Below, in pieces: positions 1 to 64,000 of a stretch of DNA of 64,000 nucleotides; the stretch's first letter is position 1, and each line of letters starts with the position of its first letter. The position numbers and the translations under genes are program-made. The notes under the pieces are model-generated. The model did no database searches. It saw only the letters and a list, made by a program, of their open reading frames with translations, and was not told where the DNA came from. Source of the DNA: Chloranthus sessilifolius (taxonomy: Eukaryota > Streptophyta > Magnoliopsida > Chloranthales > Chloranthaceae); NCBI GenBank assembly GCA_021018995.1, contig CM037596.1, forward strand, positions 11,855,501 to 11,919,500, in the 5' to 3' direction.

Positions 1-1226
1 GCCATTAGATTGCTTTGAAGTCCACACCAAATGTCAAAAACTGGATTTGGAGGCATATATTGCTTAAAAACACACTAAAGTTTAATATTATTTAATAGGT
101 TTTGACTCCACACAAGATTTACGTTGTAATATCCACAATCATATGTTCCTGTCCATACCAAACAGTCAGACCTCATTAACCCTTCTCTCAGCCATATGAG
201 CACCTTTATGGTTTTTATGTAAGTAATGGATAATTTGAGATGTAGTGAATGCCCGTCTATAGTCGAGAGCCTGTGATGTGTTCCTATTTGTTGAGAAATA
301 ACTATATCCTAACTTTATCCAACTCAACTGTTGTTGCATTCCTACCAAATAAATTATTGTCTTAGACATGCTAATATGTGCTTATTTTGATTGCCCAATT
401 GTTTTATTAGATTTAACTAAGAGTGTCAAGTCTTGTTTATTATGACAACATCTTTAATGTGTGCAATTATTTGCTCTACACATCTACTTTATTTTATCCT
501 TAGTAATTGAATACTTCTAATGCTTTTCAGCGGTAATCATGTTAGACTATCTAGATGGAAAAGACCAGGGAATCCAAATTTTTGCAAATCAAGGTTACAA
601 AGCGTGAAAATGACAAAAAATGAGAAAAAGAAGCATAGGATGAGGAAATTATTCTAGTGGATACAAAATAGAGATAAATCTTAATTAATCAATAGATCTT
701 GAGATTATGTCCAATCTATAGCGGGGTCCTTTATTAAGGGACACCATTATAGATTAGCTACTTCTGTGGCGGCCTTTAAAGAAAACTCACTCTACTTAAG
801 TTGTGCCTATATAAAGGGAACCTTTCTCCCTATCCTCATGGTGGTGGGGATATTCTTGAAGTTTGGTACTATTTTTTAAGCCAGGACCATGAGGGGCATT
901 TGCAATTTTCTTATTATGTTCATATACAGTATATGTCAATATTCAAACTTTTTAGTTAAATTACTCAATCAATTTCTCAAACATACCATGTGAAAAATGT
1001 CATGTTATTGTTTTATTGGAACACATCCTCTAACCTGTTGATAAAAAGTTCGAAGATATCTACACCATGGCAGTTTGAATACATATAATTTGCACCTTAG
1101 TAGGTTCATGTTCTTGATAGATTCATATTTTTTAGTAAAGATGGAAGCCCTCATTTCACTAAAAAATATGATATTAACTTATTGTAAGCGCACAATGGAA
1201 ATCATAGTACTAGCATAGGATTGTTC
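1..1226. other. 3' flank of the receptor kinase gene, no gene seen
   Basis: AT-rich sequence downstream of the minus-strand receptor kinase stop. Only short unsupported ORFs occur. The 3' untranslated region of the kinase should lie in its right-hand part; a TTTTATT (minus-strand AATAAAA) near 1006 is a possible poly(A) signal. Nothing else is recognisable. Confidence 0.6.
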
Positions 1227-4200
1227 TCAAGGGTCTTTTGGTTTCACAAAAAAGGCTTCTTTGATATCTTTAAGCCGAACCAAAACATCTTCCATGTCAA
1301 TCCTCTCTTCCGGTAACTCGTTCGCACACAAAAGAGCTACTTCCATGATGGATGGTAGAGCATTTTGGCTTACGGTAGGATCTTTTACTTCTTCCGAAAG
1401 ATTGATATCCACAGCCTCCAATAAATCATTTGAAATCGCCATATTGACCCACTGCCTTAAGTTCATTGTTTCTACAAATATTTCATCTGTAGGTTTCTTT
1501 CTTGTAAAAGTCTCCATTAACATGATGCCGAAACTATAAACATCGCCTTTTGTTGATACTATTCCTTCTGAACCATACTCTGTTTTGAAATTGTAATCAC
1601 CGAAACAAGTAGAATGGTAAACACAGTGGTAAAATATTTACATTAGTGAGCAACATTCCTATAGAGCCTTTCTCTAAAGGAGCAGTTTTGTATAAAAAAG
1701 GGTACCCTGCCTTTGCACCTCGTGAGAAGGTATGCACAAGACTAGTAGTTACACCCCATAAATTAGGAATTAATAAGGAGTTGCAATCCATTATTTCCAT
1801 CATTTTTTTATGGGTACTGTTATTCACACTCGGCGAGACTGCTTTTTCACTCCAATAAAGAGTAAAACATGAAAATAAAGTGGGCTTGTGAGTTTTATAG
1901 GAGTCCTCTTTTAATTAACTTTTTCAACATTGGAGTTAGAAAGCAGTTTCATGGTGTGTGAATAATGATACCCTTTTTTTATTCATAGATTGGTGAGCAT
2001 CCACCAACAAATCTTTAATTGCCGTGGACGTCTAGTAATGAATTTTGAAGGCTACCGCTACAAGTTTCTTTTTTATGAAAAGAAAAAACTAAAGAAAAAT
2101 AATCTATTGAAGCTTATCAACAATATAATGGTCGGTCGGTAAGCGTCCACCAACTATAAGAAATGGGTTCAAATACTGAGGTACACTACCTATTTTCATG
2201 AAGTGTACAACGCATACTATAGAATTTTATTGGCCTAACTCAACCTTATAAAATTGGCTTCTAGTCCAAAGGCGATGTGGGACTATCATTCACGCCCTTC
2301 ACGTGTAGTGTGTCTTCCTACATCCCTGCGGTACCTGCTCTGATATCATGTATAATCCCATGAGTTTAACTCAATCTCACAAAACCGACTTCTAAGATGA
2401 GGATTGCCCAAGTTATATATAACCCAAGGCTTCTAGCCCACAGGCAATGTGAGACTATCACTCACGTCTCCTCACGTGTAGCATGTCTCTCTACATCCGT
2501 GTGATATCTACTCTGATAACATATATTTTTTTCTCGAAAAAAGAGTAGGACTTATGCTCACTATTAATTTAATTTTCATTTTTATTTTTAAATAATAAAT
2601 CATAAATTTTAGTACTAAGAAAGGGAAAATATATGAGCTCAAAGGGGTGATATCTATGTACATAAATAAATAAAAGGTACGCACGAAAACCATCTCAATT
2701 AATCAAAAGCTCTAAAATTAATGGTTATCATGTAAATCAAATATACTTTTAATTGATTTTAGACTAAGAGTCGAGAAGCTACACATACTAGAGAGTAGAA
2801 GGGGAAGACAAATAAAGACTTGGATGGAAAAAGTGACAGACCACGAAGAAAGGGCTTTGGTCAGGTCCAATTGGTAGGACTTAAAATGTGGTTCAACCAA
2901 TTTTTTAGACCGTTGGATGTACGGGTTCCAAAACTGAATGCAAAACAATAAAAGTCAAGATTTTGTTGCATCTAATGGTTTCAAAATGAAACCATTAGAT
3001 GCAACACGCGAAGGAATATGCTTAATATGAGACAGCTCCATAAGCCGGCAACTGCGCCAATTTGGTCAGACCAGGTTTGGTCAATAATTTCTCCTTTAAT
3101 AGACCCATTGTTTATAAAATATATTAAAACGACGAAGTATATTTAATCAATGACGAATGATAAAACAAAAGCGTCAACAACGTCTAAGATATTTTATTTT
3201 AAGGCTATCCAACAGGATAATATTTCTTTGACTTTCAATGAATTAAACTTTTTAGACTGTTTTCAATCGGATGATAGAGATCGAGGTTTTTCAAAGCTTG
3301 GACGCAATAAATCTTAAGGTTGCTTTCGGGACGGGTTAGGGCTAACTTGAACCTGCCCTATTTATGTATTAAGTCGAGATTTTTGGCCTCACTTAACCCA
3401 ATCCAATAGGTCGAATTTTTTAAACCCAAACCTACCTTTTAGCAAACAGGTACAGAAAGCCTTCCAGGTCAAGTGCCCTGTTAGCAACCCTATCTTTGGG
3501 GCCAGTTTGACATAAATGTTATGTGGCCATGGTGCCAGAGTGCAGCAGGCAGACTAAACCATGAGTAACATAATTCAGAGACCACCAAATCTCTAAGTCA
3601 GCTTCTCACAGGCAAGAGGAGGGTTCCTCTGTTCTCTATAGGTAGGCAAATAGCAAACTAAATTTTAATGTAGATATATTGTATAGAGAAAGCGTGGATT
3701 TGTTACCTGGTGCGATGTACCCGATCGTGCCTAGTGTCCTTGTTTGTGTCATCCACTTCTCCGGCTCCATGAATTTTGCTATGCCAAAGTCGCCGACGTG
3801 TCCGACCATGTTCTCATCCAAGAGGACGTTGCTAGGCTTCAAATCACAGTGGACAATAGGCTCCGGGTAGCCGTGATGGAGATAAGCCATCGCCGAAGCA
3901 ACATCGATCATAATGTTCAATCTTTGAATGAGACCCAAGCAGTAGCTTTCAGAATACAACCACTTTTCCAAGCTCCCATTAGCCATAAACTGCAGAACCA
4001 ATGCTTTGAAATCAAAGTTAGAACAAGTGGTAATGATCCTCACAAGATTCTTGTGCCGAGCCATCCGAAGCACGCGGCATTCTGCATTGAAACTCTTGGA
4101 TGCCCCTTCAAGTTTCATGTCCAAAACCTTGACAGCCATGACTGATCCGTCAGAAAATTTTCCTTTATATACTGACCCGAAACTTCCAACTCCAAGTAAA

Positions 4201-7200
4201 TTGGCTTCGGAGAAGTTATTTGTCGCACGAAGAAGGTTGCGATGCGAAATTACTCTGAGTCTCTCGCCGGGTAATGATTCATCAAGAATTAGGACCGACC
4301 GCTTTTTCCTTCGACGGATGATAAACAAACATAGAACGACAACGGCGATCACGGAAGCTATGGGAAGAAGAATATGTAAGAGTTTGCGGGATTTGCTCCC
4401 GGACTTTGGACGAGCCGTAGCAGGGCAGGCTGGGACATCAAATTTTGGCATTCCACATAGCGCGCCATTTCCAATGAAAGATTGTGCTGTGAGGTTTGTA
4501 AATGGCCCGCTACTCGGAATTTCTCCGTGTAGCCTATTGAATGATAGATTCATGTTTTGGAGGTATACAAGATTTTCAAAGGACTTTGGAATTGTACCAG
4601 ATAGACCATTAGAAGAGAGATCTATGGTTTCCAAGCTTACCAAGTTGCCAAATATCTCCGGGATACTACCTTGGAACGAATTGTGTGACAAGTTGAGATT
4701 TTGAAGTTCTTGGAGGTCTCGTATGCTGGCTGGTATTTCACCTGAAAATTGGTTCCATGATAAATCGATTGTTCTCGCTGCCCTCAGTAGTCTAATTTCT
4801 GCAGGAAGATCTCCACCAAAATGATTATGCGACAAATTCAAAATTAAGAGATTAGGGCTCCACAGGCTTGACGGTATCGTGGATAACAAATTAGAAGCCA
4901 AGGAGATTCTTTGGAGCATAGGAAGATTCCCTAGGCAGCTTGGTATTGAGGCCGAGAGCCTATTTTCGTCGATATATATTTCAGTCAAGCTTCTCAAACT
5001 ACAAAGCGCCTCAGGAATGGAACCGCTAAATTCATTATCATATAGATACAAGCCTTGCAAATTCTCTAACCGTCCGATCGCTGCCGGAATGGTTCCGTTC
5101 AGTTCATTGTTGCTCAGCCAAAATACGGTCAAATTAATCAAATTAGCGATCCCTCCAGGAATTATGCCTGTGATTTGACAGTTAAATGCTGAAAAATATG
5201 TAAGAGATACGGAAAGGTTTCCAATTGAATCTGGTAGGACGCCATTTAATGGGTTATCTGCTAAGATCAATGTTTCCAAAACTCGACAATTTGTCAATGA
5301 AGAAAGGAACCCGAATCCTCCGGTTAGCTGATTACCGAAAAGATTGAGGATTTCGAGGGACTCCAAATTACCCAACGTTGTGGGCACGGGGCCACTGAAT
5401 GAGTTGAATGCTAATTCAAGAGTGGTGAGCATAGAAGCATTCGAGATAGAAACAGGGAGTTCGCCACTTATGTTATTGTTGTGGAGATAAAGTTCTTGAA
5501 GATTGGGAAGCCAAAGGCCAGTCGTTGACGGAATTTGCCCAGAGAGTCGATTTTCCGAGAGCGAGAGCATTTGAAGAGTAGAGATGTTGAATACTGATTG
5601 AGGTATCGAGCCTGTGAGATTGTTCAAATGTAAGAAAAGTTCTTGTAAATTTATCAGATTCCCGAGCTCCTCCGGGATACCTCCCCTCAACTGATTATTA
5701 TTCAAATAAACCCATTGCAGCGCCGTAACATTGCCCAGGGAACTCGGAATGGTACCGGTGAAATTGTTATTGGAAAGGTCTAAATTTTGAAGGTTAGATA
5801 AGCAGTCGATGTCGCTCGGGATGCTTCCAGTGAATCCGTTTGTACCCAAAACTAAGTCGCCGAAGTCTCTACATGAGCATAAGCTAGATGGTAGTTGGCC
5901 ATGGAACTGATTCATGGAAAGGTAAAGAGATTGAAGATTTGGAAGGCCATTGCAAATGTTATCTGGGATGGTCCCCGAGATGGTGTTATTTAGAACGGAG
6001 AGAAGTTGCAGAGAAGAGATGTTGAAGATGGTGGAGGGCATTGAACCCGAGAGCCTGTTGTGTTGGAGCAGTAACACCTGCAAGCTACGAAGATTCCCCA
6101 ACTCCATTGGAATATTTCCTTGTAGAGAGTTTCTAAATAATGAAAGAGTCTCTAGATTTGAGAGGTTGCCAATTGAAAGAGGAATAGTACCTGCCATAGT
6201 AACCAAGTTCAGATTCAACAATCATTCCGTAGGGTGTCAGTTAGATTTAATTAAAACAAAAAAACAAAAAATTTTGATATTATAAAAAGAAAATAATAAG
6301 TTACTAAAATATAGCATAATATATGTTGACCTACTTAAAATTAAAAATGATGTGTTTATTTATTATTTTTTTTATCGGTAAAAAAAGAATCATTAGAGAA
6401 AACAAAATGACAGTATAGGAGGAAAGCTCCAGTAGGAAGGGCAGGGATTGAGATACAAGCCTAGAAGCCCAACCTCGCCCTTTGAGGCAGCCCAAACCCG
6501 AGAAGCAGCCCGAAGCCAGATCTGGACTTCCTTCCTCCAGTGGAAAAATTAAAGGTTTAAAGGAGAAACCATGTCTTTAGATAATAAAATAAGTGCGTTT
6601 ACATGGCAATAAATCGGTTTCGGAAAAAATCCGGAAATATCCAGCATAATTCGCAATATTCAGGAAAAAATGTCAAAAATTTTGGAGAAAGAAAAATGAA
6701 AATTATAAACATAATAATAAAAAATTATAAAACTTGACAACATTAAAAGTTTGAAAAAATTTAAGAAATTTAAGATAAATTCTTGAAATTCACGAATAAA
6801 TTTATAATTTTTTTTTCAAAAAGTCGCAAATAACTATAGTGTTATTCATTTTTTTTTTCTAAATTTAAAAAACAACTAATTTTTTGCAATTTTTTAAAAA
6901 AAGCTCTGCAAATTTGGTCACTAGGAATATATAATCAGCATGTATTAACAATAAAACCTAACACAGAATGATTAAGGCACGTCTCACTTGTTGGATTACA
7001 CCAACTAGGATTGGAATGTGATTAAAATAGCCCACAATACAAAATCGGGAATAAATAAACATACACTTCCAAAGCAACTACTTAGCCTAGAAAAAGATAG
7101 AAAATTACATTCTCAAAGTATATTCCATATTTTCAAGACACTACATTAAATACACCAATTTCTTGTGACAAAAAAAAAGAGTTCCAAGATTGACGATTAA

Positions 7201-7800
7201 AAAATTGAGAAAATTCATCAAATTCCCAAAAATTCAGACCAACAACGAATCAAGGAAATATTCTGTCAAAAGTTTGACAGACCACTTATTGGGAGAATTT
7301 ATATAAAAAATTTGGATTAATTCAGAGAATTTTGTGAGAGAGGTACCTGTGAAGCTGTTTCTTTCCATGTTAATCACTCTCAAGCGATTTAAGCGGCCAA
7401 TTTCATCCGGTATATGGCCATCCAAACTGTTGTTTCGGAGGTCGAGCGAGACTAGAAAGGAGAGGTTACCAATATGAGGATCAATGGTGCCCGTGAGACC
7501 CATATGGGAAAGATTCAAGGAGGTGACTCTTTGGCTAGTGAGATTACATGAAACCCCAACCCAGTTGCAGAAGGAGGAGTTTGTAGTCCAGTTTTGTGAC
7601 AATTGGTCACCTGGGTTCAACTCAATTTGGGTTTTGATGGCAAGGAGAGCCGTTTGATCTGTAAAGTTGGTGGTTATAGCAAAGGAAACTATGGACATGT
7701 GTACCAACAGGACTCCAACTAGGGAGAAGAGGGGGTTGTGCTTCGCCATGAAAAGTAACAGAAGGAGAATTGCAGCTTTTGGTTTTAGTGAGAGAAACAA
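1227..7800 (-). CDS. LRR receptor-like serine/threonine kinase, subfamily XII (FLS2/EFR/Xa21 group), three exons
   Basis: Predicted plasma-membrane receptor kinase of the group whose studied members sense microbial patterns and trigger immunity. I assemble exons 7800-7347, 6190-3707 and 1579-1227. Both introns (1156 and 2127 nt) are GT-AG and phase 1, splitting a Gly codon and the Glu of APE. The protein has about 1096 residues, normal for the group. In order: hydrophobic signal region (candidate Met codons at 7800 and 7749; the second gives a more ordinary signal peptide), N-cap CNWVGVSC, about 26 LRRs of the plant NxLxGxIP type, a paired-Cys C-cap, one membrane segment followed by RRRKKR, then a kinase with GVGSFGSVYKG, AVKVL, HCDLKPSN and DFG. 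The Cys before the catalytic Asp makes it non-RD, as in known immune receptors. No stop or frameshift interrupts it. The kinase intron sits where Xa21-type genes carry theirs. The ligand is unknown. Confidence 0.93.
2256..2521. repeat. Degenerate direct repeat pair inside intron 2
   Basis: Two ~94-bp copies (2256-2349 and 2428-2521) start 172 bp apart. Both contain GGCTTCTAG, a GATGTGGGACTATCA-like stretch, CTCACGTGTAG and TCTGATA. They look like a decayed dispersed repeat of a kind common in plant intergenic DNA. The family is not identified. Confidence 0.6.
2965..3005. repeat. Perfect 19-bp inverted repeat with a 3-nt loop
   Basis: The left arm GTTGCATCTAATGGTTTCA (2965-2983) is followed by AAA and its exact complement (2987-3005). 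It lies in intron 2 of the receptor kinase. This is either a minimal foldback element or a recent palindromic duplication. Confidence 0.9.
6191..7346 (-). other. Intron 1 of the receptor kinase
   Basis: Donor TTCACAG/gtacct and acceptor atggcag/GTACT join two LRRs seamlessly: NSFTG on one side, TIPLSIG on the other. The intron is 1156 nt, AT-rich with many A and T runs, and holds no gene. An intron this early in the LRR region is not the commonest subfamily XII structure. Retaining it would truncate the protein to a secreted stub of up to 188 residues. Confidence 0.85.
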
Positions 7801-8191
7801 TGGTTCACACGATAAATTCTAGAGCCAATGAGCAAACATAGAGGGCCCCACCTTGTGTAAATGGTTCGTTTCATTTCAAGCTTGCAAAGAGCCACCAAGC
7901 AAGCTTCGAGGGCCCTACATTGTGTAAATGGTTGTTTTCATTTTCAAGCTTGCAAAGTTGCAATTGTTAAAGTCAACACCTACTCGTAGATTCCTTTCCT
8001 ACCAATGAATTAATTAAAGTCAACACCAATGACCGATATCAAAATAACAAAGTGTTTAAATGAGGACACTGGATAACAGTGGATAATTTTTTTATAGGTA
8101 AGACAATTTTGTGGCTTATACAGTGGACAACTTGTTATTGGGAAGATAATTTTGTGGCACTTGATTGGCTGCAGATATAGTGGGGCGCAAG
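7801..8191 (-). promoter_or_regulatory. Proximal promoter of the receptor kinase with a tandem duplication
   Basis: Sequence directly upstream of the first ATG. A ~52-bp block starting GAGGGCCC and running through TTGTGTAAATGG to AAGCTTGCAAAG occurs at 7841 and again at 7908, a 67-bp offset, with a few differences. A hAT transposon begins at 8192, so native promoter sequence next to the gene is under 400 bp. No TATA box is obvious. Confidence 0.5.
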
Positions 8192-8323
8192 CAGTGGCGG
8201 AATCCGGATTTTCATCCAGCCGGAGTGCAAGATAAATTAGATTTAATTTTGTATAAATTATATTATTTATTTATAGCACTCACGCCTATCGAATTCAAAT
8301 AAAAAATTCAAGAGGTAAAAATT

Positions 8324-8606
8324 TGCTTGACTCATGCAATGGAGATCATTTTTCATCCCAATCTTCCACAAAATAGATCTTGAGATCATTGTGCACCTAT
8401 TATACAGTCAGATCGTGATTCCACATGTCACACATCCCCAAAAGTGTTCGTGATCATGGGCATACTTATCAAACGATCACTTTTGAATATGTTTGTCACA
8501 TGGAATCAACATATGACCATATGATAGGTGCGCCATGAACTCAAAAATTATTGTGTGGAAGATTGGGATGAAAAACATCTCCATCATCTGATTCAAGATA
8601 GTCAAC
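8324..8606. repeat. MITE, family M1 (TIR with GATGGAGATnnTTTTTCATCCC)
   Basis: Long imperfect inverted repeat of about 280 bp. The arms carry TTTTTCATCCCAATCTTCCAC followed by AGATCTTGAGATCAT-like sequence. At least five further full copies and two half copies lie in this window (31857, 44428, 47692, 48608, 49165; halves near 32205 and 41945). No coding capacity. Superfamily not established. Confidence 0.75.
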
Positions 8607-8759
8607 AGATTTTTATGGTGGAATTGCGTGCATTCTTCACAAATTTAGTTTAACTGGTGTAAGTAACGCTACCTTATTTTTTTATTAAATTATGTCCAAC
8701 CTGCCAAAACCAATTTAGGATCTTGAGTTAGCTACAAATGATCCTACAACAACCCTCCC

Positions 8760-9160
8760 CCCCCCTCTGACGGATATTTAAACACCAAATTGGTGTGTAA
8801 ACGATCTACCAATACTAGATTAAACTTTTTTATTTCACACCATTAAAATATGGTTTCCTAAGATGTCATTGTCATCGATTTATGATTGATTTAAATGGTT
8901 TAAGAAGCAATTCATCATTGAAAAATGTTTTAGCCAAAAAATTATGTCCATAAGTGGATGTGAATCATCAGATTGGAGAACTTGAATATCAACCATTAAA
9001 ACTAAACATAATGGTTGATATTAGAGTACAAAGATCGAATGGTTAAAACCTCTCAAAAAATTTGATTTTTGGGTCTATGCCTTTCAACTTATGATCTATC
9101 ATTTTGATGGTACGGATGGCCCGTACCTTGAATCCATCAATGGGATACGATCGATTAAGC
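8760..9160 (+). repeat. Dispersed repeat, family M2
   Basis: About 400 bp beginning near ATTTAAACACCAAATTGGTG and containing ATAAGTGGATGTGAA, ATATCAACCATTAAAA and TTTTTGGGTCTATGCC. Related copies lie at 25403-25840 and 29105-29530 (same strand) and 50220-50650 (opposite strand). It is non-coding and probably an old MITE or other short element. It lies inside the hAT element. Confidence 0.65.
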
Positions 9161-9354
9161 ACTATGGTCGCGAGTGTCGTGCCCTTAGCTTAATGATAGC
9201 CTTGGTAAATGCATAGGTAGTGTGAGAACCAAGGATCAAAATTTTGGCCGAAACGATCGAAATTTCGGTTCAAATTTGTATGGGACCCAAACTTTTGGCC
9301 GAAATTTCGGCCAAATTTTTTATTTTCAGCCGAAATTTTACTTGAAATTTTTTC

Positions 9355-11850
9355 TGTAACGACCCTGAAATTCTGAACAAGAACCTGACTATTTCGATAT
9401 GCGTGCCCGACACAGAAATCGAGACAAATATTAAAAATTAATAATTAATATTATTTAAAATAATGTTACCCCGTAGTTAGACGAAGTCATGTATGAAATT
9501 TCTCGTGAGTCCGAGTCGTGTAGGACATCGATGCGGCATGTTACACCGTAGCGATCGTGTTTATGCTTTACATCAGAGACGAACTTAGGGTCTTAGGGTC
9601 TAAACTGAAATATCATAGATATTTCAGTTTAGGTAGCTTATAAAGGAAGGAAGAGACCTGGAGAGATCTCCTTCCTTCTTCTTCCTCTTGTTCTTGAGCT
9701 AGAATCCTGTAGCTAGGTTGGGTCCCGAGTGTATTCTTCGAGGAAATAAGGTTAGGAATACCGAGATCATGCGTCAGTCTGAGTTAGGGTAGGGTGAGTT
9801 CAGTAAAACGAGCTCAAGTATAATCTATGTGTGTGTGAGACCTCTGCATGCGGAATCGGAATCGATAAATTACTTGTCAGAGTCACACCGGCGAAACGGC
9901 ATGAGTTCCGGATCTGAAACCCTATTCCGAATCGTTTTGCCAGAACCCCGAAAGGACCCAAATCAAGGTATGTATGTGCGTCTAAATTGGGCAAGTTTAA
10001 AGCCCTTATTTTGTGTTTAATGCATGTGAAGTAATGGTTGGAAACCATTAATGAAAAAAGGATTGGAATTAGGTCAAAGAAATGACCTCCATTAATGACA
10101 AAGGAGCTGTCATTATTGATCGATCAATGCTAGATTGATCGATCAATGAAGGGTATTGATCGATCAATAAGGGTGTTGATCGATCAATTCGTATAAACTT
10201 TAAAGAAGGAATAGTGGATTTGAATTTCTGGAAGTTCAGAGTTTGAAGGGAGTTGATCGATCAATTAGTGAATTAATCGATCAATTATGAGTATTGATCG
10301 ATCACAGAGAGAGTGATCGATCAATGGCTAGTATTGATCGATCAAAGATGGTATTCATCGATCACTGGTGTGTGTTGATCGATCAATAAGGAGATTGATC
10401 GATCAATCTGTATAAGTGACAAAAGGGAACAGAAAGAGGGAAATTTAAAATTTTAAGGTATTAATCGATCAATGAGGTCATTGATCGATTAATGAGATGG
10501 ATTGATCGATCAATGAGATGGATTGATCGATCAACTGAGCTGGTGATCGATCAATTATATTCTGTCAAAGTGTGAGGAGAAGGGAGCTATTGATCGATCA
10601 ATTTAGGTATTGATCGATCAATAAAGGCTAGTGATCGATCAACTACCTCTGTTGCTTATGAAGTAATTAGAGGGTATTGATCGATCAATGGGGCCATTGA
10701 TCGATCAATAAGGAGGATTGATCTATCAATCAAGGGGGTGATCGATCAATCACCCCTGTTTTTGACCTGTTTTGTTTTTGTAAATTTAATGCTGCTGGAC
10801 ACCGCATCAATTGACATTCTGACATACCTGACATGTAGTATACTATATTTATGGTCTAGGATCAGACAATGACGCTTTGAAAAGCTTTAGATTTGCTTAG
10901 AAAGAGGTCTGACCTGAGGTAGGAGAAAATCAATCTAAACTTTTTTTTACTATGATTTCATAATTCTTTCATATCTGCATCCTGATTTCTGTTTTGACAA
11001 GCATGTTAGCATATCATAAATTCCTGTTATCTCTGGTTCCTATTTTCTGATTTTGTATTCTGAAACCTGCTCCTGATTTCTACTATCTAATTTGTGAGGT
11101 CTATGTGTGTATGTGATTTTGATGATTTAACCAGATGATCCCCACCAACTCGGCGGTATATCCGTGCCTGGTACACTTGTGCATCTGCTTTGTTAATCCC
11201 TCGACACAATTGCACTCCATAGATGAGACATTGTTGCACCCTAAAATTGTTCATGTGAAAGACGATTGGTTGGGGTTTCCTATTGGTAGATTCCTGTTTA
11301 CTCCGTGTTATATATTCACGGGAGTTTCTTAAGTTAGAAAACATATACAATTTAAGTCACTGATTATGTACTCGCATAGCATCTGTTTCTTGTTTAAAAG
11401 CTCAGTAGTTGATCGGATTTTGCCCTGTTTGCATGTTCTGATTTGATTTCCTGCTTTGAGATATCATGTCTTGCATATTCAATATATTTTAGTTGGAATT
11501 CTTCAATTGAGCTAGGATGTAGCTCACCCTGTTTTCTACAACAATTATAGATTCTGAGGCTAGAGCTCCGATCGAAGCGACCACGACTACCGGCTGATCT
11601 AGAGGTGAAATTTGAGGAGGAGGTCCTTAGTTTGGGTATACGAGTCTGCTATTTTTGAGATTTTGTATAGAACTTTGGATTATTGTGTACCTGGTGGCCA
11701 CTTTCTGTAATTACTTCCTATAGATGCTTTTCTTTTTATTGTATTATTATACATTCTATTGAAACCATTATCAGGAACCATTATTTTGGGTGATGGATGT
11801 CCATCACCAGTGATTCTTTTTGGTTCCTTTTTGGGAATGTATTTTCTTTT

Positions 11851-11888
<38 letters not shown>

Positions 11889-12033
11889 TGTACTTTTTAT
11901 TGTTTCTTTCATTTGCAAAGCATTACGTAATGACTGGATCAACCACTGCTGGACAGTGTCTGCTTGGTTTTCGCTATACGAGCAGACATTTCGTGATTTG
12001 TCCTGGGGATCATCCAGAGTATGATCCTGATGG
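9355..12033 (+). repeat. 5' LTR of element A
   Basis: 2679 bp, clearly homologous to 22030-24751 throughout, including a (TA)n tract near 11857. It lacks the last 36 bases present in the 3' copy: after GATGG (12029-12033) the primer site follows directly, so the canonical ...TGTCACA end is missing. From 5' to 3': palindrome array, GAGCTA..TAGCTC stem (11509-11525), degenerate acidic mini-exon and a second stem-loop (11789-11808). Confidence 0.93.
10115..10752. repeat. Array of TTGATCGATCAA palindromes in the 5' LTR of element A
   Basis: About two dozen copies of the 12-bp perfect palindrome TTGATCGATCAA, roughly half exact and the rest one base off, spaced mostly 18-40 bp apart with unrelated spacers. 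The array is also in the 3' LTR and in the internal region after pol, but I see none of it in the coding parts of the element. Confidence 0.95.
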
Positions 12034-12034
12034 T

Positions 12035-12047
12035 TGGTATCAGAGCC
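12035..12047 (+). other. Primer binding site of element A
   Basis: TGGTATCAGAGCC is the common plant retrotransposon primer site, complementary to the 3' end of initiator Met-tRNA. It lies one base after the truncated end of the 5' LTR. Confidence 0.88.
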
Positions 12048-12139
12048 TAAGCTTTAGGTTGAACTTCGGGTTCATGTTGGATTGTTTTCACAATCTAGTA
12101 CTGATAAGTGTTATTATTTTCACAATGACATACCAGTAT

Positions 12140-13440
12140 AGGCCCTAGGTTTAGAGGCGGACGTAGCGGAGGTAGGGAAGGTCAAAGAGAGGTTCCTCTG
12201 AGAGAGATTCCCGATGTTGTTGGTACGTCACGGGGATTAGAGTTTCTCTCACAGGCTAATGCTGTTCCAGTAGGACCGAGAAGAGGTAGGAGAGGCAATG
12301 AGGAGAGAATGGAGCAGGTGTTGGAAGCCTTGGCTACCAACGTCGCTCAGCAGACTGCTGCTCTGACTCAGCAGGCAGCTAGACCACCTCATCAGCCAAG
12401 TGGGTTCACGGAGTTTAGGAGAATGAGACTTCCTAATTTATCGAGTTAGACAGATCCCATAGAGGGAGAGGGATGGATAGACGAGATGAAAAAACTTTTT
12501 GAAGTGCTCCAGTGCAATGATGTAGAGAAAGTGCGCTGGGCCACTTTCAAATTAGATGGTGATGCCGGACCTTGGTGGAAGTCGGTGTCACAGAATCGAC
12601 AGAGAGAGAGTTTCCTCACACTCCTTGGACATGGGAGGAGTTTACGGAAGTGTTTTACAATAAATACTTTTCAAAAATTGTGAGGCATCAGTGGGAGGTG
12701 AAGTTCATAGAGCTCAAGCAGGGTGCGATGTCAGTGAGAGAGTACAATGCCTAGTTTGATCGATTGGCTAGGTTCGCACCCCAGCATGTAGCCACTAAGT
12801 TGATGAGAGCATGGAAGTTTCAGCTTGGCCTGAGGCAGAACCTACAAAAGGATGTCGCCATGTGGGAAATGGAGACATATGAGAGAGTTATGGCCAAGGC
12901 TCTCATAGCAAAGGAGGAGAACCAGAAGCAGTTTGCTTGGGGAGACAAGCAGACCAGAGAGAGGTCATTTCAAGGGCAATCTCAGGACCCTGACCAAAAC
13001 AAGAGGGCTAAATTCTCCAGACCGCCGAGATACCCTACACACTCCCGATTGGCGATTTCTTCGGGGCCAAGTTCGTACCAGAGAGCAGCAGTGCCTATAT
13101 TTTCCAGACCATTTCGACAGTCTGATTCTTCTGGTAGCGAGGCCTCAGTGACCCAGGGATCTTCAAAGGTCTCTTCGTTCACTCCAGCTGTGTCATGTGC
13201 AAAGTGTGGGAAGCCACACAAGACAGAGGAGTGCAGAAGGGAGACAGGAGTGTGCTTCAGGTGTGGCAAGATGGGCCATTTGGTTAGGAACTGCCCAGAG
13301 GAGAGCAAAGACGGCAAAGAGCGGTCAGGATCAGTATCTACACAGAGATCTTCTCGACCTGTGATTCAAGGTCGAGCATATGTTGTTACTGCGACCGATG
13401 CTCTAACATCGAATGATGTTATTCAAGGTATGATTAAATT
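12140..13440 (+). pseudogene. gag of element A (broken)
   Basis: Capsid/nucleocapsid polyprotein of a Tekay element. Visible parts are an Arg/Gly-rich N-terminus, a Gln/Ala-rich stretch, a retrotransposon gag domain around 12420-12930 (WATFKLDGDAGPWW; the shifted frame holds TPWTWEEFTEVFYNKYF), then a Ser-rich linker and nucleocapsid zinc knuckles CAKCGKPHKTEEC and CFRCGKMGHLVRNCP (13195-13295). It is broken by in-frame TAG codons near 12448 and at 12752 and by a frameshift near 12600. After the knuckles the frame runs into ~165 bp that does not fit the family (about 13437-13603), possibly an intron starting /gtatga at 13429. Confidence 0.85.
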
Positions 13441-13594
13441 TCGAGTGAGATTATTTATCTAGTAGAATGGACTGGAACTTAGAAAAAGTAGAGTTATTTT
13501 GATTAAATGTTTAAGAGGTTAGTACACATTACACATACACATCTTAAACACTTGATCTAATTATGTGACTGACTTATAAGTGAGCTGAAAGTGT

Positions 13595-14880
13595 ATCGAA
13601 GTTGTGATATTTGTTTCCATCGAGCACGAGTTTTGGTAGACCCAGGCTCTACGCACTCATTTGTTAGGCCTCAATTTACTAAATAATTGAGCGCCACTCC
13701 TGAGCCGTTAGAGTTCATATTGACGGTGTCTATTCCTATGGGAAGTGCAGTGAATGCACTCACAGTGTGTAAATCGGTGATTGTGTCAGTAGATGATCAT
13801 GAGATGCTAACAGATTTAATTTTGTTAGATATGAAAGGATTTGACATCATTCTGGGAATGGACTGGCTATCCGCTTACCACGCGAGCATTGATTACCTTC
13901 GAAAGATCGTGGTTCTTCACCCTCCAAAGGAGCGATCATTCAAATTCTTCGGGGTGAAGTCTAAGGTAGCTCCGTTGATATCAGCTATTCGGGCGGAAAA
14001 GATGATGAAAAGTGGATGCAGTAGATATATGACCTTTCTACAAGAGCAGCGGGAAGAGACGAATGTGATATCTGATATTCACGTTGCATGCGAATATCCC
14101 GATGTGTTTCCTGAGGATTTGCCAGGACTACCACCAGCTCGCGAGATTGAGTTTGTAATAAATCTGGTTCTAGGTACTGAACCAGTATCTAAGGCTCCCT
14201 ATCGGATGGCTCAAGCAGAATTACAAGAGTTAAAGGAGCAGCTGCAAGAACTGCTTGACAAAGGGTTCGTTCGACCTAGTGTGTCTCCTTGGAGAGCACC
14301 AGTGTTGTTTGTCAGAAAGAAGGATGGTTCGATGCGTCTATGCATTAACTATCGACAGTTGAACAAGTTGACGATTAAGAATCATTACCCGCTCCCTAGG
14401 ATCGATGATCTGTTTGATTAGTTACAAGGAGCGAAGTTCTTTACGAAGATTGACTTGAGGTCAGGTTATCATCAGGTACGAGTTAAAGTAGAAGATGTTG
14501 AGAAGACGGTGTTCAGAACCAGATATGGACACTATGAATTCTTGGTTATGCCATTTGGATTGACGAACGCACTTGCGTCTTTTATGGATCTGATGAACCG
14601 AGTGTTTAAACCACACTTGGATAGGTTCGTGGTTGTCTTTGTAGATGACATCCTTGTCTATTCCAAGACAAAGGAGGAACATGAAGGACATTTGTACGTA
14701 GCTTTACAGACCCTTAGAGATCACAAATTATATGCGAGGCTCAGTAAGTGTGAGTTTTGACTGGACCAAGTTAGTTTCTTGAGCCACATTGTCTCTGCTA
14801 AGGGTATAACAGTCGACCCGACAAAGATCGAGGCAGTAGTGAATTAGGAACAGCCGAGAACAGTAACAGAGGTCCGTAGT
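13595..14880 (+). pseudogene. Protease and N-terminal reverse transcriptase of element A (broken)
   Basis: The aspartic protease shows VDPGSTHSF; Pro after the Asp is common in Tekay elements. It is followed by the linker LGMDWL and reverse transcriptase blocks [38 protein letters not shown] and the catalytic FVDDILVYS (about 14635-14665). Stops occur near 13684 (TAA), at 14419 (TAG), 14758 (TGA) and 14845 (TAG). Three of the four fall where the family has Gln (CAG) or Trp (TGG). The frame is cut at 14880 by solo LTR B and resumes at 17503. Confidence 0.9.
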
Positions 14881-17497
14881 TGTAATAGCCCGAAAAATCT
14901 CGTTGAACTATGACCTCGGGATTCGTGTCCGATTGGTCTTAGGTTTGACCATGAGATAGTTCATTGATGAACTTAGGGTGAGGTGAGCGGATGTGATGTG
15001 TGAACCAGTGTAGAAGAGTGGAGAGATAGAGGAGTGGGTAGAGTAGCATACACTGATGGGTGTGTATGTGCTCCACACCGAGAAAAGAGATAAGATAAAA
15101 AGGGTTGAAAACCCTAACTTTCATGTTTTGGTGGTTGAGAGAAGTAAAGAAGAGAGAGAAAGAGAGAGGAGTAAGAGAGGAGTTATTGTGGGTGATTGGA
15201 AGAAGGATTCAAGCATTAAAGAGGCCGGATTTGACGCAAGGAATCCGTTAGAAACCAAAGCTGGAACCCTAGCCTTCCAACCCTAGATTTGAAATCAACT
15301 TGAGATCTATTTAAGGTAAAATTTTTGTAAATAAGATGCATAGATTATAGGGGTTAAGTTGCAGTTAAATGTGGGTTAAATCATAGGATAATGGCTTAGA
15401 AAAATAGAAGAAAAAGTATGGAAAAAGATTGGGAAGAATAGCTCGAAAAGGGGCTGAATCTGACAATTTCGATTAATCGAAATTGGGTTTCGATTAATCG
15501 AAATTGGCCAGGAAGTTGAAAGGTCTGAGGACCCCGATTTCGATTAATCGAATTTGATTTCGATTAATCGACCTTGGATTTCGATTAATCGATTTGGGGA
15601 TCGATTAATCGACTGAGAACCTCCAGTGGACCCCAGGGGTTAAAGGAAATGACTTGAGGAAAAATCGACTAATCGAAATGGGATTTCGATTAATCGATTT
15701 TGGTTTTCAATTAAACGATTTGGAATCGATTAATCAACTTGTGAAACTCATTTATTGATGAGGTCTACCTGCGAAAAGAAGGATTTGATTAATCAAATTG
15801 GACTCAATTAATGTCGAATGAAAACTCATTGTTGAAGAAATTTTGCTCTGCGAAGAGAATTTGATTAATCAAATTGGATTCGATTAATCGAATGAAAACT
15901 TCGCTATTGAGCCGGGAATGGACTTTGCGAAAAGGAGAATTTCGATTAATCGAAATTGCTTCGATTAATCGATATTGACCTTCGATTAATCGATTTTGGA
16001 AATCGATTAATCGAATCAGATTCGATTAATCGATTTTGGAATTCGATTAATCGACTGTAGTAAACTATGTTGACTTTTGGTTTGACTTTAAGATTCTTGG
16101 GGGATCTTATACCTTCTTTATTGCATCCTTTGCGATGTGTTTTACCTGTTATGTGGTACCATAGGTGGTACGTGTGGACTAGTGCACAAGGAGCCACGTG
16201 GAACCTTGATGCATTGATCAAGTGAAGACTTGAGGTAGGGAACACCTTGAACATGTACTTTATTTTACAAGAGCATGTATGTAGTGATATAGATTTCCGT
16301 TCAAATATTTTACTGCTTAAAGAATTGTGAAAAGTGTGTGTGTGTGATATTCATAAGAGTAAACTAACGAGCCATCCCCAGGGGATGAAGAAGTAAAGAG
16401 ATAAGAGCATCAGGTGTGATGCAAGTAAATGGATACATCCCAGGGATGTATCCAAGGATTGAATAATGGTTGATAGGGCCTAACTGATATAAGATAGCAC
16501 ATTTACACGGTGAATAACTATATGTAAGGCACCGATATTTTTGTTATTTGAGGTTTGATAGGGTACCCCACCGACGTGGCGGGATATCCACGACTGACAC
16601 GGCAGGATATCCGTGACCGATACTGGCCGGCGAAACCGTAGGCCAAGTGAGGCTTATCCGTACATAGTAAGCACACCCGTGGGTGTTGATTGAGACAAGT
16701 GAAACGCCACCAATCCCGGGGAAAGGGGCTTGGGTACTATATGGTATTCCTGTGAATACATTAAAAAGCTCTATATAGATGACGATGAAGGGTATCTCAT
16801 CGGGCTCGATGCTATATTGCTCGGGATTACTTAAGTTGAAAGTTTAAGTTTTGCTTTAGGCCATTATTCATGAGCAAATGAAAATATAAGTAATCAACAA
16901 GAAACGAAATGCTTTTTAACTGTTTCATCAACAAGATACATCATGCATGACATATCATAGAATATATGTGAGTTATAATTTATATGTTCAATGATGTTTG
17001 TTCCTATTGAGCTAGGATGTAGCTCACCCTATAGACTATATACGTCACAGTCCACTATTATCAATCGCCAGCGGCAGAGCCGATCCCGTGGTCGGATCTT
17101 GCAGCCGGTGACGAGTTGGAGCCACCTCCAGAGGACTTCTTCTAGAGGACTCCGCTGTGCCACTTTGAGGGATTGTACATAGAGTTTTGTACGGCTTGGT
17201 ATGTCAAGCCTTGATTTTGTGAAAACCATGTATATAAGGTTTTGGATTATTCTTTTGGGACGAACCATCCGTGATGATTTCTATCATCGATGGTTCGGAT
17301 CGATTCTCCATTCATGTAGGGGCATGAGGGTAGAACTGTCTTTTGGAAAGTTAATTAATATAGATTTAAATTCCGCAATTTCATTTATAGTACTTTTGAT
17401 GCTTGATATACCAGTGTTCCTTGCTTAGCTAAGGGCACGGTCAAGATGATCGTGCTGATGGCACGGGTTTCGGGGTGCCGAAATCCGGGCTGTCACA
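14881..17497 (+). mobile_element. Solo LTR B, inserted in pol of element A
   Basis: 2617 bp beginning TGTAATAGCCCG and ending GGGCTGTCACA, flanked by a perfect 5-bp duplication GTAGT (14876-14880 and 17498-17502). Removing it and one GTAGT restores the pol frame exactly at the [11 protein letters not shown] motif, so the boundaries are certain. There is no internal domain or second LTR, hence a solo LTR left by recombination. It carries its own palindrome array, a GAGCTA..TAGCTC stem (17009-17025), a mini-exon ending EDFF and a stem-loop (17261-17297). The same family as LTR E at 62388. Confidence 0.96.
15465..16054. repeat. Array of TCGATTAATCGA palindromes in LTR B
   Basis: About twenty copies of the 12-bp perfect palindrome TCGATTAATCGA, some extended to AATTTCGATTAATCGAAATT, with some decayed copies such as TTGATTAATCAA. 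Same position in the LTR as the arrays of LTRs A, D and E, but a different sequence from each. Confidence 0.95.
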
Positions 17498-19651
17498 GTA
17501 GTTTTCTTGGGTTAGCAGGATACTACCGACGATTTGTAGAGAGGTTCTCCAAGCTATCGAGTCCACTTACTCAACTCACCAAGAAGAATGCTAAGTTCGA
17601 TTGGACTGATCAATGTGAAAAGAGTTTCCAGGAACTAAAGACGCGTCTAACTACAGCACCGGTGTTAGCTATACCTTCTGGCAGAGGGGGTTTCGCCATC
17701 TACAGTGACGCATCTTATAGTGGTTTGGGTTGTGTCCTCAACCAGCATAAAAAGGTTATCGCGTATGGCTCTAAACAGCTTAAGGAACATGAGAAAAATT
17801 ATCCAACTCATGATCTGGAGTTAGCGACGGTGATCTTTGCTTTAAAGATCTGGAGGCACTACTTATACGGTGAGACATTTGATATCTTCACCGACCACAA
17901 AAGTTTCAAGTATCTGGTTACCCAGAAGGATTTGAATATGCGACAGCGCAGATGGATGGAGTTCTTGAAGGATTACGATTGTTCCATCTAGTATCACCCT
18001 GGAAAGGCTAATGTTGTGGCAGATTCTTTGAGCAGGAAGTCTTCAGTTCAGTTGACACACCTTATCACCAGAGTACAGCAGTGGCATCTACTTGAGGACC
18101 TGGCCTTGTGCGATACGCTGATTGGCGTCAAAGGTTCAGCGGCATTGATGGCTACTTTTGTGATACGGCCCACATTATTTGATAACGTGCGTAAACTCCA
18201 GATGATTGATGATGAGCTTATGGCCATTAGAAAGGATGTGATCAACGAGATCAGGCCTGATTTTATCATCAAAGATGATGATACTTTGCTATTTAGAGAT
18301 CGGATGTGCATACTTGATACAAAAGATCTTAAAGATACAATTTTGGAGGAAGCGCACAAGCCTACATATGCTATACATCCTGGGAGTACCAAAATGTACC
18401 AAGATCTCAAGCAAAGTTTTTGGTGGAGAGGACTGAAGAAAGATGTTGCAGATTATGTTTCTCGGTGTTTGGTCTGCCAGCAGGTGAAAGTAGACCATCG
18501 AAATCCAGCAAGTTTATTACAACCATTATCAGTGCCAGAGTGGAAGTGGGAAGCCATTTCTATAAATTTTATTTTGGGATTGTCGAGCACATTGAGAAAG
18601 AACAATGTCATCTGGGTAATTGCAGATCGCCTGACAAAGTGTGCACATTTTCTGCAGTATTGGACTACATATACAACCAATAAGCTTGCAGAGTTGTACC
18701 TGAATGAGATAGTTCGGTTATATGACATACCAGTCAGCATCGTGTGTGATAGAGATCCGCTCTAATGCTCAAGAAGGCATGGGTTCTAAACTGAGTTCAT
18801 TTCGGCTTCATCCTCGTATGTATGGGCGGAGAGAGTGAACCAGATCATAGAGGATATGTTGCGTGCATATATGTTGGACTTTCATGGTTCATGGGATCAA
18901 CATTTGCCTCTAATCGAGTTCGCTTATAATAACAGCTATCAGTCAAGTATTGGGATTGTGCCTTATGAAGACTTGTATGGACGACAATGCAAGTCTCCTT
19001 TGAATTGGGAAGAAATCGGTGAGAAGCTTGTTTTGGGACCTGATATCGTGGACAGTATAATCAAGACAGTTCGGTTGATCTGCGAAAGATTGAGGGTTGC
19101 TCAAAGTCGCCAAAAGAGCTATGCCGATCTCCATCGGACGCACGTCGAGTTTCAGGTATACCCAAATACGTTTGAGAAAGTTATTATTTATAGTTAAAAT
19201 GATTGGCTATGAAATTAACCATTGTTTTCAGGTTGGAGACAAGGTCTTTGTGAAGATCTCGCCAATCAAGGGCGTGATGCGCTTCGAAAAGTGTGGAAAG
19301 CTGAGTCCTCGATATATCGGCCCCTTTGAGGTACTGGAACGGGTTGGCGAAGTCGCTTATCGGATTGCTTTGCCACCGCAGTTGGTGAGCATACATAACG
19401 TTTTTCATGTTTCCATGCTGCGACGATACGTGCGCGACCCGACTCACGTCTTGGATTTCCAGCCGATTGAGTTACAGGAGGACCTGACGGTGATTGAGGA
19501 ACCGATCGCGATTTTGGATCATAGAGATCAAGTCTTGCGGACCAAGTTGATTCCACTGGTACTTGTCAAGTGGAGGAATCATTCAGCTTTGGAAGCTACT
19601 TGGGAACGCGCAACTGAGATTCGCGAGCAGTACCCGCATTTGTTCACCTGA
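17498..19651 (+). pseudogene. RNase H, integrase and chromodomain-like C-terminus of element A (broken)
   Basis: Continues pol after solo LTR B. RNase H shows [14 protein letters not shown] and [10 protein letters not shown]. The integrase zinc domain has HPGSTKMYQ and CLVCQQVK, and the integrase core follows. The first catalytic Asp of the core is Asn here (SINFILGL instead of the family's MDF), so the enzyme would be dead. Part of the core after CDRDP is lost or frameshifted (18760-18830), then [13 protein letters not shown] continues. The C-terminal SPRYIGPFEV, NVFHVSMLR and VKWRNHSALEATWE blocks match the Tekay chromodomain-type tail. A TAG at 17989 replaces a conserved Gln. A 76-nt intron splits the C-terminal domain (19156-19231). 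Confidence 0.9.
19156..19231 (+). other. Intron in the integrase C-terminal region of element A
   Basis: GAGTTTCAG/gtatac ... ttgttttcag/GTTGGAGAC. Splicing joins VEFQ to VGDKVF in frame, exactly as in intronless relatives; unspliced, the frame stops at about 19195. Element C has a 77-nt interruption at the identical position (56484-56560). Confidence 0.85.
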
Positions 19652-19846
19652 CATGAGAGGCACATTTTTTACTTTCGCTTCAAGATTCAGCATCATAATT
19701 GTATTTCTTAAGTCTGTGCGAGCGTCATTGACTCGAGAAATCTATTATTGCGGGTGCGGTATGTGAGGTACATGTACCTTGTTTTTAAAATGCGGACGGT
19801 TCGCATTTCGGAAGGGACTGTGTTGAGAAACCAAGTCACAGTCAAC

Positions 19847-20249
19847 ATTGATCGATCAATAGAGGAATTGATCGATCAATTTGGTGATTGATCGATCAAC
19901 ACAGAGTGGTGATCGATCAATGATGGTGTGTTCTAGTACTTAGTTTTGGGTGATTGATCGATCAATGATGGTATTGATCGATCAATTTTCATGGTGTTGA
20001 TCAATCACCTAGGTTGGTTGATCGATCAAAGTAGACTATTGATCGATCAACAAGTGTAGTGATCAATCAATTAAGGTGTCATTGATCGATCAACAGTAGA
20101 TGATTGATCGATCTACGCATCGGGCTAGGGCATTAAGATGCTTCATTGATCGATCAATGAGTTCATTGATCGATCAATACTGGGGATTTAAGTTAAAATT
20201 GGGATTTCGAACGGCCATTTGCACCAAGCGTAAGAGTGATCGATCAAGG
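19847..20249. repeat. Third TTGATCGATCAA array, between pol and the extra ORF of element A
   Basis: About fifteen copies or near-copies of the same palindrome found in both LTRs of element A, here in the internal region just upstream of the extra ORF. The spacers differ from those of the LTR arrays, so this is not simply an LTR fragment. Confidence 0.93.
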
Positions 20250-20406
20250 GGTTTTTGGCACTGTACGTTCAACCTCCCTTGCGACAGGTTTTCGGTCATT
20301 CGACTCCTTCCACGTGATTCGAGTGGATTTCCCTCCATTCGCTCGGTAACATCTTCATTTCGCTTCTTTTTTATTCTTTTTGTCGTTCCTTTTGCAATTT
20401 TTGACC

Positions 20407-21809
20407 ATGGGGCCGCGAATGAAGAACGCTTCGGGTAATGTACCCACTTCCCGGGCTCGTACACCCATACCGCCCACTGATTCGGTTCCCCAGACCTCTG
20501 TGCCACCTGTGGCATCTGTTTCGGACGTGGTTCCACCCGTCCAAATCTTCGTCCCGACCCAAATCGAACGTGAAGTCCCCAATCCATGGTGGACTTCCAA
20601 TACCTTTCTTCCTGAGTATGTGTTCACCTCCTCTCTTTACGAGGATCAGCCCGAAATGGTTTGGGCCAAAGGTTAGATCCAACGGCTCGGGTTGAAGCCT
20701 TTGTTAGAGCCATTCCACGATCATTACTGTCCCCAGATCGTGAGGCTCTTCTTCCAGAACCTTCGTTGGGGTGATAGTCAAGACCGACTCGTCACTTCCA
20801 TTGACGGGTTCGAGTATAAATTCAACCAATTCCATGTAGCGGCGCCTGCCCTTCAGTGCACGTCCGTTTACATTGAGACATGTGGTTTGGATGCCCCCTA
20901 TGTTAAAGATGTCCCTTTTACTGATATGGTCACCAAAATGACCCAGGTCAGCATGGGCAAGGGCAATCCGTCACACGGGCCCAATTACCCGACAAATTGT
21001 GGATGCTTGATACCTATATCAAGTGTGCACTTAACCCATTCTTGCACAAGTCCTCACAGACCGGTGTTGTGCAACAAGCCCTGTTTTCAGCCTTTGAGAA
21101 CCATTGGTTCTTTATGGCTGACTTGGTCATTGATGGCATTGTCAATGCCAAGGACCTCATGTCTGAGAAGGTCAAGTCGGGGGTCAAGAAACAGATCCCC
21201 TACGCGCGCCTCATTACCAAAATGGTGGAGCAATACGTTGCTCTCCGCGAGGCGTACAACTTGGCTCCCAATGAGCCACGCTTGGTCAACAACACCAAGG
21301 TCTTCTACCTAAGGGATTGGACCAAGAGCTACAACCTCCTAGTTAGACGGCTCCCAGAGGGTGAGGAGGACGCAGATGAGCCCGTTGAGCCTGCTGTTGC
21401 AGAGGGTGTAGCGCCCGCTGAGCCTGTGCTTGGAGAGGGGGAGGCACCATGCGATCCATCACCTCAGCCTGAGGTGTCTACCCGTCCTGCCCCCACCACA
21501 CCCTGTAGACCACCCCGTCACACCACGTCACATCCCCCTCCTCCCTCCGTCGATGTTGCCGCCGTGCTTTGTGATCTCGTGAAGGGTAACTGTCGCATAC
21601 ATGAGCGTTTGGATGGCATGGAGGTGTTCCAGCGACAGATTCATCGTTGGTTGGATTATCATGAGGGCATGCACGAGCTCGTCATGCAGCATTTATACGC
21701 CACTACATCCACGCCGATGATTGCCCACGCCAGCCAGCACGTGGTGGATCCTCGCGACTACCGTATGCCGCCACCCCGCCCCAGCAGACCTACGCCTGAT
21801 GAGGCCTGA
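20407..21809 (+). pseudogene. Extra ORF of element A: putative plant transposon protein domain (Transposase_32-like)
   Basis: Sense-strand ORF between pol and the 3' LTR. From the ATG at 20407 come a Pro/Thr/Val-rich head, NPWWTSNTFLPEYVF, then after a TAG (20675) LEPFHDHYCPQIVRLFFQNL and DGFEYKFNQFHV. After a frameshift near 20995, LWMLDTYIKCALNPFLHKSS runs to VKKQIPYARLITKMVEQ, then an acidic Pro-rich linker and a C-terminal stretch with ICHE-like helices (NCRIHERLDGMEV, RQIHRWLDYH). The order matches, from memory, the domain of unknown function named putative plant transposon protein, often found as an added ORF in gypsy elements. It is not gag, pol or env. About 470 codons; G+C is higher than in the surroundings. 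Function unknown. Confidence 0.7.
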
Positions 21810-22016
21810 CCTTCCGACGTCCCGATTGGTAATTGCTAACCTCTTATCTTTAATTCTGTTAATTATTTCTATATATGTAGTGTACGGTATTTATTCTGCA
21901 TTTCATTTCATATTCAGTCTGCCTACCTTTTTATTCCTGTTTGTCATGTTTGCCTGCTACATTTCCTCACTGCAATTCCTATACCCTCCCTGACATTTTC
22001 AAGGACGAAAATTCCT

Positions 22017-22026
22017 AAGGGGGGGA
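22017..22026 (+). other. Polypurine tract of element A
   Basis: AAGGGGGGGA, followed by TAA and then the 3' LTR at 22030. This is the standard position for priming plus-strand synthesis. Confidence 0.9.
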
Positions 22027-22029
22027 TAA

Positions 22030-24526
22030 TGTAACGACCCTGAAATTCTGAACAAGAATCTGACTGTTTCGATATGCGTGCTCGATACGAAAATCGAGAC
22101 AAATTTTAAAAATTAATAATGAATATTATTTGAAATAATGTTACCCTGCAATTAGACGAAGTCATGTATGAAATCTCTCGTGAGTCCGAGTCATGTAGGA
22201 CGTCGATGCAGCATGTTACACCGTAGCGATCGTGTTCACGCTTTACATCAGAGACAAACTTAGGGTCTAAATTGAAATATCAGAGATATTTCAGTTTAGG
22301 TAGCTTATAAAGGAAGGAAGAGACCTAGAGAGATCTCCTTCTTCTTCCTCTTGTTCTTGAGCTAGAATCCTGTAGCTAGGTTGGGTCCCGAGTGTATTCT
22401 TCGAGGAAATAAGGTTAGGAATACCGAGATCATGCGTCAGTCTGAGTTAGGGTAGGGTGAGTTCAATAAAATGAGCTCAAGTATAATTTATGTGTGTGTG
22501 AAACCTCTGCGTGCGAAATCGGAATCAATAAATTACTTGTTAGAGTCACACCAGTGAAACAGCCTGAGTTCTGAATCTGAAACCCTATTCCGGATCGTTT
22601 TGCCGAAACCCCGACAGGACCCAAATCAAGGTATGTATGTGCATCTAAATTGGGCAAGTTTAAAGCCCTTATTTTGTGTTTAATGCATGTGAAGTAATGG
22701 TTTGAAACCATTAATGAAAAAAAGGTTGGAATTAGGTCAAAGAAATGACCTCCATTAATGATATAGGAGCTGTCATTATTGATCGATCAATGCTAGATTG
22801 ATCGATCAATGAAGGGTATTGATCGATCAATAAGGGTGTTGATCGATCAATTCGTATAAGCTTTAAAGAAGGAACAGTGGACTTGAATTTCTGAAAGTTC
22901 AGAGTTCGAAGGGTGTTGATCAATCAATCAGTGAACAGATCGATCAATTCTGAGTATTGATCGATCACAGAGAGAGTGATCGATCAATGGCTAGTATTGA
23001 TCGATCAAAGATGGTATTGATAGATCACTAGTGTGTGTTGATCGATCAATAAGGAGATTGATCGATCAATCTGTATAAGTGACAAAAGGGAACAGAAAGA
23101 GGGAAATTTAAAAATTTAAGGTATTGATCGATCAATGAGACGGATTGATCGATCAACTAAGCTGGTGATTGATCAATTATACTCTGTCAAAGTGTGAGGA
23201 GAAGGGAGCCATTGATCGATCAATTTAGGTATTGATCGATCAATGAAGGGTGTTGATCGATCAATAAAGGCTAGTGATCGATCAACTACCTTTGTTGCTT
23301 GTGAAGTAATTAGAGGGTATTGATCGATCAATGGGGCCATTGATCGATCAATAAGGAGGATTGATCGATCAATCAAGGGGGTGATCGATCAATCACCCCT
23401 GTTTTTGACCTGTTTTGTTTCTATAAATTTAATGCTACTGGACACCGCGCCAGTTGATATTCTGACATACCTGACACGTAGTATACTATATTTATGGTCT
23501 AGGATCAGACCATGACGCTTTAAAAAGCTTTAGATTTGCTTAGAAAGAGGTCTAACCTGAGGTAGGGGAAAACCAACCTAAACTATTTTTTACTATGATT
23601 TCATGATTCTTTCATATCTGCATCCTGATTTCTATTTTGACAAGCATGTTAGCATATCATAAATTCTTGTTATCTCGTATTCCTGTTTTCTGATTTTGTA
23701 TTCTAAAAGCTGCTCCTGATTTCTGCTATCTGATTTGTGAGGTCTATGTGTGTATGTGATTTTGATGATTTAATCAGATGATCTCCACAAACTCGGTGGT
23801 ATATCCGTGCATGGCACACTTGTGCATCTGCTTTTTTAATCCCTCGGCACAATTGCACTCCATAGATGAGGCATTGTTGCACCCTGAAATTGTTCATGTG
23901 AACGACGATTGGTTGGGGTTTCCTATCGGTAGATTCCTGTTTACTCCATGTTATATATTCACGGGAGTTTCTTAAGTTAGAAAATATATACAATTTAAGT
24001 CACTGATTATGTACTCGCATAGCATCTGTTTCTTGTTTAAAAGCTCAGTATTTGATCGGATTTTGCCCTGTTTGCATGTTCTGATTTGATTTCCTGCTTT
24101 GAGATATCATGTCTTGCATATTCAATACATTTTAGTTGGAATTCTTCTATTGAGCTAGGATGTAGCTCACCCTGTTTTCTACAACAATTTTAGGTTCTGA
24201 GGCTAGAGCTCCCGACACCGAGAGCGACCTTGACTACCAGCCTGATCTAGAGGCTGAGGCTGAGGACGAGGAGACTAACGTCCAGGCGGACGATTTTTAT
24301 CCTTAGTCTGGGTATACGAGTCTGCTATTTTTAAGATTTTGTATAGAACTTTGAATTATTGTGTGCCTGGTGGCCACTTTTTGTAATTACTTCCTGTAGA
24401 TGCTTTTCTTTTTATTGTATTATTATATATTCCATTGGAACCATTAGCAGGAACCATTGTTTTGGGTGATGGATGTCCATTACCAGTGGTTCTTCTTGGT
24501 TCCTTTTTGGGAATGTATATTCTTTT

Positions 24527-24574
<48 letters not shown>

Positions 24575-24751
24575 CTTTTTATTGTTTCTTTCATTTGCAA
24601 AGCATTACGTAATGACTGGATCTACCACTGCTGGACAGTGACTGCTTGGTTTCTGCTATACGAGCAGACACTTCATGATTTGTCCTGGGGATCATCCAGA
24701 GTATGATCCTGATGGCATGGATATCTGGGTGCGGAAAATTGGGCTGTCACA
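22030..24751 (+). repeat. 3' LTR of element A
   Basis: 2722 bp, TGTAACGACCC...GGGCTGTCACA. Complete, unlike the 5' LTR. Contains the palindrome array 22778-23395, GAGCTA..TAGCTC (24152-24168), an acceptor TTTTAG/GT followed by an open acidic mini-exon ending DDFYP-stop (about 24195-24306), a stem-loop GGTGATGG/CCATTACC (24465-24484) and a (TA)n tract (about 24531-24568). Confidence 0.94.
22778..23395. repeat. TTGATCGATCAA array in the 3' LTR of element A
   Basis: Counterpart of 10115-10752 with the same order of units and spacers. Units gained or lost between the two LTRs (for example an extra GTTGATCGATCAATAAAGG-like unit near 23250) show that copy number changes by slippage or conversion. 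Confidence 0.94.
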
Positions 24752-24798
24752 TTGTCTTTGGGCAAGAGGTGGGAGACACGAGGTGTCAGCTAGGTATA

Positions 24799-24958
24799 GG
24801 GAGTTGTTTGAGCAGGGAGGGGATAGAGAGAGGCGTGTCAGGTAGGAATAGGTTAATTAATTAAAGGCTTTGAAAACGGAAACTGGGAGTTGTTTGAGCA
24901 AGAAGGGAATCTAGGGAGGGCGTGTCAGGTAGGAATTGCTTAATTAAAGGCTTTTAAA
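24799..24958. repeat. Tandem duplication, 86-bp unit, in the hAT right arm
   Basis: GGGAGTTGTTTGAGCA ... GGCGTGTCAGGTAGGAAT ... TTAATTAAAGGCTTT occurs at 24799 and again at 24885 with small differences. Non-coding. Confidence 0.8.
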
Positions 24959-25054
24959 TTAGAGACAAATTTTATTTTTTGGGGGGGTTTTGAGGATTTG
25001 AGTGCGGGCGCTCGCCCACAATCCCTCATACGTGGTTCCGCCACTGGGCGCAAG

Positions 25055-25872
25055 GCTATAGCCAGTCACGTAGTGCCATATAAGCTGTCTGCAAAATTGT
25101 CTATAAAAAAATTCACCATTTATAAATTTCCTTCAAATGCTGTTAAATCATTTTTTTTAATGACTTGGATGTTCTGGACTCTTAGAGCACCCGTCTAATC
25201 TCATGGGGCACATGCGTGCCCAAGTTAGCACTTTTTTTTTATATAATAATTTTACCCAAGTTAGCACTTGCCAGGCAGCATGAGATATAAATCCCTAGGG
25301 TGGCCTAAGGGATTTCGAACTGAGGTCTCTAGTTTCGTGAGGCGGGTACCTAGCCATCACACCAAACCCTTGAGGTTTTATAATTATGCTCATGAAGTAA
25401 TACTTTTTTATCTCACATCATTCAAGCTAAGTATGATTTACCATTATGTCTACTTTTTTTATCTCACATCATTCAAGCTAAGTATGATTTACCATTATGT
25501 CATGTGGCGCACATTGGATGCTAATCTAAAATGTTCATCTGGAATCTATCATTGCATCATATCTTAGCCCAAAGAAACATGCATATAAGTGTATGCGACC
25601 ATCTAATTGATGAACTTTAATATCAATCATTCAAACTATTAACATAGGTTCATATTTTAGTCAAAAAATTGGAAGGCTTAAATCTTCCTAAAACACCATT
25701 TTTGGGCATGTTGAACATCAATCAATATCGCTCACTTTGACTGCACAGATCACCCACATCTTAAACCATTGATGGTGTAAGACAATCCAAAAACTATTTT
25801 TGTGTTTAATTGATAGTTAGAATAGTCGGGTCCATAATTTAATTATTTTTTTTGAAATTTTGCTTGAGTGGG
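25055..25872. repeat. Intergenic stretch with a tandem repeat and a family M2 relic
   Basis: 25401-25450 and 25451-25501 are two near-identical 50-bp copies (TACTTTTTT, ATCTCACATCATTCAAGC, TATGATTTACCATTATGTC). They lead into a decayed family M2 copy (25403-25840, with CATATAAGTG and ATATCAATCATTCAAA). No gene seen. Confidence 0.65.
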
Positions 25873-25999
25873 CACTACAAAAAATAAGACTATCAGTGGC
25901 AGCCGCATTAACAAAAAGGCTATTAAGACTATTAGCGGCAATTTTTTTGTTAATAGTGACAATTTTTAGTTCCCACTAATAGTATTATTTTTTGTAGTG
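25873..25999. mobile_element. CACTA-type MITE (127 bp)
   Basis: Ends CACTACAAAAAATAAGACTA and TATTATTTTTTGTAGTG form the CACTA-superfamily terminal repeat. The 3-bp target duplication is GGG on both sides. The inside is AT-rich with alternating GCGGCA-like stems and no ORF. Sister copies at 32420 and 43952. Confidence 0.88.
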
Positions 26000-26226
26000 G
26001 GGGTTGGACCAATGTATTAAATATTGGCCGATACCAATACCAGATACGTATATATATATACACGTATCGGTCGATTCCTATCGGTCCTCCAAGGACTGAT
26101 ACCCAATACTGATACCGATTTTGTAACCTTGGGTTGGACATGTCCATTGAAAGCCAAAGTTGGAGAAGACGAAAGACTATTGAAGACTTGGAGGGAAGCA
26201 TTGAGAAAAGATTATGAAGGATTGAG

Positions 26227-28953
26227 TGTAACATCTCGAATTTTCTGAACACAAATATGCCCGACTAAGTGTTCGTGCCTGACAAGGTATGTGCTACCCG
26301 TCTTGAGTTTTCAGAATATTTTATTTTTTAAGTTGTACACTTAGTGCTAAGGACTTATATATATAAATTGCATGAATAGTTACATGAGCTTCATGAGAGC
26401 ACCACTGATTAGAACTCTGGTTTGTAACCAAAGGGTCTTGGATCAAGTTGTGTGGAGTGGAACTTTAGACCTTATTTTTGTCCTTTAGACAAAAGCCTAT
26501 ACACCCATTTTAGTGTATTGGCTTAACACAAAATGTAACCCACAGGTTAAAAGAAAAACTCATGCAGGAATTTCATTTGCAAAACTCGCCCAAATTATCG
26601 TTGGATCTTCTCTTAAATTTCTTCTTCTTCTTAAAAAAAGATTATTGGCCAAGGAGAGGAGTAGAGAAAGGAAGAGAACCTTTATTTCTCTCCCCTTTTT
26701 TTTTTGAAACCCTAACCTTTAGATCATCCTTTCTAGCTTCTTCTTCTCCTTCAAAAAGAATCGTGGGTATTCCAACCGCACGAAGCTTCGATTTCGACGT
26801 CGTGACGATCAGAGAGAGAGAATTGAATCGTCGGAGGAACAAGAGGGTTTCGCACCAAATCCCTCAATACCGATCACTGAAAACGTTGTGTGTGAATCTA
26901 GAAGGTAAGATTCATGTTTTTGTGGTGTGGAATGAGTTTTGAGGTTGATTTATGGATGATTGGAAGTGCATACAAGGATTTGGGCGATTCGAATTGAGGA
27001 AGAAAACGCACAAATAGTTGCAGGATCGCACAAATTCGCTCGAGCGAAATCCCTTCAGAAATGAAGGGAAAATTTTCTGAAAAATTAACTCCGGCAAAAG
27101 TTTTCTAGAAAAACTTGCTCGAGCGAGTTTGGAAATAGCTCGAGCGAGGTCTCGGTATTTTGTCCATCACTTTTTACTACGAGCTCGAATTGACAAGATT
27201 CATGTGGCGTTGGAAAGAAACAACGAGCTCTATAACTTTGTGTGAAATACTAATTTCATGAATCAAAATTTTAAAGGTTTAAAATTGAGCGGGAAGTTGG
27301 AACAAGTTCTACATGATCCAAGGTTAGCACGAACTTGTGTTTCAAGAAAATATTTAAGCGCATCGAAGTTATTAGTGATTAAAATCAATTCTTAATGCAT
27401 CATCATAAATGTGATGTAGATGAAAGAGTTAGGCGCCATCGATAAGGACCATTGCATTGCTTTTGCTAAACATCTGAATTATAGTAGAGGAAATTCAATG
27501 TCCAATTGCACTTTGATCTTGATTCATAGATTTCATGATAGATGAACTCAATGTGACAATTATGATTTAAATTTGAAATTGAACATTGGAGAGTTTTGAA
27601 ATTATTGACTCGTATTTGAATTCTTTGAACTATTGAATCCCTTAAGCTTTGAATATGATCTCCGAACTTTGAATCTGAACCTTGAATATGAACTATGAGC
27701 TTTAATGACATCCTTGTCTTTGATTATAAATTCATATGATAAATCTGAGGTAATAAGAACTCGTAATTCTGTATGTACTCGAATAATGGAATATTTGAAT
27801 TATTACTCAGTAATTGAATCTCTGTATTTGAATATGAACTTTGAATACTTTGAATCCTTCGAGAATTAGTTATGAATTATGAATGCATGACACTTACTAT
27901 GTATTAGCACTACATGTTGATTTAAGGTTCATGTAAACGAATCCCCCACACTATGAACCTGTACGGGGGTTTATCCGTACAAACTATGAACTTGTACGGG
28001 GGTTTATCTGTACACGAACTTTGAACTGGTATGACGATTTATCCGTACAACATAGTTTATCCACACAACGTGGTCTTTCTTAAGTGTTCATTGAACAACA
28101 ATGGTTAGGCGGGGATTCCCATCATAAATCTTTAGCTCTCCCAATATTATATTCGCTTGGGAGATTAGTTAAGTTATGTTTTAAGTCATGCATTGAGATA
28201 AGAAGCTGCATGTGAAATACGAATAAGAAATCAGAAATCTTGTAAAACTTCAAAACTTACACCATCGAATCTTATTTGAAACTTCACCTTAGACCATGTG
28301 ACTCGAAATTCTGTATTTGATTGGAAAAAGGTTTTGGAAATCCTGCTTTGATTTGAAAATGTCTTTGAAATTCTGTTTTGACATGAAAATATTTTGAAAC
28401 TTTGTCATTTAATTCTATGCATTATTGGATAAGATGCATATTGGTGTTGACTTTTTCCTACTGAGCTTAGACTATTAGCTCACCCCGACTATATGTCACA
28501 GGTGCAGATCTTAATCAGAACCCTGGGCTTGAGAAGGATTCTCATAACATACCAGAGGAAGAAGCGGATCTTCCGCCTTAAGAGTTTATCTGTAGATTTT
28601 TTACCTTAGACTTGGCTTATTTTAGATTTGGTACAATATGGAGACTTTAACATAGAAACTGAATTTGTATTTCGTGTAGATATACCACTGTTTAGGTGAC
28701 GGTCGGCCGTCGCCAGTGGTTTATTTTGAGTTTACTTTCATGTTCGATGTATAGATGGAATCTTTTACTATTGCCATATATGATGTATGATATCTGCTTT
28801 GATAAAGAATTCTGTAAGTAGATTGTGAACTATACGATCTAGCGATCCGATATTTCAGGTTATCCTTGTATGAAAATGTGCGGTCATTACAGTTAGCATT
28901 GGACGATCCAATTTTTCAAGAATTTCGTGTAGGAGAAAAATCGGGCTGTCACA
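26227..28953 (+). mobile_element. Solo LTR D
   Basis: 2727 bp beginning TGTAACATCTCG and ending ATCGGGCTGTCACA. It has the LTR layout of elements A and B: palindromes (27035-27153), GAGCT..AGCTC stem (28463-28481), acceptor TGTCACAG/GT and an acidic mini-exon ending EEADLPP-stop (to about 28582), then a strong nested stem-loop (about 28684-28720). Middle blocks such as GAGCTCTATAACTTTGTGTG are shared with the LTRs of element C. The 5-bp flanks (TTGAG, GCGAA) do not match, so no target duplication is visible. Confidence 0.85.
27035..27153. repeat. TCGCTCGAGCGA palindromes in LTR D
   Basis: Three copies: TTCGCTCGAGCGAA, TTGCTCGAGCGAG and AGCTCGAGCGAG. They lie upstream of the block shared with LTR C; at the corresponding place LTR C has no palindrome. 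The same motif recurs in LTR E at the window's right end. Confidence 0.88.
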
Positions 28954-29535
28954 GCGAAGTTCCAGAGCTTAGTGTTGTTGATAAATGAGTGTAGAAATAA
29001 GCTCCCAACCCAACTCCAAGTAGATTGAATTGTGATGTTGATGATGATTATTATAATAAAAACTATTATTATTATTATTATTATTATTATTAGGAATAAC
29101 AATTCTTGACTGACATCTAAACATTAAAATGGTATTAATTACACTATTAAATTAGATTTTTGATTTTATATATTAAAATGTGATTTACTATTATGCCATG
29201 TGGCATACAATGTGAGCAAATTGTCCCTGTGGCAACCCATCATTTGAAGATGTCTGAGCAAAAGAATCAAGCTTATAAGTGGATGTTAACCATCCGATTG
29301 GTGGAATGTAATATCGGCCATTAAAAATTTTGAACAACAATTGATATTAGAGACTACAGATTGGATGTTCCAAATTTATAAAAAAGAGCGATTTTTGGGC
29401 TCATTGCCCTTCAATGTCTGATCTATCACTTTTACAGTATGCATTACTCATATTTTCAACCATTAATGAAATAAATCATTTAAACACTATTATGATGTTT
29501 AATTGACGATTAGGAAAGTCGGGTCCTTATTAATA

Positions 29536-29574
<39 letters not shown>

Positions 29575-29779
29575 CCTTACTACTATATAAAAGCACGAAT
29601 GATATATTATTTCTGTCAATTTTAGTGTTTTCATATTTTAGGAACAATTGCCCCTAAGCTACTCTATTTATCCTTATGTTCTTCCTTATGTATCCCTATA
29701 TTTTCTAATTTTCTATAACTGCACTTTCTATAACGACACTTCTAATTAAAGTATGGCTCTTTTGGCTAATTAAACAAAT
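28954..29779. repeat. Intergenic stretch: TTA microsatellites and a family M2 copy
   Basis: (TTA)n tracts at about 29062-29095 and 29541-29574 flank a family M2 copy (29105-29530, with ATAAGTGGATGTTAACCATCC and ATTTTTGGGCTCATTGCCC). No gene recognised. Confidence 0.7.
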
Positions 29780-30256
29780 CTCTCTCTCTCTCTCTCCTCT
29801 TTTCTACACCTTTTAAACTCTCAAGTCCCAACCCTTCTTCCTTCGGCCTTTCTCTTTTCTGCAACTTTGCAAGTTTACAACATGCCATTAAAACCATATT
29901 CAATCTCCCAGTCCATCATTGACAACAAAAAATTCTAAATGAGAGTTCATTCATCCATATAATCCACAAACCCATCTTCACAATCTCGCAAAAAACCAAT
30001 CAAAACCTGCCACCACCACAATCTCTCTCTCTCCTCTTTCTGCACCTTTTAAACTCCCAAGTCTCAACCCTTCTTCCTTCGGTCTTTCTCTTTTCTGCAA
30101 CTCTGCAACATGCTATTAAAAGTTAAAACTATATTCAATCTCTCATTTCATCACTGACAATAAAAAATTCTAAGTGAGAGCTCATTCAACCATGTAATCC
30201 ACAAACCCATCTTCACGATCTCGCAAAAAACCAATCAAAACCTACGACAACCACAG

Positions 30257-30306
<50 letters not shown>

Positions 30307-30540
30307 TCTCATCTTTTCTGCGCCTTTTAAACTCCCAAGTCTCAACCCTTCTTCTTCCTTCGGCCTTTCTCTTTTCTGAAACTCTACAACATGCCATTAA
30401 AACCATATTCAATCTCTCAGTCCATCACTGACAATAAAAAATTCTAAATGAGAGTTCATTCAACCATGAAATCCACAAACCCATCTTCACAATCTCGCAA
30501 AAAACCCACTAAAAAAACAAATCAAAACCCACCACCAACA
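29780..30540. repeat. Three tandem ~240-bp repeats with CT and TA microsatellites
   Basis: Copies begin near 29780, 30021 and 30257. Each runs (CT)n, CTTTTAAACTC, CCAAGTC, CAACCCTTCTTCC, then ATTCAATCTC, CCACAAACCCATCTTCAC and ATCTCGCAAAAAACC. The third contains a (TA)n tract at 30282-30304. CT-rich leaders followed by these lines look like a repeated 5' untranslated region. No gene is proven. Confidence 0.85.
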
Positions 30541-30565
30541 TGCTCTTAAACAAGCTTCATTAGCC

Positions 30566-30763
30566 ATGAAAACCAAATCCCACCTCCAAAATCTCTCCAT
30601 TTCTATTGGCTACAGTAGTGAAAGCAGCTCACAGAGCCCACCTTTGTCTCCGCGCCGTCATTCTCGAGCCCACTCGCATTCTCGCCGCCGTGTTCGGGCC
30701 AAGCCCCAACCCCAGGCCCGTTTAGAAAACATGGCCAGATTCGTGCTAATCTTTTGCACTTAA
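30566..30763 (+). other. Short Ser/Arg-rich ORF after the tandem repeats (uncertain)
   Basis: A 65-codon ORF starting MKTKSHLQNLSISIGYSS, followed by a Ser/Pro/Arg-rich stretch, in locally higher G+C (30590-30720). Its composition differs from the surrounding AT-rich DNA, so it may be a fragment of a first exon. The third tandem repeat also opens a short frame (MKSTNPSSQSRKKPT) just upstream. I recognise no family, and it could be chance. Confidence 0.25.
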
Positions 30764-31856
30764 TATCTTTAAATGATGGGCTCCAAATTAAACAGTTTAG
30801 ATGGAGTTTTCATAGAGCAGAGGTCACAAAACTTGTAGGTCTTTATTTTAAACTTGGTGCAAGGGCCAAGTTTCCTAGTGCAACTAATGGATCCCACACG
30901 ATAATCATTCAAGAGATCCATATAATGTCATTAGTGGGGTGAAAAATAATCTCCAACATCACCAATTTAAACTTGTGAAATTGCATCAACATCAATATCA
31001 TTTAAAACCATCCCACCATGTTCCTTAGATTTATACATTTGACCCCAATTTTTTCAGTGTATGCCTTTACACATTATCCCCTTATCTCTTTATATTTTGC
31101 ATACAAAAAATTTGTCAACCTAACATTCAAATAATTCATGCTCGAACTTGATCCGAGGGGTCAAGTTCATGTGCTCGACTTAGTTAAAAAATTGAGTCAA
31201 CCAATAAAATCAAATTATCCTGATAATGGTTTGGTTGTTACCGGCACACCACTTTATGTTACAACCACCACTTTCAATGAATAAAAATTGTTGAAAATGA
31301 GTGGATATCCAAGGTCCAAAATGTGGTCAAACGATAAAAAATTCAATGTGCTATAATGTGTGAGGCAATATCCAAACTTTGGTTGAAGTTTAGACCACAA
31401 AAAAAAAAATTAATTTTTTTTAATAGATGACATGAGACATTGCACACGATCTCAAAAAAGGCGCTATCTTGAAATCAGGTATCACGTGGCATATGATCTA
31501 AAGTTTGGATGCATAGATTCATCCATACATTAACATCCATAGACTTTTTTCATTTTATAAATTTATTATTATTTTTATGATTTCATAGACCACAGGATAA
31601 AGCAAAATGAAACCAAACAAATCTAAAGAAAAGAAGATGGTAACCCACCAAGGGGTCGTCTTAGTGGACGACTTGTGGTTGGACATGCCCTATTGAAAGC
31701 CTATAAAATCAAAAGTTGATAAGTTTATATTGTACTAAATTTTTTGGTTGATTCTAATAAAATCTTTATCTCCAATGATAAAAAAAATAAAGTAATAAAT
31801 AAAATTGATAAGCTAATAGTGAATTATTTTACAACGAATAAATAAATCTTTATTCT
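30764..31856. other. Intergenic, nothing recognised
   Basis: AT-rich unique-looking sequence. No ORF of note, no terminal repeat pair and no RNA gene that I can support. Confidence 0.5.
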
Positions 31857-32092
31857 CGGATGTCATTGATTGATTTTAATCAATGATGGAGATTGTTTTT
31901 GTTCCGATCTTCCTCATAATAGATCTTAAGAGCATGGTGAACCTATCAGACATCAGATGCTAATTCCACACATGTGTTGGAATCAACATCTGCTCATCTA
32001 ATAGGTGCGTCATGATCTTAAGATATATCGTCTGGGAGATTGGGACAAAAAAAATCTCCATCGTCTGATTCAAATCAATCAATTGTTTTCGT
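31857..32092. repeat. MITE, family M1
   Basis: Compact copy: arms with ATGATGGAGATT...CCGATCTTCC and its complement (ATTGGGACAAAAAAAATCTCC) around a nearly palindromic centre, CCACACATGTGTTGG. A half copy follows near 32205-32270. Confidence 0.75.
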
Positions 32093-32419
32093 CTGTGATA
32101 AAACTGTGTGGTACTTACTATTAAACGGGTGACAATAGTTGTTCTCACCTGCAATCCTTCTTATGCACCTACCCCAAAATGCCCACACACCCTTGACTAC
32201 TTTGAATCATATGATGAAGGCCGTTTTTCGTCCCAACCTTCCACACGTTGGATAATAGAACTTTGACCTTCTGCTAGGAATTTCCTTGAGTAAGTGTTCT
32301 AGTTAGGGTTGGCCCTCATTCACTTCTCGTACGTTCTAAAGAGAAATACGGTTAACCCTAGAGCTTTCCCTTAGGATATCCTTTCTAAAATCTTAACCCT
32401 AGATCCAATTAGGTTCATA

Positions 32420-32573
32420 CACTACAAAAAATAAGACTATAATCAGTGGCAGCCATAAACTGCCGCTCTATTAACAAAAAAATTGTCGCTAATAGTCTTA
32501 ATAGTTTTTTTGTTAATAGCGGCAGTTTTTTGGCTACAAAAAACTGCCACAAATTGTCTCATTTTTTGTAGTG
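32420..32573. mobile_element. CACTA-type MITE (154 bp)
   Basis: CACTACAAAAAATAAGACTA ... TCTCATTTTTTGTAGTG with a perfect 3-bp duplication ATA (32417-32419 and 32574-32576). Internal inverted segments repeat GCGGCAGTTTTTTGG-like arms. Same family as 25873-25999. Confidence 0.9.
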
Positions 32574-32872
32574 ATACACCACTCTTGCATACTTTTAAAG
32601 CATCATAGCCTTTAAACTGATTTGCCCAAAGAAACCAATGAAGGGTACTCAGGAGCGAGTTCGATTCTCTCACGCATAAAGGGCCAACACCTCATTTTTA
32701 GTTTAGTATTTTTAGGTTAGATTTCTGAATTAGTTAAACTTTAGGCAACCCTAGCTGCTAAAATTGGCAGACTGATGTTTAGTATCAGAGTCCGATCCAC
32801 AATCTCCCAAACCTCGCGATCAGTGACGTTCTACAGCGTCGATAAATATCTGTAGGTGACGATTACAAATCA

Positions 32873-33215
32873 GGTTAGTAGGTCTGTTTGCTACTACCTT
32901 TTTTTACAAAATATTTTATTCTGTTAGTGAGTTTGTTTGTAACTGACACTCTTTTTTGCAGGATATTAGTGAGTCTCTTTGTCACTAACATCTCTGTTTG
33001 CAAGTTATTAGCAAGTCCATTTGTTGCTAATTCATCCATATTCATATTTTACATCAAAGTGAGTTTGTTTGTCACTGATGTTAGCTTTGCAAGTCTTTTT
33101 GCTACATCCCCTTTATTTAAGTGTTAGTAAGCTTGATAATTACTAATACTTGGTTCGACAATTTTGTTTGTTGCCAAACCACCTACTAGCAAGTTTGTTT
33201 GTTGCTAGTATACCT
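32873..33215. repeat. Tandem series of about nine small hairpins with covarying stems
   Basis: Units share a 9-nt loop close to GTTTGTTTG while the stems differ yet stay complementary: TTAGTGA/TCACTAA (32964), ATTAGCAA/TTGCTAAT (33009), AGTGA/TCACT (33060), AAGTGTTAGTAA/TTACTAATACTT (33119), TACTAGCAA/TTGCTAGTA (33184), with weaker ones at about 32874, 32922 and 33154. No ORF. Not recognised as any known family. Confidence 0.8.
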
Positions 33216-33616
33216 TCACCCTCTTTTAAATCGAGTCTCAAGTGACCACATTGGGCCATTTTTCCAAATCCAAGAGGGTTCCCGAAAACGCATACCAATA
33301 ATGAGAACATGACATAAATTTCAAAGTCCTAATTAGAATAGGAGTTCCATGTGTGAGAGAGAAAGAGAGAGATATATGGCCCACACAAGACTTCTTAAAT
33401 TTAAAAGTAGTACTAGGTGGGGTACCTTACCTTCATTAACACATTCACAAACATAAGAAAAAAGGGTACCTATTGGTGCCTACCAGGACTACCGAGTTAC
33501 TGGTAGGTGCCTACCAGTAACCCCATTGACCTTGTTGAATTAGACGATCATATTCATTTTTCATTCCTATCTGTTCACACAATGTATCTTCTGACCATGG
33601 GCATAAAATACCAAGG

Positions 33617-33662
<46 letters not shown>
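33216..33662. repeat. Spacer ending in an (AT)n microsatellite
   Basis: Unremarkable sequence ending in a ~40-bp (AT)n tract (about 33619-33660) that served as target for the Mutator-like element. It contains a short direct repeat, TACTGGTAGG/TACCAGTA, near 33480-33520. Confidence 0.6.
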
Positions 33663-33663
<1 letters not shown>

Positions 33664-33982
33664 GGAAATTTGCACTTTCGGCCCTATAAGTTTGAGTATT
33701 TACAAAAACGGCCCTATAGTTTCAATCCTTGCATAACAGGCCAGCTCCAAGCCTAGCCGGTTCCACGTTTCCCTTATATATATATATATATATATATATA
33801 TGCTTCTTTATGCTTAATTTCCCTTTCTAACACTTTTTCTTAGATTGTGAATTTGAGATTCGACTACAGTTGGTATAACTCAGAGAACTACAATAGGCTA
33901 GGTAAGATATCGAGTACATTATCTTTATAAGATATTGATTTTCCATCTTTTTTTTAACATATAGTAGGTAGACCAAGCTAGG

Positions 33983-34341
33983 TAAGATAGCGGCTGATAA
34001 CTTAAGATATCGGCCACGATCTTAGGATATCGTCCGTTATCTTAGGATATCAACCGATATCTTAAGCTAGCGGCTGATGTCTTAGATATCAGCTGCTAAT
34101 TTAGGATAGCGACCGATATCCTAAGATAGCGGCCAATATCTTAAGATAGCAGCCAGATATCAGCTACTAATTTAGGATAGCGGTCGATATCCTAAGATAG
34201 CGGCCGATATCTTAAGATATCGGCCGCTATCCTAAATTAGCGGCCGATATCCTAAATTAGCGGCCGATATCTTAAGATATCGGCCGCTATCTTAAGATTT
34301 CAGTCGATATCTTAAGCTATCGACCGATATCTTAGAATAGC
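33983..34341. repeat. Motif array 1 of the MULE (5' of the transposase)
   Basis: About eighteen units near ATCGGCCGATATCTTAAGAT (20 bp, itself a palindrome), alternating with variants such as TAGCGGCCGATATCCTAAAT. The conserved core is (G/T)CGGCCG(A/C)TA. The array ends about 100 bp before the transposase ATG. Confidence 0.93.
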
Positions 34342-34442
34342 CTTTTAACCAATCAATTTTTATTTTTTAATATTATAGCGCCTAAATCAAGTATGACCCT
34401 TTTAACCAACCAATTTTTATTTTGTAAATATTGTAGGTTGAA

Positions 34443-37087
34443 ATGGATATTCCCCTTCTTTGCTATTTTGATTTCGTCCATGTGAAAGATAATACTTACA
34501 ACGGAGGACATCGGAAGATTGTCACTATCACGGAGAACATATCATTTGATGAGTTTATGGAGAAAATGTACAAGGTCAGTAGGTCACGACCGGAAGAACA
34601 TTCTATTACACTAACGGTTTTATTACGCATAGGGAATGAACTTGTGTTTATTGAATTGTGTGACTTTGATGATCTTACAAACTTATTCAGAACATATCGT
34701 ATTGGTGATGGTGTGATAAATATTTATATCAAAAAATCATTAGTCACAATCGTAGCAGAGATTTTACCGTCTTTAGAAGCATTTCAACCGTTCCAGGAAA
34801 CAAACGAAGATGATGATGGTGTGGGAACAGAATATTTGATTGAAAATCAAGAAATACGGTTTGAAGAGGAGAACATCGCTGCACCGATGATAGAAATATG
34901 AATATAGGATTTTGCCCCTACCGTAGGCCTCTGGAGCAACTCTTCAGACATTTCAATGAGTAAAGGCGATGAAGATCAAGGATATTATCATCAAATGAAT
35001 TCGATGCATGATACATCTCAGTTCAACTTTGATTCGGTAAATAATACATTTACCTCAAATCAGTAGGAAACGTTTTTAGTCGGCCTTAGTCCATATCAAT
35101 AGCCTTTCGAACCAATAGCTTTGGAGCTAATGATAATCAAGCCTTCAACAGAATAGCCTCTAGTATATAAAACATTCCCGTCTCGGCCAACATCAATCCA
35201 AACAACTGCACATCAACCAAACGTACGTCGACGGGCTCAATCCCAATCACGTAATAACCATCCAGTCGATGACGATGATAGTGATCCTGAAAATAATAAA
35301 GCACCGTCGTCTCCCACTTCGAGTGTTGATACTAATAGGGGAATTGATCAACCTCTGGTGGACGAAGACTATCAGCTTAATGACTCGGAAGGAGTGTATA
35401 TGGATTCGGATGATGAGGAACTGTATGAAGGGGACGAATTACCATTGGTCAAATGTTTAGAAATAAGAAATCATTTCAGAAAGCTCTTAAAGAATTTGCA
35501 ATGGCAAATAATTTTCAGATTAAACCAATAAAAAATAGTCCTCTTCGAGTTACGGCGAGGTGTATTAAAGTAGGATGACTTTGGCGAATACATGCAGCGA
35601 AATTAGTAGGTGTGGACACGTTTGCTGTGAAGACTTCCCACCTAAAATATACGTGCGGAATGCCAGCTTTCGAAAGTGGACATCGCCAATGTACGACATC
35701 TTAGATAGCTTTATTCGTGAGAGAAACTATTAAAGGGCTTTGACGAAACTCCTGCTTCAATAATTTTTTATATTGAAAAAAATATGATATAACAATAGGT
35801 TACTGGAAAGCATGGAGAGGAAAAAAAATAGCGTTGAATGACATCCGAGGTAGCTGGAATGAGCAATTTAAGAACCGTCATATGTCGCCGAATTACAGCG
35901 GGTCAATCCAGACGTACAGACTGAATTGTGTGTCGAGCCTGATAATGCATTTTAGAGATTCTTCGTGGCATTCGGACCTTACATTCGAAGCTTTCGTAAG
36001 ACTTTACAAAGAATAATTGCGGTAGATGGAACGCATTTGTGTAGACGATACAAGGGAGTGTTATTAATAGCTACAGGGATAGACGGAAATAAACATTTAT
36101 TTCCTATAGCGTTCGGCGTTGTACCGAAAGAAAATGAAGATCATTGGATATGGTTTCTTGATCTATTAGGGAGACGTGCAATCGGTGACTTTGAAGAGCA
36201 ATTTGTATTAATATCAGACTGACAGAAAGGTTTGATGGAAGCTATAGAAAAAGTTTTTCCTAACGCCTTTCACAGCTATTGTATGCGACACCTAGCTCTA
36301 AATCTGTTTGATACATATAAAGATACAATCTCTAAATATCTTTAAAATAATGCAAAAAATAGAAGACGACGCCCCCCCGGAATGTACAACATGGATTAAA
36401 GAAATTGGTGATCATTTTTGTGCTCGCGCTTATTTTCAAGGGAGGCGTTATGATATGTTGACAACTAATATAGCTGAAAGCATAAATAGTGTGTTGAAAA
36501 TAGCCAGGGAGGAACCGATCGTGAGCATGTTAGAAACTTTTCTCACAAAGGTAGCAGAATTTTATCTTTGTTGTCAAGAGGAAGGAAATAAAATGACACA
36601 CATGTTAACACCGATAGCCAAAAAACAGATAACACAAAATTCAGGATGGGCCCGTCGAAAAAACGTTATACTATATGGTCACGATATATTTCAAGTTAGA
36701 CATGGTGATTACACTCACAGTGTCGATCTAGATAAGCGAGCATGTACATGTAGACGTTAGGCTATTCTTGGATTACCATGTTCACATGCGATCGCGATAT
36801 TATCGCGCCGAAACAGAGAAAGAGAGATCCCTCAAATTTGTGAGCACTGGTTTACCAGTAACTTATTTAGGGAAACTTATAAATAATACTTTGTCCCGAC
36901 CGTTGACAAGCGCCAATGGACTTCACAAAAAAACGACATTCAAGTTTTGCCTCCGCACAAAATACGTCAAGTCAGCCGTCCGAAGAAAAGGAAAATAAGA
37001 TCTAAAGGCAAAGTTCGACCACTACGATGTAAAAATGAAAACAAATACGATCATAACCATCGCACGTGCAAATTTGTTAGAATTTGA
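34443..37087 (+). pseudogene. MuDR-type transposase of the KI-MULE (broken)
   Basis: Starts at ATG 34443 with a PB1-like N-terminal domain (DIPLLCYFDFVHVKDN; 152 open codons), an acidic linker, then the plant MuDR zinc-type domain in another frame (FQKALKEFAMANNFQIKP, 35470-35530). The catalytic MULE domain follows: IAVDGTHLCRRYKGVLLIA, HLFPIAFGVVPKENEDHW, ISD-stop-QKGL (TGA at 36220), CMRHLALNL, then a SWIM zinc finger CTCRR...LGLPCSHAI (36745-36790) and a basic C-tail RPKKRKIRSKGK ending near 37087. Several stops and at least three frameshifts make it non-functional. Catalytic Asp residues are still visible at VDGT and ISD. Confidence 0.92.
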
Positions 37088-37194
37088 AATTAACTTAGAT
37101 TACATATAAGAGTACCGTAAGTCTTTATTCATCATTCATCATCCAAATAGATTTTGAGATCATGACCTTACTATAGACTAATTTTTAGCAAAAA

Positions 37195-37396
37195 ATTAGC
37201 GGCCGCTAACCTAAATTAGCGGTCGATGACCTAAATCAGCGGCCGATGACTTATGATATCGGTTGATATCTTAAGTTAGCGGCCGATGACTTATGTCAGC
37301 GGCCGATAATTTATTTCATCGATCGCTAACTTATATTATCGGCCGCTAGCTTAATATATCTGCCAATATCATAAGTTAGCAATCGATATCTTAAGT
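37195..37396. repeat. Motif array 2 of the MULE
   Basis: About ten units of the form TTAGCGGCCGATGACTTATG and relatives, directly after the transposase. Same core as array 1, different spacer half (CTTAT rather than CTTAAG). Confidence 0.92.
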
Positions 37397-37548
37397 AATG
37401 TAGATCATGAGAAAAGTATTCTCCCCCATTATCATATCAAAGTGTCCTTAACCTTAGCATTGAATTGAGTTTCAATCCACTTGTGAGAAAGGCAAGAAAT
37501 CGCAACAACTTCTCCTTTGATCTTCAAAAAGTAGTATAACGAGCACCA

Positions 37549-37656
37549 TTAAGTTAGCGGTCGCTGACTTAAGTTTGAGGCCGCTAATTTATGTTATCGA
37601 CCGCTGACTTAAGTCATCGGCCGTTAAATTAAGTTAGCGGCCACTAAGTTAGCGGG
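37549..37656. repeat. Motif array 3 of the MULE
   Basis: Five to six units (AGTTAGCGGTCGCTGACTTA, AGTCATCGGCCGTTAAATTA and similar) between arrays 2 and the 3' end of the ULP gene. Together with array 2 it fills the space between the two convergent genes. Confidence 0.9.
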
Positions 37657-37821
37657 CATTGTGAAATCTGAACATCAAATTAAATTGATAACAACGAAAA
37701 TTATACAAGTTGATATAAAATATTTGAAATTGTATAAAAAATATTTACAAAAATCTATAAAATTTTACAAATATATGAAATATAAAGTTTAATTAAGTTT
37801 AATTCTTCCCAAACGTGCACA

Positions 37822-40800
37822 TTAAATGTCCGATTTCGGCTCTAAATTATTACATTTATTTTTTTCGAAATCAATAGTTCGCCGTTGAGAGAAGTATTCT
37901 ATAAACTTCAAAACATATACACCGCAGTCCCAACCATTTTTTTGGAGCGGGAGATCGACACTGTTGAACACTGATACCTTTCACTATTGATCGAAAGCTA
38001 ACTTTAAATCGACAGTGTAAAGAAGATGTGGAAGGTGATGCAATAGGCATCCTTTATGCGCTTCGAACCTCCTTGATCACTCTCGGTCTGTTGGATCTAT
38101 TAACTTAATTTCGTGATCAACTAATAAAATTATAGCCAACGCCCAGTAGCTATATTTTTGGCTATGCATCGGAAGATAAATCTGCACAGAAGCGGAACCG
38201 AAATTTTAAATAATTAATTTTACTTAAAAGTCGTTAATGTTGAACAAATCGAAGTGTAGTATTAAAAAACGTACCGTTTCACAGTCGACCGCGTGAATTT
38301 CGCGTTTATTATTTGTAAGTAGTGGTTCAAGCGGCTTTGAATTGTAACGAACCTTCCATTCGTCACAGTAGGCCTGCCACTTATCGAAGTCGTTAATTAA
38401 GTACTGCTAGACCTTCATTATCGATAAATTTTTCATATTTTTTCTCGTCTACTATAAACAAGGTCTGAAACAGAATAATGTAGTAAGTAAATAAATTAAA
38501 AGAAGTGAATCGAGAGTCATGAATGAAAAGATAAATAAATGAAACAAACGAAACAATAAATAGTTGAAACCTTACCAGGGCGGACGTAGAAGTGAACCAG
38601 CTTTTTTCGGTATTTACCCTAAACATTGAATCGTTGGTAACTTCAAGGACTCTCGAGTATGCGTCGATGGCTTCATTGTCAAGCCACGAGTGTCCTTTGA
38701 AAACCTTTAAAAGAGCAACTGTGATGTCAACACCCATGAAAGTATTGACGATCACATTGTCCTCCTCCTCTGGCTGGTTCCAAATACTGAGCATATATTT
38801 ATACTTCATTAATTTTGGCTCATCCTCCTCCTCCACAACCAATTTTGATTTTTTTATAACGGCTTTACTGGTCAGAGTCTTTCTCTTCTTCCTAGCACGC
38901 AAGTCATATCCCTCGGCTTTACTTTTTCCAGTTGATAGTTTCACTAAAATTTATTTTAGTGATGCCGGCTGTGACTCACGAGAAGGTTGGGTAAGAGGAG
39001 CACCCTCATCACCGACTTCCACCAAGGGTTGATTAGTAGGAGGTTGAGGAGCTTCAGAAGTTTTGGGGGCAGTGATTTGATGAGTAGGTTGAGAAGCAGT
39101 GGGTTTAGGGTCAGTAGGTTTAGGGAAAAAAGTTTTGTGGGCAGTTGATTGATGTGTAGGTTGAGGAGCTGTGGGTTTTGGGCCAGTGGGTTTAGGGGCG
39201 AAAGTTCGGGGGGCAGTGGATTAACGGCTTGGTTGAGGAGCCATGGGTTTAGGTTCAAAAGTTTTGGTTACTGTTGGTTGAGTGGCAGTGGTTTGAGGGG
39301 CAGAAGTTTCAGGAGCAAAAGATTGAGAAGTTGTAGGATGAGTGACAGTGGGAACGAAGGTTTCAAATAGAACAGAGGAAAGAATATTATCCTGCATAAT
39401 TACAAAATACATTAAAAACTGTCAATATTTTACAAAAAATAAAATTATTTGAGATCAAATTAGCAACCGCATAATCGGCCACTAACTTATATTAACGGTC
39501 GATACTGTAATGCAACAGCATAATCGGCCACTAACTTATATTAGCGGTCGATAATTTACATTATCGACCGATAATATAACTTTTCGGCCTCTAATATAAG
39601 TTAGCGGTCGATAATTTACATTATCAGATGATAATGTAAATTATCGGCCACTAACTTAGTTTAGCGGCCGATAATGTAAATTATCGACCGCTAACTTATA
39701 TTAGCGGCCGACAAGTAACATTATCGACCTATAATTTACAATATCGGTCGACAAGGATATTTGGCATTAATCTTTAAAAAAATATTTTTTTTAAAAATTT
39801 AAAAAGAAATGGTTTAGTACCTTCGTCAAATGAGATGTGACTGCATCAAGGTCCTTTCGTATTGAGGCATTTTATTTAGTTAAATTTAGAACCCAATGTG
39901 TTAGTGACCCTACATTATCTTGTAATGATCCAACTTGCTCTTTGAGGGTCTTCTTGTCTCTCCCTAGTTGTTCAATGGTGAGTGTTTGCCCTTTAAGTAC
40001 TGTAAATGCACGTCGAAAATCTCTTTTCATCTCTTTAACATTCATATGAAGAAATGTGCATTCTTTTCTAAGCTCTGTTACTTCTTTGGTTAGGTGGGGT
40101 TGCCTAACCGACTATTCTCTTATTGGTTGGGGCCTAATCTTCGGTTTGCCCTTTAGTTCCATATGTTGACGTAGAACGACTTCATACTCGTCGTTTTTGT
40201 CGCTGTCATCATCGTCATCCCCATCGCCGTCATCGTCATCTCGGCTTTTCGGCTTTTCGGCTCTTTCTTAAGGGTGTGTCTCGTAACTTGGGATATCGTC
40301 GTATTCATATATATTTTCTTGGAAGTAAGGCTCGTCAGTCTTTTCCTGCTCCCTTTTCATCTCTCTTTGCATCAAAAAGAGTTGAATTGATCTATACTAT
40401 AATTCGTACTTTACAGCTTCAAGCATTAAGATAACTTTAGACTTAAGAAAAAAATTTCGATAGAAATTAGGATTATGGCTAAATTTTGGGCCTTCCCATT
40501 TCATTAGCCTAGAAAATGGATCTTTGAGCTCAGTAAGAGCGTTGGCGACTCCAAGAAAGTGCTCAAACGCCCAAATCTGTAGGGCGATAATGCATCCGTA
40601 GATTTTATAATGTCCCTTTTCTGACTTTTTCGTCATTTCCCTTCTGACGTTTGCTTTTGATATGCTATCTAGTAAATTATTGTAAACTATCAGGCCCCAC
40701 AAAACTTGTTGAATTCTTCAATGTTATCTACTAATGTCAAATATTGTGTGTCCACTTCCTGGTATGTGTCCGAAAGTAAAAAAAGATATAGGAGAAACAA

Positions 40801-41184
40801 TAATGATAGTTTCAAAATTTCATCGTTGGATAAATCAGCACTATTAATTATTTCTTCAATACGAGGTCTTTTAGCCGGCTTCCCCCGAAAAAATTTGTAT
40901 CGAATAGTTTCTTCCTCTAGCACGGCCACCTTCTACTCAGACTCAGGTTCCGTCAACATATTCAGGCCTAAAATGAATGTTATATCAGACTCTTGCAGTA
41001 ATACATTGGTATTCCTAACCTTGAAAACATTATATTTAACCCAAAAGCTTAAAATAGCATCAACCAAGTCTCCAGTGAATCCTAATTTCTCATTGATCCT
41101 AAATAGATGACCGAAAATTGAATCATCTAGTATCTTCTTCCTCTTTTCGTCACAATGCAAGTAAAATTTTAACACTAACTCCAA
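37822..41184 (-). pseudogene. DUF1985-ULP1 (Kaonashi) gene of the MULE (broken)
   Basis: Captured gene typical of KI-MULEs. N-terminal DUF1985-type region: FGHLFRINEKLGFTGDLVDA, ITFILGLNM, then LVDNIEEF, WGLIVYNNLL and ALQIWAFEHF (41184 to about 40400). A charged helical stretch (39850-40040) and a Thr/Pro repeat linker (KPTAPQPT-like, 39000-39390) follow, then a basic RARKKRKTL segment and a C48 (ULP1) protease: SWLDNEAIDAY, YLPMHSQKYSYWALAI, KLIDPTD, LQKNGWDCGVYVLKFIEYF. Introns with good splice sites are 39820-39392, 38575-38465 and 38274-38182. The catalytic Cys, Asp and Gln remain, but the catalytic His is Tyr (YW for HW). An in-frame TAG at 40933-40935, a TGA after TDRE and frameshifts near 40700 and 38395 show decay. 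Confidence 0.88.
39461..39756. repeat. Motif array 4 of the MULE, inside an intron of the DUF1985-ULP gene
   Basis: About fifteen units such as TTAGCGGTCGATAATTTACA and TTATCGGCCACTAACTTATA. It lies wholly within the 429-nt intron 39820-39392, so the array is part of the transcript but not of the protein. Confidence 0.92.
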
Positions 41185-41295
41185 AACATTTCCCGAAGGG
41201 CTTTAAAGAGATAGTCATTTTACAATCACTTAGTGAAAATTGTAATATAAATAAAAACAATTAATTAACAAAATATAAGTGAGGTTGAAAACTTA

Positions 41296-41460
41296 CCGAC
41301 AACTTACATTATCGTCCGATAATGTAAGTTAGCGGCCGACAACTTACATTATCGGACGAGAATGTAAGTTAGTAGCCGATAATGTAAGTTGTCGACCAAT
41401 AATGTAACTTACCGGCCGACAATGTAAGTTAGCGATAAGTTATCGGTAAGTTAGCGGATT
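41296..41460. repeat. Motif array 5 of the MULE (upstream of the DUF1985-ULP gene)
   Basis: About eight units (ATTATCGTCCGATAATGTAA, GTTAGCGGCCGACAACTTAC and similar) upstream of the minus-strand ORF, where a promoter or 5' leader would be. It is followed by a short direct repeat (GGATTAGGTGAGAAATATAA, twice, 41456-41497) and two copies of a 30-bp palindromic unit (41645-41705). Confidence 0.9.
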
Positions 41461-41838
41461 AGGTGAGAAATATAACGGATTAGGTGAGAAATATAACGGA
41501 TGACTGAATGTGTTTAAATGTAAAAAAAAAATTACCTGAAAATTTGCTTCGAGCTTTTTTTGCTTTCTCACATTTAAGCCACCGCCCTCTCGGTTTTACA
41601 GAAAAGTATAAAATTAAAGTAAAAAGTAACAAATGAAAAGTAATAAAGTTACTTTTAAACTTTAAAAGTAATTTAATAAAGTTACTTTTAAACTTTAAAA
41701 GTAATTTAAAAGGTGGTTGCTGACATAGAAATCGGCTAGGCTTGGAACTGACCTGTTATGCAAGGATTGAAACTCTAGGGCCGTTTTTGCAAATACACAA
41801 ACTTATAGGACCGAAAGTATAAATTTCCTTATATATTT

Positions 41839-43069
41839 TATTCCACGTCGCACTAATCCGAAAAAAAAAACCCAAAAATCACATGACATATATCATGCTC
41901 AAACATGATTTTAGGGCTACCTTTTGGGATTTGTGCTACATGGAACAAAAAACTTTGTCGTCTAGTGGCATGGTAATGGTCTCAAGATACAATGTGCGAA
42001 AAATTGAAATGAAAAATGATCATAATCATCACCTTTAATGCGATCCACCATTTTCAGTGTAGACGCATACAACCCACCAAGAATATGGTTAGCGAAAATA
42101 GACGTAGATAACCCTTATCGTACATCACAATTGTTGTGTATCCCATTTTCCATATATCACCTTATCATACATCCCCCTTATCGTGCAATACCTTCTTGTA
42201 CATCACTCTTACTGTAACAGAAGAGAGCCATCGAGGAACCTAAGCTTAGTTTGGCGGTAACGCCATGTGCATAGCACGGTGACTAGTGGCCAGGTGGTGT
42301 GAATAATATGGGTGATTGTATTTCTCAAGGGTAGTGGTGATGAAGGTATTAAATATCGGCCGATACCGATACATATCAATTTTTTGGCGAATCGTTACGT
42401 ATTGGCACCGATACGTATTAATATTCGGTATTAGTATCAGCCGATACGTATTCGGTATCAGCCAATACCTATTTAAAAAAAAAAAAAAATTTAAATAGCC
42501 TGATACATATTGGTATCTACTAATACATATTGGCCAATATTCGATACCGATTATATGTGTGGAAAGTTGGGACGAAATACAATCCCCATTATATGACTCA
42601 AAGTAGTCTAGGGTATTTGAGCGTTTTTAAGTGGGTGCAAAAAAGGATTGCGTGTAGTGAATAAACTCACTCTTGGTTGAACTAATCCCGAGAGACACAA
42701 ATGTTGCGCTCCAATTTTTTATTTTTTTGTCAATAGAAATAGAAAAGGTGCAAAGAGGACACAGAACCTCATGGGTTCAATTTTCGTCCTCCACATTATT
42801 TTTCATCTTTGTCTTTATAAGCTGTGAGTTGGGTTTTTAGTAGTTAATCCTCATCAGTGCTCTGTCACTCTATTTCGGAGATGTCATATATTCATCTTCT
42901 GTTCATGCAATCTTCGTAACCGTTGTTTATTTATAATTATTTTCCTTTAAATGAATTACTAATTAATCAAAAAGAAAAAGACTTATTCCTCCGCATGACA
43001 AAATTCTCATGCATGCATCCACTCTTCATTCAATCTTCATAACCGTTGGAACGTGGAATTGGTTTCTCC
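41839..43069. repeat. Intergenic: half family M1 copy and a GATACCGATA-rich inverted element
   Basis: 41940-42070 resembles one arm of family M1. 42344-42551 is an inverted-repeat element with ends GGTATTAAATATCGGCCGAT and ATTGGCCAATATTCGATACC, filled with GATACGTAT/CCGATAC words. Relatives occur at 26008-26130 and near 49825 and 50720-50890. No gene seen. Confidence 0.6.
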
Positions 43070-43330
43070 GCACAATTTCTCGATATGGCGGTAGTTTCTT
43101 TTGTTTTTTCGATATAATATGGCGATAGTTTCTCTACATAAAACAACTACCTTTATCAATTAAATAAAGGTTTTTTCATATAACCAGCACAACGTAAAAT
43201 CTATCATTTATTTTCTCCACACAATTTCTCCACATGGGAATAGTTTCTCCACATAAAACGACCACTTTTATCAATTTAATAAAATTTTCTCCATATGACA
43301 AAACACATACAATTTATCATTTATGCATAT
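43070..43330. repeat. Imperfect ~115-bp tandem duplication
   Basis: AATTTCTC ... GATAGTTTCTCTACATAAAA, followed by an ACCTTTATCAATT-like run, is repeated about 115 bp later as AATAGTTTCTCCACATAAAA and ACTTTTATCAATT. Non-coding. Confidence 0.65.
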
Positions 43331-43336
43331 TATAAA

Positions 43337-43698
43337 GGAAAATTTTCGTAAAAACCTTTGAACTTTCATCATAATATCCCATGAGCACCTGAACTTTCAA
43401 AATTTCAAGCTAAACCCTCAAAAAATACAAATGCCCAAATTTTGGCCCCAGTCAACATCCATCTCCTATTTGACGAAAATCGTTGAGTAAGCACAAAACG
43501 AACGTCAAGTTTGTCGACGTGTCTACTATGTTTCACACTTACTCAGCGATTTCTATCGAATGGGAGCTGAATGTTGATGGTAGGAGCCAAAATTTGAGCA
43601 TTTATATTCTTTGAGGGTCATCTATGTTGGATTTTCTAAAGTTCAGGTCTCCATGGGACATTGTGATGAAAGTTCAAGGGGTTTTATGAAATTTTTCC
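43337..43698. mobile_element. Mutator-type foldback MITE (362 bp)
   Basis: Long inverted repeats starting GGAAAATTTTCGTAAAAACC (left) and, read in reverse from the right, GGAAAAATTTCATAAAACCC. The target duplication is a perfect 9-bp TATTATAAA (43328-43336 and 43699-43707). No ORF. Confidence 0.92.
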
Positions 43699-43763
43699 TA
43701 TTATAAATTATACTAAAATACGTTTACAATATAATACACAATAGATAAACAAAATTATTGAAG

Positions 43764-44374
43764 GGAAAATTTTTAAAATAACTCATAAACTTTCACTCCG
43801 TCATCAATAACGCACCTAAACTATTGATAATATCAAATAACCACCCAAAGTACACTTAAGTTCATCAACTAAACTCCTACTGTCATCTTCCGTTAATGGT
43901 TGAACGGAAAACGCTGAGTTAGCATACAACTCAGCAAAAATAGTGTACATGCATTACAAAAAAATAAATTATTAGCGACAATTTTTTAGACAAAAAAATT
44001 GCCGCTATTAACAAAAAATTATTAAAGACTATTAGCGGCAGTTTTTGGCTGCTGCTAATAGTCTTATTTTTTGTAGTGGTGGCATCCAACGTGGCGAGGA
44101 TTTAGCTGCCAACACTATTGATTTGGCTTATAATTAATATTCCCTCAAAAAAATTAAAAGTGTTGGCAGCTAAGTCCTTGCCACATTGGGTGTAGGCTAT
44201 TTTGCTAAGTTGTATGTTAACTTAGCGTTTTCTGTTCAGCCATTAACGAAAGGTGACGATAGAGTTTGGTTGATGAACTTAAATATACTTTGGGTGCCTA
44301 TTTGATATTATCAAAAGTTTAGGTGCGCTATGGATGACGGGATGAAAGTTTAGGGATTATTTTAAAATTTTCCT
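43764..44374. mobile_element. Second Mutator-type foldback MITE (611 bp) carrying a nested CACTA MITE
   Basis: Arms start GGAAAATTTTTAAAATAACT (left) and AGGAAAATTTTAAAATAATC (right, reversed). Complementarity extends beyond 150 bp. A perfect 9-bp duplication TTATTGAAG lies at 43755-43763 and 44375-44383. The left half is split by the element at 43952-44078. Confidence 0.92.
43952..44078. mobile_element. CACTA-type MITE nested in the 611-bp MITE
   Basis: Ends CATTACAAAAAAATAAATTA and GTCTTATTTTTTGTAGTG; the left end has decayed from CACTAC to CATTAC. The 3-bp flanks ATG and GTG match at 2 of 3. Same family as 25873 and 32420. Confidence 0.8.
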
Positions 44375-44427
44375 TTATTGAAGGGTACCTCAATTCGCGC
44401 CCATGCAATCTTTATGAGCTCCTACTT

Positions 44428-44795
44428 TTGAAACCCGCTGAAACCTATTGACTGCTTCAAATGAGACGATCTAAGGTGACTTTTCAACCCAATCTTCCAC
44501 AGGATGGATCTTGAGACCATGAACGTACCATTATTAGGTCTGTTTTTTTTTTTTCCCGTGGTACAAATCCTCAAGAAATCAAGTTTGAGGGTGATGTGTA
44601 TTATGTGGAAGCTCACCCTTATGTGCAAGTAGTTGCTCTCTATTTTTGGGGATCTGAATTAATCATGTGGAATAAAAAATGGACCGTTTGAGGGTACCTT
44701 CATGGTGTCAAGATTCATCATGTGGAAAATTGAGGTGGAAAATGATGTAGCTCATCATATTTGGAGTAGTCAACGGGTTTCAGAGGGTTTGAACG
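44428..44795. repeat. MITE, family M1
   Basis: Outer arms CTGAAACCTATTGACTGCTT and, reversed from the right, CTGAAACCCGTTGACTACTC. Inner arms hold CCCAATCTTCCACAGGATGG and a matching right-hand segment. No coding capacity. Confidence 0.75.
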
Positions 44796-45102
44796 TGGGC
44801 GCCCTTAAAGATTGCGAGGGCACAACCAGAGGCACCCAATAATTGAATTGATAGAAGTGTGTGTGTTTTTATGGTATCATAGCCCAATAGGTAACACTGA
44901 AATTTTTATCTTACTTTTTTCTTTTCAAGCCGTGGCCCACCAACTCCTTCGTTGCATCTCCCAGCTAGTTTCAATCAACCATGACATGTTTCTATGTACT
45001 TTTATATCGCAAGGTCCTATTTGTTTCTTTGACCACTTGACCGCATAAAATCTTCAACCACTTTGTGAATTCGTTGACTTCCTAACCATGACATGCTCCA
45101 AC

Positions 45103-45783
45103 TAGGGCTCCGAACGAGCCGAGCCAGCTTGGGAGCTTGGTCAGCTCAGCTCAAGAAAAAAGAGCTCGCAAGTACCTTGGTTTCGGCCCGCGAGTCAAGC
45201 TAAGCTATGAGTTAAGAGCTTGTTTACATAGTTAAGAGCTCGTTTGTAAACCAGCCGAACACGAGCTCTGTAGTCTGTAGCTCAGCTCGGCTCAATATAT
45301 AATATTCATACCTATAAGATTATATATAACTGAAATTACTTAAATATCTTAAAAATTAATTGTTAGGTTTAGGGCATTTTAGTAAACTAGAAAATAAAAA
45401 TTCTAACCTACCCATAAATACCAAAATCTCTCAGCTCAAACCTAAGGCTAACTCTCTTCTCCTTTCTAAGACTTGTCCTCATTTGCTATGAAATGAAATA
45501 TTTTGAGTAGACACTTTCAAATTTTAATAAGAAGGCTAAAACTTTTGACTATTTAAATATAGATAAATTAGAATAAAATAATAAGAAGAAGAAGAAGAAA
45601 TAAATCCAGATAATATAGCATATTACTAAGCTTGAATCAGCATGAGCTCGGCCCAAACTCAATAGAGCCCAACTAGAGCCAAGTAGTTTTAAGGCTTGAT
45701 AAAAAAGAGCATGACTCGAATATAAAAGAGCCGATCAAGTTGACCCTAGCTCAAGTTCGAACTCGGCTCGTTGAAAGCCCTAG
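45103..45783. mobile_element. Non-autonomous TIR element made of GAGCTCG words (hAT- or Mutator-like)
   Basis: Ends TAGGGCTCCGAACGAGCCGAG (left) and CTCGGCTCGTTGAAAGCCCTA (right) are near-perfect inverted repeats. Flanks share CTCCAAC (45096-45102 and 45785-45791), an imperfect 8- or 9-bp duplication. The interior is AT-rich, but both ends are packed with GAGCTCG, GAGCCGAGC and GCTCAGCTC words. Confidence 0.75.
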
Positions 45784-45927
45784 CCTCCAACCATGACATG
45801 AATACGTCCACTTTTTGGGGTCGACTCACCCCCCTTGATTGATCGGCAATTACCTTTGGCCAAACACGGAATGCTTCTAAAAATCTCAAAATCAAACAGC
45901 AAATCATCTTAAAATTTGAGGTTACGC

Positions 45928-47464
45928 ACAACAAAAGATTTTTTTTTAATTTCTATAACGGATATATTCATTAATGAATAAAATCAAATGAAATTATATC
46001 ATGGAGTTGGAGAGGGATATCCTCCATCCAGATTTCATCACAGTTTCTTTCCAATCCGATTTTCAATAATAATTCATCACACTCATTGATTTTGTCAAAA
46101 ATATAGCTAAGCTCTGAGATGTCATTCTTTGAATTTCTGACGGCATTTATTACTTGGGCAAAATCTCCTTCAAAGTCAACGTCTTGAAATCCACATTGAT
46201 AAGTGAAACGTGCGGCTTCTAGAAAAGCAAAAGCCTCAGAATGATCTGGTTTAGAAACATTTTGAATGTTTTTAGCCATCGAAGCAAGAACTATTCCATC
46301 GTGATCTTGAATAATAACTCCTACACCCGCAGCTTTATCCCTTTCACACCTAACACCATCAAAGTTTATTTTATATCAATCTTGGGTGGGAGGAGACCAA
46401 GATACATCCAAGGGCTTTTGAATTTGGAAGTGCGCCTCATGGGTTTTGTTTTGTTGGAACTCAGCCAAATAGCATTTGGCCTGCATAGGGACGGAGGTTG
46501 GTTCCTTCTGTTTGATACCGTGCACCACCTGATTTCTCTCATACCATATTGCCCAAGCAATAATGAAAAAACGATCTAACTGGTCTCTACCAAAGTGATT
46601 ATGGTTGCATATGACATAGCTCTCTGCTAGTCCCAACCATAGCAGAGTTCACCTGCTTTAACAGGTTTCCATCCTCTTTGCTAAAATCATACTACCTACT
46701 TTAGCAGGTACCCCTTCTCCTTAATAACTCATTGCATTGCAAGATTTTATGCAAGATTTACCTGTTCAGCAGTTTTACCCTCCTCTCTACTCACTCTTTG
46801 TCAGATAAAATTTTATTTGCTCTGCTAGGGAGTTAATAGGGAGCAGGGAGGTTGCAGCTAGAGCTGGTAAATTCTTCTTTGCAAGGAGTTAGAAAAGAAA
46901 ATGGGAGTCAACTAAAGCAGGTGAACTACGCTATAGCGGGGGCTAGCAAAGAGCTATGCCATACGCAACCTATGGAACTCCAAAGCCCACTCTTTAAAAT
47001 CTACTAGGGCACTCTCGCAAAATCAGGCTCCCAGAGTTGAGCAAAATCAGCTCATTTCAGCTTTGTGACAGTCTCTCAAAGCGTGAATGACTGACTCAAC
47101 AGTAGATCCGCATACATCACATATTGGTGAGATGGTTTCGATTTTTTTATGGAGTAAAGCCTTGATCGGGAGGATATTTTGGCATGCTCGCCATGCAAAT
47201 ATTTTGACTTTGTTTGGAATACGGCACCTCCACAGATCTGACCAGAAGATATTTACTTCTTAAAAAGAAGATGAACCCCCCTTTCCTTCGTAAGCTCATC
47301 CAAAACAACTTTATAGGCACTTTTGACTGAAAATTTACCGCTCTTCTCCAGGGCCCATGCTAGTCTATCATCTTTTCCAGTTATGGGGATGGGAATACCC
47401 AAGGTAGCGACCACATCCTTCTCCCAAAAGACTTCTCTGAGGAGTTGCTCATTCCAACGCATAG
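45928..47464 (-). pseudogene. 5'-truncated LINE with reverse-transcriptase zinc region and RNase H
   Basis: Non-LTR retrotransposon 3' end. Reading from 47462: RWNEQLLREVFWEKD, DDRLAWALEKSGKFSVKSAY (zf-RVT type), WRACQNILP and CDVCGSTVESVIHAL, then after a MITE insertion RFFIIAWAIWYERN and an RNase H domain (NFDGVRCERDKAAG, SEAFAFLEAARFTYQCGFQ) ending near 45971. A poly(A) tail (T run 45939-45948) follows. Frameshifts near 47265 and 46380 break it. GGTTACGC flanks both ends (45920-45927 and 47465-47472), a likely target duplication marking 5' truncation. Confidence 0.85.
46603..46970. mobile_element. MITE (368 bp) inserted in the LINE
   Basis: Terminal repeats GGTTGCATATGACATAGCTC and, reversed, GGTTGCGTATGGCATAGCTC; complementarity continues through CTTTGCTAG to GTTCACCTGCTTTA. 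The target duplication is TAT (46600-46602 and 46971-46973). Removing the insert and one TAT restores an open LINE frame (KEWALEF followed by HNHFGRDQ), which fixes the boundaries. A 3-bp duplication suggests a PIF/Harbinger-like element. Confidence 0.9.
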
Positions 47465-47691
47465 GGTTACGCGTACCACTAATTTCAAATATTTTTATTA
47501 ACGGTTACAATCATATCACCTGTTTCATGTAGCTACAATTTTTTTGAGGTTTTTGCATTTACCCCGTAAGATAATGTCTTATTTGCACTCTGCCCTCATG
47601 TTTCACCTATTTATACTACGACCCTTGTTTTTGTGTTTCCTTTACTTATTACCTCTTATAGTGACAGATTAGTTACAAAACCAATCTTTGG

Positions 47692-47965
47692 CTGCTCCAA
47701 GTTAAACGATAGACATCGTCTTGCACCACAATCTTCCATCCAGTGAATCTTGAGGTCAGAAGCTTGCTATCGAGCAATCACATTTTGATTCCACATGGTG
47801 ATCATGGCTATACATCAAACATGACTTTTAGATCACTTTTCGAGATGTGTGCCATGTGAATCCAAATCTGACCGTCTAATTATAGGTTTATGATCTCAAG
47901 ATCAATTAGATCAAAGATTAGGGCAAATAACAATCTCCATTAACAGATTTAGAGCAGTTAAAGAT
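47692..47965. repeat. MITE, family M1
   Basis: Arms with CACAATCTTCCATCCAGTGA and AATCTTGAGGTCAGAAG, complemented on the right by ATGATCTCAAGATCAATTAG and GCAAATAACAATCTCC. The centre contains GATCATGGCTATACATC. Confidence 0.72.
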
Positions 47966-48607
47966 TCTTTTGTCAAAGAATCCATCACTCTAGTGGTAAT
48001 TATTAGTAAAGAAAATATAGAAGCAAGGGCGCAGTTTCAATAGGCAGAACATGTGGGGGCGGAGTACAAATAACTCATATTTTGCAGGGGGGTAAACGCA
48101 AAATCCCAATGTGTTTTTCCAAATGAATGGCCCCCTTTGGGTCGATTTCCGAGAGGCAGAAAGCAGAAACAGGAGTCCATCTCCCCCTCATTTATTGAAG
48201 GAATTTTAATTCCGTCACCATTACAAGCATAAGTGTATCGTCCATCTCCTTCATTTATTGAAGGAATTTTAATTTCGTCAACATTGATATAATTTTTAAA
48301 TGTTTGTTATATTTTATTTTTGTTTCCTACATGTATAAATACCACCTTAAAAGTTTTGCGCATATATTTTTTAAATTATTATTTTTAATAATCCCAATTT
48401 TTTTCCTACTATTTTCCCTCTTTTACCGAACTATTATCAGACTTTTTCCCTTGCCGAGTAATTCATAAATTGTCTAACATAACTAGAGTGTTCTTTTCAC
48501 TTTTTTTGAGATGAAAGAATGAACATTTCCATTACTATACGACATTAATGCTCATGAATCTGTGGAGGGCCACCCTGCATCCATTGGTTTTTGCTATCAA
48601 AATCGTT
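47966..48607. other. Intergenic, nothing recognised
   Basis: AT-rich. A short direct repeat (CATTTATTGAAGGAATTTTAA) occurs at about 48189 and 48252. No gene or terminal repeats seen. Confidence 0.5.
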
Positions 48608-48905
48608 CATTGCCTTGAATTGGATGATGGGAACGTTTTTTCATCTCAATCTTCGACCCGGTAGATCTTGAGATCATAACGTACCTATCAGACAGTTAGA
48701 TGTTGATTCCATATAACATATATCCCAAACGTGATCACGATCATTAGTGAAACATGAGAAGGGTTCTCGGATTACTTTTAGAGAGGTATTCCACTTGAAA
48801 TCAACATCTGACCGTATGATAAGTGGTTGCTCTCAAAATCAATGACAGGGAAAATTAATACAAAAAAGATCTCCACTATCTGATTCAAAAGGATGTCAAT
48901 GGTTT
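48608..48905. repeat. MITE, family M1
   Basis: TTTTTTCATCTCAATCTTCG and GTAGATCTTGAGATCATAAC on the left; AAAAAAGATCTCCACTATCTG on the right. The centre carries the pair TCAGACAGTTAGATGTTGATT and AATCAACATCTGACCG. Confidence 0.75.
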
Positions 48906-49164
48906 TAAAATACCGGCAGCCCAGAGCTGCAAGCGGAGAATAAATCTTTAGTTGCAAATACAAATACCCAAATGTTGAATAATTTAATGGTACCCTACAA
49001 ACTGCTTGGTAGAAAATTTAAAAGTCTCATTTGGGCCCAGCAGGCAGCTATCCTTTTTTCTCTCATCTCCTTATCTGATGCCACTTCACACTAATTAATG
49101 ACATTTAACTTTAGAGTACCTTTAAATCCATCCATCAATTCTTTGGTTTCACTCACGCTGAAAC

Positions 49165-49470
49165 ACATCGATTGTATTGAATCTAACGGTGGAGATTGTT
49201 TATCGTTCCAATCTATCACACGATCGATCTTTAGAATATAGGTGTACCATCAAACGGTTAATTATTATTTCATTTAGTTCATACCCATAAAAGTGACCTT
49301 AAAATCAATTTTAGGCCTGCACGTGATATTAAGATCACTTTTCTGAGATGTGTGTCACGTGAAATAAAACACTCACTGTCTGATGGTACGCCGATAATCT
49401 CAAGATTCATTGTGTGAAAGATTGAGAGGATAAATAATCTCCATCGTCCGATTCAATTATATCAATGTGT
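49165..49470. repeat. MITE, family M1
   Basis: GGTGGAGATTGTTTATCGTTC on the left pairs with GATAAATAATCTCCATCGTC on the right. The centre has AAAAGTGACCTTAAAATCA against AAGATCACTTTTCTG. Confidence 0.75.
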
Positions 49471-51062
49471 TTTGGTGTGGGCGAACTCAAAGATTGAGTG
49501 GATGGATTTAAAGGTAAACTTAACTTTATGTTTCATGCTCTTTGGTCGAGGAAAGTCTGGACTCGACGACCACTCCTTTCTCTCTCTTGTTTTGCGGATA
49601 GATAAATATAAGACCAAAAACAGGGGAGGACAAGGAAGCAAGCAAGAAGCTCGACTTACCTGCAACCACCAAACCCAATAATACAAAGGAAAACAAAACG
49701 GGAGAACGCTCCCAAACCTGACCCTACCCGCATAAAATCAAGCAAAAGTAAAAATACAGTTGCTAATCAACCAGATTCATTTCTTTGGTAGAGGAAAGTC
49801 ACGTGTGGGTCAAAGTGCTATGGTTTCAAATATCGGAATCGGTCATCGAATCGATCAGCTCAAAATCGATCCGGATCGGTATCGGCGGTCAAGTCGGGTG
49901 GTTCCAAAGCAAAATATATTTGAGGGTGAAAATAAAAATAGGTTACCATTTTTTAGCGTAAGCTGCCAAATAAGTTTTTCGGTATGGAAGTCTATTGGCC
50001 GTATATTTGGACAAATTTCAGAATCACCTACAACCAAAATTCTTTGAAACATTTAGATAATTGGGCTCTCAAGATAATTTTGTAAATCTTCTTTACCTCA
50101 TTTTTTCTATGAAATGTGGTGATAAGAAGAAGGCTATGCAAAAGGAAGGAGAGGTCTCAGAAGATGACATTAAGCCGAGGCTTTGGAAAATTTGAATTAC
50201 TTTCTTTTTTACTTTAAAATTAGGGTACAACTCTCTGAATCGCCATTTAAGCACCAAAATGGTGCTTTAATGATCTTATATCATTGATAAGAGATGTGGG
50301 TAACCCACACTGTCGAAGTGATAGATCATAAGTTGAAAGGCAATGGACCCAAAAATCAGATTTTTTGAGAGATTTTAACCATCTGATCTGGGCACTGTAA
50401 TACCAACCGTTGTGTTAGTTTTAATGGCTAATATTCAAATTCGCTAATCAGATTTTTCAGGTCCACCTGTGGATATGATTCTTTAGCCGCAACATTTCTC
50501 AATGATGGATTGACTCCTGAATAATTTAGATTGGTCATAAATCTATGCAACATGGCATATAGTAAATCACATTTCAATGGTGTGAGTTCAAAAATTTTAT
50601 TTTAACGTGGTAGATCGTGTAAACAACACTTGGGATTTAAAGGTCGGTCAAGAGCCATTATCTCTTAAAATTTATATTCACCGTAAATCATTTCATATTA
50701 TTTTGGAATACAAACTCTTTGTATCAATAGATCGGTGATCTAACTTAAATATCGCTTGGAATCAGCCGATTCAGAGCGATCCAACCGATCTTCAGCCGAT
50801 ACCTCGTAAAAACAATGCGACCTAGGGAATTGGTATCGTTTGGGCCAAAACTAATCCGGATTGGGATCGGCTGAAATTTAAACCATGGGTCCAGCACTCT
50901 CTCTCTCTCTCCCTCTCTTATAAAGTAAGTACGGAGGGCGTCTCCACTCCCGAACCACTCCTTTCTCTCTCATTCTTCCTCCTTGTCACGTAGATGAGTC
51001 TCTTCTTGTATATTAAGATGAGTCAAAAGTTCCTTCATAGTTTGATCCTCTTTAGTATGTTT
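49471..51062. repeat. Intergenic: decayed repeats including a reversed family M2 copy
   Basis: 50220-50650 is an opposite-strand family M2 copy (TTAAGCACCAAAATGGTG, GATAGATCATAAGTTGAAAG). The words CCGATCC and GATCGG near 49825-49905 and 50720-50890 belong to the inverted GATACCGATA group. A CT microsatellite lies near 50895. No gene seen. Confidence 0.6.
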
Positions 51063-51067
51063 CAAAC

Positions 51068-54026
51068 TGTAACAACCCAAATTTTTTAATTTTATTTAAC
51101 GGTATTAGATGATGTACCACACAATGCATGGTGCTAACGCTCCACACCGGGACTCACCCACTTTTAAAAATAATCTAATATTTTTATATCAATATTAGAC
51201 TCATTATGAAGTACTTGCCGATACGATTCCAATGATATATAATTCGTCAATTTTCGGCAAAAATATAAAAAGTTACACCCGTTTGAAGAGTGAAACAAGT
51301 TAAAGGGCATAACTGTAATTTCGAGAGAGAATCACCATTTGCTTTGGTGCTTACATAAAGCGCTCGAACGAAACTTCTTCTCAAGCTATTCAAGTCAGGT
51401 ATGACTTCTCCTTGCGTGTAAAAACTACTATTTTATTAAATCTTGTACAGAAAGTCGTAATTAGAGTTAACCTAAAAAGGGAATTAGCTATATATTCACT
51501 TTTTCTCTCAGTTATCTCTCTCTATTCTCTCTTCTCTGCAAAAGCTTCGGCAGTGCCATCTTTCACAACTCCTCGTCTGATCTCCATCGATTTTTCGATC
51601 TTATCAAAAAAACTTCACCATCAAAGTTCTTCATCGCCGCGACCGATTTATTGTAAGAAAGAAATTCTCGCGAAAAGACTCGAGCATATCGTCTCTCGAA
51701 TCCGATCTCCATCAACCCTAATCATCGTAGGATTCGAATCACGCTTCAATAAGTGAGTGTCTCTAAATCCATCTTAAATTATTCAGTTATTTCTTTAAAA
51801 AAATTCTAATTTTTTTCCCAACTCTAATTAAATTCGGGTATTAAAGACATAAAAATTTGGCCTAAAATCGATAGGATCATTTTTTCTAGATTTTCGTAAA
51901 ATTTGATCAAACTCTTCAACAGACATAGACTCAGGGTTTTGGCCATAACGTTTTACTCTAAATTCGGATTGACATGATTTTTAAGGAATTGGAAAGAAGA
52001 GAACGAGCTCTACAACTTTGTGTGAAATAGTAATTTTACGAATTTAATGTTTTTAAGGTCAAAATTTAGCTTCCAGTCGGGTTATATTTTAAATGATCCA
52101 AGGTTGTACGGGTTTGACGTTATTTTCTGAACTCTTGGACTATTTTATGTTCAACTTATCGCTAGACTTATAAATCACTAAAAATAAATAAAATATATTA
52201 AATAGCTTTCATCGAATAACCATCTATAAGTTTAAAGGGTCAAATATTAATGCTTTTCAACACTCATCATTCTATTACCTCTTTTAAGGCTCCTATGACT
52301 CTTGAATAGACATGTGTGCTCCTTTAAAATTTGAAACACGTTCAATTGCTATTACTATCGATCATCAATTTTCATATACACAATTAACCCCAATGAAGTA
52401 TATTTTCAACTCAATCATAAAATAAATGTAGTTAAATATTTCTTATTCTCTGTTTTACTTTTATGTTTCATGTGTTATGCTCTATATTAATTTTATTCAA
52501 AAATATTAAATGTTTAGGATTTATGTTATAGTTCTTTCTTATATATAGATTCACCATCATCATATGATATTCATCATATAAAAAATTATAATAGAGCATA
52601 CGCATATAAGTTAAAAGTAAGATATGATATATGATATAAGCCTTCATCACGGTGGGATTTTTTTTACGGTCACGTAGAACTTGGAATATAGGCATCCATA
52701 TATGGATACAACTCCTTTATGGTAGTATGGGATGCCACACGAAGTATATTCAGATTACTACGAAACTCGTCCCCTAGAAAGCGTGGTTTAGTGAAGCCTA
52801 TTACATTGTGGCTCATTATAACTAAGTTTTAAGTAAAGACGATAAATGAATATGCTAAGACACATGTATGTTAAGAAAGTGGAGACTTAAGCCCATGCCA
52901 ATATGAAATCAGGGCGAAGACCTAAGCTCGAATCGAATAATGATATGATATGTTAAGATACGCTGTGAATGTTAGCTAAACATGAATTAAGTTCTCCACG
53001 TGTCATACCTTATGAGCCACCATAAGGGTTCAACGTCTGCAGCCGAGACGGGTCTTAAAGACATTATAGCTTTATCTCAAACTAAGAAAATATTGTGGTT
53101 AATATGTCGGCAACCTCATCTGGGTGGATGGTGGTTTATGTTATGATATGGCGATTAGGTGATTATCTACACGTAGACTTCGCGTGATAGGCTCGAGCAG
53201 CAATCCTAGTGCAGATCGTTTAAACGAGGTAAATAAGTTATGAAATATATTGTGTAGGCGTATGGAGTAATAATAAGACTTATGATATATCACATATGCT
53301 AAGTTGATGAGAAAAATAGAAGTATCATGTACTTTTTATTTTATACTATACCCCTTTCAGTTTGATTATGATATGCTATAAGTATGGGTAATTTTGCTAT
53401 TTTATTAAAATGTTGGTTTTTATTTTTAAAATATACTGCAATTCAAGCGATTGCACACATGACCATCATGGTAAGTTATGATGGATCGATTGTGCAACCC
53501 GCTGAGTTTACGCGACTAAATAAGCTCACCCCCTCTCAAAATCTAACAGTTTTAGGTGAAGACTCTATTTACCCTATTTATGATTACACGGAAACTGCTG
53601 TTTCGGAGGTAGCTCATGTAGATGATGACGTCGGGTATCACTTGGATGAGAGCGTAGATCCGGCTGACTTTTATAAACCTTGAGCATTATTTAGTTCTAG
53701 ACATTTGATTTTATTTCTTTTGAGAGACATATTTTAGTCTCTAGTACTTTGTGAATTTACGTTTGCGATCATTTTATCCAACGTAAAACTTAGTTTATTT
53801 CCTATCTTAGATGCATGATTAGGAATTGTCTGTTTATTGTCAACTACGATTTTCGCTGCTAATTTATGAGCCATTTATCTTTTAATGCTATCTTAAATGC
53901 TTCGATCCATATGCTAAGTCAATTTATAGATTATGTGTATATCCGCTTAGCGCCTTAACCAGCGTGCAGTGTCATAACACGGAATTTTAGGCCCTTGAGA
54001 TCGAATAAGGATTTTGGGTCATGACA
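51068..54026 (+). repeat. 5' LTR of element C
   Basis: Shares blocks with solo LTR D (GAGCTCTACAACTTTGTGTG, ATGATCCAAGGTTG) but has no palindrome array at the corresponding place. Near its 3' end come AAGCTCACCCC, acceptor TTTTAG/GT and an open acidic mini-exon ending DPADFYKP-stop (about 53556-53683). Confidence 0.94.
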
Positions 54027-54609
54027 GAGATGGTATCAAAGTCCAAGCTTTACTTCATCGAGGATTGTGTGGCTCATGTAAGTACACTATGGTGATGATG
54101 TGACAATCATTTTCATAGACCCTACGCTTTAGATCTTTTGTGGACGGAAGGATTTTAAAAAAGTGTGTTGATCAATGACGTAAGATTTGAAGGTTCAATT
54201 GAGGATTTAAAGAATTATTTGATGAAAACTTATATAAGTTAGGAGCATGTGAGAGAAATGAAGAAGAATCTTTGAAGATTGAAGAGTAATCAGAAGATTT
54301 ATTTTTAGAGTATTGGGGAATAATTAGAAAAGATAAATCCTAACTGATTTGATGGTTTAAATTTTTATTATAAGTTGAGATATTGACTATAAGAATAACT
54401 CATTAGAAGTGAATTCAGATTGAGGAATAAATTATTATCATCAACCTCAGATTTATTTAAATTACTTTATGGTCAACGAGATATAATAATGAGGTGAGCT
54501 TACAACGGAGTGTTAGAAGTAATTGATGTTGAGAAATGATAATATATTTTGAATAAATTATTTAAGAGACTACGAGAATTTGATTTTGAAAAGTTAAGGA
54601 TTATAAAGA
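54027..54609 (+). other. Leader of element C, coding content lost
   Basis: Primer site then AT-rich sequence with no frame I can assign to gag or protease. The deletion joins this leader to the reverse transcriptase just after the catalytic Asp pair. Confidence 0.6.
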
Positions 54610-56980
54610 GTGGAAGAGCATGAGGAACACTTTCGTCTAGCACTTCAAACACTCCGATATCACCAGTTGTACGCCAAACTCAGTAAATGCCAATTTTGTC
54701 TTAAACAAGTAACTTTCCTAGGCCACGTGGTATCGATAGGAGTGATTGTCGATTCTTCTAAGATCAAAGCAGTTACAGAATGGAAAGCACCGACGAGTGT
54801 TACCGAAGTTAGGAGTTTCCTCGGATTGGCGGGCTACTACCGTCGCTTTGTTAAAGGATTTTCACGCATTACTCTACCGCCCACTTGCCTCACACGAAAG
54901 AATGTCAAATTTGTGTGGACCGATAAATGTGAAGCAAGTTTTCTAGAATTGAAGAGGAGGCTTACTACTGCGCCAATCCTCACCCTACCTTCTACTTTAG
55001 GCACTAGTGAATTTGAAATATTCACGGATGCATCTCGCCAGGGACTTGGTTGTGTGCTCAAAAAAAGTAAGAAAATTGTCACTTATGGGTCAAGACAACT
55101 CAAACCTCATGAAAAGAACTATCTAGTTCATGACTTAGAACTAGCCGCAGTTATCTTCACCCTCAAACTATGGTGACATTATTTCTACGGCGAGCTATTC
55201 AAGATTTATACGGATCACAAAAATTTAAGTACCTTTTTCTCACAAAAGGACCTAAATTTGAGACAACGGAGATGGATGGAATACATGAAAGATTATGACC
55301 GCTCCATAAATTACCATCCTGAGAAAGCAAACGTCATCACTGATGCACTTAGTAGGAAATTTTTGGCACTGTTAGTCAGATTAAAAACTTGGAAGCCCTT
55401 TGATGAATATGTCGACAAAGACATTTACCTCCAAGAAATCAAAGATGGTGTATATTTGGCACGAATTGTGATGAGTCCGTTTATTTTGGACAAAATAAGA
55501 TTATACAGCGTACGGACCCAGAGATCCTGAAGATCATCGAAACCATAAGATCGAAATCCAATTTCAGCCTCAGGATTGATGGGACGTTATTCTTCAAGCA
55601 AAAACTGTGCGTACCTAATGACCCCCAAGTGAAAAAAGAGATACTTGATAAATGTCACAAATCAGGATACTCAGTACATCCAGGCAGCACTAAGATGTAT
55701 CAGAACCTAAGAAATTGGTATTGGTGGTAGAATATAAAGCAGAAAATAGTTGAACACATGTCGAAGTGCTTAGTGTGCCAACAAGTCAAGGCAGAACATC
55801 AGAAATTGGTCGGACTTATACAACCCTTACCCATCCTGAAATGAAAGTGGAAAAATATATCTATGGACTTCATTGTAGGTCTACCAAAGACGATGAAGAA
55901 GAACAATATAATCTGGTTGATAGTTGACAAGTTGACCAAGTTAGCTTATTTCTTATCTTTTAAGACTACCACAGATGGGAACAAGCTTGCCGAAACTTAT
56001 CTAAAAGAAATTGTCAAACTACATGGGGTCCCAGTCAGCATTGTCTATGACCGAGACTCAAAATTTACTTCCAAATACTGAACAACCTTCCAAGAAGCAC
56101 TGGACACTCGATTGGATTTTAGTACTGCCTTCCACCCACAGACGGACGGCCAGACGAAAAGAATGAATCAAGTAGTTGAGGATATGTTACGAGCGTATAT
56201 GCTCGACTTTTGAGGGAACTGGGACAATCACCTCCCGTTGATCGAGTTCTCTTATAATAACAACTATCAGGCAAGTATCAAAATGTCCCCTTTCGAAGCT
56301 TTATACGGCAGAAGTTACAGAACGTCGTTGTGTTGGGACGAAGTTGGTGTTAGAAAGATGCTTGGACCTAAACTAGTCTAAACTACGACGGAAAAAGTCA
56401 AACTGATACGCGAACGGCTCAAGGTAGCTCAAGATCGCCAGAGAAAGTACGCCAACCCTCACTATCGTAATTTAGAGTTCTAGGTATCACATTTAGAATT
56501 TTGAATTTTAAATTTTATTACAATTGTGCTCTTGATTGAACACTAAAATCTATTTAACAAGTTGGCGAACAAGCATTCATTCGCATCTCCCCGACTAAAG
56601 GAGTTATGCACTTTAGAAAGCGCGGGAAGCTAAGCCCCAGATATGTAGGGCCTTTCGAAGTTAAAAAGCGTGTGGGTGAGGTTGCGTATAAAGTCGTTGT
56701 ACCACCGCAGTACACGGGAATCCATAATATTTTTCACGTATCAATACTTAGGAGATATATCTATGACTCATCACATATTGTGGAAATCGAACCCATCGAT
56801 ATAAAGGATGATCTCACCACCATAGTGAGACCGATAAGGATTCTTGACCGAAAAGTTCAAGTCTTTAAGAACAAAGCGATGACATTGGTGTTAGTTCAAT
56901 GACAACATCACACGCCAAAGGAGGCAACCTGGGAGAATGAAGATGACATCAAAGAAAACCATCATGAGCTTTTTGAATAA
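54610..56980 (+). pseudogene. Partial pol of element C: RT C-terminus, RNase H, integrase, chromodomain-like tail (broken)
   Basis: Opens at [15 protein letters not shown], just after where the catalytic reverse-transcriptase motif would be, so that active site is missing. Visible parts are [10 protein letters not shown], RNase H ([24 protein letters not shown]), integrase zinc residues (CLVCQQVKAEH), core MDFIVGLPKT and VYDRDSKF. The catalytic Glu position is Lys (DGQTKRMNQ), so the integrase would also be dead. The tail has SPRYVGPFEV, NIFHVSILRRY and EATWE and ends at 56980. Stops at 55174, 56079, 56481 and 56900 fall on family Arg, Trp, Gln and Trp codons. A 77-nt intron lies at 56484-56560. 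Confidence 0.88.
56484..56560 (+). other. Intron in the integrase C-terminal region of element C
   Basis: Begins /gtatca directly after the LEF block and ends before GTTGGCGAACAAG, the position and length of the 76-nt intron in element A. The acceptor has decayed (AACAA where AACAG is expected). Confidence 0.75.
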
Positions 56981-57027
56981 TCGGTACATAATTTTCGGGG
57001 ACGAAATTTTTTTTAGAGGAGGAGAAT

Positions 57028-57163
57028 GTAACGACCCTGATGATTTTTATTAACGTTGAATCTTTGACTTTTGATGAAAAGCTGAGATTATGGAGAAGGA
57101 CCTCGAGTTCATTATCTCATTTACATAATTTTTTAGGATAAAAATATTATAAGGGAGAGAAAA
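57028..57163 (+). other. LTR-start-like stub before the 3' LTR of element C
   Basis: AGAGGAGGAGAA followed by TGTAACGACCCTGATG looks like a polypurine tract plus LTR start of the A type. About 136 bp later comes the true tract and the C-type start TGTAACAACCC. This suggests a chimaeric 3' end. Confidence 0.55.
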
Positions 57164-60143
57164 TGTAACAACCCAAATTTTTTGACTTTATTTAACGGTA
57201 TTAGATGATGTACCACACAGTGCATGGTGCTAATGCCCCACACCGGAACTCACCACTTTTAGAAATAGTATAATTTTTTATATCAATATTAGACTCATTG
57301 CAAAGTACTTGTCGATACGATTCCAACAATATATAATTCATTGATTTTCGATAAAAATATAAAAAGTTACGCCCGTTTGAAGAGTGAAGTAGGTTAAAGG
57401 GCATAACTGTAATTTCGGGAGAGAATCACTATTTGCTTTGGTGCTTAAACAAAGCCCTGGAACGAAACCACTTCTCAAGCTATTCAAGTCCCGTATGAAT
57501 TCTCCTTGCATGAAAAAACTACTATTTTATTAAATCTTGCAAGGAAAGTCTTAATTAGAGTTAACTTAGAAAGGGAATTAGATATATATTACTTTTTCTC
57601 TCAGTTATCTTTCGCTATTGTCTATTCTCTGTAAATGCTCTGGCAGTGTCATCTTTCACAACTCCTCGTCGGATCTCCATCGATTTTTTGATCTTATCAG
57701 AGAATCTTTCACCATCAAAGTTCCTCATTGCCGTGACCGATCTATCATAAGAAATAAATTCTCGCAAAAAGACTCGGGCATATCATCTCTTGAATCCGAT
57801 CTCCATCAACCCAAATCATCATAAGATTCAAATCACGCTTCAACAAGTGGGTGCCTCCAAATCCATCTTAAATTATTCAGTTATTTCTTAAAATAAAACC
57901 CTAATTTTTTCCTAAATTCTAACTAAATTTGGGTCTTAAAAATATAAAAATTTGGCCTAAATTCGATAGGATCGCTTTTCTTAGATTTTCATGAAATTCA
58001 GCCAAACTCTTTAACAGACACAGCCTCAGTACTTTGGTCATAACTTTTTACTCCGAATTTGGATTGACATAATTCTTACGGCATTGGAAAGAAGAGAACA
58101 AGCTCTAAATCTTTGTGTGAAATAGTAATTTCACGAATTTAATATTTTTAAGGCTAAAATTTAGCTTCAAGTCGGGATACATTTTAGATAATCCAAGGTT
58201 GCATGGATTTGACGTTATTTTCTAAACCCTTGGGCTACTTTATGCTCAACTTATTTCTAGACTTATAAATCACTAAAATTAAATAAAATATATTAAATAG
58301 CATTTATCGAATAACCATCTATAAGTTTAAGGGGTCAAATATTAACGCTTTTTAACACTCATCATTCTATTACCTCTTTTAAGGCTCCTACAACTCTTAA
58401 ATGGACATGTGTGCCCCTTTAAAATCTGAAACACGTCCGAGTGCTATTCCAATCAATCATCAATTTTCATATATACAATTAACTCCAATGAAGTATATTT
58501 TTAACTCAATCATAAAATAAATGTAGTTAAATATTTTTTATTCTCTGTTTTACTTTTATTCTTCATGTATTATGCTCTATATTAATTTTCTTCAAAAATA
58601 TTAAATATTTAAGATTTATGTTATAGTTCTTTCTTATATATAGATTCACCATCATCATATGACATTCAACATGTAAAAAATCATGATAGGACATACACAT
58701 ATAAGTTAAAAATAAGATATGACACATGATATAAGCCTTCGTCAAGGTGGGATTTCTTTCATGATTACGTAAAACTTAGAATGTTGGCGTCCATATATGG
58801 ATGTAACTTTTCTATGATAGTATGAGATGCGACACGAAGTACATCCAGGTTACTACGGAACTCATCCCTTAGAAAGCGTAGTTTAGTAAAGCCTATCGCA
58901 CTGTGGCCCATTTTAACTAAGTTTTAAGTAAAAACGAGAAACAAATATATTAAGCCACATGTATGTTAAAAAAGTGGGGACTTAAGCCTACGCCAATATA
59001 AAATCGGGGCGGGGACCTAAGCCCAAAATTGAATAATGATATGATATGTTAAAATACGTTGTGAAGGCCAGCTAAGCATTAAATAAGTTCTACACATGTT
59101 ATACCTTACGAGCCACCGTAAGGGTTCAACGTCTACACTCGAGATGGGTCTTAAGGACATTATAGTTTTGTCTCGAACTAAGGGGACATTATAGTTACTA
59201 TGCCCGAACCCTCATCTGTCTGGATGGTAGTTTATATTATGATATGGAGGTTAGGTGATTATCTACACATAGACCTCGCATGATAGGTTCGAGCAGCGAT
59301 CCTGGCACAAATCGTATAAACAAGAAAAATAAGATATGAAATACATTGTGTAGGCGTATAGAGTAATAATAAGACTTACGATATGTCACGTATGCTAAGT
59401 TGATGAGAAAAATAACAAAAGAGATAAGAAAATAGAAGTATCATGTACTTTTTATTTAATACTATACCCCTTTCAGTTTGATTATAATATGCTATGAGTA
59501 TGAGTAGTTTTGTTGTTTTATTAAAATGCTAATTTTTATTTTTAAAATATACCACAATTCAAGAGATTGCACACAGGACAACCTGGGTAAGTTATGGTGG
59601 ATCGATTGTGCACCCCGCTGAGTTTACACGACTAAGTAAACTCACCCCCCTCCCAAAATCTAACAGTTTCAGGTGAAGATTATGTTTATCTTATTTATGA
59701 TGGCACGGAAGCTGCTGTTTCGAAGGTGGCTCATATAGATGATGACGTTGGGTACCACTTGGATGAGAGTGTAGATCTGGATGACTTCTATGAACCTTGA
59801 GCATTATTTAGTTATAGACATTGAATTTTATTTCCATTGAGAGACATATTTTAATCTTTAGTACTTTGTGAGTTTAGGTTTGGGATTACTTTATCCTACG
59901 TAAAACTTAGTTTATTTCTTATCTTAAATGCATGATTAAGAATTGTCTGTTTATTGTAAACTACGATTTTCGCTGCTAATTCATGAGCTATTTATCTTTT
60001 AATGTTATCTTAAATATCTCGATTTATATGCTAAGTCAATTTATAAATTATGTGTATGTCCGCTTATCGCCTTAATCAGCATGCGGTGTCATAACATGTA
60101 ATTCTAGGCCCTCGAGATCGGTTAAGGATTTTGGGTCATGACA
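57164..60143 (+). repeat. 3' LTR of element C
   Basis: 2980 bp, homologous to 51068-54026 throughout. The mini-exon is open here too (59672-59800, ending DLDDFYEP-stop). Its last ~1.1 kb forms the first part of the tandem repeat at 59004. Confidence 0.95.
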
Positions 60144-62387
60144 CAAACTTTATGATTATCTTTTCATCCCAACGGTAATTTTATAATAATCGTAAAGACT
60201 TGAAAATCTTCGTCTATTGTGCTTCCTTCCACCACAAGATTGTTAAAGATAATTTGCATCTAGTGTACTTACTCCAAAACAGGTTTGGAATCAAATATCT
60301 TTAAATTAAATAACTCACTTACTAAATATGTATGCACACCGACTTCCTCTACTTTATATTTTCGTTCAAGAGTCTCCCCTACCTCATTATTCGATTCGGG
60401 GCGGGGACCTAAGCCAAGAACTGAATAATGATATGATATGTTAAGATATGCTGTAAAGGCTAGCTAAACATTAATTAAGTTTTACATGTGTTATACCATA
60501 CGAGCCACTGTAAAGGTCCAACGTCTGCAGTCGAGACGGGTCTTAAGGACATTATAGTTTTGTCTCAAACTAAGGGGGCATTGTAGTTACTATGCCCGCA
60601 ACCTCATCTGTCTGGATGGTGGTTTATATTATGATATAAAGGTTAGGCGATTATCTACACGTGGACCTCGCGTGATAGGCTCAAGCAGCGATCATGACAC
60701 AAATCGTTTAAACAAGATAAATAAGATATGAAATATGTTGTGTAGGCGTATGGAGTAATAATAAGACTTACGATATGTCACGTATGCTAAGTTGATGAGA
60801 AAAATAGGAAAAGGGATAAGAAAATAGAAGCATCATATACTTTTTATTTTATATTATACCTCTTTCAGTTTGATTATAATATGCTATGAGTATGGGTAGT
60901 TTTGTTGTTTTATTAAAATACTGATTTTTATTTTTAAAATGTATCACAATTCAAGCGATTGTACACAAGACCACCTGGGTAAGTTATGGTGGATCGATTG
61001 TGCAATCCGCTGAGTTTATGCAACTAAGTAAACTCACCCCCCTCCCAAAATCTAACAGTTTCAGGTGAAGATTATGTTTATCTTGTTTATGATGACACAA
61101 AAGTTGTTGTTTCGAAGGTGGCTCATGTAGATGATGACGTCGGGTACCACTTGGATGAGAGCGTAGATCCGGCAGACTTCTATGAACCTTGAGCATTATT
61201 TAGTTATAGACATTGGATTTTATTTCCTTTGAGAGACATATTTTAATCTTTAGTACTTTATAAGTTTACGTTTGAGATTATTTTACCCTACGTAAAACTT
61301 AGTTTATTTCCTATTTTAGATGTATGATTAGGAATTGTCTATTTATTGTAAACTACGATTTTTGCTGCTAATTTATGAGCTATTTATCTTTTAATGCTAT
61401 CTTAAATACCTTGATCTATATGCTAAGTCAATTTATAAATTATGTATATGTCCACTTATCGTTTTAACCAGCGTGCGGTGTCATAACATGAAATTCTAGG
61501 CCCTCGAGATCGGGTAAGGATTTTGGGTTGTGACACAAACTTTTATGATAATCTTTCCATCTCAACGATAATTTTATAATAATCGCAAAGACTTGAGAAC
61601 CTTCGTCTATTGTGCTTCCTTCCACCACAAGATTGATAAAGATAATTTACATCTAGTGCACTTGCTCCAAAATAGGTTTGGAATCAAACATCTTAAAATT
61701 AAATAACTCACTAAATATGTGTGCACACCGACTTCCTCTACTTTGTATTTTCGTTCAAGAGTCTCCCCTACCTTATTATTCGGTTTGGGGCGGGCACTTA
61801 AGCCCAAAACCGAATAATTATATGATATGTTAAGATACGCTGTGAAGGCCAGCTAAACATTAATTAAGTTCTATACGTGTTATACCTAACGAGCCACCGT
61901 AAGGGTCTAACGTTTGTAGTCGAGATGGGTCTTAAGGACATTATAGTTTTATCTCGAATTAAGGGGACATTGTACTTACTATGCCCGCAACCTCATCTGT
62001 CTTGATGGTAGTTTATATTATGATATGGAGGTTAGGCGATTATCTACACGTGGACCTCGCGTGATAAGTTCGAGCAGCGATCCTGGCACAGATCGTTTAA
62101 ATAAGATAAATAAGATATAAAATATGTTGTGTAGGCGTATGGAGTAATAATAAGACTTACGATATGTCACGTATGCTAAGTTGGTGAAAAAAATAAGAAA
62201 AGAGATAAGAAAATAGAAGCAACATGTACTTTTTATTTTATACTAAACCCCTTTCAGTTTGATTATAATATGCTATGAGTATGAGTAGTTTTGTTGTTTT
62301 ATTAAAATACTGATTTTTATTTTTAAAATATACTACAATTCAAGCGATTGCACACAGGACCACCTGGATAAGTTATGGTGGATCGAT
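59004..62387 (+). repeat. Tandem array, ~1.39-kb unit, from the 3' LTR end of element C plus flank
   Basis: Units 59004-60395 (1392 bp), 60396-61784 (1389 bp) and a partial 61785-62387. Each holds the last ~1140 bp of the C-type LTR, the CAAAC target duplication and ~250 bp of 3' flank (TTTTATAATAATCG, CAAAGACTTGA, CTTCCTTCCACCACAAGATTG). Junctions lie in TCGGGGCGGGGAC, present at both ends of the unit. Because the flank and target duplication are included, amplification came after insertion. The third unit is cut by LTR E. Confidence 0.93.
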
Positions 62388-64000
62388 TGTATAACATCCC
62401 TGATTTTCGTGTACTGTGCAGGTCATGTGTGTCATGAACAATGCCATGGCGTTTGTAGTTCACAAGAGGACCAGAATCTCCATATATGCTCTTAGGTGTA
62501 TATGTTTGGCATGTAGGCCAAGTGGATGCAAAACACTTAGTGTGAATGTGTGTGGTTAGCACACTAGTTAAAGAAAGATAGAGAAGGGGGGGAAGGAGTC
62601 TCCCACACGGTTATTATAGAACAAATAGGGAGAGTGACAGAGGGAGAAAGAGGGAAGAGGGTTGGAGTTGTAAAGGAGATTTAGAAATTTAGATCTTCTT
62701 TTGACCCAAAGGTGAGATCAACTCTAAGAATATTAAGTTATGGTACAAAGATGATGTGGAGAAACCCTGAAAGAAGATCTAAGGGTTTGGAGATTTTGAT
62801 TTATCTAGAAAAAGGTTAGAGAAGAGGGTTTTCAAAACCCTCTTTCATTGTGAGAACTAAGGATTAAATCTATAAGGAATCCCATTGAGCCAAGGTATGT
62901 TTTAATGTTTATGTGTGTTTTAAATAAAGTATTAATTGTTAGTTGAATCATTTTTGACATTCATAAGGCTTTAAATGGAGTAGGAAGTAAGTTCTCGAAC
63001 TGATCGAGCATTAACTGTTATCGCTCTCGCTTGAGCAGTTTAAATGGCTCGCTCGCGCGAGGAAGAACAAAATCTATAGGCATAAACTATGTTCTGGGCT
63101 CGCTTGAACGAGACCCTTTGTGAAGGGGAACCTCGCGCAAGCGAGGGCTCGTGTGAACTCCAGGTACCTCGTTTTAGTCGCTCGAGCGGGGGAAATGGTG
63201 CCTCATTTTAATCGCTCGAGCGAGATCAAATTCTCGCTCGAGCAATGAATAGTGCTCGCTCAAGAGATGAATAGTGCTCGCTCGCACGAGGTATTGCATA
63301 GAATTTTATATTTATTTTTTTTGTTCTTGGGAGCTATGGTCCTCAAGATCCTTATAGGCCTTTCTAAGAATATTTTGGCACATGCAATATAGGTTTGGCG
63401 TGAAATTATTATGTTTAATCCCCTAAAAGATAATGATGCGCTTAGATTGATGGATTGGCTGCGAGGTAGGGAACACCTTGAATATGTACTTTAATTTTGC
63501 GAGGTAGGGAGCACCTTGAATATGTACTTTAATTTTAAAAAGCATGTATGTAGAGTGATTCAAATGAATAGTTATGCATCAAAATTTTGATTTCTAAAAG
63601 AGTGTGGGTGTGTAAAATATAAAATGAACTCATGAGGCCCCCAGGGGACGTGAAATGTGATAATGGGCATCTAGGTGATGCGTTGAGCAAGTGGCATCCC
63701 AGGGATGCAGGTGATATCTATCGGTGAAGTAAAAGAAAAGTGATAAGGCCTAATATACTAAAATTAACACAATTACACGGTGAATAACTATATGTAGTGC
63801 ACATTTGATATTTTTATTATATAAGGTTTGAATAGAATATCTCACCGACGTGGTGGGATACCCACGATTGACTCGACAAGATATCTGTAACCGGTACGGC
63901 GGCTAATGCGTACACCAGTTTAACATCCCAGGGATGTGAGTTTGAGTCTACAAACCTCTTCGCCTATGAAAAAGGAACCTGGGTAGTATTCAAATAAGAA
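62388..64000 (+). mobile_element. LTR E, 5' part (runs off the window)
   Basis: Starts TGTATAACATCCCTG inside the third tandem unit; the 5 bases before it are TCGAT. From about 63450 it matches LTR B strongly: AGGTAGGGAACACCTTGAA, TACACGGTGAATAACTATAT, CACCGACGTGG. Its array before that block is TCGCTCGAGCGA, not LTR B's TCGATTAATCGA. I cannot see whether it is a solo LTR or a full element. Confidence 0.85.
63022..63291. repeat. TCGCTCGAGCGA palindrome array in LTR E
   Basis: About eight units: CTCGCTTGAGC, GCTCGCTCGCGCGAGG, CTCGCGCAAGCGAGG, TCGCTCGAGCGGGG, ATCGCTCGAGCGAGAT, CTCGCTCGAGCAAT and decayed relatives. Confidence 0.88.

Follow-up and report, generated by a model that had tools for sequence, protein, structure and literature searches.

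The closest described counterparts of the system considered here are the Arabidopsis elements VANDAL21 and VANDAL6, whose VANC proteins are marked with the domains DUF1985 and DUF287 (Hosaka 2017, PMC5735166), as our preliminary description of the present locus had supposed for DUF1985. According to that article, the motifs of these two elements are 8-9 bases long and not palindromic (YAGTATTAY; AGTTGTCC/AGTTGTAC); they form tandem repeats in intronic and upstream DNA and were absent from both coding probes tested. The variable part of VANC21 and VANC6 contains tandem peptides. VANDALs have degenerate TIRs, a loss that has been observed to accompany VANC-related genes (PMC10398659). Ulp1-fused VANC genes, termed KIU, are reported to act on motifs in cognate elements and to cause hypomethylation (available part of a 2026 review, PMC13317346, citing Sasaki 2022 EMBO J). 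An ULP gene opposite mudrA is found in KAONASHI (KI) MULEs and in the ULP-bearing MULEs of grapevine, where TIR-MULEs are among its carriers; Arabidopsis KI-MULEs are described as non-TIR, and motif arrays are not mentioned in the accessible portion of that source (PMC2528002).

Our analysis concerned a 64,000-nt stretch of Chloranthus sessilifolius DNA (the window), in which positions 33663-41829 are occupied by a Mutator-like element that has TIRs of 99 bp (91%) and a 9-bp TSD. Like VANDAL21 and VANDAL6 (PMC5735166), this MULE combines a non-transposase gene, here putatively DUF1985-bearing, with a short motif tandemly repeated in intronic and upstream DNA, and the variable part of its protein likewise has tandem peptides; it shares the Ulp1 domain with KIU-carrying VANDALs (PMC13317346) and the ULP gene opposite mudrA with the KI and grapevine elements. 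It differs from VANDAL21 and VANDAL6 in that DUF287 was not seen in it, and from VANDALs, the KIU-carrying ones included, in its 99-bp TIRs and apparently in a motif that is a CG-bearing palindrome held in a 20-bp register. The initial label of KI-MULE fits only loosely: the gene arrangement agrees, but the 99-bp TIRs set the element apart from Arabidopsis KI-MULEs as portrayed in PMC2528002.

Judged from sequence, an evenly spaced palindrome accompanying a gene that resembles anti-silencing proteins suggests that the element labels its own DNA so as to be freed from silencing by the host. It appears somewhat probable to us that the element, now decayed, belongs to a large family of MULEs with TIRs and unites the two halves of a sequence-specific anti-silencing system of the VANC type. 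The earlier anti-silencing interpretation is partly supported. Since the VANDAL/VANC anatomy is matched and an Ulp1-fused form has already been described in the accounts above, the idea is not new in kind. The VANC systems of the cited literature are those of Arabidopsis and the present family belongs to another lineage, where long TIRs are kept though TIR degeneration has been noted alongside VANC-related genes in VANDALs (PMC10398659, in part). Its target, a CG-bearing palindrome that keeps strictly to a 20-bp register, is unusually clear, and some copies are still open in the domain, which makes both protein and target testable in that lineage.

Element ends and the two convergent genes

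The limits of the element agree with those first proposed, both in its ends and in the TSD TATATATTT, present as a left copy within an AT microsatellite (33654-33662) and an identical right copy (41830-41838). The left TIR (33663-33762, plus strand) and the right TIR (41730-41829, minus strand) were both recognised by blastn and by inverted-repeat comparison, and pair over 33664-33762 and 41730-41828 with 91% complementarity. Among relatives, the 9-bp TSD is perfect in L066 (TTAAAGCTA), perfect in L058 provided that its left boundary is shifted one base, and matches at 8/9 positions in L055; L057 lies within an AT repeat and allowed no clear call. The window copy is decayed, with stops and frameshifts in both of its convergent genes. 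On the plus strand, the broken mudrA-type transposase gene (34442-37087) gave a read-through protein matching the Pfam families MULE (1.5e-19), DBD_Tnp_Mut (4.2e-9) and SWIM (4.3e-7), with a weak PB1-like N-terminus.

The gene on the minus strand consists of a DUF1985/plant-mobile-domain (PMD) region, a Pro/Thr tandem-peptide linker and an Ulp1 protease. Its first region (40397-41202, with stops and frameshifts) does match DUF1985 as anticipated, but weakly and slightly less well than PMD (PF09331, E 0.0015-0.0042; PF10536, E 8e-4; all below cut-offs), and the matches are stronger in relatives. An acidic, coiled-coil-like region seen from the translation alone (39821-40356), a phase-0 intron placed by eye (39392-39820; donor GAAG/GTACTA, acceptor TTATGCAG/GATAAT), the Pro/Thr-rich linker with tandem peptide repeats (38951-39391; DNA periods 72 and 15) and the broken, intron-containing protease region (37822-38950) follow. 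The latter matches Peptidase_C48 (PF02902, E 1.3e-11) and forms the C-terminus. We assigned the Ulp1 catalytic residues (His, Asp, Gln, Cys) by family motifs; on this assignment, the window copy has Asp, Gln and Cys, and Tyr in place of the presumed catalytic His (stretch 38143-38181) that relatives retain, and all four residues are kept in relative L058.

In L058, PMD scored above the cut-off (2.9e-11) and DUF1985 below it (1e-7; 32.4 vs 35.1 bits), and among aligned members each of the two families was detected at E <= 0.01 in 18 of 20, the best DUF1985 value being 3.4e-9. The DUF1985 region of open copies is under purifying selection (median dN/dS 0.39; 21 pairs, 7 copies). DUF287 was not among the Pfam matches of the window gene or its relatives, where the broken window copy could hide a divergent one. 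When the read-through DUF1985-Ulp1 protein was compared with 5.8 billion proteins, none of the 8,000 candidates scored reached E <= 0.001, and a search for a solved structure found none; structure matches to Utp30 (E 0.055-0.066) were rejected, and a single-sequence AlphaFold model of the L058 domain (pLDDT 38.8) was discarded.

PMD is the best Pfam match of the N-terminal region of L058, a likeness to plant mobile domain proteins (PF10536). Host PMD genes are not known to be linked to Ulp1 or to arrays; the domain of those host genes that act in silencing we take to be PMD. The better PMD match, and the action of such host genes in silencing (PMC5418596, in its available portion), would suit a protein that binds the arrays in order to silence, or to hold down the copy number of its own family. 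We consider this role very improbable, because silencing is removed by VANC, which has DUF1985 and tandem peptides and follows the same array logic.

The palindrome arrays of the window copy

Five palindrome blocks, with limits drawn by eye and in-register units listed by hand, lie in non-coding parts of the element. Array A1 (33983-34335, 16 units) precedes the transposase and may fall within a 5' UTR intron, for which GTAAG donors near 33902 and 33982 and an acceptor near 34436 were noted by eye. A2 (37193-37394, 10 units) and A3 (37549-37652, 5 units) lie between the convergent gene ends, A4 (39461-39760, 14 units) within the intron of the DUF1985-Ulp1 gene, and A5 (41296-41436, 7 units) upstream of that gene. 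None of 178 phased sites in the window element and five relatives fell in tblastn exons, in keeping with the original claim of five non-coding blocks spared from coding sequence.

Matches to KCGGCCGMTA with at most one mismatch numbered 73 on both strands of the window, a few of them outside the element, against 4.1 expected from 100 dinucleotide shuffles. Dyads of the form AKCGGCCGMT (at most one mismatch) occurred 32 times in the element, whereas 300 first-order Markov simulations gave 0.37 on average and never more than 3. Allowing two mismatches, 36 of 42 successive steps within blocks measured exactly 20 bp and three measured 40 bp, the rest being 19, 29 and 51 bp. The unit of about 20 bp described earlier, with core (G/T)CGGCCG(A/C)TA, stands in its mostly exact register but not in its centre dinucleotide, which varies, so that the conserved site is better written TTAKCG-NN-CGMTAA. 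A reading of the core variants as CpG decay (44 of 53 departures C>T/G>A) was dropped, since many centre variants are motif alternatives.

The arrays would be read as clusters of predicted binding sites, in which a palindrome of 14 bp with unconstrained centre recurs every 20 bp; as this repeat is close to two helical turns, putative dimers would all face the same side of the DNA. The most likely binder is the DUF1985/PMD-Ulp1 protein that the element itself encodes. Occupying the sites at both promoters, between the 3' ends and within the intron, it would clear the element of silencing marks, and its Ulp1 domain may take SUMO off chromatin proteins at the arrays.

Motif and gene family across the genome

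In the 2.17-Gb host genome, this family comprises at least 150 scored domain matches. The motif, whose occurrence across copies the preliminary description had left to be established, was present in all 30 loci selected by similarity to one DUF1985-region exon (the 30 best among 150 that were scored out of 3,961 candidates, window copy included), with 3-16 core sites each against at most 0.45 expected, and in 26 of them it lay on both sides of the DUF1985 domain; being the closest relatives of the query, these loci do not test distant families. Of 326 steps of up to 74 bp between consecutive sites in these loci (at least 11 of 12 fixed positions), 314 measured 20, 40 or 60 bp. Such regularity, together with exons free of phased sites, speaks against neutral minisatellites or hairpin-forming siRNA sources as the nature of the arrays. 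Linkers are more alike within blocks than between them (0.75 vs 0.61), a sign of tandem expansion, yet the core and the 20-bp register are held between blocks and copies while the linkers diverge (core 0.74, linker 0.61), and we give that explanation very little credence.

Blocks were found at all four matching positions in L055, L057 and L058, and at three of four in L060, whose 5' end is beyond the fetched stretch, and in L066, which has no block upstream of its transposase. L056, a 1.6-kb TIR-to-TIR derivative with no gene match, holds 16 core sites, of which just four spacings measure 19-22 bp. Motif clusters in this gene-less derivative, the position of A1 and A5 a few hundred bases inside the ends, and CGGCC(C)TATA words in the TIRs, loosely and post hoc likened to half the motif, would fit arrays that the transposase must bind in cis for the element to transpose, the DUF1985-Ulp1 gene being an unrelated passenger. 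We judge this unlikely, as both the window copy and its relatives have blocks mid-element, between the 3' ends and in the intron of the other gene. If the arrays are instead bound by the DUF1985/PMD-Ulp1 protein, non-autonomous derivatives with the same sites would likewise be freed of silencing marks.

Motif pairs numbered 4,890 genome-wide against none in the control; the 50 distinct places listed among them had spacings of 20 (29), 21 (6), 40 (14) and 41 bp (1), out of 31 spacings allowed. The single-word count (24,848 vs 2,840 in the control) was not taken as proof, given that an unrelated GATAC-type repeat contains this word too. Nine of 15 stretches chosen for motif clusters had neither genes nor TIR of the window MULE family, and at L054 a similar motif recurs at 21 bp in another repeat. 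The dependence of the arrays on this element, questioned at the outset, is upheld by the 30 selected loci; two of the observations named beforehand as counting against the idea do occur in part elsewhere, namely motif words and a similar 21-bp array outside recognisable copies, and DUF1985-Ulp1 loci that lack arrays. Three other DUF1985 loci of the genome lacked phased TTAKCG-NN-CGMTAA: L099 and L101, both DUF1985-Ulp1 loci, had no detectable arrays, and L100 was without the motif but has a candidate 22-bp inverted one, so the DUF1985 domain is not always accompanied by arrays. Among viral contigs, no relative of one transposase piece was found, and 45 stretches matched TTAGCGGCCGATAA once each (one phased pair in 4 of 45 under a looser rule), which we took as chance.

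Phased palindromes in LTR retrotransposons

LTR retrotransposons in the same window unexpectedly bear palindromes of their own, phased at about 20 bp. This similar phasing in unrelated elements of one genome, and the blocks at both promoters of the MULE, could indicate a host protein to which the arrays serve as enhancers, insulators or nucleosome-phasing elements. Against this stand the two blocks between the 3' ends and the finding that the palindrome differs in each of the three elements (TTAKCGNNCGMTAA, TTGATCGATCAA, TTCGATTAATCGAA), a hint of element-specific readers, and host-bound arrays therefore seem to us an improbable account.

The extra ORF of the LTR element gave no match to the DUF1985 profile. 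As LTR retrotransposons lacking a DUF1985 match bear analogous arrays, phased palindromes are not specific to the DUF1985 protein type. It is conceivable, if rather doubtful, that plant transposons in general counter silencing by means of phased self-recognition arrays, a device which arose independently in different classes, the LTR extra ORF being a VANC analogue unrelated to DUF1985. Additional ORFs of retrotransposons would then gain a function, and self-directed anti-silencing, if the LTR-retrotransposon arrays act alike, would not be peculiar to MULEs. Genome-wide, TTGATCGATCAA, which marks one LTR-retrotransposon family and adjoins the extra ORF without known domain, formed 18,711 pairs against none in the control, and TTCGATTAATCGAA, from a second such family, was found at two places.

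Structure of the element and its motif arrays

The Mutator-like element at 33663-41829 of the window carries 99-bp inverted repeats at both ends that are 91% complementary, with TATATATTT on either side as the flanking duplication, which would be weak on its own in this copy because an AT microsatellite borders the element on the left. Among relatives in the host genome, a 9-bp duplication is perfect at locus L066, agrees at 8 of 9 positions at L055 and becomes perfect at L058 once the left boundary is shifted by one base; L057 sits inside an AT repeat, where the duplication is not clear. The transposase, on the plus strand, is broken and has the domains DBD_Tnp_Mut, MULE and SWIM. A second gene, likewise broken, runs convergent to it on the minus strand and comprises, in this order, a DUF1985/plant mobile domain (PMD) region, a stretch that is acidic and coiled-coil-like, tandem peptides rich in Pro and Thr, and a Ulp1 protease.

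Our analysis confirmed the five non-coding blocks of a phased ~20-bp motif reported in the preliminary description. One block lies 5' of the transposase, two separate the ends of the genes, one is inside a phase-0 intron (39392-39820, with splice sites assigned by eye) of the second gene and one lies 5' of the second gene; together they hold 52 in-register units listed by hand (16, 10, 5, 14 and 7 in A1 to A5). With up to two mismatches to AKCGGCCGMT there are 42 successive steps, of which 36 measure exactly 20 bp, three 40 bp and the others 19, 29 and 51 bp; with at most one mismatch the element contains 32 sites, whereas 300 Markov simulations gave 0.37 on average and never more than 3. Core identity of the units is 0.77 within blocks versus 0.74 between blocks and linker identity 0.75 versus 0.61; linkers are common to the units of one block, and different blocks share mainly the core. 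The centre dinucleotide is variable (AC 148, GC 117, GA 107, AT 68, CC 13, AA 12, others 3, in 30 loci with strands merged), and the conserved site is therefore given as TTAKCG-NN-CGMTAA.

Motif arrays in relatives and across the host genome

One exon of the DUF1985 region was searched against the host genome (2.17 Gb, 32 contigs), giving 150 scored matches among 3,961 candidates. The top 30 loci (L069-L098, 3.3 kb each, L069 being the window copy) were picked blind to the motif, and all 30 contain core sites, 3-16 each where at most 0.45 were expected, with phased sites flanking the domain on both sides in 26. The 388 sites matching at least 11 of 12 fixed positions gave 326 consecutive spacings of up to 74 bp: 268 of 20 bp, 44 of 40, 2 of 60 and 12 of other values. 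As these loci are the closest relatives, the result covers the element's own family, not all DUF1985 genes. No phased site of the element's motif was found in L099, L100 and L101, three 8-kb loci with DUF1985 matches above cut-off, and neither TRF nor 8-mer counts revealed arrays at L099 and L101, which carry DUF1985 and Ulp1 genes. Hence, DUF1985-Ulp1 genes are not always accompanied by arrays, or some use dispersed sites escaping detection. In L100, GACGCTTC/GAAGCGTC units in inverted arrangement recur every ~22 bp (7337-7459, some others nearby, also at 2989-3093) and are a possible candidate for a different motif of another DUF1985 family.

Furthermore, 15 stretches were picked for clustered motif words within 3 Mb of the start of contig 1. 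Both genes are present in five (L055, L057, L058, L060, L066), while L056, a 1.6-kb TIR-bounded derivative without a gene match, has 16 core sites with only four spacings at 19-22 bp. The other nine match neither gene nor TIR: some contain single motif words within an unrelated GATAC-type repeat, L062 has motif clusters, and in L054 (4633-4705), where no MULE was recognised, a palindrome similar to that of the element, TTATCGGCYGATAA, occurs four times at 21-bp spacing, joined by TTTCAAA linkers. Pairs resembling the latter were also seen elsewhere on contig 1. A GATAC-rich repeat with TATCGGCCGATA, unrelated to the element, lies at window 42340-42560, and repeats like it explain some single-word matches on contig 1.

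Phased sites number 178 in the window element plus its five relatives with genes, and none falls in tblastn exons (59, 30, 32, 32, 14 and 11 sites, window first, its 59 including half-shifted matches at 10 bp). L055, L057 and L058 have blocks at all four positions; no block was found 5' of the transposase in L066, and the L060 stretch starts within the transposase gene. Genome-wide, exact TTAKCGNNCGMTAA pairs at gaps of 0-30 number 4,890 per strand versus 0 for the reversed pattern. At the 50 places listed on two strands, all on contig 1 as the first part of a list with genome-wide totals, spacing is 20 in 29, 21 in 6, 40 in 14, 41 in 1 and no other value. The six 21-bp pairs probably belong to another repeat, since all have a TTTGAAA/TTTCAAA linker.

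The DUF1985/PMD-Ulp1 protein and a putative anti-silencing role

The N-terminal region of the second gene product is open in L058 and matches PMD at 2.9e-11 (43.6 bits, cut-off 34.9) and DUF1985 at 1e-7 (32.4 bits, under the cut-off of 35.1). Among 20 aligned sequences, 18 match DUF1985 and 18 match PMD at E <= 0.01; because both profiles match, the protein is called DUF1985/PMD-type. Seven copies picked for being open in this region gave dN/dS of 0.30-0.68 (median 0.39, 21 pairs). Regarding the Ulp1 residues that we take to be catalytic by family motifs, His is replaced by Tyr in the window copy and retained in L055, L057, L058, L060 and L066; the Trp following it is missing in L055, L060 and L066, and Gln and Cys are present in all five relatives.

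In the 2022 work of Sasaki, specificity was reportedly set by the sequence, density and helical periodicity of motifs, and the last of these would fit the 20-bp register of the element. A literature search with helical periodicity and VANC terms returned no paper reporting specificity set by motif periodicity. On VANC and KIU precedent, we infer that dimers of the element protein would align on one DNA face, that the element and its derivatives would be freed from silencing, and that Ulp1 may act by deSUMOylation.

According to PMC5735166, the tandem repeats in non-coding parts of Arabidopsis VANDAL21 contain YAGTATTAY, to which VANC21 binds and so causes methylation loss; VANC6 has motifs other than those of VANC21, and DUF1985 and DUF287 are marked in VANC proteins. 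Non-coding targets of RdDM and VANC overlap, less obviously for VANC21, as stated in PMC10398659, and a 2026 review citing Sasaki 2022 describes some VANC genes that carry Ulp1 (KIU) and act on motifs of their own kind (PMC13317346). Ulp1-fused VANC is thus already known as a kind, of which the TIR-bearing family, with its CG palindrome in strict register, represents a variant. The earlier suggestion that the element holds both halves of a VANC-type sequence-specific anti-silencing system, protein and motif arrays, is plausible and strengthened by the arrays of the relatives; the L099 and L101 genes, where no arrays were detected, count against it.

Phased palindromes in LTR retrotransposons

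A Ty3/gypsy-type LTR retrotransposon in the window, chromovirus-like as judged by reading of its translation, has LTRs at 9355-12034 and 22030-24751 (91-93% identical). Both LTRs and the stretch at 19847-20247 before an extra ORF contain TTGATCGATCAA (24, 15 and 23 sites), repeated at 19-23 bp in runs that bigger gaps separate; palindrome identity is 0.93-0.94 and linker identity 0.36-0.43, versus 0.34 for random 8-mers. Genome-wide, one strand has 18,711 pairs with a gap of 6-8 after TTGATCGATCAAT and the other 18,318, against 0 in the reversed control, a count that by itself is no sign of phasing because a spacing of 19-21 bp is built into the pattern. The broken extra ORF (20407-21809, between pol and the 3' LTR) matched no Pfam family, nor the DUF1985 profile; the function of extra ORFs of LTR retrotransposons is described as open in PMC11728184 and PMC12844716. 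No plant transposon paper was among the matches listed in a text search for LTR palindromes, and literature on phased or clustered palindromes with chromovirus or LTR yielded only unrelated papers.

A solo LTR nested in pol of the gypsy-type element (14881-17497, 5-bp duplication GTAGT) shows runs of TTCGATTAATCGAA at 19-21 bp, as does one stretch of L100. Large repeats at window 51064-62390, in pieces of ~0.6-3 kb that are 84-92% identical, are probably nested retrotransposons.
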